DNA of 64,000 nucleotides from Bacteroidaceae bacterium (GTDB taxonomy: Bacteria > Bacteroidota > Bacteroidia > Bacteroidales > Bacteroidaceae): positions 48,342-112,341 of the forward strand of contig CAADWS010000004.1 of NCBI GenBank assembly GCA_900752815.1. Reading direction: 5' to 3'. Position 1 is the first letter of the stretch, and each line of letters begins with the position of its first letter. Below the pieces are notes generated by a model. That model made no database searches, was not told the DNA's origin, and saw nothing but the letters and a program-made list of their open reading frames with translations. The position numbers and the translations under genes were made by a program. Positions 1 to 64,000 of the stretch are shown one piece after another.

Positions 1-2
1 CG

Positions 3-734
3 ACCCCTTTGATACTGGCCAAGAAATTCACGGTGGCCAACTATGTGAACTTTTCCCATACTTACGGACAGCCGATTATCCACGGAAAGACGGTCAGCGA
101 GAGCAACGCCGACCGCAAGAGGCTGGCTAACGAGATAGCCAACGCGGCACAGAACAAGGTGGTGGTTACCGGCATTGAGGACGAGGTCGATATCAAGACA
201 TTCACCATGTCCAACTCGGAAAAGATATATACCGGGCTTATCGAGTTTGTGAACAAGGAAGTTGCCAACCTCGTGCTCGGCTCCGAGTCGATGGCCGGAG
301 GGATGCAGTCGTACGTGGGTTCCACGAAAGCACACCAGGACATTTTCCGCGACCGTATCGAAGTCTACCGTCGGTATATCGAAAACGTCATGAACGAGGA
401 GATAATCCCCCGCCTGGTGGCTATCGGGTATATCCCCGGAGGATTGGAGTTCCGGTATTCGAACCGGATAGAGATGAGCAACGAGGACCGCATCAAGCTC
501 TATTCGCTGATCACGGACAAATATGAAGTGGCGGCCGATGAGATCGAGAAAGAGTTCGGTATCAATGTGGGCCGGCAGCTCAATGTTATCCCGGGATTAG
601 GTTTCGGAGCCGAAGGCGGCTCATCCGGTCTCAGCCACAACGACCGGGGCATCATGTCGGACGAGGAGTATTTCCGGCGTTACGGACGCCCCCGGGGGGC
701 GAAGGTCGGAAATTTTCTGCGGGGAGCGGAATAG
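3..734 (+). CDS. Phage portal protein, DUF935 (Mu gp29-like) family, C-terminal part
   Basis: Portal proteins form the dodecameric ring at one capsid vertex through which DNA is packaged and to which the neck attaches. The frame is open to the window edge, so the N-terminus is missing; the first in-window start-like codon (TTG at 9) is not a real start. Recognisable DUF935 features are the N-proximal YVNFSHTYGQP block and the region around LVLGSESMAGG followed by the helix-rich FRDRIEVYRRYIENVMNEE stretch. It ends TAG at 732-734 and is followed without a gap by a minor head protein and a gpG-like gene, the order seen in Mu-like morphogenesis modules. Family assignment is by motif recognition; the adjacent genes support it. 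Confidence 0.8.
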   Translation, partial: TPLILAKKFTVANYVNFSHTYGQPIIHGKTVSESNADRKRLANEIANAAQNKVVVTGIEDEVDIKTFTMSNSEKIYTGLIEFVNKEVANLVLGSESMAGGMQSYVGSTKAHQDIFRDRIEVYRRYIENVMNEEIIPRLVAIGYIPGGLEFRYSNRIEMSNEDRIKLYSLITDKYEVAADEIEKEFGINVGRQLNVIPGLGFGAEGGSSGLSHNDRGIMSDEEYFRRYGRPRGAKVGNFLRGAE

Positions 735-1594
735 AAGCCCGTCTTCCGCTCCCGGACAACGCTCCGTTCAGAGCTGTCAGGGCATCTGCAACCACGGAAT
801 CCGATACGGAAAAGGAGTATCGTGTCATTTTCGATGCATTCCGCAGGCTGATCCTCTATTGGGAGAACAGCGCGGAACGTCTCGACATTATAGAGGACAT
901 CATCACCCTGCGTGCCTCTTTCCTCATAGACCGTGCGCTGACAGGTCTGCGAATCGATATGGACCGGGCATTGGAGATACTGAAAAATCACAACTCCTTT
1001 ACAACAGAGAGGGAACGGCAGCAGCGTGACATCCTGATTGCAGCTATAGACAACCTGGTGGATTTTGCCGCGGCAGAGGAGTATGCCATGCTCGGGGAAC
1101 TGCCCGAGACAGCGGATGAACAGGACATGGAAGCATACGAAAAGATATGCCGCAGGTATAACCTCGTCCATGCGGAGGAAGAGAACAACCAGGTATTCTT
1201 CGCGGCCTCGATGGCCGCATGGTGGATGGCGGTGGATATGGATACCGTGCTTACCTACATGACACAAGGCGATGAACGGGTACGTGCCTGGCATCTTTCA
1301 TTGGAAGGGATTTCCTTCCGCAAATCCGAGTTTCCTCCGGAACTGATACCGCCGATCGAATGGGGATGCCGCTGCTTTCTGGTCGCGGAGGGGTTCGCCG
1401 CTGTCCGGGCGGCTTTGCCGGATAAGGGAGACTATCTGGAAAAGGTGGATCCGGTCTTCCGGGAGAGCCTGGCAACCGGCGGGCGTATCTTTTCCGATGC
1501 GCACCGCTATTTCTCCGTCCCGCTTCCGGGTTACATGAATGATATTGTGAAACGCATTAAAGGAAAGTTCGCCTATGCCCAAGATAACGCTTGA
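731..1594 (+). CDS. Minor head / head morphogenesis protein (Mu gpF, SPP1 gp7-like)
   Basis: Minor head proteins of this class bind the portal and are needed for capsid assembly. The C-terminal WGCRCFLVAE stretch matches the conserved (N/G)CRC signature of the family and lies after an EFPPELIPPIEW segment. The first ATG is at 959, but the same frame reads as ordinary protein from about 731 (for example AFRRLILYWENSAERLDIIE), so the real protein is longer than the ATG-initiated 211 residues. No ATG, GTG or TTG is present between 731 and 959 in this frame; the frame is even open back into the portal gene. Initiation at ATA 731, which overlaps the portal stop codon, or expression as a frameshift extension of the portal are both possible. 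Start is therefore uncertain. Confidence 0.6.
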   Translation: MEARLPLPDNAPFRAVRASATTESDTEKEYRVIFDAFRRLILYWENSAERLDIIEDIITLRASFLIDRALTGLRIDMDRALEILKNHNSFTTERERQQRDILIAAIDNLVDFAAAEEYAMLGELPETADEQDMEAYEKICRRYNLVHAEEENNQVFFAASMAAWWMAVDMDTVLTYMTQGDERVRAWHLSLEGISFRKSEFPPELIPPIEWGCRCFLVAEGFAAVRAALPDKGDYLEKVDPVFRESLATGGRIFSDAHRYFSVPLPGYMNDIVKRIKGKFAYAQDNA

Positions 1595-2153
1595 TGAGTT
1601 TTGCAGCCACTGGGTAAGCAGGACCAGTACGCGCGTCATGGCCAGCCGGCTGGAGTTCAACGTATTCGACTTCGCAACTGCTGCCGGTGACTATACCAGG
1701 CAGCAGTTCGTGTCCTCATTCGCTTCGGGGGGATTCAACGGTAGCAAATGGGCGCCTCGTACCTCCAAATGGGGAAAGAGGTTCACCCATCCTCTCATGA
1801 ACGATACGGGGACTCTGGCCCGGAGCATACAGTCGGAAGCCGGCCGGACAGACATAGTGGGACGGCGTTCGGACCGTACGCGCATCTTCCGGAAAGGCGC
1901 CAGGTATTGCATGTGGACTACGGAAAAGAGCTTTCCAGTCAAGGGCAAGCGGGGACGCAGCAAGGAGCGTTACGGGCATTATGCCGCCATACACAATACC
2001 GATCCGAAGTTCGGGCTGTACACGGTAAACCAGTATTCCACGCGCCGTCCCGTACACCGGCAGTTCATCGGATTCTCACCGAAGACGGACGACTATATCG
2101 CCGCCCATTTCATAGATATGATTTTTAAAGGATTTCCACACCAGCCGCTATGA
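1575..2153 (+). CDS. Virion morphogenesis / tail completion protein (Mu gpG-like)
   Basis: Proteins of this family finish the head-tail connection. The signature is a GSKWAPR motif near residue 57 followed by PLMNDTGTLARSI near residues 75-87, the classic 'kW.p......l..tG.L..Si' pattern of phage virion morphogenesis proteins; then a HYAAIHN segment, also typical. 192 residues, basic, no signal peptide. It overlaps the preceding minor head gene by 20 bases and the following gene by 4, so the three are translationally coupled. Its place between minor head protein and tail completion gene agrees with Mu-like order. Confidence 0.75.
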   Translation: MPKITLDEFCSHWVSRTSTRVMASRLEFNVFDFATAAGDYTRQQFVSSFASGGFNGSKWAPRTSKWGKRFTHPLMNDTGTLARSIQSEAGRTDIVGRRSDRTRIFRKGARYCMWTTEKSFPVKGKRGRSKERYGHYAAIHNTDPKFGLYTVNQYSTRRPVHRQFIGFSPKTDDYIAAHFIDMIFKGFPHQPL

Positions 2154-2854
2154 TAAAAGACAAACACCCCGCACCACAGCCCGCACAACCGTCGGCACCG
2201 GCGGAGAGCCTGCCTGAAGAAGTTTCCGCGAACCCTTTCGTGGAGATATACCGGGCCGTTAAGCGGGCTGTCCTGACCCTGCGGGAGAATCCGGACGACC
2301 CGTTGTCGCCGCCCCTGTTCAAAACCGTCGCTATCGACAACGGCCAGTTCGCCCGCATTGTCCGTGACGATAACACGGAGTATGAGACTGTGTTCCCTGC
2401 CGTGTTCATCCACTTTATCAACGTGAGGTACCTGGTACAGCAACAGCGTATCGGTGAGGGACGCGCCACCATGCGCGTGCGGTTTATCCTGAATACGCTC
2501 AACAATGCGGACGAAGACAAGGAATGCGAGGCGTTTCTGGTCTTCCAGCGGCTCAATGTAGCCATACAGGATGCCAAGAACCATGAGCCGGCGCTGAGCG
2601 AGCGGTGCAACCTGACCTATTTCGACATGCCGCTTTCAACCAATATGTTGCAGGCGTACTGGATAGACTACGAGGTATGGTTCAGGGAATCTTCCGCGTG
2701 GAAATACAGGGACTGGGTAAAAAGGTATGTGGTCATGCCCCCGTTCACCCAACACAGCGATGCGCCGCAACATGACAGCGGCGGACACGGCTTCCATCCG
2801 CGTCCGGAACATGACGAAGTATCTGGTTTTTCGGATACTGGATCGGAAAATTGA
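2150..2854 (+). CDS. Neck/tail terminator-like phage protein
   Basis: 234 residues. The N-terminus is Pro/Ala rich and probably disordered (residues 7-30), followed by a compact alpha/beta domain starting NPFVEIYRAVKRAV and containing TVFPAVFIHFINVRY. The C-terminal 30 residues are Gly/His/Ser rich. I do not recognise a named family with certainty; the position after the gpG-like gene and before the protease, and the domain size (about 170 residues), suit a tail terminator or head-tail joining protein. The ATG overlaps the stop of the previous gene (ATGA-type coupling). After it comes about 280 bases without a gene, so it is probably the last gene of its transcript. Confidence 0.5.
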   Translation: MIKDKHPAPQPAQPSAPAESLPEEVSANPFVEIYRAVKRAVLTLRENPDDPLSPPLFKTVAIDNGQFARIVRDDNTEYETVFPAVFIHFINVRYLVQQQRIGEGRATMRVRFILNTLNNADEDKECEAFLVFQRLNVAIQDAKNHEPALSERCNLTYFDMPLSTNMLQAYWIDYEVWFRESSAWKYRDWVKRYVVMPPFTQHSDAPQHDSGGHGFHPRPEHDEVSGFSDTGSEN

Positions 2855-3137
2855 AATCCATGCAGGAGATTTATCCGCACTGCGTATAAACAGACATGAA
2901 TCAGCAGATAATACAAGACTCATGATACATTTTCTGTACTTGCTGAATTTAGAATGTTCAGCATGCCGGTCTTGATACAAATAGTTGCAACCGGTCTGTA
3001 ATTTGAACAATCTATTATACTGTAAAGATAATCGCATTTCCATAAATGGATGGATTCTCATATTTCCACTTCCATAAATAGCAGTGCAAAACCTTTTCTT
3101 TTTCCACCGCCTACTCTTGTTCAAATAACCCTTGCAT
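2855..3137. other. Intergenic gap before the prohead protease
   Basis: About 280 bases of visibly more AT-rich sequence than the flanking genes, with no credible reading frame on either strand. A short near-repeat occurs (CATTTCCATAAATGG near 3038 and CTTCCATAAATAG near 3068). No clear Bacteroidetes promoter or terminator was recognised here, though the gap is the natural place for a promoter of the protease-capsid transcript. Confidence 0.4.
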
Positions 3138-4376
3138 ATGGATATGAACACACTTCAATATGTCGTCGGAGAGGCGAAGGCAGGCCAGCCGGCTGTTATC
3201 CGTTTCTTCGGTCGCGTGACGGAAGAGACGACCTCACGTTTCAATGACGAGTTCGACTTTTTGGAAAATATCATCCGTCCCTCCTGTATCCGCGTGTTGA
3301 TCAACTCGGAGGGCGGCAGTGTCCTTTACGGCATGTCCACCTATTCCACCATCGCCAATGCCACGGTGGATACGGAATGTATCATCGAAGGGGTCGCGGC
3401 ATCGATGGCCTCCATCATCTGGGCGGCGGGCAAGCGTTCTCTCATGCGTGATTATGCCATACTGATGATTCATAACCCGATGTTGCCGGACGATGACGGA
3501 GGGGAACCGTCGGACATGGTAACGGCTTTTACCAAACAGATCGAGACGATTTACCGGAAACGGTTCGGCCTGAAAGCGGAGCATGTGCGGGCCATCATGG
3601 ACGGACAGGCAGGAAAGGACGGGACCTATTTCGACGCACAGGCTGCCGTCAAGGCCGGCATCATACCTGCGGAGCATGTCATCCATACCTCGAAGCAGCT
3701 TTGCCGTAAAGTGCATGACGAGATAGAAGGATTGACCGATACGGCCGCCATCCAGGAACTGATGAGCCGTGTCAGCGCGGGAAATAAACCTTTCAAAGGC
3801 ATTGAACCTACTCTTACAGAAACGGAAAACGATATGGCAAACGAAAACAAGACACAAGGCTTTGAGTACGGGGCGATTGCAGCCTCGCTGGGCATGAAGG
3901 ACGGTGAGGTCAAGGACGTGATGGCACGTATCTCTGAACTGGCCGCGATGGAACCCAAATACAGAGAAATACAGAAATCACTGAGCGACGCGCAGACCGT
4001 CATCGCCGGAAAAGACGCCTCCATCCGGAACTTGCAGACAGACCTGGCCGCAGCGACGGCACGCCTTTCCGCCTACGAGCAGAAAGAGAAGGACGAGCAG
4101 GCTTCCCGTATCGAGACATTGGTGGAGAATGCCATTGCAGAAGGCAAGATTGACCGTGAGGCGAAAACGCAGTGGGTGGAGATGGCCGGTTCCAACTTCG
4201 AGTTGGCTGAAAGCACGCTGGCTTCCATTCCCGCGCGGGAGAAAATCTCGAAGGAAATCGCCGATGACCCTGCCAACATCCAGGCCACGGCGGAAGCGAC
4301 AAAGACCGCCGAACAGCTGATGGCCGAGAAGGTGGCGGAAGTGGTCGGTGCGGATTTCAAGTTCCGAAAGCTCTGA
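3138..4376 (+). CDS. ClpP-fold prohead protease with C-terminal scaffold domain
   Basis: The N-terminal ~200 residues are a ClpP/S49-type serine protease that matures the prohead: the nucleophile lies in GVAASMASIIWAAG (Ser near residue 90) and the general base in AILMIHNPM (His near 112); INSEGGSV gives the oxyanion-strand glycine pair. Residues ~230-412 are charged, coiled-coil rich (SDAQTVIAGKDASIRNLQ region) and resemble a scaffold. An internal ATG at 3834 (MANENKTQG) lies just at the domain boundary after an A-rich stretch and could start a free scaffold protein, as lambda C/Nu3 does. I chose ATG 3138; a TTG at 3132 and an ATG at 3144 are alternatives. The major capsid gene follows after 126 bases. 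Confidence 0.85.
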   Translation: MDMNTLQYVVGEAKAGQPAVIRFFGRVTEETTSRFNDEFDFLENIIRPSCIRVLINSEGGSVLYGMSTYSTIANATVDTECIIEGVAASMASIIWAAGKRSLMRDYAILMIHNPMLPDDDGGEPSDMVTAFTKQIETIYRKRFGLKAEHVRAIMDGQAGKDGTYFDAQAAVKAGIIPAEHVIHTSKQLCRKVHDEIEGLTDTAAIQELMSRVSAGNKPFKGIEPTLTETENDMANENKTQGFEYGAIAASLGMKDGEVKDVMARISELAAMEPKYREIQKSLSDAQTVIAGKDASIRNLQTDLAAATARLSAYEQKEKDEQASRIETLVENAIAEGKIDREAKTQWVEMAGSNFELAESTLASIPAREKISKEIADDPANIQATAEATKTAEQLMAEKVAEVVGADFKFRKL

Positions 4377-4387
4377 CAGACTATCCG

Positions 4388-4406
4388 CGGGCGTCCGCCC
4401 GATTTT
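4388..4406 (+). terminator. Weak hairpin between protease and capsid genes
   Basis: CGGGC, loop GTCC, GCCCG followed by ATTTTAA. The 5-bp stem is short, so this is more likely a partial attenuator or an mRNA-processing or stabilising hairpin than a full terminator; the capsid gene starts about 100 bases further on. Confidence 0.3.
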
Positions 4407-4502
4407 AACTGACATGCCGGAGACCGCAGTGTCTCGCGCGGAAACAGCAGGTATCCGCCAGTCGGCCGAGTTTCATTCTTCAACGGAAAACTTAAAACGA
4501 CA

Positions 4503-5552
4503 ATGGCTGATACAGTAAACTTTCTTCAAAACGGGTATAGCGGCGAAGTACTTGAGGACTTGCTGACCTATACCGTGCAGGGCAATGATACAGTCCGCGA
4601 GGGACTGATTCATATCAAGACGGGCATCCAGCACCGCTATACGCTTCCTGCCATCAAGCTGGGCAACATTATCCAGGACAACGTGCCGACCCCACAACCC
4701 ATCCACGGAGCCAAGGGCGATGACGGCACGAACGAGTACCAGTTCACCGAACGCCATCTTGAGCCGTCCGATTTTATGGTCTATCTCGAGTTTAACCCGA
4801 GGGACTACGAGAAGTACTGGCGTTTCGCGCAGCCGGAAGGCAATCTCGTGTTCCGCGAGCTCGACCCGAAAATCCAGGCGACGATGCTCCGTCTCCTTAT
4901 GGACAAGAAAAACGAGTATATCGGAAACGCCATCTGGACTTCCGCCCGCGGAGGAGAGACGGTGGCCAAGATTACCGCACCGGAAGGCTGCACGAAAATC
5001 GGAGCCAACAAGGAGAAATATTTTGACGGGGTCATCAAACGGATCCTCGACAATGTGAACTCCTCCGATGCCGAGGTGGTTGCCGGAGGGCAGTGCATCA
5101 TTTCGGGAACGACCGAGCTGACGGACGGGGCCGCGGTGGAGGCGGCGCTCTATGCGATGTGGAGGAAATGTCCGAAGCAGATCCGAAAGAAGACATCTCT
5201 GACCTTTGTGGTCGGATGGGACGCCTGGGACGCGTATGACCAATATATCTCGGACAAGCAGGTCAAGTATTCCGAGAATACCGAGGTCAACCGCTATCGC
5301 TTCAAGGGCAAGCGCATCGTCCCGGTCGTGGGAATCCCCGAACACACGATGGTGCTCGGCGAGTTCTCCACCGGCATGGACTCCAACCTGTGGATGGGGG
5401 TGGATTACGCGAACGACACGGACATCCTGAAAATCGACCGTCTGCAGGCCAACTCCGAGCTGTTCTTTTTCCAGATGCGCATGAAAATGGACGTGAACAT
5501 CGTCCGCCCGGCGGAGATCGTGGTCCATACCGCCTACAAGAAGAGCGAATAA
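4503..5552 (+). CDS. Major capsid protein
   Basis: 349 residues, no signal peptide, mixed alpha/beta composition. Features that fit a HK97-fold capsid protein of Bacteroidetes phages: a long E-loop-like segment (residues ~40-110), central LRLLMDKKNEYIGNAIW helix, and the C-terminal beta strands with FFFQMRMKMDVNIVRPAEI, typical of the closing P-domain. Position is right after protease/scaffold and before neck and sheath genes. It is followed by a good terminator hairpin, as is common for the most highly expressed structural gene. I infer the function mainly from position and overall pattern. Confidence 0.8.
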   Translation: MADTVNFLQNGYSGEVLEDLLTYTVQGNDTVREGLIHIKTGIQHRYTLPAIKLGNIIQDNVPTPQPIHGAKGDDGTNEYQFTERHLEPSDFMVYLEFNPRDYEKYWRFAQPEGNLVFRELDPKIQATMLRLLMDKKNEYIGNAIWTSARGGETVAKITAPEGCTKIGANKEKYFDGVIKRILDNVNSSDAEVVAGGQCIISGTTELTDGAAVEAALYAMWRKCPKQIRKKTSLTFVVGWDAWDAYDQYISDKQVKYSENTEVNRYRFKGKRIVPVVGIPEHTMVLGEFSTGMDSNLWMGVDYANDTDILKIDRLQANSELFFFQMRMKMDVNIVRPAEIVVHTAYKKSE

Positions 5553-5582
5553 CACACCTTTCTTCATTCTCAATATCCACCC

Positions 5583-5615
5583 GGGGAGCGGAGGCAAGGC
5601 CCCGTTCCCCATTTT
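5583..5615 (+). terminator. Terminator hairpin after the capsid gene
   Basis: GGGGAGCGG (5583-5591) pairs with CCGTTCCCC (5602-5610), nine pairs including one G-U, loop of ten bases, followed by ATTTTC. This would set the capsid message apart from the weaker-expressed downstream tail genes. Confidence 0.6.
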
Positions 5616-5627
5616 CATTCTACTGTT

Positions 5628-5975
5628 ATGGCAAAGAAAATCAACACGGAGGAAACTCCGCAGACAGACAACAATAATATTCCTGCACCGGAGGCTCAGG
5701 CGGTGCCCGTTCCGGAAACGGCATCGGAAAACCTCGGGACAGGCGGCGAGACTGAAGACAGGCTGCCGGCCAAGACCGCGGGGAAAGGGAATGCAGGGTC
5801 GGAGGAGACGACAGAGCCTCACATCCTGTCCCTGTTGAAAAAGTTCCCGGCATATCCGTCGCTGTACATCGACACGCACGGAGGAACCTATGCGCCGGAC
5901 ACGGCGGCCGCCATCAGGGGCAAGGCCGTACTCTACAGGAATCCTTTCTACAACGAACTTAAAAAGAAATCATAA
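5628..5975 (+). CDS. Small capsid-associated or head-tail protein of unknown function
   Basis: 115 residues. The first ~65 are low-complexity (Pro, Glu, Thr, Ala) and likely disordered; the last ~50 form a small domain (LLKKFPAYPSLYIDTHGGTY ... YRNPFYN). Such small proteins next to the capsid gene, with a disordered arm plus a mini-domain rich in aromatic residues, are common in Bacteroidetes phages and may be head decoration or head-closure factors, but I do not recognise the family. The stop codon overlaps the start of the sheath gene by one base. Confidence 0.5.
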   Translation: MAKKINTEETPQTDNNNIPAPEAQAVPVPETASENLGTGGETEDRLPAKTAGKGNAGSEETTEPHILSLLKKFPAYPSLYIDTHGGTYAPDTAAAIRGKAVLYRNPFYNELKKKS

Positions 5976-7327
5976 TGGCACTCGGTAATGTATTTATCAA
6001 GGATGTGGACGGCAATATTCCTTACGATACCGGCTCGTCGGGCGAGAAGGTGACGGGACTGCTGTTCGACGTGTCCCTCCAGCCGACGCTTTTCACGGAG
6101 GGGTATGGTAAAACCAATGAGACCAGGCTCAAGCCTGGCGATGTCTGCTACATCACCTCGTTCAAGTCCGCCGTGAACGACTTCGGTATCATCGAACGTG
6201 TGGAGGCAACCGACGAGGAGGAGATGAATGTCAATTTCCTGCACGGCATCCCGGCATACCATATCCGTGAATTTTTCCGCATGTCCGGCAATCCGGGCGG
6301 TTCAGGAAAACTCTACGTGATGTTCGCGGACTGTTCGGCGAACTGGGATGCGCTGGAAATCATGCAGCGTGCTGCCGGGGGTATGATCAACCAGATAGGC
6401 ATATGGACGGAACAGCCGCTGTGGAAAGCGAACGGCGCATCGGAACAATACAACCTCAATCTGGTAAAGGGGCTCAACGACGTGGCCGTGGGGCTTGCGG
6501 AGCAGAACCAGCCGCTCTCGCTCATCCTTTCCGCCAATCCTTCCAATACGGGGGCGGATACGACTGAGGGGCGTCAGATTGACCTGAATAAAATACCTTC
6601 ATGCATCTGTGAATCAAGCCGTATCAGCTGTATATTCGGCCAGGCGCATCACGAAAAGATCTCCACGATGCAGATGTGCAACAGGAACCATACGCCCGTG
6701 GGATTTTTGGGAGCGGTTATGGGAGCCATAGCAAAGGCCAACGTGCACGAATCCATCGCATGGGTCAAGCAGTTCAATCTCTTCGCGGACGATTTCCAGG
6801 AAATAGAGTTGGGGTTCGGGGACATCAACCTCGACGAGGCAGAGGAGAACTTCCTCAGCCTGAACCGGTACGAGTCACTCTCCCCGTCACTGCTGGACGA
6901 ACTCGACGATAAGGGGTATATTTTTCCCATCAAGTATGCCGGCCGCGAGAACGGGATCTACATCTCGAAAGACCAGACATGCTCACATGGGGATTTCCGT
7001 ACCATTGCCCGGAACCGCACCATCAACAAGAGCCGCCGTGCCGTGCGTGCAGCCCTGCTGCCGTATGTGAACTCACCGCTGATGGTCAATCCTTCAACCG
7101 GGTTCCTCGCCCCGTCGAAGATTACAGCTTTCAAGACACTCATCGGGGATATACTGGCCAAGATGCAGGCGGCGCAGGAAATTTCAGGATACGCCGTCAC
7201 TATCGACCCGAACCAGAACGTGTTGGTGGACGACACGCTGCGCATCTCCTATGTCCTTGTCCCGGTGGGCGTGGCCGTGAAGATTTATGTAGAGGAAGGA
7301 CTGTCATTAACCGCAAATAAGACATAG
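5975..7327 (+). CDS. Contractile tail sheath protein (DUF2586-like)
   Basis: 450 residues. Sheath subunits polymerise around the tail tube and contract at injection. The sequence has the DUF2586-type organisation: N-terminal VFIKDVDGNIP, a central variable domain, FLGAVMGAIAKANVHESIAWV near residue 240, and a C-terminal half with SRRAVRAALLPYVNSPLM then a final beta-hairpin strand region (DDTLRISYVLVPVGVAVKIY) that fits the handshake extension of sheath proteins. It is followed after three bases by the tube gene, the invariable sheath-tube pairing of myoviruses. This gene is the main evidence that the virion is contractile. Confidence 0.8.
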   Translation: MALGNVFIKDVDGNIPYDTGSSGEKVTGLLFDVSLQPTLFTEGYGKTNETRLKPGDVCYITSFKSAVNDFGIIERVEATDEEEMNVNFLHGIPAYHIREFFRMSGNPGGSGKLYVMFADCSANWDALEIMQRAAGGMINQIGIWTEQPLWKANGASEQYNLNLVKGLNDVAVGLAEQNQPLSLILSANPSNTGADTTEGRQIDLNKIPSCICESSRISCIFGQAHHEKISTMQMCNRNHTPVGFLGAVMGAIAKANVHESIAWVKQFNLFADDFQEIELGFGDINLDEAEENFLSLNRYESLSPSLLDELDDKGYIFPIKYAGRENGIYISKDQTCSHGDFRTIARNRTINKSRRAVRAALLPYVNSPLMVNPSTGFLAPSKITAFKTLIGDILAKMQAAQEISGYAVTIDPNQNVLVDDTLRISYVLVPVGVAVKIYVEEGLSLTANKT

Positions 7328-7330
7328 CAT

Positions 7331-7786
7331 ATGGCAATAATCAACAATGTAGCATACTCGTGGTCGATGATAACCCTGTCATCGACCGCCCTGGGAATCG
7401 ATGAAGGTTCCACGACCCTTGAAGGCGTGTCGGCCATCAAATGGTCGAAGAAGCGCAAGGTCGAAAGTAACTACGGCATGGGAGGACGGCCGGTGTCGAG
7501 GGGGTTCGGGAACATTACCTATACGGCGAGCATCACGATGGACTATGCCACGCAACAGCTGTTGCGTTCGGTGTACGGCTCGCTGCTCGAAATCGGCGAG
7601 TTCGACCTGATTATCAGCTTTGCCAACCCGATGGCCGGCGAGGACTGGACAACGACGACCGTAACGCTCAAAGGTTGCATCTTCACGGAGGATTGTCTCG
7701 AGTCACAGCAGGATGATACCAATATCACCCATGAATTCGATCTCAACCCGTTCGATATCCAAATCGGCTCGGGTGATACAATCTAA
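7331..7786 (+). CDS. Tail tube protein
   Basis: 151 residues, beta-rich, no signal peptide. It begins MAIINNVAYSWSMI, has a glycine-rich turn GMGGRPVSRGFG, a YTASITMDYATQQLL segment and a DLNPFDIQIG C-terminus, agreeing with tube proteins that form stacked hexameric rings inside the sheath. Identification rests on size, beta pattern and location immediately after the sheath gene. A methyltransferase gene begins only six bases after its stop. Confidence 0.7.
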   Translation: MAIINNVAYSWSMITLSSTALGIDEGSTTLEGVSAIKWSKKRKVESNYGMGGRPVSRGFGNITYTASITMDYATQQLLRSVYGSLLEIGEFDLIISFANPMAGEDWTTTTVTLKGCIFTEDCLESQQDDTNITHEFDLNPFDIQIGSGDTI

Positions 7787-7792
7787 GCTGTC

Positions 7793-8284
7793 ATGGATGT
7801 AACTTTCGAGGGGAAATCTTCTACCGGAAAGAACGAATGGCTCACGCCTCCCTGCCTGCTTCGGAGGCTGGGGCCGTTCGATTTGGATCCGTGTTCGCCC
7901 GTAAACCGCCCATGGGATACGGCGCGACATCACTATACCATTGAGGATGACGGCCTGCAACAACCCTGGTTCGGACGTGTGTTCTGCAATCCTCCCTATG
8001 ACACTGCACTGATTGTCCGGTTTATCCGCAGGTGTGTCGAACACAGGAATGCCGTCGCGCTCACTTTTGCCCGCACGGACACGCGCCTGTTCCACGAACT
8101 GATATTCCCAAACGCCGATTCAATACTCTTTATCAAGGGACGGCTCAGTTTTTACCATGTTACGGGGGAACAGGGTGGTACGGCCGGAGCGCCGTCATGC
8201 CTGATCGCCTTCAACAAAGAAAATACCGCGGTTCTGGAAACATGCGGTATCGACGGGAAGTTGGTGAAGCCACGACTTCAATAG
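7793..8284 (+). CDS. dam: Phage DNA N6-adenine methyltransferase (Dam family)
   Basis: 163 residues, the size of the stand-alone phage Dam family (DNA_N-6-adenine-MTase). Residues ~20-40 carry WLTPPCLL and the PFDLDPCSP block, and the catalytic motif IV is FCNPPYDTALI near residue 65; FVRFIRR and the late SCLIAF strand follow. It transfers a methyl group from S-adenosylmethionine to adenine in a short recognition site. No cognate restriction enzyme is nearby, so it probably protects phage DNA from host restriction or marks it. It lies directly behind the tube gene in the same direction, ahead of a reversed accessory operon. Confidence 0.85.
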   Translation: MDVTFEGKSSTGKNEWLTPPCLLRRLGPFDLDPCSPVNRPWDTARHHYTIEDDGLQQPWFGRVFCNPPYDTALIVRFIRRCVEHRNAVALTFARTDTRLFHELIFPNADSILFIKGRLSFYHVTGEQGGTAGAPSCLIAFNKENTAVLETCGIDGKLVKPRLQ

Positions 8285-8310
8285 TCAACCATAAATTTGT
8301 TACATAATAA

Positions 8311-8351
8311 CCCGTCTGTTTGCCGGATATTGACCTTGGCTGACAGACGGG
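8311..8351. terminator. Terminator-like inverted repeat between convergent genes
   Basis: CCCGTCTGT at 8311-8319 and ACAGACGGG at 8343-8351 are perfect reverse complements separated by 23 bases, followed on the + strand by ATTTAT. It lies between the + strand methyltransferase and the end of the reversed metallophosphoesterase gene and could stop transcription from both sides. Confidence 0.5.
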
Positions 8352-8368
8352 ATTTATGTATGGCAGAC

Positions 8369-9133
8369 TTAAATCGAAATATGCGCTTCCTTATCGAATG
8401 ACGTATGCTCGTTACTGAACACATAGCCCAACTGGTTGCATATGCACCGGGTGTTTCCGATGACCTTATTGATATTGCGGTGCGAGTGGCCATATATCCA
8501 GTATTCAATCGGGCTGTCTGCAATGAAACCGCCAAGCTCCACGGTAAATGCCCCATTGAGCGGACTGCCCTTGAACTCCGGCGCCATCAGTTCGAATGAC
8601 GGTACATGATGAGTGGCGACAATGAGATGTCTGGCAGTACTTTGTTTTACGCTCTGTTCCAGAAAACGGAAACAGCGCGAATGTTCGTCATTGAACCTTG
8701 TCCAGTCCAGCGGTTCGCTGCCGTAACGCATCCTGCGGAAATCTGTGATGGCTGCCTCAGTTTCATAGGCATCCTGCAACAGGATATGTGACCACAGTGT
8801 GGTAGCGATCAATTCTATATCGTTACCCAATGGGATAACGGCATTATAGTGGCAGGTGATGTTTTCCCTGATTTTGAGCGACCAGCCGTTATACAGCTTG
8901 TCTATGTCGAACATCTTGTAAAACTCGTGGTTTCCGGGAACCACGATGACCCGGCTGTAATTTCCGGAAGCCCAGTCCCAGAACGGATGTCTGGAGTAGT
9001 TCTCATCTCCGATATATCCTATATCTCCGGCAAGGACAAGCACTTCTCCGGCAACAGCCAGCGGGTTGTGCTTCAAAAAACTGCTGTTCTCCCGAAACTC
9101 GAGATGCAGGTCGGATGCGTATTGGATTCTCAT
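8369..9133 (-). CDS. Calcineurin-like metallophosphoesterase of an accessory operon
   Basis: 254 residues with the full set of metal-binding motifs: DLH at residues 8-10, GDIGY near 37, GNHEFY near 66, ATHHVP near 167 and GHSHRNI near 214. Such enzymes hydrolyse phosphoesters in nucleic acids, nucleotides or proteins; the substrate here is unknown. It is the third gene of a reversed operon, overlapping the nucleotidyltransferase gene by 4 bases, so it is probably made with it in a fixed ratio. A plausible role is to reverse or complete a modification made by the nucleotidyltransferase (inference). Codon use is more AT-rich than the flanking phage genes. Confidence 0.85.
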   Translation of the reverse strand: MRIQYASDLHLEFRENSSFLKHNPLAVAGEVLVLAGDIGYIGDENYSRHPFWDWASGNYSRVIVVPGNHEFYKMFDIDKLYNGWSLKIRENITCHYNAVIPLGNDIELIATTLWSHILLQDAYETEAAITDFRRMRYGSEPLDWTRFNDEHSRCFRFLEQSVKQSTARHLIVATHHVPSFELMAPEFKGSPLNGAFTVELGGFIADSPIEYWIYGHSHRNINKVIGNTRCICNQLGYVFSNEHTSFDKEAHISI

Positions 9134-9912
9134 TGTTGTGTTATGAAATTGGCTTCAAGTTGTTCCAATAACTGTTCTCCGGAAATGCTTTTAAGTCCTG
9201 CCGATTTGAAAAAATCAGAGTTTGGCACTTCTTCTTTGACAGCCAGGCAAAACCTGTCAACATCTTGTTTAAGCGAATCAGGAACTTCGTAGGTGTCGGC
9301 AGGAGCAAGCATGGCAACCAGCCGGAATACATCTTTCTTGTGCTTGACGATATGTTTGCTGTCCACTTGTTCTCCATTGTTTTTCCGCTCGGTCATTTCT
9401 AAATAGGCCCTGCATTTCAGACAGATAAGACTTTCAATGTTCGCAATATGTACGCCCTCCTCCAACGTGCTGTGTTCAATGGTATAATTATAATAGTCAT
9501 CATCCATCAAAATGGCTGACAGACTTGACAGGTCATCATCAACCGGAATGGGGGTAATGTGGGCATCGTCCGGGAATTTGACAACCCCGATATTTCGTGA
9601 AAAGAGTTCTATCTGATACGGGAAATCCGGATTTCCCGGTTCCTTGAACCTGTAATATTCATGCCTGCATTCCCCGTTCCCGGTTCCCTTATTCCTTTGT
9701 CTGTACCCTGCGGTTTTTACAAACTCCCAGAATTTTGCAGCAAAATCCGAAGACAGCGCCTCCACAATCAGTATAATGTCTATGTCCTTGGTCGCCCTTG
9801 GAGTTTGTGCATATATTTCTTCATGCATTTCACAGGCAGTACCACCTATGATGACATAGTTTCCTTCATATCCGGTGAAAAACTCCCTGAATTTATCAAT
9901 TCCTCTTACCAT
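9130..9912 (-). CDS. Nucleotidyltransferase (AbiEii/MNT-like)
   Basis: 260 residues. The nucleotidyltransferase core is visible: YVIIGGTACEMH (residues ~19-30, the GG of motif hG[G/S]) and RATKDIDIILIV (~39-50, the catalytic DxD), with a third acidic strand around PYQIELFS. This is the layout of AbiEii and MNT proteins, which transfer nucleotides to RNA, tRNA or partner proteins and act as toxins in abortive-infection and toxin-antitoxin loci. The gene upstream encodes a winged-helix protein, as AbiEi antitoxins are, and the one downstream a phosphoesterase. Toxicity is inferred, not shown. Confidence 0.75.
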   Translation of the reverse strand: MVRGIDKFREFFTGYEGNYVIIGGTACEMHEEIYAQTPRATKDIDIILIVEALSSDFAAKFWEFVKTAGYRQRNKGTGNGECRHEYYRFKEPGNPDFPYQIELFSRNIGVVKFPDDAHITPIPVDDDLSSLSAILMDDDYYNYTIEHSTLEEGVHIANIESLICLKCRAYLEMTERKNNGEQVDSKHIVKHKKDVFRLVAMLAPADTYEVPDSLKQDVDRFCLAVKEEVPNSDFFKSAGLKSISGEQLLEQLEANFITQQ

Positions 9913-10889
9913 ATCATATTATTTATCATAGTTTCCAATTCTATTTGAATGCGTTCATCATCCATATCCTTCATGGCCAGAAATAAAGACAATTTGTCTA
10001 CAATGCCGTTTTTTGAGAAAAAACATGGATTGTAACGCCATATCTCTATGCGGGTCTCGCCATATTCCTTGTCTGTCCGGATTTGCAACCGTCGAGCTTC
10101 TTCTTTTGCAATGGCATAAGTGTCATTTTTTTCCTTGTTCAGCATTGAATATTCCGACAAGGCATTTACTCCACTAATACAAAATACTTCATCAGGCAGA
10201 CTATCGGTATATACAATCCGCTCGATGGGGTTCGCCAGGAACGGCAACATCCTGTCCCATAATTCACGCTTTTTGAACTGAAATATCATACTCTTTGTCT
10301 TGCCGCCGGATAAAGCGATAACTTCTTTATCTTTCAGCCATCTGACCGCCCGGTTTACATTGGCATACGACACGTTGAAAAGATCTGCAATATCATAAGT
10401 TCCTTTCCCTTCGAGAGACTTTACTTCAAGATGATAAAGGATTATGCATTGGGCAATTGCAGGAATCTGCGTTTCTTCACCGCCCCCGATATTATTTTTA
10501 TGCGGTTTCAAATCTATCAACAAATCCGGTATGAACATTTGCTTTTGCGGTATGATGAAATTTACACGATGTCTGACAAGACGCCGTACATTATAGGCCG
10601 CCACTGTACGCAATACAAATATTACCGGGCATTGGGCTTTTCGCTCAACCAGTTCTTTTTGTTTCCGCATCTGCCCCGGAGTATATGCAGAACTGTCTGC
10701 ACTATACAGAAGAACTACGTCATGCCCCAACAAGTTAGCCGTACAAAATGTATAACCGGCAGTAATATTGGCTGGGAATGTATGCAAGACATCCTTTTCG
10801 ACCGGCCTGATGTCCGCCCTCAAATCAAGCAATTCAGCGATGTACCGGCTTGTCACATCTATAAAATCATCTATTTTGCACATAATCAT
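9906..10889 (-). CDS. Winged-helix regulator, AbiEi-like partner of the nucleotidyltransferase
   Basis: 327 residues. Residues ~1-150 form an alpha/beta region (VIFVLRTVAAYNVRRLVRH, then VNFIIPQKQMFIPDLLIDL) that I do not recognise as an enzyme; residues ~160-200 are a MarR-type winged helix (YDIADLFNVSYANVNRAVRW with wing KEVIALSGGKT). The C-terminal ~120 residues resemble a sensor or partner-binding domain. It is first in the reversed operon and overlaps the nucleotidyltransferase gene by 7 bases. As in AbiE systems it could repress the operon and neutralise the nucleotidyltransferase. A Bacteroidetes-type promoter lies just upstream. Confidence 0.6.
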   Translation of the reverse strand: MIMCKIDDFIDVTSRYIAELLDLRADIRPVEKDVLHTFPANITAGYTFCTANLLGHDVVLLYSADSSAYTPGQMRKQKELVERKAQCPVIFVLRTVAAYNVRRLVRHRVNFIIPQKQMFIPDLLIDLKPHKNNIGGGEETQIPAIAQCIILYHLEVKSLEGKGTYDIADLFNVSYANVNRAVRWLKDKEVIALSGGKTKSMIFQFKKRELWDRMLPFLANPIERIVYTDSLPDEVFCISGVNALSEYSMLNKEKNDTYAIAKEEARRLQIRTDKEYGETRIEIWRYNPCFFSKNGIVDKLSLFLAMKDMDDERIQIELETMINNMIW

Positions 10890-10906
10890 TTATGTTTGAG
10901 AATATG

Positions 10907-10937
10907 CAAAATTAACGATTATATACTATATATCAAA
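10907..10937 (-). promoter_or_regulatory. Bacteroidetes sigma-ABfr-type promoter for the accessory operon
   Basis: On the - strand: -33 box TTTG (10937-10934), 19-base spacer, -7 box TAATTTTG (10914-10907), matching the TTTG-N19/21-TAnnTTTG consensus exactly. The first gene starts at 10889, so the leader is short. The surrounding 10890-11000 is very AT-rich. Confidence 0.75.
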
Positions 10938-11107
10938 GAAATATATGAAATATATTCAGCGAAATTTCCTTTAAAGACTGATCTGGGAATATCAGGAGCA
11001 AAGAAGTTTTTTGTATAACATATGGATTACAAGTGAATAAGAACCGTGTCTTCAACCTTTCCACGATTCTTTGTCCTACTCTTTCGGTGAATCAAAACAA
11101 ATTCGAT

Positions 11108-11464
11108 ATGGACGAAAAAATGCTTTCATTGGAACAGGAGATCAAGATCAAGGAAAAAGCCCTCAAACTGAAAGAGGAGAAGAAACTCCGCAAGATTTGT
11201 CCGATGGTCGTTTTCGGAGACACCGCAAACGGCGAGAAAGAGATTTATGTGGCCTACATGTCCGAACCGAGCTTTCCGCAGTTCAGCAAATTCATGGCCG
11301 CTTCCAAAAAGGACGAGGTAATCGCCATGCGCACGTTGGCCCGCGACTGCTTCGTGGACGGAGATAAGGAACTCGTGGACGACGAGTCGCTCTTCCTGTT
11401 CGGTCTGATGGGACAGCTTTCCGAGCTGATCACCACCCGCCAGAGTGTCCTGGTAAACTTATAA
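11108..11464 (+). CDS. Tail assembly chaperone (first of a pair)
   Basis: 118 residues from ATG 11108; a GTG at 11033 in frame would add 25 unlikely residues. The N-terminus is a charged helix (LEQEIKIKEKALKLKEEKK), followed by a compact domain (MVVFGDTANGEKEIYVAYM ... FSKFMAASKKDEVIAMRTL). Its place right before the tape measure gene, and its size, are those of tail assembly chaperones that coat the tape measure during tail building. The next small frame (11476) lies where a frameshifted second chaperone is usually found. Confidence 0.6.
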   Translation: MDEKMLSLEQEIKIKEKALKLKEEKKLRKICPMVVFGDTANGEKEIYVAYMSEPSFPQFSKFMAASKKDEVIAMRTLARDCFVDGDKELVDDESLFLFGLMGQLSELITTRQSVLVNL

Positions 11465-11475
11465 GCCGGTGGGTA

Positions 11476-11661
11476 GTGACCGACGAGCAGCGCATCCGCC
11501 AGCGGATGATCTATGTCCGCCACTACTTTCCCGGCGTCAACCTCGACACGATTTCCGACGAGGAGTTCGCGATGCTTTCCGAAGAGGCGTTGTGGCTGCA
11601 CGAGCAGATGCTCATCAGCCGTATGCCCGTTCCGATGTCATTGCCGGAGAGGACTCCTTGA
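11476..11661 (+). CDS. Second small tail chaperone frame (possible frameshift extension)
   Basis: 61 residues from GTG 11476 (MTDEQRIRQRMIYVRHYFPG). The frame is open upstream across the stop codon of the preceding chaperone, so it could be translated either from GTG or as a -1 frameshift extension (G/GT-like), which is the rule for this gene pair in many tailed phages. The junction sequence GTAAACTTATAA lacks a textbook XXXYYYZ slippery heptamer, so independent initiation remains likely. The conserved acidic-aromatic pattern (EEFAMLSEEALWLHEQM) looks like a real protein. Confidence 0.5.
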   Translation: MTDEQRIRQRMIYVRHYFPGVNLDTISDEEFAMLSEEALWLHEQMLISRMPVPMSLPERTP

Positions 11662-11664
11662 CCT

Positions 11665-11693
11665 GCCGCCGTAAGCTTCCGGTTTGCGGCGGC
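11665..11693 (+). terminator. Strong hairpin upstream of the tape measure gene
   Basis: GCCGCCGTAA (11665-11674) pairs with TTGCGGCGGC (11684-11693), ten pairs with one G-U, followed by CTTCGTTTC. The poor T-run suggests attenuation or mRNA processing rather than full termination before the long tape measure gene. Confidence 0.4.
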
Positions 11694-11754
11694 CTTCGTT
11701 TCATAATCTCCGCCCTTGCGGAAAGACTATTCTTTTAACGCAGTACCCATTACC

Positions 11755-14700
11755 ATGGCTCAGGAACAGAACTATCAGGTCAACTACTCCATCAACGTGG
11801 ATGCCTCTCAGGGCACCAAGCAGGTTATCGCCTTCGGTGAGGCGGTAGGCAAGCTGGTACAGGCGAAAGCGTCCCTGACTCCGGCCGTCACGAACATCAA
11901 GAATATGATGGACGAGATAGACCGCGTGTTCCGCACCAAGAACGGCAAGAAACGTAATTTCGATTACCGCCTGACCATCGATACGAAAAAAAGCGAAGAG
12001 AAGCTGGAACGTATCAAGGGGTTACTCACGGATATTTCCACGCTTTCCAAAGGCATCAGCCTGACCATCAATGCCGGTCAGGCTTTGGACAGCAAGAAAA
12101 TCAAGGCCAACGCCAAAAGCCTTTACGAGAAAAAGGCTGCCGAGATGCGCAAAGCGGAGATCGAAAAGAATGCCGCCTCGTCCGTTGGCACGATGGCAGA
12201 CGCGCAGAAACGCATTACCAAAGCCATCGGGAAAATCAACTCCGCCCTGGTTTCCATGGAACGTGACCGGGAACTGCAAATCAAGACCGGGACGGCGGAA
12301 AACAGGTTGCAGCAGATACTTTCCCTATTGGGTCGTATCAAAAGTGCTTCTGTCATTTCTTTCAACATGCAGGGAGGCATACCATCCGAAGGACTCACAC
12401 CTTCCGTTCCGGTGCCATATGCTCCGCAGGCCTTCGTAATGCCCGAAAAGGCCCGGCAAAAACTGATGGAACGGCTTTATGCAGGACAGCAGCTGCATCG
12501 CCAGAAACTGGTCCACGCGGAGGAGCTCTTTACCGCAGACCAGCGCCGTAAGGCGGCTCTGGCAGAAACCGCCGCGGCGGAAAAGCGGCGTGCCGATGAA
12601 GCGCGGGCTAAAGAACGGGAGTGCAAGAATGCCGCCCGTGCTGCGGAGAAAATACGCCGGCAGGCAGAACAGGCACGCCGTAAGGCAGAAACGGAACGTA
12701 TAAAGGCCGAGCAGGCTGCAAGACGGCAGGAACAGCGCAATGCGATGCAGTCCGTCAGGCTCATGCAGCGGGAACATACTGCAGCCGGTACGCTCTACCG
12801 CAGTAAACGCCGTGCCGCCATCAACCGTATCCAGTATTCGAAAGCGCCGTCACTCAGGAACCTCCCGTTCGCTTCGATGCTCAATGCCTATATGGGTTAC
12901 AGCCTGATCCGTTCGGAACTGACGAAGGCCATCGACTATTCCAACATCATGGAATCGGCACATTCCATCCTCCGTGTGGCGGACAGCGACCTCAAGACAT
13001 TCGAGACCCGTTTTGACAGTATGGCCCGTCATGTCCGTAAAATCGGCATCGACACGAAATACACAGCCGTGGAGATTGCCGGTGCCGTCAAATACCTGTC
13101 GATGGCGGGCATGAATATCGAGACAATCAACAAGTCCATCCGCCCGATCACGAACCTGGCACTTATCGGTGACAACGACGTGTCGTATATCGCCGACCTG
13201 GCCACGAACATCATGGCCGGTTATGATATCCATAACGACAGCATGGACAGCGTGGCGGACATTATCTCCTCCACCATTTCCCGCTCGAATGTGAATATCG
13301 TGGAGATGGCGGAGTCATACAAGATGGCTGCCGGTTACCTGCGTATGGCGGGCGTGGACTTCACGGAAAGCAGTGCCGCCATCGGTCTTTTGGGCAATAT
13401 GGGTCTGAAGGGAACGCTGGCGGGAACCTCGTTGCGTGCTCTTTCCACACGTTTTGCCAAACCTACCAAGGAGGCACAGGAAGTTCTGGACCGCCTGGGC
13501 ATCCGGTTCACGGAAATGCGCGACATCGAGGGGGTGCAGGTCGAGAAACTCCGTCCTATAGCGGACATTTTCGAGGAATTGAACAAGAAGGGCGCGTCGA
13601 TGGCGGATGTCCAGGCAATCTTCGGGAAAATTGGCGGTAACGCGGCGATGATGTTCCTGAAGAACTACGACAAACTACGAGAACTGACTTCATATAACCG
13701 GGGGTCCCAGGGCGTTTCCTCAGAACTGGCATTGGTAAAGCAGAATACGACCAAGGGATTGTGGGCGCAGGTGACCTCCCAGCTGACCGAAGGGTTCATG
13801 CAGGCATACGAGGTGTTGGAACCCTCTATCCGCACTGTGCTCCGCACTTTTCTGGCAAAGTTCAAGGCTCCGGAATTTACCCGTGGCCTGGTGTCCATCG
13901 GGAATGCCTTGTTGGACATCTTCACCGTGATCGGCAATATCGGCGCATGGGTGACCCGCAATTTCCATTGGATAGAACCGCTTGTCTTTACAGGCGTTGT
14001 CGCGACCCGGCTGTTCAAGGTGGCGGGAGCCCTGACGAATATCGGCATCGCCATGGGGTTTATCGGCAAACAGTCTGCGGCCACGACATCAATCAGTGCC
14101 GTGCAGGGGCTGCTGGGGGCGGGTGGTATCGGTAAGGTTTCGTTTGCCCAGAAGCGGGCCATCGTGTCGGCCATGCAGTCCGCAGGCGTGGCGGGACGGG
14201 GAGCGATGAACCGCGCCTTGATGGCCGGGGGCGGTGTCATCGGAGCCAAAGGAGTCCTGCAGTCGCTGTTTGCCACACAGGTGGCTACCGGCAGCGGACT
14301 GACCGGTGCTGCCGCCTCGTTGAGTGCCATCAGTACAGGCGCGGTTGCCGCCACGGCAGGTATAGCCGCATTGGTCGGGACTTTGGGATGGGTGGCTTAC
14401 AAGACCTGGAAGATAAAGGAGGCGAAGGATGCCGTACTGGAAGAGATCGAATCGAACCGCAAGTACCGTTATCCGTCCATAGAGGCACTTTACTCCTCCC
14501 TGAGCGAGACCTATAACATGGCTGTCAAGACAAAGCGTGCCGTGGACGAGGTCGTTGCCGGCAAAAGTATCGAAGAGGCTTCGGGACATAAAATCGGAGC
14601 CTTCACATCCAACTGGTGGGCCGGGTTCTTGGGGGAATTTGCCATCGCTTCATCTGAGGGGATGGTATCGCGAGACCATGTGTATAACATGGACAAAGCC

Positions 14701-15597
14701 CGTCAGGATGACATAAGGGATGCGCTTGTCACCCTTGCCAAACGCGACAGCCAGACACGTATCGATGCCGCGTACGCCGAGTTCGGGAAGATGGGTACGG
14801 TATTGGAAGTGGACGCTTTCCTCAAGACGGTAAAGGAGCGTTTCGGGCAACAGGAGAAGGATCTCGACAAGTCTTTGTGGCGTATGCAGGATGGCAAGGC
14901 CGTCTATGTGAATGATATCGGGGACAGGTCGGAAGCGGTTGCCGCCCGCACATACGACTATGCCCGGTACATGAACACGCAGACCGTTCCGGAGATTGTG
15001 CGTGCCGCCACCGCTTATCGGAATGCCATATCGAGTGCCGCCAATGCGCATGAGCTGATGCGTAAGGGAGGGTTCGACTTTGACCAGTTCAGGGCCTGGG
15101 GATTCGAGCAGGACGAAAACGGGCTATGGAAACAGCGGGCACTGGGGCAGAACGCCACCGATGCGCAGCGTATAGACAACATCGCGCATCGCAAGCTGGC
15201 ACATACGACACTCGTGAAGTTCTTTTCATCGCTCCGGCAGACTTTCGGAGGTTCGGCGGAGGCAGCCGAGAACATCCTCCGCGTGGCGGGCTTCACTCCC
15301 GACCAGTACGGCAACGAACCGGATTCCAACGATACACGTCCGTTTGCTGCCAACCCGATTACCAACACGCATCTGGATGACGGAGGGGCCGGCGGCAACT
15401 ATTCCGGCACGGGGCGGTTGTCCTCGGCGGCACCTAAACAGGTCATCGTGAACATAGAGAGCCTGCTCAGTGTCAGGACCATCGACCTGATGAAGTCGAA
15501 GGAGGGGCAGACGGAAGAGATACAGAACCTGAAAGAACAACTGGCACAGGCGCTCATCGATGTCGTGCATGACTTCGATGCCTCCTGGAACGCATAA
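11755..15597 (+). CDS. Tail tape measure protein (TP901 family)
   Basis: 1280 residues from ATG 11755; a TTG 39 bases upstream is also in frame. The tape measure sets tail length and is threaded through the tube. Visible parts: an N-terminal coiled region, a highly charged helix-rich stretch about residues 240-350 (repeats of AEKRRADEARAKE type), the TP901 core with LSMAGMN, AGYDIHNDSMDSVADI and GLKGTLAGTSLRAL near residues 450-570, hydrophobic membrane-interacting segments (for example GAVAATAGIAALVGTLGWVA near 880) and a globular C-terminal part. No peptidase or lysozyme domain was recognised. By the usual ~1.5 Angstrom per residue rule the tail would be around 190 nm (inference). Confidence 0.9.
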   Translation: MAQEQNYQVNYSINVDASQGTKQVIAFGEAVGKLVQAKASLTPAVTNIKNMMDEIDRVFRTKNGKKRNFDYRLTIDTKKSEEKLERIKGLLTDISTLSKGISLTINAGQALDSKKIKANAKSLYEKKAAEMRKAEIEKNAASSVGTMADAQKRITKAIGKINSALVSMERDRELQIKTGTAENRLQQILSLLGRIKSASVISFNMQGGIPSEGLTPSVPVPYAPQAFVMPEKARQKLMERLYAGQQLHRQKLVHAEELFTADQRRKAALAETAAAEKRRADEARAKERECKNAARAAEKIRRQAEQARRKAETERIKAEQAARRQEQRNAMQSVRLMQREHTAAGTLYRSKRRAAINRIQYSKAPSLRNLPFASMLNAYMGYSLIRSELTKAIDYSNIMESAHSILRVADSDLKTFETRFDSMARHVRKIGIDTKYTAVEIAGAVKYLSMAGMNIETINKSIRPITNLALIGDNDVSYIADLATNIMAGYDIHNDSMDSVADIISSTISRSNVNIVEMAESYKMAAGYLRMAGVDFTESSAAIGLLGNMGLKGTLAGTSLRALSTRFAKPTKEAQEVLDRLGIRFTEMRDIEGVQVEKLRPIADIFEELNKKGASMADVQAIFGKIGGNAAMMFLKNYDKLRELTSYNRGSQGVSSELALVKQNTTKGLWAQVTSQLTEGFMQAYEVLEPSIRTVLRTFLAKFKAPEFTRGLVSIGNALLDIFTVIGNIGAWVTRNFHWIEPLVFTGVVATRLFKVAGALTNIGIAMGFIGKQSAATTSISAVQGLLGAGGIGKVSFAQKRAIVSAMQSAGVAGRGAMNRALMAGGGVIGAKGVLQSLFATQVATGSGLTGAAASLSAISTGAVAATAGIAALVGTLGWVAYKTWKIKEAKDAVLEEIESNRKYRYPSIEALYSSLSETYNMAVKTKRAVDEVVAGKSIEEASGHKIGAFTSNWWAGFLGEFAIASSEGMVSRDHVYNMDKARQDDIRDALVTLAKRDSQTRIDAAYAEFGKMGTVLEVDAFLKTVKERFGQQEKDLDKSLWRMQDGKAVYVNDIGDRSEAVAARTYDYARYMNTQTVPEIVRAATAYRNAISSAANAHELMRKGGFDFDQFRAWGFEQDENGLWKQRALGQNATDAQRIDNIAHRKLAHTTLVKFFSSLRQTFGGSAEAAENILRVAGFTPDQYGNEPDSNDTRPFAANPITNTHLDDGGAGGNYSGTGRLSSAAPKQVIVNIESLLSVRTIDLMKSKEGQTEEIQNLKEQLAQALIDVVHDFDASWNA

Positions 15598-15609
15598 AAT
15601 GAAAGGATT

Positions 15610-16587
15610 ATGGGAAGACTGATACAAATCGCGGCCTCGACTTTGTTGAGCGGAGGCATACTCAACCACGGTTCGCTTGGCGGATACATCAGCAACGCCA
15701 CGCGTCTGGCGTTGGGCATGGGGCTTGCCGAATTGCAGGACGGGCAGGTACATTACTTCTCCAGGCACCATGACCTGCTCAAACGGGCAGCCATACAGGT
15801 TGCCTCGCAGACGGCTTACGGGTTGCTACGTTCCTATCCCCGATACCTCAAATACTGGGAACAGCAGGTGCGGGACAAATATCTTCAGACACAGTCGCAG
15901 TCCAGCCTTGCGAACAAGACCGGACAGTACTACCAGCTCATCAGGGAACAGCAGGCGGTGGCGCAGAAGAAAAACCATATCGATTCCATCGTCGGCCGGA
16001 CAGTGGCGGATTTTCTGGAACTGTCCATATCAGAGGAGGGGAAGTATTATGACAACAGCGAGTGCAAGGTTTTGCCGAACAGCCGGTATGGACTGGTGAC
16101 ATTCGTGGACCTGGGACCGCAGGTACAGGTCAGCAGCCGGAACAATATCCTGCTGACCCGGGTACAGGGGCGGGACTATACCCGCAAGGAATATATATCC
16201 GGGGGTGACCTCGAGATTACCATCAACGGCAAGATCACCTCCAAATACCCGGACGTGTATCCCGAGGCGGAAGTGTCCAAGTTTATCAGGCTGGTACAAT
16301 ACAAGGGTGTCATCGATTGCGACAACACGGTATTGCGCCAGTTCAACATTTCACGGTTGATTATACAGGGCTATACCTTACAGCCTACGGATTGCCGGAA
16401 CGTGCAGCCGTATTCGCTGAACTGTGTCGCCGTGGAGCCATCGGAAGCCGTGGAACTGAAACTGGCGGAACAGGAAAAGGTGGACACGGCCATCAAGCAC
16501 ACGAACAAGTGGATCAAGTATGTTAAATTCGGTACGGAGGTCATCGACCCCGCCTCGTTGCTTAAACTGACACGTTTATGGGTATAG
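15610..16587 (+). CDS. Tail/baseplate protein downstream of the tape measure (DUF6046-like)
   Basis: 325 residues. The N-terminal third is helical (residues ~20-110); the C-terminal part (EYISGGDLEITINGKITSKY onward) is beta-rich and resembles the DUF6046 domain found next to tape measure genes in Bacteroidetes phages, functionally comparable to the LysM-type tail protein linking tube and hub. The role is inferred from position: between tape measure and hub. Its stop codon overlaps the next gene by 10 bases. Confidence 0.5.
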   Translation: MGRLIQIAASTLLSGGILNHGSLGGYISNATRLALGMGLAELQDGQVHYFSRHHDLLKRAAIQVASQTAYGLLRSYPRYLKYWEQQVRDKYLQTQSQSSLANKTGQYYQLIREQQAVAQKKNHIDSIVGRTVADFLELSISEEGKYYDNSECKVLPNSRYGLVTFVDLGPQVQVSSRNNILLTRVQGRDYTRKEYISGGDLEITINGKITSKYPDVYPEAEVSKFIRLVQYKGVIDCDNTVLRQFNISRLIIQGYTLQPTDCRNVQPYSLNCVAVEPSEAVELKLAEQEKVDTAIKHTNKWIKYVKFGTEVIDPASLLKLTRLWV

Positions 16588-17903
16588 CTGCAATGGATAT
16601 CCTCTGCTGTCGCATCACCATCGGGGATGCCGACCCATCCAATCCGATGAGGATACAGAACGGCGTGGAGATTACGGAAGTCCAGTCGCTCGAAATCAAC
16701 GAGAGTTACAAGAAGCTGATCGGAACGGCCAAAGTGATATTCCCGAAAGGGTCGGTATGCCGCTCCACGATTATCGGGAACGTGACATTGGAGGGCAAGG
16801 ACGTGTCGAGGATAACGACGGAGGTGATGCAGGACGGTGTCATCATCGAGAAACGCAGCGCGCAGCGTCTGGTTGACGAGACGACATTCAAGGTCGGACA
16901 GCGCATCAATATCAAGCTGGGCTACAACGGCGTGCTGAAAAATATGTTCGACGGATACATTACCGGATACAATTCGGACAGCACGCTGGAAATCCAGTGT
17001 GAGAATATGGCCTACAAACTCAAACTGAAACAGGCACCTCATTTCGAGACCCCGGCGAAAGGGACGACGGTGAACGAGGTGCTGGAAGGCAAGTATAATA
17101 TCCTGAAAGATACCGGCTTCAGGATACACTCGGATACGAAGCGGTTTGAGATACATATCGGCAAGGTAAAGGTCACGGACAACTTCACGGTAGCGGATAT
17201 CCTTTCCGAATGGTCGAAGTACAAGGTCTACTGTTTTTTAAAATACGATGCCGATGATGACGGGGCCATACCGTCCATTGCCGTCGGGCGTCCTTATTCG
17301 TCCAGCAAGGCTCAGCCGGTATTCCCGGAGGATGAATCGACAGGACCGTACAGGATATACTTCAACGAGCATGTGGCGCAGAGCAACCTGAAAGTGGTCA
17401 AGACCGATCCGAAGTTTTTGGCGGTGACGGGCAAGGCACTCGGGACGGATGAAAAATTCTTTGAGGTGACAGTACGCATGAATCCTGAATACGACCCGGC
17501 GACGCCGGGCAGCAAGGAGTTTCAGACGGTCAATGCCACGCAGATTTCAAAAAAGACGCACAAAGTAACGGGCAACACGACGGCATCAGGAGCGAAGACC
17601 AGGACCAAGGTGGATTTATCCACATATACCATCGTACCATATATGTCACCTCATGTCGGAATCAATTCCGACCGGCTTGTAGAAGAGACGACGGAATACT
17701 TTCGGAATTACAATCTGAACGGAATCACCGGCAATGTGACAGTATTCGGGGATTTCGGACTGTCTCCTGCCGTACAGGTGGAACTGATCGACTACCGTAA
17801 TCCTTCCAAGAACGGCGTATACCTCGTGGAAGAGGTAACGACTACTTTCGGGGTGGGTGGATACAGGCAACAACTGAGTATTCCGTATAAAATTAGGAAA
17901 TAA
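16578..17903 (+). CDS. Baseplate hub protein (gpD / gp27-like)
   Basis: 441 residues, beta-rich. It starts with a DILCCRITIGD strand and contains INIKLGYNGVLKNMFDGYIT, the conserved 'LGY.g.....F.G.I' pattern of gpD/gp27 hub proteins, then a tower-like middle and a C-terminal VYLVEEVTTTFGVGGYRQ strand pair. Hub trimers close the tube end and carry the spike. An alternative start is ATG 16593. After its stop only nine bases remain before the convergent SEFIR gene, with no visible terminator, so the SEFIR gene appears to have been inserted between hub and spike genes. Confidence 0.7.
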   Translation: MGIAAMDILCCRITIGDADPSNPMRIQNGVEITEVQSLEINESYKKLIGTAKVIFPKGSVCRSTIIGNVTLEGKDVSRITTEVMQDGVIIEKRSAQRLVDETTFKVGQRINIKLGYNGVLKNMFDGYITGYNSDSTLEIQCENMAYKLKLKQAPHFETPAKGTTVNEVLEGKYNILKDTGFRIHSDTKRFEIHIGKVKVTDNFTVADILSEWSKYKVYCFLKYDADDDGAIPSIAVGRPYSSSKAQPVFPEDESTGPYRIYFNEHVAQSNLKVVKTDPKFLAVTGKALGTDEKFFEVTVRMNPEYDPATPGSKEFQTVNATQISKKTHKVTGNTTASGAKTRTKVDLSTYTIVPYMSPHVGINSDRLVEETTEYFRNYNLNGITGNVTVFGDFGLSPAVQVELIDYRNPSKNGVYLVEEVTTTFGVGGYRQQLSIPYKIRK

Positions 17904-17912
17904 GATTTACCG

Positions 17913-19103
17913 TTATTCAACAGGAGGAATTTCTATCAATGGTTCTTCGTTTATTACCTTGATAATATTCGGAAGTTCGCTATTGTATTTATCGTCAGTA
18001 GAGCAATCAAAACCTTTTCTTCCACTAATGAAATCCGGTGTCGAAGTTTCAAAAGACCCTTTGCGTACAACCGGTATAAATTTAGTGGTTCCCTGATTGT
18101 TATATATTTCATGTGATATTATACCCCCTTCATAAGCGGCACCTCCTTTACCGGATTCAGCTTTCTCTTTATACTTTGGAGTCAGAATGCACAGAACTTT
18201 AGTTGCCTTACGGATGCTTTCAAGCATAAATTTAGGCAAGTCAGTTCCATGAGGTTGATACTGGTCTATTTGAGCATCAATCCCTCGTCTTCGCAAATCT
18301 TTGGCGAAAGTTTGAATCCAATTCATAAAGACATTGTCTTCTACCTCCCACGCATACGAAATCAACACAAACGGCTTGTTTTTATTCACAATTGGTTCTT
18401 CCGCCACTTTATTGAGAATTTCAGGCAGAGGCGTATTATCGATTGTAGGAATGTCTACATCTGCCCAAGGATTCAAAGCTTCTTGTATCGCATCTTTTGG
18501 AGTATTCATTAGCAGCAGCCTGTTTATTTTGATAGACAAATCTTTGAGGAATTTTTGTACATCATTCTCATCAAGAGCTAAAAATAAAGTCCTATACCAT
18601 TTAATTCTTGATGTAAATTCTTCCTTTTCCCGCAATTCTGCCATATATTCCCCATATGTATGAGGTAACGACAATGTTGTTAAATATGGCCTGATTGTAT
18701 TATAAAACAATGGTCCATCTACATACAGCGGCGCATAATCATTTTCTTTGTTCGATCCGATAATATTCCAAAGCTGTTCATATATATCTGATCTACTGGT
18801 CTCTTTTTCATAAATTGTCCGCTCAAGGGAAATTTTAGGAATAACACACTCTCCCCCATTTATAACATCGGCACCATTCTCCGTAAGAGCTATAAAATCT
18901 CTATCTTTTAAGTAGAGATAGCCATTATCAATGAGGGTATTTACCAGGAAATACAATATACCCAATTGATTACGAGTAAATTGCTTTTCAGCTGCAAATC
19001 TAAAATTTCTGAGCATGTTACCTTGCCCGGCTTTAAAGCATCTTGATTTTTGAAAGAAATCAAATATATATGTAATATAGGATTCTAAAATTTCTTGTTT
19101 CAT
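17913..19103 (-). CDS. SEFIR-domain protein (candidate anti-phage effector)
   Basis: About 396 residues. The C-terminal ~150 are a SEFIR (TIR-related) domain: first strand KPFVLISYAWEV, the FAKDLRRRGIDAQIDQYQ helix-strand, KVLCILTPKYKEKA, then EIYNN and FIPVVRKG. The N-terminal ~250 residues are helical with a winged-helix-like segment (FVNTLIDNGYLYLKDRDFIA). SEFIR proteins are a known single-gene bacterial defence type that depletes NAD and aborts infection (family knowledge). Here it sits reversed inside a tail module, is clearly AT-rich compared with its neighbours and has its own host-type promoter: a moron gene. I use ATG 19103; ATG 19115 is possible but only two or so bases from the expected transcription start. 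Confidence 0.8.
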   Translation of the reverse strand: MKQEILESYITYIFDFFQKSRCFKAGQGNMLRNFRFAAEKQFTRNQLGILYFLVNTLIDNGYLYLKDRDFIALTENGADVINGGECVIPKISLERTIYEKETSRSDIYEQLWNIIGSNKENDYAPLYVDGPLFYNTIRPYLTTLSLPHTYGEYMAELREKEEFTSRIKWYRTLFLALDENDVQKFLKDLSIKINRLLLMNTPKDAIQEALNPWADVDIPTIDNTPLPEILNKVAEEPIVNKNKPFVLISYAWEVEDNVFMNWIQTFAKDLRRRGIDAQIDQYQPHGTDLPKFMLESIRKATKVLCILTPKYKEKAESGKGGAAYEGGIISHEIYNNQGTTKFIPVVRKGSFETSTPDFISGRKGFDCSTDDKYNSELPNIIKVINEEPLIEIPPVE

Positions 19104-19123
19104 AAGTAATATCATTGTCTTTG

Positions 19124-19154
19124 CAAAAGTACAAAATAATTGGCAACCAATAAA
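19124..19154 (-). promoter_or_regulatory. Bacteroidetes-type promoter of the SEFIR gene
   Basis: - strand: -33 box TTTA (19154-19151, one mismatch to TTTG), 19-base spacer, -7 box TACTTTTG (19131-19124), a match to TAnnTTTG. Transcription would begin around 19117, which favours the downstream start codon at 19103. Confidence 0.6.
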
Positions 19155-19184
19155 CTATGCTCCTCCTATTCTTTCAAAAAACTC

Positions 19185-20075
19185 ATGTCTTCAGACAAAT
19201 CCAACCAGTTGCTTATCCGTGAGGCTATCCGCAAGATAGCCTTGGGACGGAGTATGGAGCGTATCAATCTGGCTCCCGGAGGCATGTCCGGTATCGGTAC
19301 GGCCCGCATGATACACGGCTATGTCGCCAAGATACACGACAACCCCTCGGACGAGGAGTTTTCCGACTACGGCGGTACCATTGATGTCGGCGAGTACCCG
19401 GACGAGACGGCCTCCGCCGAACCTGTTATCCATAAAGGCGTGTTGCTCTCGGCCGCCACCAACAGCGAAGGCGGCTTCCTGATCGTCCCCGCACTTTTTT
19501 CCGACGTGACCATCTTCATGGATGCCGCCACCCGTTATGCCTATGTGGTTAACTTCTCCCATGTGGATATCCTGCGGCTCAATGCCCGCACGGAAACCGT
19601 CATCGGCGTGACCGAAATGGAGGAACTGGATCCGGAAAACGACTCTTCCCCGGACTACGACGAACTGGAAACCACCGGTAACGAGACCTCCACCCACTAT
19701 ACGCCGACGGCCGTCACAACAACCGTTAGGAATGACAAGGACAAGGAAGCGACAACCGTTATCGATGCGGAAAGCATCACGCATACGGTGGACAAGTCTG
19801 AAGTCAGACAGACAGCAGATAAAGTGGTACAAAAGGTCAATTCCACGACCGTTGCCGTTGCCGACAACAAGGTGACGCTCGGTGACGAGAATGCCACCGA
19901 GCCGCTGGTTCTGGGTAATGAGCTTGCCCGGCTGATGCTCGACTTCCTGACGGAATGTTCGAAAATCATGACTCCCACACTGATGGGCACGATGTCGCCG
20001 ATCAATATGCCGAACTTCATCTCGCTGACATCACGTATCCAGAAATTTCTTTCCAAGACCAGCTATACCAAATGA
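19185..20075 (+). CDS. Baseplate assembly / spike protein with OB-like domain (gpV-like)
   Basis: 296 residues from ATG 19185; a TTG at 19140 in frame is less likely because it lies within the promoter region of the reversed gene. Residues ~30-120 form an OB-like domain: RMIHGYVAKIHDNPSDE, DYGGTIDVGEY, VLLSAATNSEGGFLIVP, SDVTIFMD, all typical of the gpV/gp5 N-terminal domain. The second half is Thr/Val rich with beta repeats (SITHTVDKSEVRQTADKVVQ), compatible with a beta-helical needle base. It would plug the hub made by the gene before the SEFIR insertion. The stop overlaps the next start. Confidence 0.65.
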   Translation: MSSDKSNQLLIREAIRKIALGRSMERINLAPGGMSGIGTARMIHGYVAKIHDNPSDEEFSDYGGTIDVGEYPDETASAEPVIHKGVLLSAATNSEGGFLIVPALFSDVTIFMDAATRYAYVVNFSHVDILRLNARTETVIGVTEMEELDPENDSSPDYDELETTGNETSTHYTPTAVTTTVRNDKDKEATTVIDAESITHTVDKSEVRQTADKVVQKVNSTTVAVADNKVTLGDENATEPLVLGNELARLMLDFLTECSKIMTPTLMGTMSPINMPNFISLTSRIQKFLSKTSYTK

Positions 20076-21760
20076 GCGTACAACTGCATCCCGATATAGA
20101 AACCCTCGACAAGGAGAGCCTGTGCTATTCCATCTATGCACAGCTGTACCATAACTTTTTCAATGCCCAGCAGAAAAAGGACGACGAGCATCCTTACGGC
20201 ATCGAGGAAGGCGACGAGACCAGCCTGAGACTGAAGAATACCGCTTACGGTTTTGCATCCGCCATTGCCGGAGCCGTTACGGGAGAAGGCGGTTCCGGAA
20301 GCGGTGGCTTGCTGTTGGATTACCTGAAGAAATCGGGCGGTGACATGACCGGCAAGCTCAGTGCCAATTACGGTTTCGAAGCCGGCATTGGAAACACCCG
20401 TATCCTGGAAACCTATTCGCAGGACATTACCGATCCGGAAGGTGTGGTAACTGCCATCGAGTACGGTATCAGGATTACCGGCAACCTGAAAGTCGGGGGC
20501 GACAGCCTGCATATCGGCGGCAGGCAGTTGCTCCGTTACGACGCGGACAAGGCCACCGCTACAATCAACGCTTCCCATATAGACTTTCTGGATGCGACGG
20601 TACATTCCAAAGGGGCATGGATTATCGGGGACGAGGATACAGGAATATCCATCTCCCCGACACGGCTGGCCGTGGGCGGGCAGGATGTCTATCATCGTGG
20701 CAACGCCAATACGGACACGGTGGATTGGACGATGCGGGACGGCATGGTGAGACGGAATCTGACGGTGCGAGGGAGTACGGTCATGGATGGCGGACTGAAA
20801 GCCTTGCAAGGCGTGGAACTGGGCGACAAAGGGAAATGTCTGCTTTCGTTTTCGGAAGAGGATGTCGCGCTCGGCGGGTTCCTCTCGTTCCTGGACGGAT
20901 TCGGCATCCGGATCGGAGATGTTCCCGTACTGCTCTGTACCGACAAGGACAAGATACAGTTCGGGAGTATCGGCGGTGACCTTCTTTTAGGCGGCGACCA
21001 TACCCCGAAGATACGCCTGTTCTCCGGCATATCGGACGTGGACGGCGAGTGTCTGATGCTTTCCCCTTACGGAAAGGCTTGTTTTCCGGGCTCGCTGACT
21101 GTCCGCCACAACTACGGCGCCGACCTGCTCTCCTCATACCGGGTAGACACTTCCGATGAAGGTATCGTTATCCACAAGCGCTTGCGGATGGGCACAGCAG
21201 AGGGATTTATGTTCACAGGCGACAGGGAGCGCGTATCGCTTTCTTCCGAGGTAATCTACGAGGAAGAGGACGTAAGGACGGCTATCCCTCACAGCACGGA
21301 TTTTTCACACCGTCCGTCCGTGAGCTGTTATGCCCCGCAGAACCGTCACAGCGAATCGTTCCATATCCGCACCGATGCCGATTTCGTTACGGTCGCTGTT
21401 CCGTTGGAAGCAGCCGGGCATATCGGAATCCATGCGTCGCCCACCCGGATTACTGACAGAATCCTATACTTGACAGAGGCGTTACGCCTGCAAGCGGTGG
21501 AGGACGGTATCCGGCATTACGGAAACAGCGTCTTTACCGGGTCGCTCTCTTCGGAGTTCTTTTCCCCGGGCCTTTCCGGAAGCGGATGGGCTGTCCGCCG
21601 GAACCGGACGACAGGAGGCGTCTCCGCCACATTCGACGAGGTGGTGGCCCGCCGTAAGTTCCGCGCCTATGAGTTCGAGGTCGAAAAGACTTCGGTAACC
21701 AACGGTTCCTTCTGGATCAGCGACAGCTGTTCGGGAGACACCGTGGAAAAACTGTCATAA
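20072..21760 (+). CDS. Baseplate/tail fibre protein of unknown family
   Basis: 562 residues from ATG 20072, which overlaps the preceding stop (ATGA); the frame is open 39 codons upstream but that part is antisense-like noise over the end of the spike gene. After a short helical N-terminus, LLLDYLKKSGGDMTGKLSA introduces the 'G..MTG.L' motif common in phage fibre shafts, followed by beta-repeat sequence with many Gly/Asp turns (GDKGKCLLSFSEEDVALGGF). The last ~120 residues (RKFRAYEFEVEKTSVTNGSF) look like the region of fibre proteins that often precedes a chaperone or receptor-binding end. No enzymatic domain seen. Confidence 0.55.
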   Translation: MSVQLHPDIETLDKESLCYSIYAQLYHNFFNAQQKKDDEHPYGIEEGDETSLRLKNTAYGFASAIAGAVTGEGGSGSGGLLLDYLKKSGGDMTGKLSANYGFEAGIGNTRILETYSQDITDPEGVVTAIEYGIRITGNLKVGGDSLHIGGRQLLRYDADKATATINASHIDFLDATVHSKGAWIIGDEDTGISISPTRLAVGGQDVYHRGNANTDTVDWTMRDGMVRRNLTVRGSTVMDGGLKALQGVELGDKGKCLLSFSEEDVALGGFLSFLDGFGIRIGDVPVLLCTDKDKIQFGSIGGDLLLGGDHTPKIRLFSGISDVDGECLMLSPYGKACFPGSLTVRHNYGADLLSSYRVDTSDEGIVIHKRLRMGTAEGFMFTGDRERVSLSSEVIYEEEDVRTAIPHSTDFSHRPSVSCYAPQNRHSESFHIRTDADFVTVAVPLEAAGHIGIHASPTRITDRILYLTEALRLQAVEDGIRHYGNSVFTGSLSSEFFSPGLSGSGWAVRRNRTTGGVSATFDEVVARRKFRAYEFEVEKTSVTNGSFWISDSCSGDTVEKLS

Positions 21761-21763
21761 TCC

Positions 21764-24031
21764 ATGTCCGTATTCCGTTATCCGACATACAAGATCCGTA
21801 TTGCCCCCGACTCGCAGAAGACACAGGGACTGCAAGCCGGGGATATCATCCGCAGGCAATATGCCGAACGGGAGCGTACCGTCTATTCGCTGATGTGCGT
21901 GACAGAAACCGGAACGGAGCTTGTCGGAGACAAGGACGCCCCTTATTTCATCGGGGCATTGCTGGACGGGGACGAACCGCAGGGCGGTGAACTGCTGGAC
22001 TTCGTGCGGATTACCAACCTGTTCGATACGGCACGTAGCGGCGCCTTGTACCTGACGGCTTCTGACAGCGATTCACCCTATATGGATGTCATCGACGGCA
22101 TGGCGACCGAACGCTCCCTGTGCTATCCCGTCATGGACGGAGGCATGGCGGGAGTGCCGGACAAGTCCAGGTACGCCGTTTATGGCAGCATGCTGCAAAC
22201 GGAATATCTGGATGCCGATTCGGAAGCGACACGCATTGTCCGCATTATCCGCAACGCGGAACCGGCAGGAAACGCTTCCTTCGGGCTGATGCTGACATTG
22301 GAAGAACCGGTCGGATACCCGGAGCGCCTGCTGGTATCGTTCAAGGTCAGGTCTTCCAAAACATCAGGTTCCGTACCGATCCGATTCGGCTATACGAACC
22401 GTGAAAAGACGGATGCGGAAGATGAAATCTCCATCGGCCGGGAATGGAAGTACAAGTTATGGGTCATCACCGTGGATTACCCGGCACAGTACAGCCGGAG
22501 CCTGTTTCTTGACCTGACATCAAGCCTGGCCTCCGAGGGGGACTGGTGCGAGGTCGCCGACCTGAACATTGTTCGTCTTGCCTCCGTATCCGCTTTCAGC
22601 GAGGCGAGCAAGGCCCGTGTGGGAAAGGTCAGCGGCATCATCGATCCGGTCTTCGGCATGTTGGATGGTTACGGGGCCTATTTCCAGAATCTCTATGCCA
22701 CACGCAATGTCAATATAGCCGGCACGCTTACCGCGGGAGACGAGAACGGTTTTTCAAGCACGTTTTATGTGGGCAAAATCCACAAGAATGTCATACCCGA
22801 CAGCCTGTCCTGCCGGTTCAGCCATTCGGAAGAGCTGGATGAAACATCTCCCGCCGGACTCGGGCGGTGTGTACGGATAGCCGGAGACAGTCTTCTTGGT
22901 GCGCAAAGTGCCGCCTGGCGGGAGGCTCATACAGGAGTCTGTTATTGTTTCTCAGTCTGGATAAAAGCGGAAGATACGGCAGCCATCCGGTTCTATCAGG
23001 ATGAACATCTTGTCGGTGATCGGACGGTGGCTGCCGGTAAAGGATGGGTCCGTTATAATGTCCCGTTCCTCATACGCGGGTCAGATTCCCCCGTCATGTG
23101 TCTCGGCATTGCCGCTTCCGTCCCCCTGTCGTTGTCCGCCCCTCAATTGGAGGCCGGAAGGAACGTGACCCCCTATCAGGCGACCGATGAAGCCTTGTCC
23201 TACACGGACGATTACGGTGCCTGGTTCAATAAGGGAGGTATCGGGGGTACCATACAGAATCCCCTGTTGCGGCTGAACGAAGACGGCTCGATCGTTTCAC
23301 GGGACGGTTCTTTCGTCATCCATCCGGACGGGACGGGCCATTTCGCCTCGGGACGGTTCAAGTGGGGCAAGGATACCATCGAACTGCGCGATGTGACCAT
23401 CCGCTGGGAAGACCTCGATGAGGAGGCGCAGGAACTGCTCAAGCCCCGTTCCGTCTCCCTGACAGGCGGCACGGCGTTCCATTTCAAGGACGAGCTTTCA
23501 GGCGCATGCGAGCCGGAGAATATCCCGCTTGTGGCGACCGAATACAATTTCGAGCCGGAAAGTCGGCAGTGGGAATACCTTGCCGTTGACGGCATATGGA
23601 AAGATGCCGGATGCAATGCCGCCGTATTTGAAATGACACCCCCGTTTCATGGCTGGGAAGGGCGCGACGTGCTGACCCTCCGCTACACGGCAACATACCG
23701 TAATGAAAAAATCAGTGCGACCCATACCTTTTTCAAACTTTACGACGGATCTCCCTCCTATACTGTTTATGTGGAGTCTGAAAACGGCACGACATTCCGC
23801 AACGGAATCGTCTCGACGGTACTCCGTGCCAGGGTGTACAGGGGCGGTGAAGAGATTACATCGCTCATTCCCGACGGCAATTTCCGCTGGATACGGACGA
23901 GCCGCGATACGGAGAGTGACAGGATATGGAACGCCGCACCGCGTTACGGCAGGGAGATAGAGATAACCGGCGGGGACGTGTGGCGCAAGGCCGTTTTCGA
24001 TTGCGAAGTGGAAATAACAAATAACCGATAA
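21764..24031 (+). CDS. Large tail fibre / tip protein
   Basis: 755 residues, following the previous fibre gene by 3 bases. It holds a beta-rich N-terminal domain, a carbohydrate-binding-like region (CYCFSVWIKAEDTAAIRFY ... APQLEAGRNVTPYQ, residues ~390-480) that resembles the jelly-roll of fibre tips, then NPLLRLNEDGSIVSRDGSF, a shaft motif linking to further Ig-like domains at the C-terminus (VLRARVYRGGEEIT). The YRGGEEI motif recurs in the next gene's C-terminal domain (LYRGGEEIDTGG), so the two share a domain. Probable host recognition role; no enzyme motif seen. Confidence 0.55.
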   Translation: MSVFRYPTYKIRIAPDSQKTQGLQAGDIIRRQYAERERTVYSLMCVTETGTELVGDKDAPYFIGALLDGDEPQGGELLDFVRITNLFDTARSGALYLTASDSDSPYMDVIDGMATERSLCYPVMDGGMAGVPDKSRYAVYGSMLQTEYLDADSEATRIVRIIRNAEPAGNASFGLMLTLEEPVGYPERLLVSFKVRSSKTSGSVPIRFGYTNREKTDAEDEISIGREWKYKLWVITVDYPAQYSRSLFLDLTSSLASEGDWCEVADLNIVRLASVSAFSEASKARVGKVSGIIDPVFGMLDGYGAYFQNLYATRNVNIAGTLTAGDENGFSSTFYVGKIHKNVIPDSLSCRFSHSEELDETSPAGLGRCVRIAGDSLLGAQSAAWREAHTGVCYCFSVWIKAEDTAAIRFYQDEHLVGDRTVAAGKGWVRYNVPFLIRGSDSPVMCLGIAASVPLSLSAPQLEAGRNVTPYQATDEALSYTDDYGAWFNKGGIGGTIQNPLLRLNEDGSIVSRDGSFVIHPDGTGHFASGRFKWGKDTIELRDVTIRWEDLDEEAQELLKPRSVSLTGGTAFHFKDELSGACEPENIPLVATEYNFEPESRQWEYLAVDGIWKDAGCNAAVFEMTPPFHGWEGRDVLTLRYTATYRNEKISATHTFFKLYDGSPSYTVYVESENGTTFRNGIVSTVLRARVYRGGEEITSLIPDGNFRWIRTSRDTESDRIWNAAPRYGREIEITGGDVWRKAVFDCEVEITNNR

Positions 24032-24037
24032 TCTATT

Positions 24038-25348
24038 ATGGCAGTAAAAGTAGCCCGCGGGCAGGTCACCATCATCGACCAGAACGACGCGGTATCGTTG
24101 CAGGCATTCATCGGCTCCTCGCAGCCCCTGACACAGGTGTACAACAGAGACAACAATGCCTATGCCCCTTCGTGGGCGGCTTCTCCCTATCTGGTACTTA
24201 CCCCTTCGCTCTTCGTCAGCGGTCAGGCGGCGACCGACCAGATCACCTCGGTAGGCAATGCCGCGACGCTTACGGCAGGCGTGAAGAGCGGCTCGGCCAA
24301 GTGGTACAAGAACGGTACGGCGATCGTCTCCGGACAGGACAGCTGCACCATCGGCGCGGCATCGGCCAAGTATGCCCTTACCGTCAAAGCCAACCACATG
24401 ACCGTTTCCGCTCCGCAAGTGCGTTATACTTTCGAGGCGGTTTACATCGACGCCAACGGGCTGGAGATTCCGTTCCGGGCGGAGATTCAGTTCACGCAGC
24501 ACCTGAACGCCGGAGCGATGATCGCCGCCGTGGCGTATGCACCCGACGGCATCGTATTCAAGAACGACGAGGTGGCGACGCTCAGGGCGCATTGCGACCT
24601 GTGGCGCGGAGCCTCTATCGACACGACGAACGTCACCTACGCGTGGGGCATCAAGGATTCGGCGGTATTCGCGGGCACGACACTGACAGCTGCCGCGGCA
24701 GCCGGAGCCACGACCATAACGGTCGCTTCGGTAATGAACATGGAGGCGGGAGGCAGGATAACCATAGGATCGGCACAGTACACCATTTCGGCAGTCAACG
24801 CCTCCACGAAGGTCGTGACGCTGACCTCCGCACTGAGTGCCGCAGCCGCATCGGGAGCCGCCGTTTCGTGTCCCTACTACAACTCCATGCTGGGTGCCGG
24901 CTGGGCATGCCTTACCTCGACCAATCCTCGGGGCGTGACGGCAGGCTGGACGACAAACGAAATCACGATTACGGCAGATGCCGTTCTCAACTTCGAGACC
25001 TTCAAGTGCGCCATCAAGGATACGGACACCTCGGCGGGCAACGCCTCGGCGAACAAGGTCGTCTGCGACATCATCTCCTTCACGGATATGTCCGACCCCA
25101 TCACGGTTGATCTGGTCAGCCAGAAGGGGTTCACCATCAAGAACAACGGCAATGACGTGGATGCCAAAGCCGTGTTATACAGGGGCGGTGAGGAAATCGA
25201 CACGGGCGGGACAGCTTATACCTATACATGGAAACTGTGGAACTCTGCCGGGACTTCCGTCGTGAAGACCTACACGGGAAAATCCATCACGGTCTCGAAA
25301 GCCGATGTGACGGGGAAAGGCGTGCTGATGTGCGAGGTATCGAAATAA
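24038..25348 (+). CDS. Fibre-associated protein with Ig-like domains
   Basis: 436 residues. It starts MAVKVARGQVTIID, closely similar in form to the start of the 1589-residue fibre at 37419 (MAKILIARGQATIY), suggesting paralogy. The body is a series of Ig-like beta domains rich in Ala/Thr/Ser, with a repeat-like hydrophobic stretch TLTAAAAAGATTITVASVMN and a terminal domain ITVSKADVTGKGVLMCEVSK typical of Ig-like folds. It is the last phage gene before the B12 uptake locus on the opposite strand; a bidirectional terminator lies 24 bases downstream. Confidence 0.55.
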   Translation: MAVKVARGQVTIIDQNDAVSLQAFIGSSQPLTQVYNRDNNAYAPSWAASPYLVLTPSLFVSGQAATDQITSVGNAATLTAGVKSGSAKWYKNGTAIVSGQDSCTIGAASAKYALTVKANHMTVSAPQVRYTFEAVYIDANGLEIPFRAEIQFTQHLNAGAMIAAVAYAPDGIVFKNDEVATLRAHCDLWRGASIDTTNVTYAWGIKDSAVFAGTTLTAAAAAGATTITVASVMNMEAGGRITIGSAQYTISAVNASTKVVTLTSALSAAAASGAAVSCPYYNSMLGAGWACLTSTNPRGVTAGWTTNEITITADAVLNFETFKCAIKDTDTSAGNASANKVVCDIISFTDMSDPITVDLVSQKGFTIKNNGNDVDAKAVLYRGGEEIDTGGTAYTYTWKLWNSAGTSVVKTYTGKSITVSKADVTGKGVLMCEVSK

Positions 25349-25371
25349 ACGACATGTCTTACAACGAATAC

Positions 25372-25402
25372 GAGGGTGCCAAATACTTTTTGGGACACCC
25401 TC
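25372..25402. terminator. Bidirectional terminator between fibre gene and btuD
   Basis: GAGGGTGCCAAA (25372-25383) pairs with TTTGG and CACCCTC (25389-25393, 25396-25402), with a two-base GA bulge and a five-base loop. It separates the + strand fibre gene from the end of the - strand btu operon and could terminate both. Confidence 0.55.
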
Positions 25403-25433
25403 ATTGCGTCTGACGTGTTTCCCGACAGGAAAG

Positions 25434-26198
25434 TCAGTCTCTTGGCATGGATTTCACGATCCCGCTCACGGGGTCGAATTGTACGGCGGCATTGTTGAAC
25501 AGCCGCTCGATATGCCCGCTGCGGATCATTTCGGAGGTCGGCAGACAGTGAAGGACGGGCGTATCGATAAGGGCTATTCTGTCACTCAGCGAGAGGGCTA
25601 TATCCAGTTCGTGAGTGGAGAACAGAATGCATTTGCCCTCAGCATGCGCTAACCGTGCGAGCAGGGAACACAATTCGTAACGGTTGGGCATGTCAAGAAA
25701 CGAGGTCGGCTCGTCCAACAGGATGACGGGCGTTTCCTGAGCCAGAGCACGGGCTATCATAATGCGCTGGCATTCACCGTCCGACATCTTATCCATCGTG
25801 CGGCCGGCATACGCCTCCATTCCGACCGAAGAGAGCGACCGCATGACGATTTCCCTATCTTGAGGCTGCATGCGGCCGATCCAGTTGGTGTAAGGGGCGC
25901 GGCCGATAGCCACGACATCCTCGCACCGCAGGTTGGCGATGCGTGTGCGCTCGGTCGTGACAAATGCCAGTTGCCTTGCCTTCTCCGGAGTTCTCATGTT
26001 TGCGATACAATGTCCGTCGAGCAGGATTTTACCGCAATAATTATGATTCAGTCCGGCTATGGCACGGAGAAGTGTAGATTTCCCCGTGCCGTTCCTGCCA
26101 ATAAGGGCAGTCAGCTGTCCTCTTTTGAAAGAGGCATCGACCTTATCGAGAAGCCTCTTCTCTGCGTAGCCTATGGAAAAATCGCACAGTTCTATCAT
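25434..26198 (-). CDS. btuD: Corrinoid ABC transporter ATP-binding protein
   Basis: 254 residues, cytoplasmic ATPase that drives B12 import through BtuC. Walker A is GRNGTGKSTLLRAI (residues ~36-49), Q-loop region near RIGRMQPQD, ABC signature MSDGECQRIMIARAL (LSGGQ variant 'MSDGE'), Walker B VILLDEPTS and the H-loop FSTHELDI. It belongs to the FecE/BtuD siderophore-cobalamin class. The start overlaps the end of btuC by 4 bases. It is the last gene of the operon, and its stop lies close to a bidirectional terminator. Cobalamin rather than haem or siderophore specificity is taken from the riboswitch and the BtuB/BtuG/BtuH partners. Confidence 0.9.
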   Translation of the reverse strand: MIELCDFSIGYAEKRLLDKVDASFKRGQLTALIGRNGTGKSTLLRAIAGLNHNYCGKILLDGHCIANMRTPEKARQLAFVTTERTRIANLRCEDVVAIGRAPYTNWIGRMQPQDREIVMRSLSSVGMEAYAGRTMDKMSDGECQRIMIARALAQETPVILLDEPTSFLDMPNRYELCSLLARLAHAEGKCILFSTHELDIALSLSDRIALIDTPVLHCLPTSEMIRSGHIERLFNNAAVQFDPVSGIVKSMPRD

Positions 26199-27175
26199 AC
26201 CGTCATCGATTTATTGCGTAAAACCACCCATACGACTATCGGGATTCCCAGCAGTGCGGTAATGGCATTTACGGGCAAAGTGAACATTTTGGAAACGATA
26301 TCGCAAAGAAGCAATACCGCCGCCCCCGAGAGAAGGGTTCCCGGCAGGAGCACGCGGTGGTCGGCCTCGCGGAAGAGCATCCGCGCGACGTGAGGCATGG
26401 CAAGACCGATGAAGCCGATCGGGCCGCAGAAAGCCGTTACCGTGCCGGCCAGCAGCGTCGTCGAGAGAAACAGCAGACCGCGCGAACGGCGGATATTCAG
26501 TCCCATCGTTACGGCATATTCCTCGCCGAAGAGCAGGAGGTTGAGCGGTTTGATCGTCCATACGGCCAGCAGCAACCCGACGATGACCGACGGAAGGAGG
26601 ATGGCGAGCTGCGGCACCGTCACGTCGCCGAGCGACCCCATCGTCCAGATGACGAACGCCTTTAACGCCTCCTCTTTGCTCAGATATTGCAATATCTGCA
26701 CGACAGCGCTCACGCCTGACGAGAACATCATACCCAAAATCAATATCACCATAATGTCCTTTATGCGGTGTCCGACGGCAGCGATTACGAGCAGCACGAC
26801 GGCCGCACCCAGCCAAGCCGCTCCGGCGATGCCTATCGACGAGCCGACGCCTGCCAGCACCACGAGCGCCACGCCGAGGCTTGCACCCGAGCTGATGCCC
26901 AGCACGTAGGGGCCGGCCAGCGGATTGCGGAACAATGTCTGCATCTGCAAGCCGCTGACCGATAGCGCCGCCCCGGCCAGCAGAGCCACAACCGCCTTTA
27001 TCAGCCGTATGTTCAGTACGATTTTCGCCGTAGTCCGCGGGCAGTCGCCGCCCGTCAGGGCCGCCCATACGTCGCCGACGGGAATGCGAACCGCGCCCAC
27101 AGCCAAATCCAACAGGAAGAGGCCGACCGTAAGCACGGACAACGCGGTGAACAGGATGACGGGGCGTGAACGCAT
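26195..27175 (-). CDS. btuC: Corrinoid ABC transporter permease
   Basis: 326 residues with about ten hydrophobic segments, the FecCD/BtuC topology. Recognisable are LRLIKAVVALLAGAALSVSG near residue 50 (RL..A...GA.L..SG), RNPLAGPYVLGISSGASLGV (the 'NPLA.P..LG.s.GA..G' family signature) and GFIGLAMPHVARMLFREADHR, the cytoplasmic loop that contacts the ATPase. It forms the inner-membrane channel. btuF ends one base before its start codon, btuD begins inside its end. The N-terminal residues form the first membrane segment (VILFTALSVLTVGLFLLDLA). Confidence 0.9.
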   Translation of the reverse strand: MRSRPVILFTALSVLTVGLFLLDLAVGAVRIPVGDVWAALTGGDCPRTTAKIVLNIRLIKAVVALLAGAALSVSGLQMQTLFRNPLAGPYVLGISSGASLGVALVVLAGVGSSIGIAGAAWLGAAVVLLVIAAVGHRIKDIMVILILGMMFSSGVSAVVQILQYLSKEEALKAFVIWTMGSLGDVTVPQLAILLPSVIVGLLLAVWTIKPLNLLLFGEEYAVTMGLNIRRSRGLLFLSTTLLAGTVTAFCGPIGFIGLAMPHVARMLFREADHRVLLPGTLLSGAAVLLLCDIVSKMFTLPVNAITALLGIPIVVWVVLRNKSMTV

Positions 27176-28315
27176 CTATTTCAGTTGTTTGTAGTATACG
27201 AAATCTTCTTCGACCAACTCGGGGTGGAATATCTTCACGAGGTCGCGCAGAAGAAGGTCGGGATTCACGACGGCCGATTCGTAGTAGTCGTTGCCTCCGG
27301 CGGCATTGGTGCGGGCGTTGTTGTTATAGACATAGCCGTTTCGGACGCAGCGGGTATCGGCGAACTTCGGGCAGGCGGCTTTCAGTTCGTCGAGTGTGTT
27401 CGCCATGCCGACGTTCAGCCACATATCGGCCTCCGAAGCGAGCAGGTATGCCTCCTCCAAGTCGATAGGCGTCGAAGAGTTGCCCGTGTTCTTCTTGTAG
27501 ATGTAGTCGCCTCCGGCGTCGGTAATCAGCCGCACGGCATAGTTTTCCGTCGAGGGCATGAACCACGAATCGCCGTAGGGCGTATTGAGCATGACCGACG
27601 GGGCATCGAGAACGGCACCGGACACTTTCTGTTTCAGCGCATTGTATCGGATCGGAATATCCGCGAATACCTTTTCGCCCTTCGCGCGTTTCCCGACGAC
27701 CTCCGAAAGCGCCACCAGCCATTCGGCTTTGCCCAGCGGAGATTCTTCGAGATAATCGCCGACATACATGAACGGGATGCCGAGCTCCTTGAGTTTGCTC
27801 TCCATCGCACTGGCCCCGTTCACGCCGAAAAGCAGCACAAGGTCAGGGTCGAGCGACAACAGAAGTTCATAATTGATATTTCCCTCGTAACCCACGTCGC
27901 CGATGCTGTCGCGGCGTGCCTGAATGTCGGGATTGGAGATATAGTCGAGTCCCGAAACGCCGACCACACGTGCCGTCTCGCCGATGGCGTCGAGCATGGC
28001 GATATGGGTCGAGGACATCGCCACGATGCGCTGCGCATCCCCTTCGAGGACCTGCCCGTCGAAACCCTCGGGAACGGGTTCCCCGTTACGGGAGATGAAC
28101 AACCGGGTGGTGACGCTATCCGCGCCCTGCCACGGATTCATGACGGAAACCAGCACGCTCTGTCTGCCGTCTGCTCTTTCAATCTTGAATCCCGAGGCAT
28201 ATTCGGGAGCGTAAAGCTGTTTGTTGAAATCGGCAAGTTGGGAACTCTTGCCACGACAGCCTGCAAATGCCAGCGCAAGCAGCACCATCAGGCTCAAATT
28301 CTTTAATACTTTCAT
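27176..28315 (-). CDS. btuF: Periplasmic corrinoid-binding lipoprotein
   Basis: 379 residues. Lipoprotein signal peptide with lipobox (LALAFAGC, Cys near residue 20). The fold is a class III periplasmic binding protein: RIVAMSSTHIAMLDAIGET (residues ~90-110) and the later LDPDLVLLFGVNG and DAGGDYIYKK strands, joined by a long backbone helix. It delivers corrinoids crossing the outer membrane to BtuCD. It lies directly upstream of btuC and 24 bases downstream of btuB. The N-terminal extension (residues 25-90, with ADGRQSVLVSVMNPWQGAD) is usual in Bacteroidetes homologues. Confidence 0.88.
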   Translation of the reverse strand: MKVLKNLSLMVLLALAFAGCRGKSSQLADFNKQLYAPEYASGFKIERADGRQSVLVSVMNPWQGADSVTTRLFISRNGEPVPEGFDGQVLEGDAQRIVAMSSTHIAMLDAIGETARVVGVSGLDYISNPDIQARRDSIGDVGYEGNINYELLLSLDPDLVLLFGVNGASAMESKLKELGIPFMYVGDYLEESPLGKAEWLVALSEVVGKRAKGEKVFADIPIRYNALKQKVSGAVLDAPSVMLNTPYGDSWFMPSTENYAVRLITDAGGDYIYKKNTGNSSTPIDLEEAYLLASEADMWLNVGMANTLDELKAACPKFADTRCVRNGYVYNNNARTNAAGGNDYYESAVVNPDLLLRDLVKIFHPELVEEDFVYYKQLK

Positions 28316-28339
28316 ATCATTACCTTATTTACGTTTACA

Positions 28340-30397
28340 TTATTTTCTGCTTTTCCCGAATTTCGGGGTGATGCCGATGAAGAACTCGAAGTTGATGCCG
28401 GGCATAGGACGCGACAGCACCGAGAGATAGTCCTCGTTGAACAGGTTATTGACGGCAAGTTTCAACTGTACATCCAGCGGTTTGAACGACAGCATTTTCT
28501 CCAGTGAGATATTGCTCATGAAATACCGGGGCAGGTGGCCTGTCAGCGTGTAATCGTTGCTCGACATGGTGAAACGTTCCGAGTAGTAAGCCCACTTGTA
28601 GAGGAACGCCCACGTCCGCCATGACAGCCGTCCTGTCAGCGAGGCGGAGTGCTCCGGCACGTAAGGCAGTTGTTTTCCCACCGACTGGTCGGCGGGCGAC
28701 ATCTTTTCGCCCTCGTTGATGGAGGGGGTCCACGAATAGGAACCGTTCAGGTCTATCAGCCAGTCCTTTGCCGGCTGCACGGCAAGGTTGGCCTTCACTT
28801 CGACACCGTAGGCATGGACTTTCTTCACGTTGCGCGGCGAGAAGAACCCCTTGGTCGTCGGCAGCCAGATGATCCAGTCGTCGATGTAGGAGTCGAACCA
28901 GCTTGCGCTGCCGCCCAGTTTATATACCCCCTTTTTGCCGACATCGAAACTCACTCCGGCGTCATAGCTGAAGCCGTGTTCGTTTTTAAGGTCGGGGTTG
29001 CCGCCCGGCAGAAAGTAGAGGTCGTTCAAAGTCGGAAAACGATAGTTGCGCGATACGGAGGCTTTCACCATCACGTTCCCTTTGCGCGAAATCAGTCCGT
29101 CGATGAAGAATGCCGGGATGAGCGGAGCCCATTTGTCGCCCGACATCTCCTCGCGCAAGACCAGCGACAAGCCCAACGGCTCGACAGGCTGCCATTTGGC
29201 CGATACAGAACCGGAGAGCTCGACACGCCCCTTGTCATATCCGACGACGGCTTTGTTGCCATCCTGAAGGATGATGTTCTTGTCTTCGCTGCGCACGAGA
29301 TGCTGGTACACGGATACGTTCGAGGTGAAGAACCATTTCCTGCCGGGCGAGTATTCCGCTTCCGCCTGTCCGTAGAACGTGTTTATCTTGCTCCGCGAAC
29401 GGGTCATGGAGGCCCAGTTGTCCGGCGCCACCTCACGACGGTAGTCGTAGGCCATCCACGTATGGATATAACCGCCTTTCACGCCGACTTTCCATTTCTC
29501 TTTGATATGGTCCCATGACAGGACACCACGAAACGTCTGCTCCCGCTGGCGGTTCTCGAAGGCGGTCTCATCGCCGTAATCGGTCGTGAGCATCGGCAGT
29601 TCCCGGTTGGAGTTGATATACCATGCGTTCAACCCGAAACGGTCGCCTTTCAGGGTGTTGTAATATACCTCCTGCAACAGGTGCAGGTCCTTGAACGAAC
29701 CCGATCGGTTGCGTTCCTTGGGATGATACTGTCCGATGATGTTCTTCTCCTCGTCGTAGATATTTATCTTCTTGTCGTGGTTGGTGTACTTGTAATCGTT
29801 GGGCGACGACGAATAGACCGCGCGGGTCGAGACCTGCCATCGGTCGCTGCCGTAGGTGAAGCGGGCGAACTCGTCGAACGTGCGGAACGACCCGATGCCC
29901 TGCACGTATTGGGCATGGAAGCCCTCGCCGACCTGCGGCGTAGTACCGAGTTTGACAAGTCCGCCGAGTCCGCCGCCCGTTTCATTCACCGACGACGTGC
30001 CATGAAGCAGCGAGGCCTGATCTATGAAGTAGGACGGTATGGTGGAAAAGTCGGTCATACCCAGCATGGGATTGTTGATGCGCATGCCGTTCCACGTCAC
30101 CTGCGTGTGGCTGGGCGACGTGCCGCGGAAAGCAACGGTGGAGAGCGTGGCGCGTCCGTAACTCTTGACGAACACGGACGAATTGAACGTCAGAATGTCG
30201 GCCATCGATAAGGCAATGTTCTCTTTCAGTGCGAGCGAGTCGAACTTCGTCTTCTGCACGCCGATTTCTTTCATCGGGCGTTTGCCCCACACCGTGACCT
30301 CGTCTATCTGGTGGATGCGTCGTGTGATTCCCTGCGCGGACAATACGGACGGACAGACGAGCAGTAGCGAGAAAAGTATGTATTTCGTATAAATCAT
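28340..30397 (-). CDS. btuB: TonB-dependent corrinoid receptor
   Basis: 685 residues. Signal peptide (LFSLLLVCPSVLSAQG), then an N-terminal TonB-box-like segment IDEVTVWGKRP, a plug domain (SMADILTFNSSVFVKSYG ... STVAFRGTSPSHTQVTWNG, residues ~65-125) and a 22-strand barrel ending in an aromatic-rich terminal strand (NFEFFIGITPKF). Plug and barrel lengths fit BtuB-type receptors rather than SusC proteins. It moves corrinoids through the outer membrane powered by TonB. In Bacteroides the BtuB barrel is capped by the surface lipoprotein BtuG; btuG is two genes upstream here, separated by a small transposase-like gene whose end overlaps the start of btuB by 4 bases. Confidence 0.9.
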   Translation of the reverse strand: MIYTKYILFSLLLVCPSVLSAQGITRRIHQIDEVTVWGKRPMKEIGVQKTKFDSLALKENIALSMADILTFNSSVFVKSYGRATLSTVAFRGTSPSHTQVTWNGMRINNPMLGMTDFSTIPSYFIDQASLLHGTSSVNETGGGLGGLVKLGTTPQVGEGFHAQYVQGIGSFRTFDEFARFTYGSDRWQVSTRAVYSSSPNDYKYTNHDKKINIYDEEKNIIGQYHPKERNRSGSFKDLHLLQEVYYNTLKGDRFGLNAWYINSNRELPMLTTDYGDETAFENRQREQTFRGVLSWDHIKEKWKVGVKGGYIHTWMAYDYRREVAPDNWASMTRSRSKINTFYGQAEAEYSPGRKWFFTSNVSVYQHLVRSEDKNIILQDGNKAVVGYDKGRVELSGSVSAKWQPVEPLGLSLVLREEMSGDKWAPLIPAFFIDGLISRKGNVMVKASVSRNYRFPTLNDLYFLPGGNPDLKNEHGFSYDAGVSFDVGKKGVYKLGGSASWFDSYIDDWIIWLPTTKGFFSPRNVKKVHAYGVEVKANLAVQPAKDWLIDLNGSYSWTPSINEGEKMSPADQSVGKQLPYVPEHSASLTGRLSWRTWAFLYKWAYYSERFTMSSNDYTLTGHLPRYFMSNISLEKMLSFKPLDVQLKLAVNNLFNEDYLSVLSRPMPGINFEFFIGITPKFGKSRK

Positions 30398-30891
30398 TTG
30401 ATTCCGTTTTTAGGGTGGGTATTCGCGGAAAAATGTACCGTGGAGGATGCCGGCACGGACGTTTGATGCGGGTCGAACCCATTCTCTTCAAGCAGTTGTC
30501 CGTATTCTTCCTCGAACGAGATCTCCTGATGGATTGTATGCTGCTCCTCGATGTGCCGTCTGAGCCGGTGAAGGTCGCTGAACGACACGCTGAACGAGTC
30601 GAATCCGGCAGCCCAACCGGAGAAGTCGGCATATTCCGGGGTTTTCTGGTATACCGTTCCCGTGGCGCCTTTCACCTTGTTCACGATCTTGCTGAAATCC
30701 CCGGAATTCGGAATCTCGACAAGTACATGCACGTGGTTGAGAAAGGCATTGGCGGCATGTACGCGGCAACCTTTCCCTGTAAAAATCCGTGTCATCCGCT
30801 CGAGCATCAATCCTTTTCCCGTTGTCGGAATCGTCATCTTGCGTCCTTTGGTAACGAAGATGAGATGGTATAGGTGTCGTATCCTGCCCAT
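30394..30891 (-). CDS. REP-associated tyrosine transposase-like protein, probably inactive or domesticated
   Basis: About 165 residues of the Y1 HUH (IS200/RAYT) fold: starts MGRIRHLYHLIFVTKGRK, with the HUH metal motif HVHVLVEIP near residue 55. The usual end of the domain is a 'YI..Q..HH' helix whose Tyr is the nucleophile; here it reads LRRHIEEQHTIHQE, so His stands in the Tyr position. Either the protein no longer cuts DNA or a different residue is used. No left or right end structures or flanking REP repeats are obvious. It lies between btuG and btuB with overlapping ends, so it is co-transcribed and translationally coupled, which argues for a retained function in the operon rather than a recent insertion. 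Confidence 0.7.
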   Translation of the reverse strand: MGRIRHLYHLIFVTKGRKMTIPTTGKGLMLERMTRIFTGKGCRVHAANAFLNHVHVLVEIPNSGDFSKIVNKVKGATGTVYQKTPEYADFSGWAAGFDSFSVSFSDLHRLRRHIEEQHTIHQEISFEEEYGQLLEENGFDPHQTSVPASSTVHFSANTHPKNGIK

Positions 30892-31961
30892 CACTTCCAA
30901 CAAAATGCGCCGGGGATTATCCCGACATAGAATTCATCGATCAGTTCACCTTCGGACGAGTAGCGGTAGACAATGCCCTGCTGCTGGTAGTCGATGGCAT
31001 CGGCCACGTAGACATCGCCACGCACGGGGTCGACGGTCAGGCCGTAATAAATCGTACCGCTGTATTCGAGGAACGGGCGCACGGGAACACGTTCCGCATC
31101 CACGTCCATCGACCATATGTCCTTGTTGATCCAGTAGAGCTTGTCGCCCGTACCGTTGAGCTGCACCTCCGAAGGCCAGTCGCCCATCTTGAACTTGAAC
31201 TGCTTCTCTACGGTGAACGTCTCGGCATCGATGCGGTAGAGAGACGGGGCTTCGTAGCCGTAGGGCGAACCCTCGTACCCACCGTCGGTGATCGTCCACA
31301 TCTTGTGGTTCTTGTCCATTACCAGCGAGGTGGGCTGGATGCCGACTTTCAGTTCTTCTACCACCTGATCCGTTTCGGTATCGATCTTGATGATGCGGTT
31401 TTGGTACGACCAGCAGTTGCAATAGACATATTTGCCATACTGCACCATCTGCTCCGTGGAGCCGCTTTCCATCGTCATGTCCGGCACCTGGATGTAACCG
31501 GTGATTTCATATTTCTTGGGGTTGATGATGAAGATGCGGTTGTCCCACAATTGGGTGACATAGGCTTTCTCGTCGCTGAGGAAATGGATATAGCGCGGCG
31601 AAGTCAGGTTCGTGATACGGCCCACCTCTTTGAACGTATTGAGGTCGATGGCGAAAATCACGTGGGAATTGTTCACCACGACCCAGCCCTTATTGTCGTG
31701 GATGCACATCGATTGCGCCACGTCGCCCAGCTTCATGCCGTTGGCACGGAAGAACACTTCATTCTGCACCTGTTGGGTTTCGGGGTCGTAGTACGACAAC
31801 GTGGCATTGCCGTACTGGAAGTTGCCCTCGTTGGTGATGAACAACCCGGCTCCGGTAGCGTTGAAATCTTCCACCGCATCTCCGTAGTCCCACTCCATGC
31901 AGCCCGCCAGCAACAGCGGCAACCCGCATAGAAGAATGATATGTCGTATCAGATGTTTCAT
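30891..31961 (-). CDS. btuG: Surface corrinoid-capturing beta-propeller lipoprotein
   Basis: 356 residues. Lipoprotein signal peptide (LLCGLPLLLAGC). The rest is a seven-bladed YncE-like/DUF5074 propeller: repeating strands such as GLFITNEGNFQYGNATLSYY, RYIHFLSDEKAYVTQLWDN, IQPTSLVMDKNHKMWTITDG, YYGLTVDPVRGDVYVADA. BtuG proteins of gut Bacteroidales bind cobalamin extremely tightly and sit on BtuB as a lid (family knowledge). The gene is upstream of btuB in the same operon, with only the small transposase-like gene between them. Opening GNFQYGN and closing GIIPGAFCWK match the family's usual ends. Confidence 0.9.
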   Translation of the reverse strand: MKHLIRHIILLCGLPLLLAGCMEWDYGDAVEDFNATGAGLFITNEGNFQYGNATLSYYDPETQQVQNEVFFRANGMKLGDVAQSMCIHDNKGWVVVNNSHVIFAIDLNTFKEVGRITNLTSPRYIHFLSDEKAYVTQLWDNRIFIINPKKYEITGYIQVPDMTMESGSTEQMVQYGKYVYCNCWSYQNRIIKIDTETDQVVEELKVGIQPTSLVMDKNHKMWTITDGGYEGSPYGYEAPSLYRIDAETFTVEKQFKFKMGDWPSEVQLNGTGDKLYWINKDIWSMDVDAERVPVRPFLEYSGTIYYGLTVDPVRGDVYVADAIDYQQQGIVYRYSSEGELIDEFYVGIIPGAFCWK

Positions 31962-32032
31962 TGGCTTGTTATAAACGGGAAAGAGTACCGGTCTTTCGGC
32001 CAGTACCCTGTTCCCTTGTAAAATAATGGGTG

Positions 32033-34159
32033 TTACTGCTGGGTATAGCGACCGGCTTGCATATCCTCGTAGGTGGGGTTATAACCGCAATTGGTTACAA
32101 GCCAGTCTTCTTTCTTGATTTGCTCTTCTTCTACAAAAGATTTGAAGAACGTATAATCAACAAACCGTGTCAACCGGATAAATCGAACTCCTGAGAGTTT
32201 TGTTAAAGTTGGCATATTGAAAGTCGTAAGCGATGCTGCATTTGCAGCACAAAGTGTTCCATCAATGGCCTGCAATTTGGGGCATGAAATAGTTTTTACG
32301 GCACGAACAGTCATACCAACACCCCCGACATGTTCCAATGACGGAAATGTAAAATCTTTATTTGATGCCATAAAATCTAAAGAACCATATAAAATATTAT
32401 TAATCACCCCTTCTTTGATATATTGAGGATTGCTTGAACAACCGACTGACTTTAAATTCGTAAAATCATAATCATAGTTAGAAACAGCGTTCAGATTACC
32501 GATAATACATAACTGACCTCCGACAATTTCCAATTTCGGGAACGAGATATTGTTTGCCATTGTAGTTTCGATGCTTAAATATCCATCTACACTTACCAAG
32601 TTAGGGGCTGAAACGCCTTTTTTTGAACCTCTTATAATTTCCATATTCCCGTAAACTCGTTCAAATTGGAATACAGGATCTGTTGTCATATTGCTAGAAT
32701 ACTTAAAATTCTTAATACTCTTAAAATTCAATTCTGGATCTATTCCAACACTTGAACCGGTAATACCGCTCGGAGCTAGAAACATGCTAACTTGCGACAT
32801 ATCCTCTTTTGTGATAATTTTTGAGAATATAGTCCCGTCTGTAATAGAAATTAAAGGTTCGTTATCCTCAAAAGGTACAAAATTTACTTTGCTCAAATCT
32901 AAAATTCGATCAGAACACTCCAATAAACGCAGCAAGGTCAGTCCTCCGAGTTGTTCTAATTTACTCCAATCCGGTAATTTTTTCAAGACTTGGAATTTAG
33001 ATATTGTCAATGTGCCTTTAACAATCGACAAGTTAGACAGTCCATCTATTTCTTGTAATTTATTATTTCCCGTAGATGTAAAAGCATCGGACGCAATATA
33101 ACTGGAAACGAGATTAAGGTCGCCGTTTACTACCGATAATTCCGGCAATGAAAGGGTCTCCAACGGAATCGGTATAGAAGCAAAATCCACACTTCCAACT
33201 TCTTGTAATTTCGGAAATTCCAAAGAAATCATTTTGCCTAAATTATTAACCCCTAAGCGACCGTTTACTTTTGTCAATTCAGGAATTCTCAAAGATGTGA
33301 TTTCTCCTCCTGGTTCTCCGTCACTTGTCAGACACTGGAGATCAAAATCCTTTACGACAGTGGTTAATTTAGGGAATTCAAAACTTTGTAGAGATGAAGT
33401 CCTGAATATTATATTTCCATCAATCGTTTCAAGGTTGTCGAATTGCACATATGCTACTTGATTGTTGCAGACAACGATGTCGCCAGTAATATGCTGCAAA
33501 GATCTCATACTGACCATCTGCAATTTACTGTTGGTCGCAAAGGCAGTTTCAGTTCCTATTTGCAAACCTCCAATTGAAGTGATATTATCAAGTCCCGTAA
33601 GATCTTGTCCAACATAACTTTTCCGAATGATGATGTTTCCTTCGACTTCCTTCAATATTTTTAATGCGGCGATATCCGACAATTCTTCTGCATCCTCAGC
33701 ATCCGACCCGATAATCAAATCACCTTTGATAACCGTTACGTCCGTATCAATGAAAGCCGTAACATCCGCTGTTGTCTTCAATTCCACATCCCCTTCATAG
33801 CGAATCTCGTCTTTAATGACTTTATATGTATAATCATTCGCTTCTCCATTGTAAGAGGTTACACGAAACGTTCGTTCCGTATCCCAGTCAGTAATGCTTG
33901 CCGGATCGGGAATAATTGTTGCCGAGGATGTGTATTTGAATTCGACTTGAGCATTATTTAACGAAACAGTATATGGAACTGTTATGGTAATTATATTGTC
34001 AATTATTTCCGCTGTATAGGATTGACTTGCCACAGTCATCACGACTGATGTGATAAAATTGTCATCGGCATCAGCAGGACTTTCTGGAGTCTGATTATCT
34101 TCTGAACATGATAAAAAAAGAAATGGGGCAATGAATAGTAAAAGCCAAAACTGTCTCAT
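32033..34159 (-). CDS. Leucine-rich-repeat surface lipoprotein in the B12 operon
   Basis: 708 residues. Lipobox LFLSC at residues ~14-18. Residues ~35-115 are a DUF5018-like Ig domain (SVVMTVASQSYTAEIIDN ... RTFRVTSYNGEANDYTYKV), followed by a long receptor-L/LRR-type solenoid (LKILKEVEGNIIIRKSY, LTGLDNITSIGGLQIG, SLQSFEFPKLTTV, SLEFPKLQEVGSVDFASI). Related LRR lipoproteins occur in Bacteroidetes corrinoid loci next to btuG and btuH and may hold or scavenge corrinoids at the surface, but binding is not proven for this one. Visibly AT-rich compared with btuBCDFG. One base separates it from the gene upstream, so it is in the same transcript. Confidence 0.7.
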   Translation of the reverse strand: MRQFWLLLFIAPFLFLSCSEDNQTPESPADADDNFITSVVMTVASQSYTAEIIDNIITITVPYTVSLNNAQVEFKYTSSATIIPDPASITDWDTERTFRVTSYNGEANDYTYKVIKDEIRYEGDVELKTTADVTAFIDTDVTVIKGDLIIGSDAEDAEELSDIAALKILKEVEGNIIIRKSYVGQDLTGLDNITSIGGLQIGTETAFATNSKLQMVSMRSLQHITGDIVVCNNQVAYVQFDNLETIDGNIIFRTSSLQSFEFPKLTTVVKDFDLQCLTSDGEPGGEITSLRIPELTKVNGRLGVNNLGKMISLEFPKLQEVGSVDFASIPIPLETLSLPELSVVNGDLNLVSSYIASDAFTSTGNNKLQEIDGLSNLSIVKGTLTISKFQVLKKLPDWSKLEQLGGLTLLRLLECSDRILDLSKVNFVPFEDNEPLISITDGTIFSKIITKEDMSQVSMFLAPSGITGSSVGIDPELNFKSIKNFKYSSNMTTDPVFQFERVYGNMEIIRGSKKGVSAPNLVSVDGYLSIETTMANNISFPKLEIVGGQLCIIGNLNAVSNYDYDFTNLKSVGCSSNPQYIKEGVINNILYGSLDFMASNKDFTFPSLEHVGGVGMTVRAVKTISCPKLQAIDGTLCAANAASLTTFNMPTLTKLSGVRFIRLTRFVDYTFFKSFVEEEQIKKEDWLVTNCGYNPTYEDMQAGRYTQQ

Positions 34160-34160
34160 A

Positions 34161-35969
34161 TTATTGATTATTAGTTATTGATAAGTCTTCAAATGAAAAT
34201 ACTTCTGTGGATATCTCTCCAAGCCAACCACTTTTCGATAATACTCCACACTGAACTTTGATAAAGTCTATATATTGCAATTTTACTGGAGTCCCGTCAT
34301 GATATATTGCATTGGCTATTTTGAATCCGTTGCGCTGACCGCTACCATCAATGACATTTCCTCCTACCAGATTATCTGAACCCATATTATCCACATACCC
34401 CCACTCATAAGCGTTATTCGCCCAATATCCTGTAACGGGATCTTGATTGTTGCGAGGAGTCAGACGCGTCCCATATAATGTATAGCTATCTTCTTTAATC
34501 CAATTGGGATAATAATATTCTTGGCCATGGTATGCATTCATATCGACAGAACCTGAATTACCTTCACTATCTACCCACGGAGTATGTGCTCTGGGTGCAG
34601 GTCTATAGTAAGTTACTTCGTAGTCTTGTATTGTACCATCGATGCCGGTTTCAGATCCTTTTAATTCATACCATTCATCGTCTGGCTGGCCATTGCCATT
34701 TATATCTTGCATTACCCAAACAATGCCCGGCTCATTTGAGCCACCGCTCGAACTGTTAAAAGCATTTCCTTGTATTGCAAAATCGTATTCTCGGCCACTC
34801 GGAGCAATACTATGGTCAAAACCGATGATGATATAACCACCGAAAGATCCCAGTGAAACATGCGCTTTTTTGTTCAATCGTTTCGTTGCATACTCTATGG
34901 CTTGTTGGGGCGTCGTTTCATTTCCTATAAATCCGGTATTTTGGGATAACTCATTAATAAACTGTCCGGGAGCAGGAATGAATTCATAAACCTTATCCCA
35001 AATACCTGAACTTGTCGCTGTCGCTTGCCGATAGCGTTCTTGTTCCGTTTTTTCTTCACAAATAACCTTAACTGTCGTTGTAATTGAAGTATTACTACGT
35101 GTTATGTTACGTGAAAGTGGCTGTGTGTTGGGCATTTTTTCTGTAACAGTAACAGCAACGAAATATTCTCCAGGAGTCGTCGGCGTGAATTTAAAAACCC
35201 TGTCGGTAGCGGCTTCCATAATTTTTCCATTGACCTGCCATTGATACTGTGGATAATCGAAATATTCCAGCAAAGGCCGCAAATATACAGGACGCCCTGC
35301 AAAAGTATAACGATCCGTAGAAGTTTGTGTATAGGATGGTGTCGGAAACCGTACGGAATAAGGCATTGTTTCCACAACTTCTACGTCGAAATCACGGATT
35401 GTTTCTCCGTCTATATTGGATGCCCGGATTGTTATCGAATATGTACCGAGTTCTTTTTCGTGAAACGTATATGCTTTTTCTGTTCCGACGATTTCTCCAT
35501 CGCGTACCCATTCAATTCTAAAATTTTCAAGATCGTCATGTTGAATATCTGGAGATAAAATATAATCCGTGTTTTGAGGCACTTTTAATCCTTTAGAGGG
35601 GATTATGATTGAAATTGTAGGTGGAGTTAACTCCAATACTTCTACTTTTAACTCTTCTTCCGCATAACCCTCTGGTGTATCAACTCGCAATTTGATATAT
35701 AGATGTTGTTCCTGATTCCATGTATACTTCAATATTGATTCAGATGAAAGAAGTTTTCCATCTACTGTCCATGCATAAAGTGCATTATTCGCATATTTAT
35801 ATGTCGGGGCAATTGTCAGTTCACGCCCAACTTTGATAGTGTAAATGCCAGTCTCACTATCGAGTTCAATTATAGGAGCTTGTTTTATTTCTTCAGTAAT
35901 TACATCGTTCTTATTACAGCTTGTAATAAAAAACAAAAGTACAAGAATACTAAATATGAAAGCCTTCAT
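34161..35969 (-). CDS. PKD-repeat surface lipoprotein in the B12 operon
   Basis: 602 residues. Lipobox FFITSC (Cys near 18). Residues ~35-300 hold three PKD-like Ig domains (KYANNALYAWTVDGKLL; FRIEWVRDGEIVGTEKAY; YQWQVNGKIMEAATDRV). The C-terminal ~270 residues are a distinct domain (SLGSFGGYIIIGFDHSI, PGIVWVMQDINGNGQPDDEW, NGFKIANAIYHDGTPVKLQY) seen in Bacteroidetes 'cell surface proteins' found beside DUF4465 genes. Its presence between a btuH-like gene and an LRR lipoprotein suggests that it takes part in corrinoid capture or in assembling the surface complex; this is inference. AT-rich codon use like its two neighbours. Confidence 0.65.
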   Translation of the reverse strand: MKAFIFSILVLLFFITSCNKNDVITEEIKQAPIIELDSETGIYTIKVGRELTIAPTYKYANNALYAWTVDGKLLSSESILKYTWNQEQHLYIKLRVDTPEGYAEEELKVEVLELTPPTISIIIPSKGLKVPQNTDYILSPDIQHDDLENFRIEWVRDGEIVGTEKAYTFHEKELGTYSITIRASNIDGETIRDFDVEVVETMPYSVRFPTPSYTQTSTDRYTFAGRPVYLRPLLEYFDYPQYQWQVNGKIMEAATDRVFKFTPTTPGEYFVAVTVTEKMPNTQPLSRNITRSNTSITTTVKVICEEKTEQERYRQATATSSGIWDKVYEFIPAPGQFINELSQNTGFIGNETTPQQAIEYATKRLNKKAHVSLGSFGGYIIIGFDHSIAPSGREYDFAIQGNAFNSSSGGSNEPGIVWVMQDINGNGQPDDEWYELKGSETGIDGTIQDYEVTYYRPAPRAHTPWVDSEGNSGSVDMNAYHGQEYYYPNWIKEDSYTLYGTRLTPRNNQDPVTGYWANNAYEWGYVDNMGSDNLVGGNVIDGSGQRNGFKIANAIYHDGTPVKLQYIDFIKVQCGVLSKSGWLGEISTEVFSFEDLSITNNQ

Positions 35970-36022
35970 AATAAAAAAGGTATAGAACTGAAATCAGTTC
36001 TATGCCAAACTATATTAAATTG

Positions 36023-36982
36023 TTATTCTATTGTAACGTCGTCTATACAAAGATACGCCGGAGTATTGAGTCCATATATAGGATCGACATCAGATCCTTC
36101 AAAATTGAATTTTACACTTTGCACATCCGCTACATTAATATCCCAATATGTCCATGTAGTTACGGGGGACACTGTTGGTTTATCATATCGGTAGTCGGCC
36201 AACAATTTCGATACAGTGGTGATCAAATTTCCATCTACGTCATAACATTCGATGTTGACTTGGAAATATCCTATATTGTTGCCGTCAGAATCTTTCAGAT
36301 TACTCAACGGTGTTGCAACACCCGATGTTCCGAACTGATTACCATTTATAATCACACCATAGGTATATGCTGTGTTACAATACCATAAACCCTTGAATTT
36401 GCGAGGGGAGTCAAAATAGAATTCAGGTTTGGCCATCCACTCCGTATTTCCGAAATCAGAGTAGCCGTATACAACAGCAAAATTGGAACCGCTGTGACCT
36501 GCCCCTGTATTGGCCCCATCTGTGGATGCTGTATTATAGACACTACATTGATTCTCCCAAGTATACCACCAATTAGTTCCAGAAGTCTTGCCGGCAGCAG
36601 AATCAGAACGATAATTGTATTTCGACAACGCAATGGCACCACTGGAAAATTCAGTATACGCTCCATAAGAATTGGTTACAGTATTCATGTCGGAGACAAA
36701 CACAAAATCGGGATCGTATATTTCCCTGATTTGGTTCTCTGCAGTATATCCATAAAGCGTGTAGTAGTTCTCTGCTTTAGGCGAAACCGCCATGAATGTT
36801 TCATCGAAGTCATCGAATGTAATGGTTGTAGTGCCATCATCATTAAAGTTGGCTCGGGTTTCGGGAGTTACTGAATCAGTTTGAGGATTCATCAAAAAGT
36901 CATCGTCTGAATTACAGCCGGTGAACAGGGCGGTTGCCGTCAACAGGAAAGCTCCCGCCAGAAAGCGTAAATTTCTTTTCAT
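36023..36982 (-). CDS. btuH: DUF4465 surface corrinoid-binding lipoprotein
   Basis: 319 residues. Signal peptide with lipobox ATALFTGC (Cys near 23). The mature part is a beta-sandwich of the DUF4465 family: TTITFDDFDETFMAV, GAIALSKYNYRSD, GSNFAVVYGYSDF, FKGLWYCNTAYTYGVIING and the C-terminal KFNFEGSDVDPIYGLNTPAYLCIDD. DUF4465 includes BtuH, shown in gut Bacteroidetes to bind B12 at the cell surface (family knowledge). It is the first gene after a cobalamin riboswitch and terminator, so its expression is expected to be switched off when B12 is plentiful. The gene symbol follows family membership. Confidence 0.82.
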   Translation of the reverse strand: MKRNLRFLAGAFLLTATALFTGCNSDDDFLMNPQTDSVTPETRANFNDDGTTTITFDDFDETFMAVSPKAENYYTLYGYTAENQIREIYDPDFVFVSDMNTVTNSYGAYTEFSSGAIALSKYNYRSDSAAGKTSGTNWWYTWENQCSVYNTASTDGANTGAGHSGSNFAVVYGYSDFGNTEWMAKPEFYFDSPRKFKGLWYCNTAYTYGVIINGNQFGTSGVATPLSNLKDSDGNNIGYFQVNIECYDVDGNLITTVSKLLADYRYDKPTVSPVTTWTYWDINVADVQSVKFNFEGSDVDPIYGLNTPAYLCIDDVTIE

Positions 36983-37023
36983 AGCTTACTTGTTTTTTAA
37001 TAAAACATATTTTTAACAAACAC

Positions 37024-37061
37024 AAAAAATCCCGTTCGCGCAGGTTTACACGAACGGGATT
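37024..37061 (-). terminator. Riboswitch-controlled intrinsic terminator
   Basis: On the - strand AATCCCGTTCG (37061-37051) and CGAACGGGATT (37038-37028) form a perfect 11-bp stem with a 12-base loop, followed by a run of T (37029-37024). It lies between the cobalamin aptamer and the btuH start codon at 36982, the expected place for the expression platform. Confidence 0.85.
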
Positions 37062-37109
37062 ATGTTTGTCTTCAAATATGAGAATGACTCCTACGGCATT
37101 CCGTATCTG

Positions 37110-37313
37110 ATCGCAACCCGATTTTCTCCCGCGGGTGTAAATCCTTTTCCGGTCATGGCAGGTCTTCTGACTCGTCCCAGTCGTCGCGCCTTCCCAGCAT
37201 TACACCAGTGGCAGGTTGCGGCAACCTTGAGGGGACTTACAGCAGCGGGTACTGTCCCGGATTCTCACCGGATTCCCTTTTCATCCGTGGCGGCGAACCG
37301 CCCGGAACCATTT
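37110..37313 (-). promoter_or_regulatory. Cobalamin (B12) riboswitch aptamer
   Basis: Reading the - strand, the conserved core appears in order: AAAGGGAATCCGGTGAGAA then TCCGGGACAG and CCCGCTGCTGTAAG (about 37285-37235), a variable arm, and the B12-box-like AGTCAGAAGACCTGCC (about 37170-37155). These are hallmark cobalamin riboswitch segments. A possible -7 box TATTTTTG (37328-37321, - strand) gives a transcription start near 37314; I did not find a good -33 box. With the terminator at 37024-37061 this would stop transcription of the btu operon when corrinoid is bound. The length and order fit a class I aptamer. Confidence 0.9.
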
Positions 37314-37418
37314 CCAATTACAAAAATACAAATATTTTTTATAATAATATCATTTACACGAAAAAAAATCCGCAACCTGCCGGAATCATTCCGCACTATA
37401 CTTTCAGAAAAAGGTTTC

Positions 37419-40400
37419 ATGGCAAAGATTCTCATCGCCCGGGGACAGGCGACCATCTATGTCCAGAAGGACGGGTATACCATAACCCAGTCTTTGGGTG
37501 AATACGTGTTCCCCGCGGATGACACGGGGAAGATTCTCTCGTCCGTCACTCTCACCTCGACCGTACGGGTGATGTGCGGGGACGAGGAACTCACGGCCTT
37601 TACCATCGGTGCGGTGGGTAAGCCGGCGGGATTCTCATCCGTTACCGTCAATAACGGCACGAAGACCTTAACCTACGTTATCACCGCCGGTACGACGACC
37701 CTCGCCGACCACGGAACAATAGATATTCCCGTGACAATTTCCGGTATTGTCTATCATCTGTCGTTCGTCTGGTCGAAAGCCAAGGCGGGTATCCCGGGCA
37801 AGGACGGGGTCGATGCCGACATGCTCGACTGGGTCAAGGAGTGGAATACGGGTAAGACGCTCATCAACGGCAACACGGTCATCACCCCCAAACTCTTTGC
37901 GGGCACGAAAAACAGCGACGGCACCGTCTCCGGGATAGCCATAGGCTCGTTTACACTCAATACGAAGACCTCCTCGGGAACGATCGCCGCAGAGGCGGTA
38001 AACGGCATCTATGGATTTAGGGATGGCTACAAAACCTTCTATGTAGATAACGGCGGTAACGCCCAGTTGGGTTATGGCGACCAGTATGTCAGGTATAACG
38101 CCACGACAGGCAAGGTCGAGTTCGGCAGCGGAGTGAGTCTGAACTGGGTCGGTGCGACCTACATCGACAAGGACGGCGTCTTTACCGGAACACTCTCGGC
38201 CGATACGATTAAGACGATTTCCATCAGTGCTTCCCAGATCACATCGGGGATTATCGCTGCGGCACGCATCGACACGGCGGCGTTGAAAGCCTCCTTGATT
38301 ACCGCCGGAAACATCGAAGCTCTGACCTTGAACGTTACAAAAGGGAAAATCGGCGGCTGGACGGTGGATGCCGACTCCCTTTACCGGGGTACGAAGAACA
38401 ACACTGTGGGGAGCTGCACCTCTGCCGCAGGTAGCATTACGCTCGGCTCGAACGGTATCCGGGGCTATAAATGGCGGCTGGATGCCTCGGGAGCCGGAGC
38501 GGTCGCGGGCGGCAACATCGCGTGGGACGCTTCGGGCAACGTCACGTTCGCCTCGACGGTCAGTGCCTTGTGGACGGCACCTATCGGCTCCCTCACCACG
38601 GCTTTGGGCGGCAGCGGCTATCCCAAGCTGACGAAGATCACGGCCGACGGAATCTATACCGGCAGTATCACCGCCTCGCAGATTACCGCAGGAACCATCT
38701 CCGCCGACCGCATAGCGGCAGGCAGTATAGCGGCCTCGAAGCTCGATGCCGCCAGCATCAGGTCCTCCATCATCAACACGGACTATATCAACGGCCTGAG
38801 CTGTACCTTCACCAAAGGAAAAATCGGCGGCTGGATGATCGGGGCTTCGGCCCTCACTGCCACGCATATCTCGATAGACAGCGGCAACAGACGCATCGCG
38901 GTGTACGGGGCCAATTCGGGTGTCGCTAGCGGGCAGCGGGTGCAGCTCTACTACAACAGCGACACGGACTTCGGGCTCTATACCACGGACAGTGCAGGGT
39001 ACTGCGTGGCACAGCTGGGTTCGAGCAACAGCATAGCCGGCTGGACGATCGACACGACTTCCATTCGCAAGGGCAACGTGTCGCTGGGCAGCGACGGCTC
39101 GATCATCAACTCCACGAAATGGAAACTGAACAACGACGGTTCGGGGCAGATCGCCTCGGGCAACATTGCATGGGACACTGCCGGGAACGTTACGTTCGGG
39201 GCTTCCGTATCGCTGCAATGGAAGAACGACATCGAAGCGGCCAAGGTTACGAACTTCGGCTATCGATATTACAAGAAACTCATCATCAACGGCGACGAAG
39301 CGACCTATTATCCAGTCGTTTTCAAAGGTGGCGACCAGAACATCAAACGTACCATTCTCGTCCGTCGGGGATATGCCGAGCAGGCTCCGGTCTCGTGGAA
39401 CACATCCACGCACAAAGGAGGTCTGATCGTACTTATCAAAACCAACTTCGGCGGTTGGGGTGGCATTGCCTATTCATGGGATATCTATGACCTTTCCGAG
39501 ACCTACTGCCGGATGTTCGCCGGGGCGCAGCTGTGCGGCAACTACTGCATGTTCGCCGTCTTCCTGCGTGGCGGCGGCGATACGGGTGCCGTGTACCACC
39601 TCTACTCCGACCAGCCGATAGAGAGCAGCAGTTATAGTCCTTCGCCGATTCCGGCAGCTCCGCAAATCGCTTACGGCAACGACCTTATCTTCCAGAGCGG
39701 TTCCACACAAGCCTATGCCCCCGCGCCGCGCACCCTCACGGCTGCCGTCGAGGAGGAGATCCGCCGCCATCGGTTCATTGCTCTGGCGCAAAGCACGGAC
39801 AGCACGCTTGCGGCGCACCCGCTGACCTATATCGGCTCGACAGGGATTTACACGGGCACCCTTACCGCGGCGCAGGTCAACGCCGTGGCGATCGATGCCG
39901 GCAGTATCAAGACGGGAACACTTTCGGCAGACCGTATCGCCGCGGGCAGCATCAGCGCCTCGAAACTCGATGCCGTGGGTATCAAGTCGTCCATTATCAA
40001 TACCGATTACATCAACGGTCTCAGCTGCACGTTCACGAAGGGCAAGATCGGCGGTTTCTCCATCGGCAGTGACAACATGACCATAGGGAACGTCGGAGCT
40101 GTGGGTGCCATCCCGTTGCAAATCCGTTCCGCCTCCACGGGCAGCGGTTACTGGTACACGGGAGCCTACAAGCCGCTGGGTATATGCCTTACGTGGTATC
40201 AGAGCAGCAATGCAGGGCATATCGTCCTCGGGCAGGTGGCGGCATCCGGCAACAGTGTCAAGACCGGATTCATAGGTCTTCAGATGATGTCATGGGACAA
40301 TCTGGAATACTTCTGCCTCTCGGTGAACTATACCAAAAGCGGCAGCAAGGAGGTATACAACCGTATCGCGGGGTGGGCCTTCGACCACAACCATATCTGG

Positions 40401-42188
40401 AAAAACAACATCTCGCTGGGCAGCGACGGATCTATCGCCAACTCCACGAAATGGAGTCTGAACAACGACGGGTCTGGGCACATAGCCTCGGGTAATATCT
40501 CATGGAATGCCGCCGGCACGGTTACCTTTGCCGCATCCGTATCCGCCCAGTGGACTACGGGCATCACGACGGCGCAGGAACTCGCTTCGGCCATGGCGTT
40601 CGGGAAGATGCTCTACCGCGACCCGACTTTCTGGAACGGAAACAACGGTGTCGTGGTTTACAACAACTCCCAGAACGGTATGGTGACCGTTACCCGGCAG
40701 CAGGATGCCACGGCACCCAATGACAGCAAGTATGTCCTGAAAATCCAGACCAGCGGCAGTGCCAGCCCTCGCAACGGAGGCTTCTATTTCGGGGCGAAAT
40801 GCGGTTACCGCAAGGTGCTCGTCGCCCGCATTATCGCCAAGATCCCCGCCGGCAGAAATCTCTGTTGGGCGACGAACAGCGTCGGCACGGGAGGTTCGCA
40901 CCGGTGGCTTACGTCGAACGCCGGCACGGGCGACTGGAAAGAATACGTCTACAAGGTCGTGTGCGGCACCGCCGATTTTTCCAGCACCCATTTCTTCTAC
41001 GTGGACGGCACGCAGGGGACTTCCGATACGCCTGTCATCTGGTATGTGGCCTATGCCACGGTCTTCGACCTTACCTCCACGGAGAAATACACGACCACCA
41101 TCGATGCCAACGGCATTTACACGGGAACCGTACGCGCCAACCAGATTATCGTGGATTCCGCCCTGACTGTCGGAGGGAGCAGCTATAACGGCAGCATCTC
41201 CGTCAAGGATGCGAACAATAGCGTAAAGGTCACGCTGGACAGGAACGGTATCACGGCCGTGAGCGGCAAGATCGGCGGCTGGATTCTCGGAACAAGCGCC
41301 CTGACCGCTTCGGCTCCGGCCTCGGGGCACCGCATCGTTATGGGGGCTTCAGGATATATTTACCACGACAACCCTTCCACCGGAGTAAACTATTGGGCGC
41401 TGAACACGGACGGTTCCGCCACGTTCGGGTGCGGGAAAATCTCCTTTGCCAATGACGGATCGGGTTATCTGGCCAACCAGAATATCAAATGGGACGCCTC
41501 GGGAAATGTCACGATGACGGGCACCATCAACGCCAATGCCGGCACCATCGGGGGATTCGTCATCGGTCAGGGGCGCATCGGCTCGACGGCGACAGGAACC
41601 GGCTCAGGCGGCGGCCTTGCCATCTACGACGACCTGTTCCGCGTGGGGGACACCATTTCGTATGTCCTGTTCGGCAGCAACACCATACCGGCATCCGCCG
41701 GCGGATCATGTGCCACCGGACGTATTGTGAACAACAAGGTGAACAGCATCTTTAATAACAACTACGGGCTTTATATCGATGTCAAAAACGGTAACCGTAA
41801 CTACGGAATATGGTCCAATGCCTCTGTTATAGCCCCTGCCTGCATCGGCAACAAGATCAAGAATGTCTATTTCACAGGCAGCGGTTACACGATCGATTTC
41901 TCGCAGTTCAACATCTTTTTCGTTTATGCCAACCAGAAGTACAGCGTGACCCTGCCGTCGGCATCGTCCGTGGCCACCATGTTCGGTTACTCGACTCTGC
42001 CGTCGGACTTCGCCTGCATATTTACCCTAATTTACAACTACAACTGGGGGAATAGCCTTGTATTCACCAATATCCGTAACCACAACGGGGATCTTGCCAG
42101 TTACACGTTAGCCAAGGGAGACTCCATTACGGTATTGTGCGCCAATTACCCCTCGTTCCATTACCAGATATTAAATCACTCTTATTAA
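37419..42188 (+). CDS. Giant tail fibre with internally repeated modules
   Basis: 1589 residues from ATG 37419. The frame is open upstream, but that part is antisense to the B12 riboswitch and is not protein. Two Ig-like domains at the N-terminus (residues ~1-125) are followed by a shaft built from repeats: GTLSADTIKTISISASQITS, TFTKGKIGGW and SLGSDGSI-type units recur three or more times. Interspersed are larger beta domains (for example NFGYRYYKKLIINGDEA; SGSASPRNGGFYFGAKCGY) likely to be carbohydrate-recognition insertions. The C-terminus (SFHYQILNHSY) is short. It resembles long fibre proteins of Bacteroidetes phages and is a probable receptor-binding device. It starts about 100 bases past the riboswitch promoter, on the opposite strand. 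Confidence 0.7.
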   Translation: MAKILIARGQATIYVQKDGYTITQSLGEYVFPADDTGKILSSVTLTSTVRVMCGDEELTAFTIGAVGKPAGFSSVTVNNGTKTLTYVITAGTTTLADHGTIDIPVTISGIVYHLSFVWSKAKAGIPGKDGVDADMLDWVKEWNTGKTLINGNTVITPKLFAGTKNSDGTVSGIAIGSFTLNTKTSSGTIAAEAVNGIYGFRDGYKTFYVDNGGNAQLGYGDQYVRYNATTGKVEFGSGVSLNWVGATYIDKDGVFTGTLSADTIKTISISASQITSGIIAAARIDTAALKASLITAGNIEALTLNVTKGKIGGWTVDADSLYRGTKNNTVGSCTSAAGSITLGSNGIRGYKWRLDASGAGAVAGGNIAWDASGNVTFASTVSALWTAPIGSLTTALGGSGYPKLTKITADGIYTGSITASQITAGTISADRIAAGSIAASKLDAASIRSSIINTDYINGLSCTFTKGKIGGWMIGASALTATHISIDSGNRRIAVYGANSGVASGQRVQLYYNSDTDFGLYTTDSAGYCVAQLGSSNSIAGWTIDTTSIRKGNVSLGSDGSIINSTKWKLNNDGSGQIASGNIAWDTAGNVTFGASVSLQWKNDIEAAKVTNFGYRYYKKLIINGDEATYYPVVFKGGDQNIKRTILVRRGYAEQAPVSWNTSTHKGGLIVLIKTNFGGWGGIAYSWDIYDLSETYCRMFAGAQLCGNYCMFAVFLRGGGDTGAVYHLYSDQPIESSSYSPSPIPAAPQIAYGNDLIFQSGSTQAYAPAPRTLTAAVEEEIRRHRFIALAQSTDSTLAAHPLTYIGSTGIYTGTLTAAQVNAVAIDAGSIKTGTLSADRIAAGSISASKLDAVGIKSSIINTDYINGLSCTFTKGKIGGFSIGSDNMTIGNVGAVGAIPLQIRSASTGSGYWYTGAYKPLGICLTWYQSSNAGHIVLGQVAASGNSVKTGFIGLQMMSWDNLEYFCLSVNYTKSGSKEVYNRIAGWAFDHNHIWKNNISLGSDGSIANSTKWSLNNDGSGHIASGNISWNAAGTVTFAASVSAQWTTGITTAQELASAMAFGKMLYRDPTFWNGNNGVVVYNNSQNGMVTVTRQQDATAPNDSKYVLKIQTSGSASPRNGGFYFGAKCGYRKVLVARIIAKIPAGRNLCWATNSVGTGGSHRWLTSNAGTGDWKEYVYKVVCGTADFSSTHFFYVDGTQGTSDTPVIWYVAYATVFDLTSTEKYTTTIDANGIYTGTVRANQIIVDSALTVGGSSYNGSISVKDANNSVKVTLDRNGITAVSGKIGGWILGTSALTASAPASGHRIVMGASGYIYHDNPSTGVNYWALNTDGSATFGCGKISFANDGSGYLANQNIKWDASGNVTMTGTINANAGTIGGFVIGQGRIGSTATGTGSGGGLAIYDDLFRVGDTISYVLFGSNTIPASAGGSCATGRIVNNKVNSIFNNNYGLYIDVKNGNRNYGIWSNASVIAPACIGNKIKNVYFTGSGYTIDFSQFNIFFVYANQKYSVTLPSASSVATMFGYSTLPSDFACIFTLIYNYNWGNSLVFTNIRNHNGDLASYTLAKGDSITVLCANYPSFHYQILNHSY
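38695..40059 (+). repeat. Duplicated shaft module inside the giant fibre
   Basis: Two copies (about 38695-38835 and 39919-40059) encode almost the same 45-residue unit, ADRIAAGSI(A/S)ASKLDA then SSIINTDYINGLSCTFTKGK, but differ at many synonymous positions. A second unit, SLGSDGSI(I/A)NSTKW plus LNNDGSG(Q/H)IASGNI, occurs near 39081-39210 and 40412-40540, and more divergently near 38450-38560. Confidence 0.75.
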
Positions 42189-42239
42189 AAACTTTTCTGC
42201 TGGGAATATCCCTACACTTAATAAAAACAGAAGCGAATT

Positions 42240-42527
42240 ATGAACATCACCAACGTAACGGTAACCAAGGTTGCCGAAGAGAGCACGGAGAATGCCGACT
42301 ACCAGTTGGAATATTCCATCGTCAATGACGCGCTGACCCGCGTCCACGCCTCCATCCGCAAGAAGGATACGGATGGCTCGGGGAACGCTCCGCAGATAGG
42401 TATCATCTACATGGAACAAGGCGTTATTTCATGCAACATCCCTATGGGAGAGCCGCTTGCACCCCTGTTTCATGATTTCGATACCATGATCGACGAAATA
42501 AAAAAGAGTAACGTACAAAATGCATAA
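42240..42527 (+). CDS. Small phage protein of unknown function
   Basis: 95 residues, MNITNVTVTKVAEESTENAD at the start, then a beta-rich body (YQLEYSIVNDALTRVHASIR) and a helical C-terminus (HDFDTMIDEIKKS). Located 51 bases after the giant fibre and 5 bases before another small gene. Small proteins in this spot may be fibre chaperones or baseplate components, but I recognise no family. Codon use agrees with its neighbours, and the length and spacing support a real gene. Confidence 0.5.
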   Translation: MNITNVTVTKVAEESTENADYQLEYSIVNDALTRVHASIRKKDTDGSGNAPQIGIIYMEQGVISCNIPMGEPLAPLFHDFDTMIDEIKKSNVQNA

Positions 42528-42532
42528 ATAAT

Positions 42533-42856
42533 ATGGAACTGTCAGTCAAAGACCGCCTTTACCTGCCGTCCTTTTTGCCGGCACGGGGCAACTTCAAGGA
42601 CTTCAACCTCAAAAAAGAGATTCTGCGCAAGATCGCCATTCCGGACGAGGAGCGCAAAGCCATCGGTCTTCACGAGAATGCCGAGGACAAGCGCATCGAA
42701 TGGGATGTGGAGAAGGAGAAACCGCTTGCCGTGGAGTTCTCGGGGGACGAGATGGAGTATCTCCGGAAAGCCTGCGAACGCATCTCGGACGAGGAGCTTC
42801 CGGACGATATGTGGGCTACCGTGTCGCGCATCTACGATTTCATTCAGGAGAAGTAA
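42533..42856 (+). CDS. Small conserved phage protein of unknown function
   Basis: 107 residues: YLPSFLPARGNFKDFNLKKE at the start and a charged helical remainder (EEMEYL-like DEMEYLRKACERISDEELPD). It has the 'FsgDEmeYL..a...isd..lpdd.W..v..iY' pattern I associate with small accessory proteins of Bacteroidetes phages, possibly related to a tail or capsid assembly role. Ends 40 bases before a strong terminator, so it is probably the last gene of the fibre transcript. Confidence 0.5.
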   Translation: MELSVKDRLYLPSFLPARGNFKDFNLKKEILRKIAIPDEERKAIGLHENAEDKRIEWDVEKEKPLAVEFSGDEMEYLRKACERISDEELPDDMWATVSRIYDFIQEK

Positions 42857-42895
42857 ACCATCCTTTCTTTCTGCCGCTACTCTTTTGAAAAGAGT

Positions 42896-42930
42896 GCCCG
42901 GTCGTACTCTGATGTATGGTCGGGCTTTTT
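42896..42930 (+). terminator. Strong intrinsic terminator
   Basis: GCCCGGTCGTAC (42896-42907), loop TCTGAT, GTATGGTCGGGC (42914-42925): twelve pairs including three G-U, followed by TTTTT (42926-42930). It ends the fibre transcript and shows that the next gene starts at ATG 42946 rather than at GTG/ATG codons within the hairpin. Confidence 0.85.
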
Positions 42931-42945
42931 GTTGAAGTATCGTTC

Positions 42946-43644
42946 ATGGCAAGACAGGACATAACAATGGACGCCGAATACGGTGAGGTGGAGACTTCCG
43001 GCAATATCGCCGGCAAGAGTTTCTACGACTTCCGCCTGCTCGATGCCGTCGCGGGTGCGGACAACGACACCTTCCGCTACGGAGAGATTACCGTCCCCGT
43101 CGGCTTCGTGTACACGTATAACGACGGCAAAGGGTTCCATGTCAGGATTCCCTATACGCCCGACATGCGCCGCCTGACGGTCCGTCTGGTTATGGAAAGC
43201 GGTTCGGGCGGCACGGAGTACCTGAGAAATCCTGCGACGGGCAAACATTGGTTTCCCGTCGTGGCGGAGACGGAAGCCGGCACGGCCGATATCGCCCTGG
43301 CCGCATTTTTCTCCCTCAATGAGAAGGGAGTCTACAACCTGCTGTCACGGGACGGTTACCTTGCCGTGTACAGCGGCTCAGAGACCGACTTCGAAATAGG
43401 AGCCGCCAAAGCCCAGAACGAGACGTTTCTGCTGAAAGCTTCAGCCGGAAATCTCTACCAACATTCTACGACAGGTGTCGGCCTCGTCGACTACCTGCAT
43501 TCGAGTCTGGAAAACAACGGTCTTGCCGCCAAACTGCAGTCGGAATTCCTGTCGGACAAGGTCGTCATCAAGAATGCCTATATGGATTCTGCCACGGGAG
43601 AGCTGCTTTTAGAAACCGAGGAAAAGGAGGAGAACGATGGGTAA
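42946..43644 (+). CDS. Baseplate-region protein of unknown family
   Basis: 232 residues from ATG 42946; an in-frame upstream ATG at 42916 lies inside the terminator and is rejected. Beta-rich N-terminus (DAEYGEVETSGNIAGKSFYD, FRYGEITVPVGFVYTY), Gly-rich middle, and a C-terminal segment SGSETDFEIGAAKAQNETFL. No recognised family. It begins a new gene cluster that includes the LysM-like gene, baseplate J-like gene and gp53/gpI-like gene, so it is likely a baseplate component. Its end overlaps the next gene by 8 bases. Confidence 0.5.
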   Translation: MARQDITMDAEYGEVETSGNIAGKSFYDFRLLDAVAGADNDTFRYGEITVPVGFVYTYNDGKGFHVRIPYTPDMRRLTVRLVMESGSGGTEYLRNPATGKHWFPVVAETEAGTADIALAAFFSLNEKGVYNLLSRDGYLAVYSGSETDFEIGAAKAQNETFLLKASAGNLYQHSTTGVGLVDYLHSSLENNGLAAKLQSEFLSDKVVIKNAYMDSATGELLLETEEKEENDG

Positions 43645-44569
43645 GTACAGGGTCGTAGCCGGACAGAATATCTACGATGTGGCCCTGTACCTGTACGGCA
43701 GCATCGAGGGAGTCGTGGATTTGCTCATCAACAACCCCGATCTCTCCTTCGCCACGACATTGACTGCCGGCCGGGAACTTGTCTACACGGACGATTTCGT
43801 TATCCGCGCCGATGTAGTCGCCTATAACGGGTTGCACGGCATCGTCCCCGCTAACGGTGAACGGCATGTCTATCCCAAAACGTTCACCTTGCCGCTTGCT
43901 GTCGTCCTCACGCTCGCTGCCGGGATCATCACCGTGCAGTGTGCCGTTTCCGGTGCGGGACAGCTGGAAATCGACTGGGGCGACAACAGCGACACCGAGA
44001 CCGTCCTCCTCGCGGACACGCCGCAGCTGCTCACCCATACCTTCGACAACAAAGTCAGGGACAGGCGTCGTATCCGTTGGTTTACCGATGCCTGCTTCCG
44101 GAGTATCGACTGGAGCGGGCTCAAACCGCGGTCGTTGGTACTGGTGCAGACACTGCCGGTGGAGGAGCTGACGCTCACGCACGCCACACTCTCCTTGGAG
44201 AGCCTGCGGCTGCTTTCCGGAACCTACAGCCTGAACCTGTCGAATTGCGCGTTGGCCGATCTTGCACCGCTTGCCGAATGCCGGGAACTGATGACACTCG
44301 ACCTCTCCGCCGCCCGACTGAAACCGACAGTCATAGATCATTACCTGACAACCCTTGTGGAACATTACGGCGACCGACGGAATTGCACGGTCATTTTACC
44401 TACAGCCCCGACGGGAACCTATCGGGAGCCGGACCGGGATACCGAAACGGGGCGCTACCGTATCGCCTCGGGCATGGAAGCCGTATGGGTCATCCTGCAC
44501 GAGGAGGCCTGGAATGAGGGTGGCGCGTGGAAATTCATTATCGACGATATAACCTATACAGTGGAATGA
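43637..44569 (+). CDS. LysM-like tail/baseplate protein with LRR-like C-terminus
   Basis: 310 residues. Residues ~1-50 resemble a LysM/gpX module: YRVVAGQNIYDVALYLYGS then DLLINNPDLSFATTLTAGRE, which in gpX proteins binds peptidoglycan or wedges between hub and wedge. A beta-sandwich follows (ITVQCAVSGAGQLEIDWGDN with the PKD-like WGDNSDTETV), then a leucine-rich segment (PVEELTLTHATLSLESLRLL, LSNCALADLAPLAECRELM), unusual for a baseplate gene and reminiscent of the Bacteroidetes BspA-type LRR. The downstream baseplate J-like gene begins 4 bases before its end (ATGA). Confidence 0.55.
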   Translation: MGKYRVVAGQNIYDVALYLYGSIEGVVDLLINNPDLSFATTLTAGRELVYTDDFVIRADVVAYNGLHGIVPANGERHVYPKTFTLPLAVVLTLAAGIITVQCAVSGAGQLEIDWGDNSDTETVLLADTPQLLTHTFDNKVRDRRRIRWFTDACFRSIDWSGLKPRSLVLVQTLPVEELTLTHATLSLESLRLLSGTYSLNLSNCALADLAPLAECRELMTLDLSAARLKPTVIDHYLTTLVEHYGDRRNCTVILPTAPTGTYREPDRDTETGRYRIASGMEAVWVILHEEAWNEGGAWKFIIDDITYTVE

Positions 44570-45459
44570 GCCGGACGATTAAGGAGATATACAATGAAGC
44601 CGTGCAGGAACGCAACCGGCGGCTGGAACTGACGGAGTTCGCCAGCGACTCGAAGCTGTCTGTCATGAACGGTATCCTATGGACCGTAGCCGCTGTCATC
44701 TACAGTTTCGAGACGCTGCTTGATGTCTTCGCGGTGGATATCTCGGAAGCCATCAACAACCGGATCAACGGCACGCCGGACTACTACGCCAATGCGCTGC
44801 TGCAATACCAGCAGGGCGACGAGCTGACCGTCCGCGAGGACGGACTGGCTTTCGGGTATGCCCAGGTCGATGAGACCAAACGCATCATTACGCAGGTCTC
44901 CTATGTGGAGAGCACGGACGACAGCAACCTCGACAGCAAGCTGGTACTGAAAATCGCTACCGGCACGAAAGGACATCTGGAAGCTATTCCCGCCGAGGAG
45001 CTGGTGCCCATCAATGCCTATATCGGCAAGCTGAAATTCGCCGGCACACGCATCGAGGTCATCTCGACCAAAGGCGACGTGCTGGTGCCGCGTCTTACGG
45101 TCTTCTACGATGGTGCCGTTCCCGAGGCGGAGATGTACGACAGCATCGAGACCCGTATCCGGGACTACATTATGGGCATCGACTTCGACGCTGCGGTCTA
45201 TGTCTCCCGCCTGACGGATGCCATACGCCGTGCCGAACACGTTACAGACGTCTATATCGACGAGACGGCAATCCCCGAGCAGGGCGTGTTTATTGCTTGC
45301 CACGATACGGACGGGCAAATCCAGCCCCTGCAACGTGTCGGCCGCATGACATACACCGCCTCGGGCTACCTGAAAGAGTCCTCGCGCAAGGACGAGGAGT
45401 CGGAACTGCCGACCTTCCGGGAAGCCATCACGCTCAAAGTCGAAAACCATGAGATATAA
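44566..45459 (+). CDS. Baseplate wedge protein (gpJ-like)
   Basis: 297 residues from ATG 44566 (MSRTIKEIYNEAVQERNRRL), overlapping the previous stop; an in-frame codon 39 bases upstream is rejected. The N-terminal half is helical with a conserved WTVAAVIYSFETLLDVF region, then beta-strands (VLVPRLTVFYDGAVPEAEMY) as in gpJ/gp6-type wedge proteins that form the outer ring of the baseplate. Annotation rests on position between the LysM-like gene and the gpI/gp53-like gene plus the general fold; no strong motif. Overlaps the next gene by 11 bases. Confidence 0.55.
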   Translation: MSRTIKEIYNEAVQERNRRLELTEFASDSKLSVMNGILWTVAAVIYSFETLLDVFAVDISEAINNRINGTPDYYANALLQYQQGDELTVREDGLAFGYAQVDETKRIITQVSYVESTDDSNLDSKLVLKIATGTKGHLEAIPAEELVPINAYIGKLKFAGTRIEVISTKGDVLVPRLTVFYDGAVPEAEMYDSIETRIRDYIMGIDFDAAVYVSRLTDAIRRAEHVTDVYIDETAIPEQGVFIACHDTDGQIQPLQRVGRMTYTASGYLKESSRKDEESELPTFREAITLKVENHEI

Positions 45460-46015
45460 GCTGCCCATAGACCGTTCGGTGAACCGGCTCGTGCCGCACT
45501 ACCTGTCGGGACGGCGGTTCATCCTCTTCGTGCAGAGCTGCCTCTATCCCTTGCAAAGCCTGAACGAACGGTTCCGTACGTTTGCACGGGAACGGCATAT
45601 CGAGGCGCGCATGACCTCACAGGTCATCTATTTCGAGTGGTTCCTGAACTACCGGTTCGGTAAATACATCAAGGACGGCAAGGACCGCATCTTCATCAAG
45701 GACAGCACGAGTGTCGGTGTGGACCTGTACCACGAAGGGGCGGAATACCAGCGTCCTTTCACCGTATGGTACAACGGGGAACAGGTTACAACGGACAATG
45801 AGGCGGAACGCCCCCGTCCGTTCTACCTGCTGGCGGAAGAGAAGCTGATCAACAAGGTCAGCTTCATGGTCTGCGTCCCGCCCGTCACCATACCTCCGCG
45901 GGAACTGGTCTATATGCTTTCCTATGTGGTGAACACCTATAAGACAGCAGGCAAGACCTACCTGATCAAGATCGACGAAGACGAATACACCCCCAATAAG
46001 AATACAGGACAATGA
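45449..46015 (+). CDS. Baseplate-associated protein, gpI/gp53-like position
   Basis: 188 residues, basic, starting MRYKLPIDRSVNRLVPHYLS. It has a helical N-terminal part (FRTFARERHIEARMTSQVIY) and a beta-rich rest, then a C-terminal KIDEDEYTPNKNTG. In myoviruses the gene after gpJ encodes gpI/gp53, which links wedge to fibre; this fits size and order, but I do not see a diagnostic motif. Its stop overlaps the ATG of the long fibre gene that follows. Confidence 0.5.
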   Translation: MRYKLPIDRSVNRLVPHYLSGRRFILFVQSCLYPLQSLNERFRTFARERHIEARMTSQVIYFEWFLNYRFGKYIKDGKDRIFIKDSTSVGVDLYHEGAEYQRPFTVWYNGEQVTTDNEAERPRPFYLLAEEKLINKVSFMVCVPPVTIPPRELVYMLSYVVNTYKTAGKTYLIKIDEDEYTPNKNTGQ

Positions 46016-48594
46016 AAGAATATATTGCGGAAACCGGCGGACGGTATACCTACTCGGACGATATCCTGAACTTGCAGGAACTGGCTCTCAGCATGAGTGC
46101 CGTTTTTGACGGCTGCTCGGACTTCATCATCTCCGGATGCGAGATCGAGGGTCCCCGCGTCTCCCCGGGTTATGTCTGGCTCGGCGGAAAGGTACGCCGT
46201 TTCGACGGCTGCGCCGATGCTGTCTATCCCTATTATATATACGAAATCAACCGGCATGAATCGGTGGTCTACGCCAATGAGGTCAACAAGCGCGGGCGTA
46301 CCTGTTATCTCTGTGCCGGAGCCAAGGCTGTCCCGGATACGGTCGATCCGGTTACTGACAAACTGCCGGCGGCCATCGAGGTGACGGAGAGCTATGCACC
46401 CCGGTTCATCGACAAGTTCTTCGGCCGCTATGCTGTCCTGCTCGATACACCTTTTGCCCGGCAGACCGTCAAGAAGGATCTGGTGCTGGCCGGAACGTTC
46501 ACCGGGCAGAAAGAAATCAGCTCCAAGACCGCCGTCTCCGTCAGCGGCGGGAACGGCTACATGCTCAAAGGCATCGTCAAGGCGGACGGCCATGCCGCCA
46601 TCGGTGCCTACCTGCACGGTCTGCTTGTCAACGAGATTGTCATCCGGACGGACGGCACGTTCAGTTTCATGAAACAAGGCAAGGAACTGGCCAGGGTTAC
46701 GGAAGACGGCATATCCTGCGGTACTTCGCTGAATGAAAACGCCCGGATCGGGGCTGTCCGCATCAAGGGATACGACATCTATAACACCTCGGATGTGACG
46801 GATGAGGGTTGTATCCGTATCAATTACCACGGCACGGAGGGCGGCGGAACAAAATACCGTGACTTTGCCGTGCATGACGGAAAAGCCTGCACCACACCTG
46901 TTTTGAAAGTCATCGGGCGTACCGCCACCCTGCAGGTCGGCGGACTGCTCTCCCTGCAAAGCACCGGACGGGGTATCGATATTCAGAATACCGCCTATAC
47001 GAAAGACAATGCCAGGCTGACAAACCTGATTACCTGGCGCGACAGTGCCGCCGCGCTGCTCGCCACCGTCGGCTTCGACACCGCTGACAGTTTCCGTTTT
47101 GCGCTGAGGAACGCTCTGGGCGACATCGTGCTTGCCCCTTTGGGAGCGGTGGATGTGCTCGGTACGCTTAAAATCAACGGAAAATCCGTGTCCGACACCT
47201 ATGTGACCGTCAGGGCCTTTACGGAGGCGATGGGAAAGAAAGTGGATGTGGTAGAAGGCAAACAGCTCTCTACCGAAGACTTCACGACCGAATACAGGAA
47301 GAAACTGGCGGCTATCACTACCGGAGAACTGACGGAGGGCGGCGAAGGTTATGTCACATCGGGAACCGTCGCGGCGGCTTTGAAAATGAAACTCTCCGCC
47401 GACGGGAACCTTTCCGATGTCATGGACAAGGCTGCCGCCCGGAAGAATATCGATGTCTATTCCAAAGCGGAAGCCGGGGAGGTATTTCTGGAAATCTCCG
47501 AAGGATTGAAGGAGCTGGTGCGCCTGACGGCGGACGAGATCAGCGGGCTGACGGCAGAGGAAGCCGCCGAACTGAAAGCAAAGCGGCAGGCGGCCGTCAG
47601 GGATACCCTCGATGCCGAAAAGAAAGGTACCGGGGAGCTGAAACTGGCCAAGACCTCGAACCTGTCCGACCTTCCGGACAAGGGCAAGGCACGCAAGAAC
47701 CTCGAAGTCTATTCCACGGCCGAGATAGACCGGATGATGGACGGCAAGCTCGGGACTGACTCCGCTTACGAGGGCATTGTCTTCACACCCGAACTCAGGG
47801 ACAAACTGCTGGAAATCAAGACCGGTTCGTTCGCCTACATAGATGAAGGCGGCATTTCGCACGCGCAGGTCGAGGGATACGTGATGACCTCGCAGGTTGT
47901 CAGGGAACTCAAGAAAAAGGCGGAGCGGCTGATGGGCGGCTACAACGCTTCCGAAAAGGATACCATCGCCACCAACCTGAACCTGTATACCAAGGCCGGG
48001 GCGGACGCCCGCTTCGCCGCGCTTGAAAACCTGTTCCAGGATTACATCGACTTTTTGACCGGGCAAGGAAAATCCCCCATGGAAGCCCGGCAGCTCCTGC
48101 GGAACAAGTTGGACGTGCTGTCCAAAGACGAAATCGTCAAGGACTACCTGCGCAAGGACGGCAAACTTTCCGACCTGTCCTTGCCGACAGCGGAGGCGAA
48201 ACGGCAGGCCTGCCGCGCTATCGGAGCCGCCTATGCGGAAGAATACCAGCCCCTGCTGGCGGATACGGGATGGATGCACATGGAGAACAGCGGCTCGGGA
48301 ACAGATACCCAGGGGCTGTTTATCCGCCAGATCGGGAATATCGTGTCCATACAGGGGTATATCAATACCGCACGCAGGGACGGCAGCAACTGGGGCGGCA
48401 TCGTTGCCGTCATCCCGAACAAGATACAGCCCCCGAGATACAGCGTGCGCTGCAGCGCCGCTGACTGGAACGATGACCACAAGTACAACCGGGGCTCCTC
48501 GTTCACCATCTACGGCGGTTCGCGCAGGATACAGCTTTACGAGCGCGGTATGTACAATGTCAATGTAGAACTCAACTTCACCTATTTTGTATAG
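46012..48594 (+). CDS. Second tail fibre protein
   Basis: 860 residues. The N-terminal ~120 residues form an attachment domain (FIISGCEIEGPRVSPGYVWL, a pattern of baseplate-attached fibre N-domains). A beta-solenoid shaft follows, and a helical region with repeated units NIDVYSKAEAGEVFLEI, NLEVYSTAEIDRMMDGKLG, NLNLYTKAGADARFAAL, spaced about 75-110 residues, typical of fibre shafts with 'Y..ae...' repeats. The C-terminal ~100 residues (GLFIRQIGNIVSIQGYINT ... FTIYGGSRRIQLYERGMYN) look like a receptor-binding head. The N-terminus resembles an attachment to the gpI-like gene product. Starts at ATG overlapping the previous stop. Confidence 0.65.
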   Translation: MKEYIAETGGRYTYSDDILNLQELALSMSAVFDGCSDFIISGCEIEGPRVSPGYVWLGGKVRRFDGCADAVYPYYIYEINRHESVVYANEVNKRGRTCYLCAGAKAVPDTVDPVTDKLPAAIEVTESYAPRFIDKFFGRYAVLLDTPFARQTVKKDLVLAGTFTGQKEISSKTAVSVSGGNGYMLKGIVKADGHAAIGAYLHGLLVNEIVIRTDGTFSFMKQGKELARVTEDGISCGTSLNENARIGAVRIKGYDIYNTSDVTDEGCIRINYHGTEGGGTKYRDFAVHDGKACTTPVLKVIGRTATLQVGGLLSLQSTGRGIDIQNTAYTKDNARLTNLITWRDSAAALLATVGFDTADSFRFALRNALGDIVLAPLGAVDVLGTLKINGKSVSDTYVTVRAFTEAMGKKVDVVEGKQLSTEDFTTEYRKKLAAITTGELTEGGEGYVTSGTVAAALKMKLSADGNLSDVMDKAAARKNIDVYSKAEAGEVFLEISEGLKELVRLTADEISGLTAEEAAELKAKRQAAVRDTLDAEKKGTGELKLAKTSNLSDLPDKGKARKNLEVYSTAEIDRMMDGKLGTDSAYEGIVFTPELRDKLLEIKTGSFAYIDEGGISHAQVEGYVMTSQVVRELKKKAERLMGGYNASEKDTIATNLNLYTKAGADARFAALENLFQDYIDFLTGQGKSPMEARQLLRNKLDVLSKDEIVKDYLRKDGKLSDLSLPTAEAKRQACRAIGAAYAEEYQPLLADTGWMHMENSGSGTDTQGLFIRQIGNIVSIQGYINTARRDGSNWGGIVAVIPNKIQPPRYSVRCSAADWNDDHKYNRGSSFTIYGGSRRIQLYERGMYNVNVELNFTYFV

Positions 48595-48596
48595 TC

Positions 48597-48809
48597 ATGA
48601 AACATAAACTCAATGTAAACGGCGATATTGAAAGCCGCCGGAGGATTGCGGAGCGCAGGAACGTTCCCGTCCGTGAAACCGTACAGCAAACCATTCAACC
48701 GCAACATCATGAAACAGAAGAAAATCAGGCGGCAGCCGCAGAAGAAACCGTCTCCCCGGCAGCAGAAGCCCCGAAAGCGAGAAGACGGAAGACCGCAGGG
48801 GACGCTTAA
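48597..48809 (+). CDS. Small phage protein overlapping the next gene
   Basis: 70 residues (MKHKLNVNGDIESRRRIAER start), highly charged, probably disordered (EENQAAAAEETVSPAAEAPK). It starts 2 bases after the fibre stop. The following gene begins inside it in another frame at 48709, so the last 100 bases are read in two frames if both are real. Coupling to the fibre operon supports it; no family recognised. Confidence 0.4.
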   Translation: MKHKLNVNGDIESRRRIAERRNVPVRETVQQTIQPQHHETEENQAAAAEETVSPAAEAPKARRRKTAGDA

Positions 48810-49203
48810 GCGCTTTCCTTTCGACGAGACACGGATAGGCTTCATGCTCCGGTATGAGATGCCGGTAGTCTATCATCTGCTCCGCAGGTTATGCGCCACG
48901 CAGCAGCCCTTCGAGCCGGACTGGCAGGTCATACGGTCGGTGGCGGAGGCATCGAAAGACCCTTCCTGCGGCAAGGCGAAGTTCCGCCGCTACCTGGACG
49001 AGTACCGCCGGGACGGGGTCTATTGCCGGCGCGGGAAACGGCTCACGCCGGAGCGCAAAGCCTACTATGAAGGCATATGCCGCCGCAAGAGAGAAGAGTA
49101 TATCCGCCGGAACCGCAGGAGGCTGCTTGCCGAAGCGCGGAACGCGCCGGGCGGCGACAGACTGCTCGGAGAGATTAAAAGCATTCTTAAAATGAAACGG
49201 TAA
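48709..49203 (+). CDS. Basic phage protein of unknown function
   Basis: 164 residues from ATG 48709 (MKQKKIRRQPQKKPSPRQQK); the frame is open upstream to 48628, but that part overlaps the small gene before it. The N-terminal ~35 residues are very basic (Lys/Arg/Pro/Gln). The rest is helix-rich with VIRSVAEASKDPSCGKAKFR, and a final ILKMKR. The basic character suggests DNA or RNA binding; I do not recognise a family. Last gene before a 280-base gap that separates tail genes from replication genes. Confidence 0.5.
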   Translation: MKQKKIRRQPQKKPSPRQQKPRKREDGRPQGTLKRFPFDETRIGFMLRYEMPVVYHLLRRLCATQQPFEPDWQVIRSVAEASKDPSCGKAKFRRYLDEYRRDGVYCRRGKRLTPERKAYYEGICRRKREEYIRRNRRRLLAEARNAPGGDRLLGEIKSILKMKR

Positions 49204-49484
49204 TGCGCTGAAGGACAATGCCGGTGAGAAACATTCATGTACATGTATGGCTGTTCCGGGTAATTTGCCTAATTTTGTATTCCACGGTCGCTGCAAGACC
49301 TTTCCATATTGTCAAATGAGTATCCTCTTTCGGGATACGGTCAGCGAGACATCCTCTCCCAATTTTATCAGTTGAACGCGGACGGTGCAACCGAACCCGT
49401 CCGTCCTGTTACCAGTTTCTTTGCGATGCGGGTATACCGTGTCGCATTCTTCGGGCATTTTTAAATCCATAAAACAAAGCGTTT
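49204..49484 (+). promoter_or_regulatory. Intergenic region likely to hold the promoter of the replication genes
   Basis: 281 bases with no credible coding frame. A TAATTTTG at 49270-49277 matches the Bacteroidetes -7 box TAnnTTTG on the + strand, about 200 bases before the first replication gene; no convincing -33 box stands 19-21 bases upstream, so a phage-specific or activator-dependent promoter is possible. Confidence 0.3.
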
Positions 49485-50744
49485 ATGCAAGAAGAAGAAA
49501 AGAACAACGGCATGGAAGGCATGTCTGTCGAGGAAATGTTCCTCGGCGTTCAGGAATCTTATCAGGAGGCACAGTTGCGTGCCCAGGAGGAGAACAGGGC
49601 GTTCGCCCGTACGGAGTTCTTCCGCATGGACAAGTTCGGGACTTACCGTCTCCGTATCCTGCCCATCGCTCCCAATCCGGACGGCTCGCCGACACGTCCG
49701 GGCTATGAGTATCCCGTCCACCAGCTGCTTCTGGAGCTGGAGAAACCCGCTACGGGGAACAAGCCCCAAAAGATGTATGTCACTGTCACCCGCGCTACCG
49801 ATGCCGGATATAGCGTTGATCCCATCGAGACTTACCGCCGCATGGCCGTCGAAGCCGCAAAAGAGGACGGGGACGACAAACTGGCGGAAAAGATTGCCGG
49901 GGGCTCGTTCGGAGGCGGTCTGAAATACAGTTACGGCCACTGTCTCTATGTATTCGACCTGGGTGAACGAGCCAAAGGCGTGCAGATGATGACCCTTTCC
50001 CATGCCCAGTTCAAGGATCTGGATGAGAGGAAGTTCAAGCTGTGGAGCAAGAAACTGGCCAAGAATCCGTCTTACCCGTGCCCGATTTCCTCGGTGTATG
50101 ACGCCTATCCGGTGGAGATTGAAAAGCGCAAGAACGGAGCCAAGACCGAGTATGTCATTTCCATTGACAACGAATCGGAACCGGTACCGTTGACCAAGGA
50201 GGAGCTGACCGCCCTGATGGGTGCGCCGCGTATCCCGGAAATCATCTACCGCTACACCCGTTATCATCTGGGAGCCACCGTCGAGTTCCTCAAACAGTGC
50301 GACGGTATCTACGGCATGTCGCTCATGGAGACGGATGAAATGAAGACGGTCATCGACACGCTGGACGGTGAACTGCCCAAGGAGGATATATCCGCGTTCT
50401 CGTTCGACCGCCGTACGAAAGATAACAGAGAAAACGGGCGTGAAGGCGGAGGCATCTCGCTGGACGACCTTTTCGAACGTTATGACGAGCTTCAGCGGCA
50501 GGAACTCGGTGAGAAGACCGAGGAAGGCCAGGAGCTGCGTGCGATGATCCGCGGCTACATCGAGCAGGAAGGGCTCTCCGTGCGTGTCACACGCTCCACG
50601 AGCAACCGGGAACTACTCGACCTGATCGAAAGCGAGATGGAGGGTCCGAAGCCCAGTGACGAACCGGAGGATGTCCCCGGGGAGGAAGAAGAGCAGCCGG
50701 AGGAAACGGAAGAGCGGGCCGGGCGTCCCCGCCACCGCAGATAA
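49485..50744 (+). CDS. Putative single-stranded DNA-binding protein (gp32-like)
   Basis: 419 residues. An N-terminal acidic helix is followed by FFRMDKFGTYRLRILPIAPN, the 'f.....G....RiLP' start of gp32-like OB folds, then a central domain containing YSYGHCLYVFDLGERAKGVQ, HAQFKDLDE and PSYPCPISSVYDAYPVEIEK, and a strongly acidic C-terminal tail (EEEEQPEETEERAG) as required of SSB proteins for partner recruitment. Position right before the SbcCD-like pair and resolvase supports a replication/recombination role. gp32 zinc ligands are not obvious. Function is a moderate-confidence inference. Confidence 0.55.
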   Translation: MQEEEKNNGMEGMSVEEMFLGVQESYQEAQLRAQEENRAFARTEFFRMDKFGTYRLRILPIAPNPDGSPTRPGYEYPVHQLLLELEKPATGNKPQKMYVTVTRATDAGYSVDPIETYRRMAVEAAKEDGDDKLAEKIAGGSFGGGLKYSYGHCLYVFDLGERAKGVQMMTLSHAQFKDLDERKFKLWSKKLAKNPSYPCPISSVYDAYPVEIEKRKNGAKTEYVISIDNESEPVPLTKEELTALMGAPRIPEIIYRYTRYHLGATVEFLKQCDGIYGMSLMETDEMKTVIDTLDGELPKEDISAFSFDRRTKDNRENGREGGGISLDDLFERYDELQRQELGEKTEEGQELRAMIRGYIEQEGLSVRVTRSTSNRELLDLIESEMEGPKPSDEPEDVPGEEEEQPEETEERAGRPRHRR

Positions 50745-50818
50745 GCCTTTCACAAGTTCTTGAATTCTAATCCGACGGGAGGCATCCGGGCCTCCCGTCC
50801 TAATCACAATCACTTAGT

Positions 50819-51886
50819 ATGAAAGAGAACAAACCCTGCCTTTTGTTATTGAATGACATCCACATCTCGAAAGACAACATCCCTGCATTCCAGGCCAACT
50901 GGCAGGAGGCCATGGGAATTTGCAGGGAACGGGATATCCGGGAAGTGGTTGTCGGAGGAGACCTGTTCTTTTCCCGTGCCGCCCAGACACTCGATGTCCT
51001 GCTGGCCGTCAGGGATATGCTTGTATCCGCCGCGGACCATGACATTCATGTCACGCTGGCGGAAGGGAACCACGACAAGGTGAACCAGGAATCCCTGCGC
51101 GGATATTGTCATGTCTTCGACCGGCATCCGAATGTGACTGTCGTGGATGAGTACCTGACCCTGTGCCGCCCGGAATGGAAGTTCGCGCTCCATGTAATGA
51201 GCTATTTTCCGGAAGACGGCTCTTTTGCCGAAAGGCTCGGACGATTGGCTGCGGAAGCGCTTTCCGGAGAACCGGAGCACTTCCTCTACATCCATGAGGG
51301 TATCAACGGGGCATTGGCACAGCCTTCGGAAAAGGAACTGCCTGCCAGGATATTCTCTCCTTTCGACAAGGTCTTTGTCGGCCATTACCACAACCGTACC
51401 GTCATTCCGGGGACGGGAATCGAATATATCGGTTCCTCGCGCCAGCATAACTTCGGGGAGGACGAGGAGAAAGGATACACGGTGCTGTATACGGACGGCA
51501 CGTACGAGTTTGTCAAGAACCGCGTGAACATGCGGTACCGTGTCATGGATATGCCGGCGGAACGTGCCGGGTTGCACCTGATGGACGAGCTGCGTGAAAT
51601 GGAGGCCGATGGTCGCTACAAGGTCAAGGTGCGTGTCCATGCACCTGCCGCCGCGATGAAATCGGTGGACAAAGCCGCCTTGCTGGAAGCCGGAGCGGCG
51701 AAGGTAGAACTGGTTGCCGATGACGAGCAGCTGCCGGAGGCGGTATCCTCTTCGCTCTTCGAGAAATTCGACAGCCGCCGCATCCGGGAAACCTACGAGG
51801 ACTTCTGCCGGGAGAAACAGATCGAGGATGTGTCGATGGGATTGGAGTATTTATCTAGAATAGAAAACAGATCATGTGGAAATTAA
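50819..51886 (+). CDS. Recombination exonuclease subunit (SbcD / T4 gp47-like)
   Basis: 355 residues of the Mre11/SbcD calcineurin-like phosphatase fold: LLNDIHISKDN (DxH), VVGGDLFF, EGNHDKVN, LYIHEGIN and VGHYHNRT (GHxH), in the order and spacing of the family. C-terminal ~120 residues form the capping domain. With the next gene (overlap 13 bases) it makes an SbcCD/Rad50-Mre11-like nuclease that processes DNA ends for recombination-dependent replication, as gp46/gp47 do in T4. No signs of decay. Confidence 0.85.
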   Translation: MKENKPCLLLLNDIHISKDNIPAFQANWQEAMGICRERDIREVVVGGDLFFSRAAQTLDVLLAVRDMLVSAADHDIHVTLAEGNHDKVNQESLRGYCHVFDRHPNVTVVDEYLTLCRPEWKFALHVMSYFPEDGSFAERLGRLAAEALSGEPEHFLYIHEGINGALAQPSEKELPARIFSPFDKVFVGHYHNRTVIPGTGIEYIGSSRQHNFGEDEEKGYTVLYTDGTYEFVKNRVNMRYRVMDMPAERAGLHLMDELREMEADGRYKVKVRVHAPAAAMKSVDKAALLEAGAAKVELVADDEQLPEAVSSSLFEKFDSRRIRETYEDFCREKQIEDVSMGLEYLSRIENRSCGN

Positions 51887-54198
51887 AGACGATAGAAGCC
51901 GAAAATCTCTGCGCCTTCCGTTCGCTGTCCTACATGCTGCGGCAAGGCGTGACGACATTGATTTTCGGCGATAACCGGGACAATGAGTCCCAGCAGTCGA
52001 ACGGGGCCGGCAAGTCTGCCCTGTTGGAATGCATTGCCGTGGGTATCACGGGCAGCCCGCTTAGAAAGATACGCTCGGAGGAGATTATCAACGATGCAGC
52101 GGAAGAATGCCGTATCGCTTTGCGTTTCATCAACGATTCCGCCGCCGAGGAACTGCTCGTCAACCGCCGTATCCCGCGCAAGGGGGCTTCCTCTGTCAGC
52201 TGTACGCTTTACCGTGGCGGCAAGCAGGTGGTAACCGATGAAGCGGTACAGCCTTCGGTGGATGCCTATAACCGGTATATTCTTGACAAACTGGGTATCA
52301 CACGCGACGAGCTGCTCAACAATTTCATCCTTTCCAAATACCGGTATGAGGATTTCCTCTCGTCATCGGACAAGGAGAAGAAAGAGGTCATCAACCGCTT
52401 TTCCAACGGTATCCTGGTGGATGAAGCCATCGCCAAAGTGGAGGAAGACATCGTGCCGCTCTCTGAAAAGAAACGGCAGGTGGAACTGGAACTGGCCGGG
52501 TTGGACGGGCGTATCGGGATGTTACAGGAGCAGATACGCAAGGAGGAGGAAGCCGGAGCCGAGCGGGGGCGTACCCGTGTGGAACGTATCATGGGACTGG
52601 AAACGGCCATAGCGGCCAAGAGGGAGCAGATCCGTACCGGGCACGAGAACGTGGACAGGCTTGAGGAACAGCTTGCCGGAGTGCAGCGGGCGGACGAGGC
52701 TTTGCAGGAACTGGAAGCCGGAGATACCGCATTGGAAGCATGTCTGGAAAAGATAGCGGAAATGATGTCCCTCTTTCCCGATGCCCGGCAGACGGACTGG
52801 GACAAGGTCATTGCCGAAAAGAAAGGACGGTTACAGACCGCCACAGAGCGGCTGAAGGATTGCGATGCCGTCTTGAAGCAGGCGGAACAGGAACTGAAAA
52901 ACAGGACTGACGGCTGGGAACAGTTCAAGAAGGAGTATGCCGCATTCTGTGAGGCATACAGGGATCAGTCCGATACGACTGCGGAGAGACTGCGGGAAAT
53001 CGACATCCGTCTGCGCGACCTGTCCGGCAGCATCGAGGAACTGCGTCATAAACGGCGTATCGTTTCTGCCGGTATTGACGGCCTCTCGAACAAACTGGCC
53101 GGCTCCATCACCTGTCCTTTCTGCGGGCATGAGTTTCTGGTGGCAGAACCACAGTTCGACATCGAGGCCGGCATGAAGGAACTGAAGCTCCGTCAACGGC
53201 AGCTCACGGAAATCAACGGCCGTATCGATGAGAAGCAGGAGGAGACGGATGCCGTGGAGTTGCAGCAGAACCGGCTGAACCATGAGCGCCGGATATTGGA
53301 AGGCAGACGCACCGGATGGGAGGAGCAGCTGGCCGGGCACGAACGGGCCATCAGGAATGCCACCCGCCACGTGGAAGAGGTGGAAAGCGGGCATAAACGC
53401 ATCGCTTCCGAAATTACCGCCCTGCAAAGTGAAATCGAAGGTGTCCGCCGCAAGGTATTCGACGAGGTGTTCGGATTCATAGACGAGCGCAATGCCGCAC
53501 TGAACCGCGGCATACGGGTAGGCAAGGAAGATATACAGGCTGCGGCCTGCGCCATCGACACTTTGCAGGCCACGATCCGGGAGCTGGATGAGGCGGCTTC
53601 ACCCGACCTCATACAATCGCTCAAGGACACTCTCCGTGAAACGCGCGGGAAGTCCAACGAGGCGGCAGGGCGCAAGACGGCCGTCGATGCCCGGGTCCGT
53701 GCCCTGGAGATACAGCGGGAACGGTTCGTGCAGTTCAAGACCTATCTGGCCAACACGAAAATCGAGGCGCTCAGCCGTATCACCAACGAGTTCCTGCAAG
53801 ACATCGGCAGCGACATCCGTATCCGCTTCGACGGGTATACCGTCCTCAAGAGTGGTAAGGTAAGGGAGAAAATCTCCATCTCACTGCTGCGCGACGGCAT
53901 GGACTGCGGCTCGTTCGGCAAGTTTTCGGCAGGCGAAGCCGCCCGTGTGAATTTGGCGACCATCCTTGCCATGCAGAAACTCGTGAACAGCAACTGCGAC
54001 GGGGACAAGGGACTGGATCTGCTCGTGCTGGACGAGATACTCGAGGCGGTCGATGAAGCGGGGCTGGCCTCCATGTTCGAGGCGCTGAACTCGCTCGGCG
54101 GTACCGTGCTGGTAGTCTCGCACGGGAATGTGGCTGAAGGCTATCCGCATAAACTGGTAATCGTGAAAGAGAATGGCGAATCGAGACTCGGAGAATAG
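51874..54198 (+). CDS. Recombination ATPase subunit (SbcC / Rad50 / gp46-like)
   Basis: 774 residues. Walker A is QSNGAGKSALLECI (residues ~44-57). Long coiled coils (residues ~190-360 and ~440-620) flank a zinc-hook-like CPFC near residue 414 (ITCPFCGHEFL). The C-terminal part has the ABC signature FGKFSAGEAARVNLA and Walker B LDLLVLDEILEAVDE, then the D-loop. The nuclease subunit gene precedes it by an overlap, the RuvC-like resolvase begins inside its end, as expected for a recombination operon. Confidence 0.88.
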   Translation: MWKLKTIEAENLCAFRSLSYMLRQGVTTLIFGDNRDNESQQSNGAGKSALLECIAVGITGSPLRKIRSEEIINDAAEECRIALRFINDSAAEELLVNRRIPRKGASSVSCTLYRGGKQVVTDEAVQPSVDAYNRYILDKLGITRDELLNNFILSKYRYEDFLSSSDKEKKEVINRFSNGILVDEAIAKVEEDIVPLSEKKRQVELELAGLDGRIGMLQEQIRKEEEAGAERGRTRVERIMGLETAIAAKREQIRTGHENVDRLEEQLAGVQRADEALQELEAGDTALEACLEKIAEMMSLFPDARQTDWDKVIAEKKGRLQTATERLKDCDAVLKQAEQELKNRTDGWEQFKKEYAAFCEAYRDQSDTTAERLREIDIRLRDLSGSIEELRHKRRIVSAGIDGLSNKLAGSITCPFCGHEFLVAEPQFDIEAGMKELKLRQRQLTEINGRIDEKQEETDAVELQQNRLNHERRILEGRRTGWEEQLAGHERAIRNATRHVEEVESGHKRIASEITALQSEIEGVRRKVFDEVFGFIDERNAALNRGIRVGKEDIQAAACAIDTLQATIRELDEAASPDLIQSLKDTLRETRGKSNEAAGRKTAVDARVRALEIQRERFVQFKTYLANTKIEALSRITNEFLQDIGSDIRIRFDGYTVLKSGKVREKISISLLRDGMDCGSFGKFSAGEAARVNLATILAMQKLVNSNCDGDKGLDLLVLDEILEAVDEAGLASMFEALNSLGGTVLVVSHGNVAEGYPHKLVIVKENGESRLGE

Positions 54199-54658
54199 CG
54201 TACTGACCCGGGAGCAGGTACTGGCGCTGGACATCGCCACGCATACCGGATACTTCTCCCTGCATGAGGCCGGGACATGGAACTTCACCGAAAGCAAACG
54301 GCGCAACGGCAACAAGATGCACGGCGCTTTCAGGACTACGCTGCTCTCGCTGCTCCGTCGTTACGGCATCCGCCGCGTCGTGGCCGAGGATGTGAGCGTG
54401 AACCGCCATTTCTACGACATGCGGCGGCTCTCGGAACTCAGGGGTATCCTGCTCGAAGTGTGCGATGAACTGGATATCCCGGAACCGGAGTTCGTCAACC
54501 CGGCTGTCCTCAAGAAATGGGCGACGGGAGACGGACACGCCACCAAGACGCAGATGGTCGCGGCCTGCAAGGACAGATACGGTATTGTCCCGGTGGATGA
54601 CAATGCGGCGGATGCCTGCCACCTCTTCTACTATTACATCCGCAGGCACAGGCTGTGA
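54173..54658 (+). CDS. RuvC-like Holliday junction resolvase
   Basis: 161 residues. RNase H-fold signature: VLALDIATHTGYFSLH (first catalytic Asp), RVVAEDVSVNRHF (second acidic strand), and the C-terminal VPVDDNAADACHLFYYY with DNAADA supplying the last acidic residues, typical of RuvC/YqgF-type phage resolvases. It cleaves four-way junctions before packaging. Overlaps the end of the SbcC-like gene by 26 bases (ATG 54173), so both come from one message. A strong terminator follows. Confidence 0.8.
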   Translation: MANRDSENSVLTREQVLALDIATHTGYFSLHEAGTWNFTESKRRNGNKMHGAFRTTLLSLLRRYGIRRVVAEDVSVNRHFYDMRRLSELRGILLEVCDELDIPEPEFVNPAVLKKWATGDGHATKTQMVAACKDRYGIVPVDDNAADACHLFYYYIRRHRL

Positions 54659-54685
54659 CAAGCCGACAACGGTTTGGATTTTTTC

Positions 54686-54716
54686 CGGGCGGCGGTAATG
54701 CTGCCGCCCGTTTTTT
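54686..54716 (+). terminator. Strong intrinsic terminator after the resolvase gene
   Basis: CGGGCGGC (54686-54693) pairs perfectly with GCCGCCCG (54703-54710), nine-base loop, followed by TTTTTT (54711-54716). It closes the SSB-SbcDC-resolvase transcript. Confidence 0.85.
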
Positions 54717-54787
54717 CAATTGACGCTCACGGTAGCTGACAGATTAGGACATGAGATTCATTATCAACCTTTTCAGTCAGTGGAAAC

Positions 54788-55405
54788 GTGGAAAAGAAAG
54801 ATGTGTTTATTGCGGTTCTCCAGCCTGAAGACGAATCCGCGAGACAGAGGGCGGAACTTCTCAGAAAATATGTGATGCCGCACAAGAATCTGATATACAG
54901 CATTTGTATCAAATATACCTATAACCAGGAGGACATCGAGGACAACTACCTCGAGGCGTTGGCCAACTTCTTCAAGTATATGGACAGTTATGACCCGGCC
55001 CGTCCGGTAAAGACCTGGATCTATGCCGTGACCAAACGGCTTGTGGCGGACCTGAACAACCGCAACAGGAACCGCATGCCCCCGGACGACAATATCGACA
55101 TTTCGGAAATATCCTCTTCGCTGTCGGATGAGGACGAACCGTCGGGAAACAGCATGGGGATGGACAACTACCGCGAGTTCTATAACGATGACATCCTCTG
55201 GGCACTGGACCGGCTCAAACCGATTTACCGGGAAGCCCTGCTCTTGCAGCAGGCTGGTTACAAACTCGGGGAAATCATGGAAATCACCTATAACAACGGT
55301 ACTTTGCAGACCAGGAACGTAGAAACGGTAAAAAGCCGCATCTTCCTAGCCAAGACGCAGCTGCGCAAACTATTGACACGCGATGGAGAGAAAAGAATGG
55401 ATTGA
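54788..55405 (+). CDS. Phage-encoded sigma factor (ECF-like)
   Basis: 205 residues starting at GTG 54788. Region 2 is visible (LIYSICIKYTYNQEDIEDNY ... PVKTWIYAVTKRLVADLNNR, residues ~35-95, including the -10-recognition helix), a short acidic linker, and region 4 (ALDRLKPIYREALLLQQAGY, residues ~140-160, followed by the helix-turn-helix VETVKSRIFLAKTQLRKLL). It is shorter than housekeeping sigma and fits the ECF group. Phage sigma factors redirect host RNA polymerase to late promoters. Located between replication operons; the next gene overlaps its end by 23 bases. It gives a plausible way to control the structural genes that lack host-like promoters. Confidence 0.75.
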   Translation: MEKKDVFIAVLQPEDESARQRAELLRKYVMPHKNLIYSICIKYTYNQEDIEDNYLEALANFFKYMDSYDPARPVKTWIYAVTKRLVADLNNRNRNRMPPDDNIDISEISSSLSDEDEPSGNSMGMDNYREFYNDDILWALDRLKPIYREALLLQQAGYKLGEIMEITYNNGTLQTRNVETVKSRIFLAKTQLRKLLTRDGEKRMD

Positions 55406-56000
55406 CGGATGCCGGAGGCTCTTTACACGGCTGGTCCGCACCACGGTGTGGGCGGATTTTGTGTTCCCTACCGGCGGCAAGTCGGACAGGCAACTCGGGA
55501 TGTGTTTCGACGGCTTGTGCCGGGAGGTCGTCTCCGTCAGTGCGGAACGCCTGTCCGACTTCTGTATCTGCCAGACATATGCCATTTCCGGATATGATAC
55601 CGCGTATCGCAGGAAATGGAACGTCTCCCATTCATTCGGAAAGAAAGCCATCGGCCGCTATCTCCGCTCGGGAAAGGAACGCCGCTACCGGGAGGACCGG
55701 TGGCTGAAGAGTTTCGGGCTGTCACGGCATGATTTGGCGCGGGCAGTGGAAGACCGCCGCAGCCATCCGTTCGGGCGTTTTATTTATCCGGAATACGAGG
55801 AGACGACCAAGCGGCGACTGCTCTCCACCGAAGCGGGATATCTCGTCTGTGCGCTCTCCACGCTGATGTGGACGCCTTTCTCCCCGTCATGCTCAAAATG
55901 TGCGAAAGCGGAGCCATGCCGCAGAAGGACACAGGCGCGCTATCCGGAACTGTACCGTATCCGCTGTGAGGCGTGGCGGAAAAAGGAGGCGAAGCCATGA
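55383..56000 (+). CDS. Conserved phage protein of unknown function with Cys-rich C-terminus
   Basis: 205 residues. N-terminal SRLVRTTVWADFVFPTGGK-like part (written LFTRLVRTTVWADFVFPTGG), a middle helical region and a C-terminal CSKCAKAEPCRRR motif that suggests a zinc-binding knuckle. It overlaps the sigma gene by 23 bases and ends overlapping the helicase start (ATGA). Position between sigma factor and helicase suggests a replication or transcription co-factor. I recognise no named family. Confidence 0.5.
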   Translation: MERKEWIDGCRRLFTRLVRTTVWADFVFPTGGKSDRQLGMCFDGLCREVVSVSAERLSDFCICQTYAISGYDTAYRRKWNVSHSFGKKAIGRYLRSGKERRYREDRWLKSFGLSRHDLARAVEDRRSHPFGRFIYPEYEETTKRRLLSTEAGYLVCALSTLMWTPFSPSCSKCAKAEPCRRRTQARYPELYRIRCEAWRKKEAKP

Positions 56001-57352
56001 GTGCCGTCAATCCGCTCAGTGCCGAGTTCCTGTATGAACTCTATGCCACGGCGCTCAGACAGGAACCGTTGTGTGCTGTCCTAGCCCGGCATATGCGTAA
56101 GGAATACCTGCCGGACCGTTCGTTCCAGCAGGTACAGGAGGCGATAGCCGTACACTTCAAGACATACAAGACACCGCCGTCGTATGCCGTGCTGGCACAG
56201 ACCTTCCATGAGGATTACGACGCCATCGAGCTGATAGACACTTTCCGGGAGTATGACGAGGGACAGAGTGCCGAGGTGATGACCGACATGCTGGAGTCCT
56301 ACATCAAGGGGGTCCGGTTGCAGTCGGTCTATGCGGAGGTCGGAAAACTGTATAACGAGAACAAACAGGACAAGGCGGAGAAGACTCTTCGGGAATATGC
56401 CGAGTGGCTGGCAGGGTTCACGCTGAAGAGTTCCTCGTTCGTCGATGTGGCCGCGACTTTCAAGGAGCGTTTCGAGAGGAACCGCCGGCGCGAGGAGGAA
56501 GAGGAACGCTCGGCCGCCCCTCGTGTGTCCCGCTTCTACATCCCGTATCTGGATGCGCTCAATGCCGGACGTAACCTGCGAGGTCAGCTGACCTGTTTCC
56601 TGGCCAGCACAGGCGTGGGAAAGTCGCACATCGCCAAATGGATCGGTGTCAGGGCGGACATCGATGACGGGCTGCATGTGCTGCATTTCCAGCTGGAAGG
56701 TTCGGAAGAAGAGGCGTTGAACGCCTATTCCGGCGGACTGATTTCCAGGAACGCCTACTATTACGAGCGGGGAAAGATTTCGGATACGGAGATGAGACAT
56801 CTGGAAAAACTGGTCGCCTCGTATGCCGGAAGCATCACGGTGCGCAGTTACCCGCGTTTCAATGCCCAGGTCTCGACACTCGACATCAAGAACGGCATTT
56901 CGGAATACAGGAAGCTCAAAGGATATAATCCGGACATCGTGATTGTGGATTCGATGGACTTGCTGACGGATGCCAACCGCCGTTCATGGGGAGCCGACCA
57001 TGAACGGGCGAAGCGTATCGCGGTGGCTAATGACCTGAAGGACCTGGCGGCGGACGAAAAGGTATGGATGGTGGTGACTTACCAGTCTACCATCGAAGAC
57101 CGGGAGTGGCTGAATGACGAGCGGAACGTGCTGACCGAGTACAACTGTTCGGAGGCCAAAGGTCTGGCCCGCCCGTGCACGCACCTTGTTTCGCTCAACC
57201 AGTCATCGGCTGAAAGAAAGGAGAACGTTATGCGCCTGCACGTGGCCAAAAGCCGGTTCTTCAAGAAAGGAGACACTATCAGGATTGCCACCGACTACGA
57301 CAATGAGGTGTTCTATGACGGGCAGAGGACACTGAATCTGAACAGGGAATAA
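55997..57352 (+). CDS. dnaB: DnaB-like replicative helicase
   Basis: 451 residues from ATG 55997 (overlaps preceding stop); an upstream GTG is in frame but unlikely. N-terminal ~170 residues are helical (DnaB N-domain-like). The RecA-type ATPase core has Walker A LASTGVGKSHIAKW (residues ~205-218), Walker B DIVIVDSMDLLTD, a Q-motif-like VVTYQSTIED, and an arginine-rich C-terminal part (HVAKSRFFKKGDTI). Replicative helicases of phages assemble as hexamers on the lagging strand. The stop codon lies within a strong terminator; the primase follows after a 630-base gap. Confidence 0.8.
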   Translation: MSAVNPLSAEFLYELYATALRQEPLCAVLARHMRKEYLPDRSFQQVQEAIAVHFKTYKTPPSYAVLAQTFHEDYDAIELIDTFREYDEGQSAEVMTDMLESYIKGVRLQSVYAEVGKLYNENKQDKAEKTLREYAEWLAGFTLKSSSFVDVAATFKERFERNRRREEEEERSAAPRVSRFYIPYLDALNAGRNLRGQLTCFLASTGVGKSHIAKWIGVRADIDDGLHVLHFQLEGSEEEALNAYSGGLISRNAYYYERGKISDTEMRHLEKLVASYAGSITVRSYPRFNAQVSTLDIKNGISEYRKLKGYNPDIVIVDSMDLLTDANRRSWGADHERAKRIAVANDLKDLAADEKVWMVVTYQSTIEDREWLNDERNVLTEYNCSEAKGLARPCTHLVSLNQSSAERKENVMRLHVAKSRFFKKGDTIRIATDYDNEVFYDGQRTLNLNRE

Positions 57353-57391
57353 AAAGCCATCGATCCGGATGCGGCGTGTCGGTGGCTTTTT
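57351..57391. terminator. Strong bidirectional terminator overlapping the helicase stop codon
   Basis: AAAAAGCCATCGA (57351-57363) pairs with TCGGTGGCTTTTT (57379-57391), thirteen pairs with one G-U, 15-base loop. A- and T-tracts on both sides make it work in both directions. Confidence 0.85.
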
Positions 57392-57437
57392 GACTTGTAA
57401 CGACTGGAATGTTGAGAATATATGGCAGCTTACATGC

Positions 57438-57650
57438 GTAAAACCAATTCCGGACAGATACGATTTTTATTGTATGCCCTTTGTATTCCGCCATATCGTC
57501 CGTTCCCCATGTTATCAACAGCAGGTTTTCACATTTCAATTCCTCTGCCGCCTCCAAGGCTTTCAGTTTCCGCTCACGGGTCTTGGCGTTCGAGATATCA
57601 TACGACCTTTGTTCGAGGAAAGTTCGAATGACCTCGCAAATACAAATCCG
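57438..57650 (-). pseudogene. Remnant of an AAA/DUF4143-type ATPase gene
   Basis: On the - strand the frame reads CEVIRTFLEQRSYDISNAKT, REKLKALEAAEELKCE-like (actual: RERKLKALEAAEELKCENLL) and LITWGTDDMAEYKGHTIKIV ending VRNWFY. This is the conserved tail of DUF4143/ATPase proteins ('..Yd.s..kT.eREvkaL......l......litw......gikv...W.'). No N-terminal ATPase domain is present and stops lie just upstream, so only about 70 codons survive; the host-like sequence is out of place in the phage gap and suggests a past insertion and deletion. Confidence 0.5.
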
Positions 57651-57986
57651 TTATTTGTAGTAATTGGAAAACGATACTTTTCATTCAGTATGTTTATTGT
57701 ACTGCACAAAAAATACGCTTTTTTTATGTAGAGAGTGATCATTTTAGAAAAGTACATCTCTACACCTGATAATCAGCCAATGCTGATTATCAATCTCCTT
57801 ATTTATATATTGTTTTATCGATTAGACAAAAGCAGTCATTTTTTGTCCAGCCGGGAAGACAATTTCTCTTTTCCTTTGGGTGGAAAGACCTTCCATGATT
57901 CTGCCGGTCTATTTTTATTGGGCTAATCCGGATTCTTTTTCCAAACATTTCAAACCAACCTGTAGCGGTCACGACTATACCTTAAT
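57651..57986. repeat. AT-rich gap with two inverted repeats before the primase gene
   Basis: No gene. TGTAGAGA (57727-57734) and TCTCTACA (57757-57764) are perfect reverse complements around a 22-base spacer; right after them TGATAATCAGC (57767-57777) and GCTGATTATCA (57782-57792) form a perfect 11-bp palindrome with a 4-base centre CAAT. The region is strikingly A/T rich compared with the genes. It could contain the primase promoter with an operator, or a replication origin. Confidence 0.5.
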
Positions 57987-59027
57987 ATGGAACTGTCGGT
58001 ACAGGAATATCAATATCTGGTTTCGGAGATAACCCGCGAGACGGGTGCCAAACGGGACGGGAGCGGTAAGAACCTTATCGTTCCGCGCTGCCCGTTCTGC
58101 GGAAAGTCGGGCGGTAAGTTCGGTATCTACATCGGCAAGGCGACTGCCCACCGCCGGCCTTTCATGGCCCACTGCTTCTCCTGCGGGGCATCCACCCGTA
58201 CATTGGAGCAACTTCTGGCGGCTATCGGTCGCATGGACCTGATGGTTTTGCAGACAGCTGACATTGCCGCACCGTTGAACCTGCACCTGCTGGAGAAGGA
58301 CGAGGCGGAAGAAATAGACGACGAACTGGTGCCGGTCGAATTGCCGGACTTTTACAAGCGCACTTTCCGGCATCCGTATTTGCAGCGGCGCGGCTTCTGT
58401 TTCGACGATTACGAGTATTTCCCGGTCGGGATAACCGGCAGGCTCAATCCGCGCTACGCGGACTATGTCGTCTTTCCGGTCATCGATGACTGTACGGTTG
58501 TCGGCTATGTCTCCCGCCATACCTGGCCGAAAGAGGATATAGACGCCCACAACCGCAAGACCAGACATAGCGGCGGGTACAAGATCCTGCGTTACCGGAA
58601 CTCCACGGAAAACGACTTTTCCAGACTCCTTTATAACTACGATGCCGTCCGTATGGATGAAACCGATACGGTCATCCTCGCGGAAGGTATTTTCGATGTC
58701 ATCGCCCTGACCCGCAGACTCGAACTCTATGACAATTCCCATGTCGCAGCCGTGGCCACTTTCGGAAAGAAAATATCCGATGTACAGATCTACAAGCTGC
58801 AATCGAAAGGCGTCAGAACCGTAGTCATCGGTTACGATGGTGATGCCGTCGAGTCGGTAAAGCGGACGGCTGAACGGCTGAAACCCTATTTCGAGGTTTT
58901 CATCGCGGACATTGCTGATGCCGCCAAAGACTGGGACGAACTCACGGAAGCGGAAATCTACGGGATTTTCGCCTGCCGCCTGCTGTCCGTCCTTGAATAC
59001 AAACTCAAAAAAGTACAGGAAAGATGA
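57987..59027 (+). CDS. dnaG: DnaG-like primase
   Basis: 346 residues. N-terminal CHC2-type zinc ribbon: VPRCPFCGKSGGKFG and AHCFSCGAS give two CxxC pairs (residues ~28-68). The toprim domain follows in the second half: TVILAEGIFDVIALTRRL (acidic Glu motif) and VIGYDGDAVES (DxD), residues ~230-300. It makes RNA primers for the DnaB-like helicase and DnaE-type polymerase. It overlaps the polymerase gene by 4 bases. The gap before it holds inverted repeats, the likely control region. Confidence 0.82.
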   Translation: MELSVQEYQYLVSEITRETGAKRDGSGKNLIVPRCPFCGKSGGKFGIYIGKATAHRRPFMAHCFSCGASTRTLEQLLAAIGRMDLMVLQTADIAAPLNLHLLEKDEAEEIDDELVPVELPDFYKRTFRHPYLQRRGFCFDDYEYFPVGITGRLNPRYADYVVFPVIDDCTVVGYVSRHTWPKEDIDAHNRKTRHSGGYKILRYRNSTENDFSRLLYNYDAVRMDETDTVILAEGIFDVIALTRRLELYDNSHVAAVATFGKKISDVQIYKLQSKGVRTVVIGYDGDAVESVKRTAERLKPYFEVFIADIADAAKDWDELTEAEIYGIFACRLLSVLEYKLKKVQER

Positions 59028-60781
59028 TACAGGAACTTTTCTCATGGCTCGATGCACAACGGATAACCTATATCCCGGTCGATACGGAAGTGGTGGATAT
59101 TCCCGGCTTCGGGCGGCTTTTCACGGCCGACCTGTCGGGAGTGGAATCCATCTTCCGCGGCGACGGGGACAAGCTCGTGTTCAACCTGATGGAAAGTCCG
59201 GATGTGCTGATGGAAGAAGGAATCTTCCATGTGGCCTTCCCGTTCGGCAGGAACTGGTACTACTATGACCTGCGGGAAGAATTCCGTTTCAACCTGCTGA
59301 AATATATCGGCCGGCCCAAGCCTCCGGTACATGATGTACCTTTCGTGAACCTCGGCATCCATACCTCCTACGAGCTGCTGAACGCCTGCTGCTCGCCGGA
59401 AGATTTGTGCCGCAAGGCGAAATGGCTCGGGCATACGGCTGTCGGCATCTGCGACCGCAATACAATGGCCGCCACGCTGAACCTTCAGAAGGAGTGCGCC
59501 AATACCGGGCTGAAACATATATTCGGCTACTCGCTGACAATGATGCACGAAGAAGAACGTGTCGGGCTGAAGATTTATGCCTTGGATAACGAGGGGCTGC
59601 ATAATCTGCTGCGCATCCAACGGGCCGTCATGGTCGATTCGGAAGACAACACCCTCCGCTATGAACAGCTGCTGATGTATGCCGCAGGTTGTGTGGTGGT
59701 TTTCGCCATCCGTTCCGTCTACTGGATGGCCGGACACCCCAAACAGGTGAAGCGTATCCGGAAAGGTGCCGAAGCGGTCTATTACCAGGTCGACGCCAAC
59801 GAATACAAGGCGGACCGCATCGACAGGGAGCAACTAGAAGCCCTGAAATATTATTTCGGCAACTGTTATGATGCCGACACGGATTCATTTACAGTAGAAC
59901 CAGTCCTGATTCCGGACTGCTACTACATGGACAAGGACGATGCAGGGTACAGAATCGTGGTGAACAAGATTGCCACGGGAGCCGCCCATGAACAGAGCGA
60001 TGACCAGTATTTCAAGACAGCGGATGAATTGTATGACACGCTCCGTCCTCTGTTCTCCGGGCAATGGGACTTCGATTCCCTGTTTAGGCGCATGTGCCGT
60101 CCCACGGTGGAGATTGCCGGACGTGCGGACGCCTCATTCGAGACCGGGCGAATGTTCATGCCGGAATACCGTATGCGACCGGAAGAGCGGGAACGGTATG
60201 GTGACCGCCGTACGATGTTCCTCCGACTGCTTGACGACGGGCTGGACCGGAAAGTGCCGGAACCGGAGCGGGAACGCTATCGGGAACGGCTGGACGAGGA
60301 AGTCTATATCATTGAATCGACCGACAATGTGGACTATTTCCTGGTGCAGTGGGATATGGTGCGGGAGGCGCACCGGAGAGGCATCGCAACTGGTATAGGT
60401 CGCGGTTCCGCCGGGGGCTCGCTGGTTTCCTACTTGCTTGGCATAACCTCCATCGACCCGCTGAAATACGACCTTATCTTCTCGCGCTTCCTCGTGCCGG
60501 AACGCTGCGGGCTCAGCTGGAAAGACGAACTGACGGTGCTTGCCCCGGACATCACACTCGGCAAGGGCGAACGCTATGTGGAGATGGAATCTGAAGGCAA
60601 GACTTACCGTCTGTGCACGGATGCCCGGATGCGGGTAATCCGTAACGGAGAAGAGCGGACGATATACGCAGATGAATTGATGTGTGGCGACGAAATCCTT
60701 TTTGACCGCCGAGATTGCTTGTGGAACCTAAAGGAACTCGAAACCCATGAATCCGACCTACGAACACCACCGTCCCTATGA
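59024..60781 (+). CDS. dnaE: DNA polymerase III alpha, N-terminal half, ending in an intein-like N-domain
   Basis: 585 residues. Residues ~100-260 carry a PHP-like domain (VNLGIHTSYELLNACCSPED, GICDRNTMAATL). Residues ~455-500 hold the DnaE block GIGRGSAGGSLVSYLLGITS, then IDPLKYDLIFSRFLVPER. In ordinary DnaE the catalytic 'PDIDVDF' comes next, but here CGLSWKDELTVLAPD begins a ~90-residue different segment with TYRLCTDARMRVIRNGEERT and ADELMCGDEILF, resembling intein blocks A and B (Cys first residue, 'T.D...v..nG....a.dL..GD.i'). The frame stops at 60781 inside the following methyltransferase gene. The catalytic half is encoded 1.9 kb further on. Alone this part cannot be a polymerase. Confidence 0.75.
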   Translation: MIQELFSWLDAQRITYIPVDTEVVDIPGFGRLFTADLSGVESIFRGDGDKLVFNLMESPDVLMEEGIFHVAFPFGRNWYYYDLREEFRFNLLKYIGRPKPPVHDVPFVNLGIHTSYELLNACCSPEDLCRKAKWLGHTAVGICDRNTMAATLNLQKECANTGLKHIFGYSLTMMHEEERVGLKIYALDNEGLHNLLRIQRAVMVDSEDNTLRYEQLLMYAAGCVVVFAIRSVYWMAGHPKQVKRIRKGAEAVYYQVDANEYKADRIDREQLEALKYYFGNCYDADTDSFTVEPVLIPDCYYMDKDDAGYRIVVNKIATGAAHEQSDDQYFKTADELYDTLRPLFSGQWDFDSLFRRMCRPTVEIAGRADASFETGRMFMPEYRMRPEERERYGDRRTMFLRLLDDGLDRKVPEPERERYRERLDEEVYIIESTDNVDYFLVQWDMVREAHRRGIATGIGRGSAGGSLVSYLLGITSIDPLKYDLIFSRFLVPERCGLSWKDELTVLAPDITLGKGERYVEMESEGKTYRLCTDARMRVIRNGEERTIYADELMCGDEILFDRRDCLWNLKELETHESDLRTPPSL

Positions 60782-61514
60782 CGGTTGCGACCTTTACCGG
60801 GGCGATGCACTCGATGTGCTGCCCCTGCTGGCTGAAGAAGGCATCACCGCCGACATGGTATTGTCAGACCCTCCATACGGTACGACACACTGCCGGTGGG
60901 ATGCCGTGATAGACATCCCCGGGATGTGGAATGCCGTACAGTGCATATCCAGGCCCGACACTCCCGTACTGCTGTTCTGCCAGCATCCTTTTACGAGCCT
61001 GCTGGGCAGTTCCAATCTCCGCAGGCTGCGGTATGCCTGGGTATGGGAGAAGACGCAGGCGACAGGCTTCCTGAATGCCGGGCGTATGCCGATGAAGGCG
61101 CACGAGGACATTCTGGTCTTCTACGACAGGTTGCCGAAGTATCATCCGATCAAGACGGACGGGCACAGGCGCAAGGTCGTGATGGCCGAACACCAGCGGA
61201 AATGCGATGCCGGCGAGATATACCGGAAGCACGACAATTTCCGGGATTACATATCCACGGAACGCTATCCGCGCAGCGTGCTGAAGTTCAAGACCGACAA
61301 GCAACGCTCCTGCCTGCACGCGACACAGAAACCTGTCGCCCTGCTGGAATACCTGATACGCACCTACACCGATGAAGGGGACATCGTCCTCGACTTTGCG
61401 ATGGGCAGCGGCAGCACGGCCGTGGCCTGCCGGAATACGGGACGCCGGTTCGTCGGCGTGGAGATAGACCGGGAAATTTTTCAGACAGCACTAAACCGTA
61501 TAACCCATGGCTGA
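60747..61514 (+). CDS. Site-specific DNA methyltransferase (beta-class) within the polymerase interruption
   Basis: 255 residues. Catalytic motif IV is MVLSDPPYGTTHCRWDAVID (DPPY near residue 35) and the SAM-binding motif I comes later as DFAMGSGSTAVACRNTGRRF (FxGxGS), so the order is beta-class N4-cytosine or N6-adenine methyltransferase. TRD-like sequence lies between. It starts inside the 3' end of the polymerase N-part (ATG 60747) and overlaps the first HNH gene by 8 bases. Linked to two HNH endonucleases it could protect DNA against their cutting, or be an independent modification gene carried by the same element. Confidence 0.85.
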   Translation: MNPTYEHHRPYDGCDLYRGDALDVLPLLAEEGITADMVLSDPPYGTTHCRWDAVIDIPGMWNAVQCISRPDTPVLLFCQHPFTSLLGSSNLRRLRYAWVWEKTQATGFLNAGRMPMKAHEDILVFYDRLPKYHPIKTDGHRRKVVMAEHQRKCDAGEIYRKHDNFRDYISTERYPRSVLKFKTDKQRSCLHATQKPVALLEYLIRTYTDEGDIVLDFAMGSGSTAVACRNTGRRFVGVEIDREIFQTALNRITHG

Positions 61515-62049
61515 CACCCGGGAAATCTGGGTGGATATCAAGAACTATGAAGGAAAGTACAGGATCAGCAACCTCGGGCGTGTCAAGAGTCTGGAACGGC
61601 AGGTTTCGCATGACGGCATTACCTGGATACAACCCGAACGCATTATGTGCCATTGGTGCGGGACGACTTCGCTCTATGACTGTGTCCGGCTCTACAAGGG
61701 CGGTGTCGGGAAGAAGTTCTCCGTGCACCGTCTGGTAGCACAGCATTTCCTGCCCGACTGGAATCCGGGACTGGAGGTGAACCATATCGACGGGAACCGC
61801 GACAACAACCGTGCGGATAACCTGGAGATGTGTACGCACCAGCGGAATATGGAACATGCCATAGCGGGTGGCCTCAAACGGGATTACGGCGAAAAAAGCG
61901 TGAATGCCAAACTGACCAACGGGCAGGCGGAAGAGATACGGGTGAGATATTCTTCCGGCCAGGCTTCCCAGAACAGCCTGGCAAAACAGTACGGCGTCAG
62001 CCGCCAGACGGTAAGCGCGATAATACGATACAAGAAATATATACGATAA
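61507..62049 (+). CDS. NUMOD4/HNH homing endonuclease, copy 1
   Basis: 180 residues. NUMOD4 at the N-terminus (EIWVDIKNYEGKYRISNLGR, VKSLERQ), HNH core SVHRLVAQHFLPDW followed by LEVNHIDGNRDNNRADNLEM, and a C-terminal NUMOD1-like helix-turn-helix (SLAKQYGVSRQTVSAIIRYK). This is the standard layout of NUMOD-HNH homing endonucleases, which cut at a specific site to spread themselves. Coupled to the methyltransferase (8-base overlap) and the second endonuclease (TAATG overlap). Confidence 0.9.
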   Translation: MADTREIWVDIKNYEGKYRISNLGRVKSLERQVSHDGITWIQPERIMCHWCGTTSLYDCVRLYKGGVGKKFSVHRLVAQHFLPDWNPGLEVNHIDGNRDNNRADNLEMCTHQRNMEHAIAGGLKRDYGEKSVNAKLTNGQAEEIRVRYSSGQASQNSLAKQYGVSRQTVSAIIRYKKYIR

Positions 62050-62585
62050 TGGACGAGGAAGAAATTTGGAAAGATATTCATCATTACGAGGGAATTTATC
62101 AAGTAAGCTCCTGCGGTAGAATTAGAAGTGTCGGAAGATATGTCCGTAATGCCACATCCCAATATTGGAGGAACGGACAAATCATCAAACCGTGGGTCGG
62201 GGGTACATCCCCGTATTACAATGTTTCTTTGGCCTCTGACGGAAAAATATGTAAAAAATTAATCCATAGACTTGTCGCAGAACATTTTCTTGATGATTGG
62301 AATGCGGCAAAGGAGGTTAATCATAAGGATGGCAATAAGCACAATAATCGAAGTGACAACCTGGAAATGTGTACCAGGCAAGAAAACGTCATGCATTCTA
62401 TGGTGCATAAACTCAGGGATGATTATGGAGAGAACAGTGTGAACGCCAAACTGACAAATGAACAAGCGGATCATATCAGGCGGTTACACCGGTCGGGAGT
62501 CATGCAAAATGAACTGGCTGAACAATTCAAGGTTTGCAAACAGACGATATGCGATATCGTCCACTATAAAAAGTATAAAAAATGA
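62049..62585 (+). CDS. NUMOD4/HNH homing endonuclease, copy 2
   Basis: 178 residues, about 45-50% like copy 1 by eye: EEIWKDIHHYEGIYQVSSCG, LIHRLVAEHFLDDWNAAKEV, NHKDGNKHNNRSDNLEMCTR, then ENSVNAKLTNEQADHIRRLH and ELAEQFKVCKQTICDIVHYK. AT-rich compared with copy 1, so it was not simply duplicated in place recently. Start ATG 62049 overlaps the first gene's stop. Its end overlaps the small C-intein-like frame by 4 bases (ATGA). Two adjacent endonucleases in one interruption may cut different sites. Confidence 0.88.
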   Translation: MDEEEIWKDIHHYEGIYQVSSCGRIRSVGRYVRNATSQYWRNGQIIKPWVGGTSPYYNVSLASDGKICKKLIHRLVAEHFLDDWNAAKEVNHKDGNKHNNRSDNLEMCTRQENVMHSMVHKLRDDYGENSVNAKLTNEQADHIRRLHRSGVMQNELAEQFKVCKQTICDIVHYKKYKK

Positions 62586-62689
62586 AAGTGACAAACGTAA
62601 CAATTAAAAAAGCGAATGAAGCATTCACCGTAATGGATTCGTTCGTGGGGAAAGGACTTGTGGAGGGCGGACATTCCGCCCTCCCGTAA
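62582..62689 (+). CDS. Small frame resembling an intein C-half joined to the start of the catalytic motif
   Basis: 35 codons: MKVTNVTIKKANEAFTVMDS then FVGKGLVEGGHSALP and TAA. The first 31 residues have the size (about 36 is usual) and shape of a split intein C-half ('v..v......f.v.d......glv...hS'), ending GGH before Ser, though the usual Asn is missing. The residues after it, SALP, are the expected start of the DnaE motif 'S(L)PDIDVDF'. The stop comes right there; the polymerase continues in another frame (GCG GAT ATA GAT at 62691). Removing seven bases (TAAGGCG) would give ALPDIDVDY exactly. Start ATG overlaps the previous stop. Confidence 0.5.
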   Translation: MKVTNVTIKKANEAFTVMDSFVGKGLVEGGHSALP

Positions 62690-64000
62690 GGCGGATATAG
62701 ATGTCGACTATGCCTCCGACCGGCGGCAGGAGATCAAGGATTACCTGGAAGAACGGTACAACGCGGACGGCCGCCAGCGTGTCTTTTCCGCCGGCACCTT
62801 TACCACGATGAAACTGAAAGCCGCCTTGAAGGACGTGGCACGCGTACACCGCGTGCCTCACTCCATCGTGAACTATATTACCGCCATGATAGATGACGGC
62901 ACGGACTGGACAGGACTGTTCAGACAGGCTGCCTTCAACAGAAAACTTCGGGACTTTATCCAGACCTATCCGCTGGTCATCGAGGACGTGCAAGGATTGC
63001 TCGGACAGCCCAAAGCGGCCTCCATACACGCCTCGGCCATCGTTGTCACACCGGACACGCGGGACGGCAGGCCCGCCGAATGCTTCGATTTCCTGCCGGT
63101 CCGCAAGATGGACGGGGCACTGGTATCGGAGTTCGACGGCTATTCGGTCGATGAGATCGGATTGTTGAAGGAGGATGTGCTGGCGACAAAGGAACTTGCC
63201 AAACTGAGTGCCGTCATCGCGTTGGTCAACCGGAATTTCGGGCAGGAACTTACTATCGGGCGTATTACGCAGGATATGCTGGAAGACGGGAAGACCTACC
63301 GACTGCTCTCGGACGGCAACACGCAGAATGTGTTCCAGTTCTCTTCGCCGGGCATTACCCGGTTTATCCAGGATGTACAGCCGGAGTGTATCGAGGACCT
63401 GATCGCCATCAATGCCCTGTACCGTCCCGCCACACTCGACATCGGTGCCACCGATGATTATGTCCGTTTCAGGCGTGGCGAAGTGGCCCCGGTCTATAAC
63501 TACGGCTGTTATGAAGCAACGAAGAACACTTTCGGAATCATGGTCTACCAGGAGCAGTTCATGTCCGTTGCTCATACGCTCGGGGGATTCGACCTCGGGA
63601 AGACCGACTATCTGCGCAAGGCCATAGGAAAGAAGAAAGCCGACCTGATGGCCACGCTGAAGGCGGATTTCATTGCCGGAGCCGTCGGGAACGGATGCCC
63701 GGACTATGAGGCGGAGGAAATCTGGCACAAGATAGAGGTGGCCGGGAAATATTCGTTCAACCGCTCCCATGCCGCGGCATACGCCCTTACAGCCTATTGC
63801 GGGGCATGGCTCAAGGCCAATTACCCGTCGGCGTTCTATACCGTGGCATTGCAATGGGCGGACGACAAGGAGATTCCTTCGCTGATGGCGGAGATGGAAC
63901 GCTGCTCGCCGGCCAAGATCGTGCCGCCGGACATCAACCGCTCCGGGACGGAGTTCTTCACCGACTATGCCACCGATGAAATCTTCTGGTCGCTTACCCG
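62658..64000 (+). CDS. dnaE: DNA polymerase III alpha, C-terminal (catalytic) half, cut by the window edge
   Basis: Frame runs to the window end (over 440 codons). It opens ADIDVDYASDRRQEIKDYLE, the catalytic Asp pair of C-family polymerases, then FSAGTFTTMKLKAALKDVAR, ASIHASAIVVTPD, FDFLPVRKMDGALVSEFDGY, IGLLKEDVLATKEL, RPATLDIGATDDYVRFRRGE, YGIMVYQEQ-type motif (FGIMVYQEQFMSVAHTLGGF), and NRSHAAAYALTAYCGAWLKA. These are the palm and fingers of DnaE. No ATG starts it: the frame is open from 62634, with TTG 62658 the first usable start codon; fusion by frameshift from the small frame at 62582 is the alternative. Start therefore uncertain. Confidence 0.75.
   Translation, partial: MWRADIPPSRKADIDVDYASDRRQEIKDYLEERYNADGRQRVFSAGTFTTMKLKAALKDVARVHRVPHSIVNYITAMIDDGTDWTGLFRQAAFNRKLRDFIQTYPLVIEDVQGLLGQPKAASIHASAIVVTPDTRDGRPAECFDFLPVRKMDGALVSEFDGYSVDEIGLLKEDVLATKELAKLSAVIALVNRNFGQELTIGRITQDMLEDGKTYRLLSDGNTQNVFQFSSPGITRFIQDVQPECIEDLIAINALYRPATLDIGATDDYVRFRRGEVAPVYNYGCYEATKNTFGIMVYQEQFMSVAHTLGGFDLGKTDYLRKAIGKKKADLMATLKADFIAGAVGNGCPDYEAEEIWHKIEVAGKYSFNRSHAAAYALTAYCGAWLKANYPSAFYTVALQWADDKEIPSLMAEMERCSPAKIVPPDINRSGTEFFTDYATDEIFWSLT
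62662..62684 (+). other. Perfect 10-bp hairpin just before the frame change
   Basis: GGAGGGCGGA (62662-62671), loop CAT, TCCGCCCTCC (62675-62684): ten uninterrupted pairs, mostly G-C. It ends three bases before the TAA of the small frame (62687-62689). TCCGCC can alternatively pair with GGCGGA at 62690-62695. No T-tract follows, so it is not a terminator. Position at a frame change suggests recoding, or a scar of insertion. Confidence 0.6.

What the first reader, a model, noticed from the sequence alone, without database searches (positions are those of the whole stretch)
25434..37330. Complete riboswitch-controlled vitamin B12 uptake operon inside a phage tail module
A - strand locus with cobalamin riboswitch, DUF4465 (BtuH), PKD and LRR surface lipoproteins, BtuG, BtuB, BtuF, BtuC and BtuD lies between phage fibre genes at 24038-25348 and 37419-42188, with baseplate genes continuing on both sides. 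Phages carrying single metabolic genes are common; a full outer-membrane-to-cytoplasm corrinoid import system is not something I know of. Corrinoids are limiting and competed for in the gut, so a lysogen could gain corrinoid capture. Seen: gene order and motifs. Known: BtuB/BtuG/BtuH families import B12. Inferred: phage-mediated spread.
Basis: partly seen in the sequence, partly recalled or inferred. Interest (0 to 1): 0.97.

Follow-up and report, generated by a model that had tools for sequence, protein, structure and literature searches.

The report
Phage-borne vitamin B12 uptake operon
A 158-kilobase prophage of gut Bacteroidales carries, between two of its tail-fibre genes, an intact operon predicted to capture and import vitamin B12, and near-identical copies sit in four bacterial genomes and one faecal virus record, so the phage likely spreads vitamin uptake between species.

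Summary
The window lies inside a 158-kb prophage (G000:C11:1334203-1492318) with portal, tail, replication, terminase and integrase genes, built like the isolated Bacteroides phage BS-TP1. Between two fibre genes stands a minus-strand operon (25434-36982) behind a cobalamin riboswitch (113.8 bits): btuJ-btuH-btuL-btuG-(Y1 transposase-like)-btuB-btuF-btuC-btuD, the order of B. thetaiotaomicron operon 2 without btuX. It is no chimera: the same island with the same joins, about 99.95% identical, is in a genome of another family (G357), in Phocaeicola coprophilus DSM 18228, in Bacteroides propionicigenes NSJ-90 and in faecal virus record MT835494.1. A related phage has an empty site (60 bp) there; two more and BS-TP1 lack the genes. 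Nine of nine B12-pocket residues named in the passages I saw are kept in BtuG and BtuH. The P. coprophilus copy lost 68 kb, including terminase and helicase, but kept the operon. B12 operons on conjugative transposons are the closest known thing; a temperate phage is a new vehicle. Packaging, expression and benefit to a lysogen are untested.

The parts
37140..37327 (-). cobalamin riboswitch aptamer (RF00174), upstream of btuJ
   Evidence: 113.8 bits, E 9.5e-28, full model length; exact in 3 of 4 other copies, 1 mismatch in L021
37028..37061 (-). intrinsic terminator-like hairpin (15 pairs, then T run) between aptamer and first start codon; predicted expression platform
   Evidence: fold z -2.9 and -3.2; note that the whole region had 12 terminator-like sites, 12.5 expected by chance, but this is the one with by far the longest stem
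37321..37328 (-). TATTTTTG, matches the Bacteroides -7 promoter consensus TAnnTTTG (consensus recalled); no clear -33 TTTG seen
   Evidence: six such matches on this strand in the 12.2 kb scanned, so weak on its own
36023..36982 (-). btuJ: DUF4465 B12-binding lipoprotein (BtuJ2-like)
   Evidence: (9i2l, 3.5e-113)
34161..35969 (-). btuH: PKD/BtuH B12-binding lipoprotein (BtuH2-like)
   Evidence: 7biz; 4 of 4 residues named kept
32033..34159 (-). lipoprotein with receptor-L (LRR-like) domain in the position of btuL
   Evidence: position of BtuL/BT_1955; no solved relative, so the name rests on position
30891..31961 (-). btuG: beta-propeller lid lipoprotein (BtuG2-like)
   Evidence: 5 of 5 pocket residues named kept
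30394..30903 (-). Y1/HUH transposase-like ORF overlapping btuG and btuB ends; canonical Tyr (motif recalled) replaced by His
   Evidence: (below NCBIfam cut-off)
28340..30397 (-). btuB: TonB-dependent corrinoid receptor (BtuB2-like)
   Evidence: 8bmx_C, 1220 bits
27176..28315 (-). btuF: periplasmic corrinoid-binding protein
   Evidence: PF01497; named by operon position, NCBIfam's only match is the heme protein IsdE far below cut-off
26195..27175 (-). btuC: permease
   Evidence: PF01032; best NCBIfam BtuC, below its cut-off
25434..26198 (-). btuD: ATPase
   Evidence: PF00005; best NCBIfam corrinoid ABC ATPase, below its cut-off
24038..25348 (+). left flanking fibre/tail gene (93% aa identical in empty-site relative)
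37419..42188 (+). right flanking fibre gene; homology with empty-site relative resumes at 37393
25348..37393 (.). island as defined against the empty-site relative L008/L010 (60 bp there)

Best explanation
A 158-kb prophage of BS-TP1-like architecture carries an intact corrinoid uptake operon behind a cobalamin riboswitch at a fibre-gene junction, and the operon is predicted to serve the lysogen rather than the virion. Inferred mechanism: the operon is transcribed on its own, against the late genes, when intracellular corrinoid is low. Corrinoid binding to the riboswitch would favour the terminator hairpin before btuJ. BtuJ and BtuH would bind corrinoid at the cell surface (BtuJ in vesicles too), BtuG would hand it to BtuB as the lid of a pedal-bin complex, TonB-ExbBD of the host would power entry, and BtuF-BtuC-BtuD would carry it into the cytoplasm. 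The phage would profit because a better-fed lysogen outcompetes its neighbours. Shown: gene content and order, kept pocket residues, an empty site in a relative, near-identical copies in four genomes of several genera with differing host flanks, whole prophage in two of them. Inferred: expression, B12 import, fitness gain, packaging.
For: Copies: MT835494.1 matches window 1-38601 at 99.95% with no gap, island and both joins included; G357 carries it; P. coprophilus L021 and B. propionicigenes L022 at about 99.95%. Empty site: in L008/L010, about 80% DNA identity, 60 bp lie between the points equivalent to 25347 and 37393. btuB is absent from 4 of 4 IMG/VR relatives (two of the four differ by 1 base in 22 kb, so three distinct phages). 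All nine island ORFs lack a counterpart in those four and in 107 of 111.7 kb of BS-TP1, while most neighbours have one. Whole phage: integrase and terminase, terminase 59% and portal 61% aa to BS-TP1, terminase and DnaB present in G000, G357 and G395. Operon has B. theta operon 2 order minus BtuX. Nine of nine residues named in the passages seen are kept. dN/dS 0.05-0.16 for btuG, B, F, C, D against L023 and L025. No frameshift or internal stop in the nine genes of the four other copies, apart from an N gap in btuC of L021. In each of the four lysogens every other BtuB hit is at most 33% identical. 4 of 4 lysogens encode B12-binding-domain proteins. The P. coprophilus copy lost 68 kb, with terminase and DnaB found nowhere in that genome, but kept the operon.
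Against: No expression, uptake or virion data. MT835494.1 is labelled UNVERIFIED, is partial (no terminase, no element end), and the same submission holds btu fragments beside bacterial-looking genes (MT835658.1 with DnaB and Mur ligase, MT836240.1 with a transposase), so it does not prove packaging. NCBIfam names none of the operon proteins above a cut-off; its best scores for BtuB and BtuF are heme families. The dN/dS values compare lineages that split long before the near-identical phage copies, so they mostly record selection outside this phage. G000 has three other cobalamin riboswitches, so the operon may be redundant. No BtuG or BtuB relative came up in IMG/VR. The phage looks rare: a tail gene in 2 of 393 genomes of the order, G000 included; the fibre-btuD junction in 1 of 9 genomes of G357's family, G357 itself; this BtuB in 1 of 3 genomes of the window's genus, G000 itself. 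Near-identity of the copies fits one recent expansion, so they are few independent events.
Confidence: 0.84

Rival explanations
1. The cargo acts chiefly for the phage on the cell surface: phage-made BtuB/BtuG and lipoproteins, with the phage's own fimbria and capsule loci, change or mask receptors and block rival phages; corrinoid import is secondary.
For: The prophage also carries a fimbria-type locus and a capsule-type locus. BtuB is a phage receptor in enterobacteria (recalled; papers listed treat phage receptors and BtuB).
Against: The inner-membrane part (btuF, btuC, btuD) is present and intact in the copies with sequence there, and a corrinoid riboswitch fronts the operon; neither is needed for surface masking.
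Confidence: 0.07
2. Auxiliary metabolic operon for the lytic cycle: it raises corrinoid supply while the phage replicates.
For: Related phage BS-TP1 has an annotated ribonucleotide reductase; its class and any B12 need were not checked.
Against: The operon runs against the late genes with its own riboswitch; building outer-membrane receptors within one lytic cycle is a slow gain. Not every gene of this phage was annotated here, so an RNR in it is not excluded.
Confidence: 0.05
3. Assembly chimera, or a chromosomal or conjugative-element btu locus with phage scraps around it.
For: Related btu loci are mobile on conjugative transposons, and a sister locus, L023, sits beside a Mob_Pre relaxase.
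Against: Same joins in five sources; whole prophage with integrase and terminase; no CtnDOT_TraJ inside the element, though three elsewhere in G000; empty site in a relative.
Confidence: 0.02

Closest known systems
Bacteroides thetaiotaomicron cobamide uptake operon 2 (BT_1957-BT_1949; btuJ2-H2-L-G2-B2-F-C-D-X)
   Same: Same gene order, cobalamin riboswitch, named pocket residues of BtuH and BtuG kept
   Different: Lies in a prophage; no room for btuX in the 85 bp after btuD; extra Y1 transposase-like ORF between btuG and btuB; two-part GC (0.52-0.61 against 0.38-0.42)
B12 transport loci on Bacteroidetes conjugative transposons (Frye et al. 2021; paper not held; seen only in a citing passage, PMC9239041)
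   Same: Whole corrinoid transport locus on a mobile element, spread between species
   Different: Vehicle is a temperate phage with capsid, tail and terminase genes; no TraJ in the element
Bacteroides phage BS-TP1 (PQ571274.1)
   Same: Same backbone order; about 28-63% aa identity over most matched structural and replication genes
   Different: 111.7 kb; no island gene found in the 107 kb compared
Phage morons / lysogenic conversion cargo (general knowledge)
   Same: Own leader, intergenic, opposite strand, absent from relatives
   Different: Nine ORFs making an outer-membrane-to-cytoplasm import system instead of one or two genes

Membership tests
BtuB2G2-type corrinoid uptake operon | cobalamin riboswitch leader | tested here: met
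BtuB2G2-type corrinoid uptake operon | adjacent btuG and btuB homologous to the solved complex | tested here: met
   (8bmx chains D and C); here a Y1 ORF lies between them
BtuB2G2-type corrinoid uptake operon | B12-pocket residues conserved | tested here: met
   BtuG 5 of 5 and BtuH 4 of 4 of the residues named in the passages seen; other contacts not checked
BtuB2G2-type corrinoid uptake operon | btuF, btuC, btuD present | tested here: met
   by Pfam; NCBIfam cut-offs for BtuC and BtuD not reached
BtuB2G2-type corrinoid uptake operon | btuX present (as in B. theta operon 2) | tested here: not met
   85 bp between btuD and the fibre gene; btuX is a feature of that one operon, not a defining part of the transport machinery
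BtuB2G2-type corrinoid uptake operon | imports corrinoid | not testable with these tools
   needs an uptake assay
BS-TP1-like temperate phage | homologous portal, head protease, tail tube, hub, fibre, replication genes in the same order | tested here: met
BS-TP1-like temperate phage | terminase large subunit and tyrosine integrase | tested here: met
   terminase 59% aa to BS-TP1, integrase only 29% over 36%
BS-TP1-like temperate phage | forms virions carrying the island | tested here: inconclusive
   MT835494.1 is consistent, but UNVERIFIED, partial and from a set with bacterial-looking fragments
conjugative transposon carrying B12 loci | conjugation genes in the element | tested here: not met
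   PF07863: 3 hits in G000, none in C11:1334203-1492318; only this one family was tested
lysogenic conversion cargo (moron) | dispensable for the phage: absent from relatives at the same site | tested here: met
   (three distinct IMG/VR phages and BS-TP1)
lysogenic conversion cargo (moron) | expressed from the repressed prophage | not testable with these tools
   needs RNA data

The most novel reading that the evidence does not exclude
A broad-range temperate phage acts as a travelling surface-upgrade kit for gut Bacteroidales: it brings a complete riboswitch-controlled B12 capture and import operon together with a fimbria locus and a capsule locus, gives the lysogen a BtuBG type that its chromosome lacks, and the operon outlives the phage, as in P. 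coprophilus, where terminase and helicase are gone and the operon stays. This would be the first complete vitamin import system known to be spread by a phage.
Probability: 0.55. Interest if true: 0.87.

Novelty: new variant of a known kind. Interest (0 to 1): 0.8.

Why it matters
Corrinoid capture is a main axis of competition in the gut, and receptor repertoires of Bacteroidales do not follow the species tree (citing passage). Conjugative transposons explain part of that; a temperate phage that carries the entire system would add a second route that needs no cell contact. It offers a directly testable case of phage mutualism: a nutrient import operon paying for lysogeny. Two of the four lysogens are named strains, so induction, packaging and deletion tests can be done.

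Tried and rejected
Chimera: rejected by five sources with the same joins. Disrupted btuC in P. coprophilus: the apparent insertion is a run of N. Phage limited to MT835494.1's 99.8 kb: rejected, the shared element is 158 kb in G000 and 156 kb in G357. P. coprophilus deletion as a scaffold error: no N at the junction, and terminase and DnaB found nowhere in that genome, while both are in the other three lysogens. Other phages with BtuG or BtuB in IMG/VR: three scans found none (near records may be left out). MT835658.1 and MT836240.1 as further btu phages: neighbours look bacterial. Attachment site in a tRNA: right ends seen in G000, G357 and G394 and left ends in G000, G357 and G395 have differing flanks; no direct repeat over 11 bp within 300 bases of the ends in the two genomes checked; no tRNA at the G000 ends, one tRNA-Phe 24 bases outside the G357 left end.

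Literature: ten searches; bear on phage-borne B12 or nutrient uptake, and no paper on a phage-borne btu operon was in the rows listed (listings are cut at 8-20 rows; the library holds open-licence papers only). PMC9004378 was a false lead: its cobalamin riboswitch belongs to the host. Papers seen as passages only: PMC8941943, PMC13398666, PMC12751083, PMC10404256, PMC8361208, PMC9239041, PMC10366088, PMC9004378. All others: search listings with abstract starts. Frye 2021: not held.
Full report
What is there. The window is G000:C11:1380069-1444068, minus strand, of a 4.41-Mb genome in 11 contigs. Pfam and PHROGs show a phage: Mu-type portal, MuF, head protease, DUF2586, PhageMin_Tail tape measure, two hub proteins, fibre/tail proteins, SMC/SbcC-like, sigma factor, DnaB, Toprim primase, Pol III alpha. 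Between fibre genes 24038-25348 and 37419-42188, on the minus strand, lies the operon with a full-length cobalamin riboswitch at 37140-37327, 113.8 bits. It is followed by a 15-pair terminator-like hairpin at 37061-37028 and the first start codon at 36982. TATTTTTG at 37328 resembles the Bacteroides -7 element (consensus recalled; no clear -33 element).

Gene identities. By solved-structure search the gene at 36023-36982 matches 9i2l (E 3.5e-113), which is BtuJ2; 34161-35969 matches 7biz (2.5e-225), BtuH2; 30891-31961 matches BtuG chains of 8bmx, 8p97 and 8okv; 28340-30397 matches BtuB chains 8bmx_C and 8p98_A. The B. theta operon 2 order BtuJ2-BtuH2-BtuL-BtuG2-BtuB2-BtuF-BtuC-BtuD-BtuX (passage of PMC12751083) is the order here, without BtuX and with a Y1 transposase-like ORF between btuG and btuB. 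BtuH2 Gln333, Asn399, Phe401, Leu578 (named) and BtuG2 Trp194, Tyr239, Trp272, Tyr316, Tyr335 (named) are all kept (alignments; letters checked). N-termini of btuJ, btuH, btuL, btuG and btuF look like lipoprotein signals (by eye). dN/dS is 0.05-0.16 for btuG, B, F, C, D against L023 and L025; it was undefined for btuH and btuJ, and btuL gave 0.33-0.39 at high divergence. NCBIfam gave no match above a cut-off for any operon protein, and its best scores for BtuB and BtuF are heme families.

It is a whole prophage. G000 and G357, a genome of another family of the same order, share C11:1334203-1492318 (158 kb) and C1:157909-313781 (156 kb), mostly at about 99-99.6% with mosaic segments of 85-97%. 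A tyrosine integrase stands at one end, then Terminase_3. Gene order follows the isolated Bacteroides phage BS-TP1, 111,694 bp, with for example portal 61%, terminase 59%, DnaB 48% amino-acid identity. Right-end flanks of G000, G357 and P. coprophilus and left-end flanks of G000, G357 and B. propionicigenes differ, so no common chromosomal target was seen.

Copies with the island. MT835494.1, a 99,778-base record from human faeces in Mexico labelled UNVERIFIED, is colinear with window 1-38601 at 99.95% without a gap. L021, Phocaeicola coprophilus DSM 18228, and L022, Bacteroides propionicigenes NSJ-90, carry island and fibre genes at about 99.95%. With G000 and G357 this makes five sources. 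In the four other copies compared no island gene has a frameshift or internal stop; L021 has a run of N in btuC. The riboswitch is exact in three of the four and has one mismatch in L021. The P. coprophilus prophage lacks the equivalent of C11 1337358-1405414 (68 kb) with a 25-bp overlap at the junction and no N there; terminase and DnaB of the phage are found in three of four lysogens and nowhere in P. coprophilus. It keeps the operon.

Copies without. IMG/VR records L008 and L010, which differ by one base in the 22 kb held, share about 80% DNA identity with this phage and have 60 bp at the fibre junction where the window has 12 kb. btuB is absent from 4 of 4 IMG/VR relatives, which may be fragments, and all nine island ORFs lack counterparts in those four and in the 107 kb of BS-TP1 compared. 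Of the 80 loci kept (of 124 confirmed) from the named-genome scan with BtuB, 2 have this phage's fibre genes within the flanks held. Of 50,697 phage records 3 match BtuB, one at 99.7% and two under 30%. Of 393 genomes of the order 4 have a relative of the left fibre gene, 2 of them at 100%, G000 included; 2 have the tail gene 7331-7786, again with G000. The fibre-btuD junction is in 1 of 9 genomes of G357's family, and this BtuB in 1 of 3 genomes of the window's genus, each time the known one.

Where the operon came from. In a quick BtuB tree of 80 rows (L021 not entered, one short locus dropped) the phage protein falls in a 9-row group (SH-aLRT 99) with loci of Bacteroides, Phocaeicola and Parabacteroides. 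The P. massiliensis locus L023 matches those of Bacteroides sp. GM023 and B. ndongoniae at 99.97% over 21-22 kb and lies beside a Mob_Pre relaxase, so the sister loci look mobile too. The phage operon is two-part: btuG to btuD GC 0.52-0.61, btuL-btuH-btuJ 0.38-0.42; against L023 the lipoprotein half is 28-46% identical and the other half 63-90%.

Host need. G000 has four cobalamin riboswitches, three outside the phage. In all four lysogens the other BtuB-like hits are at most 33% identical to the phage BtuB (thresholds 1e-3 and 1e-20), so the phage likely supplies a receptor type the chromosome lacks. B12-binding-domain proteins are present in 4 of 4.

Limits. The virus record does not prove packaging: it is partial, and two btu fragments of the same submission sit beside bacterial-looking genes. 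The paper that fits the record's origin (PMC8361208: filtered, DNase-treated particles, Mexican children) does not name the accession in its main text. There are no expression or growth data. The dN/dS values say little about selection inside the phage, whose copies are almost identical. IMG/VR scans may leave out near records.

Noticed in passing
window 30394-30903 (-): Y1/HUH transposase-like ORF inside the btu operon, overlapping btuG and btuB; HVH motif kept, canonical Tyr (motif recalled) is His here and in L023/L028/L056 but Tyr in L037/L038; dN/dS 0.118 against L023. Possibly domesticated.
   Followed up: partly
G000:C11:1362523-1375785 (window coordinates 68284-81546, beyond the window): Fimbria-type locus (integrase, DUF3868/OmpA, FimA) inside the same prophage, also in MT835494.1.
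   Followed up: partly
G000:C11:1343100-1359023 (window coordinates 85046-100969, beyond the window): Capsule-type locus (NusG/UpxY-like, Wzz-kinase, CpsB, UDP-glucose dehydrogenase, flippase, glycosyltransferases, epimerase) inside the prophage; MT835494.1 diverges within its Wzz gene.
   Followed up: partly
window 17913-19115 (-): TIR-domain gene, 36% GC, in another cargo slot between hub and fibre genes; no counterpart in the five relatives compared. Likely defence cargo.
   Followed up: no
window 8369-10889 (-): Three-gene low-GC cassette with a metallophosphatase, shared at 48-77% only with L008/L010's phage among those compared.
   Followed up: no
L017:1394-2665 (+): Reverse transcriptase (RVT_1), conserved in BS-TP1 (68%) and one IMG/VR relative (83%); possible diversity-generating retroelement.
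   Followed up: no
L154, G394:C58:211539-211563: 68-kb deletion in the P. coprophilus prophage with a 25-bp overlap at the junction, ending 1.7 kb from btuJ.
   Followed up: yes
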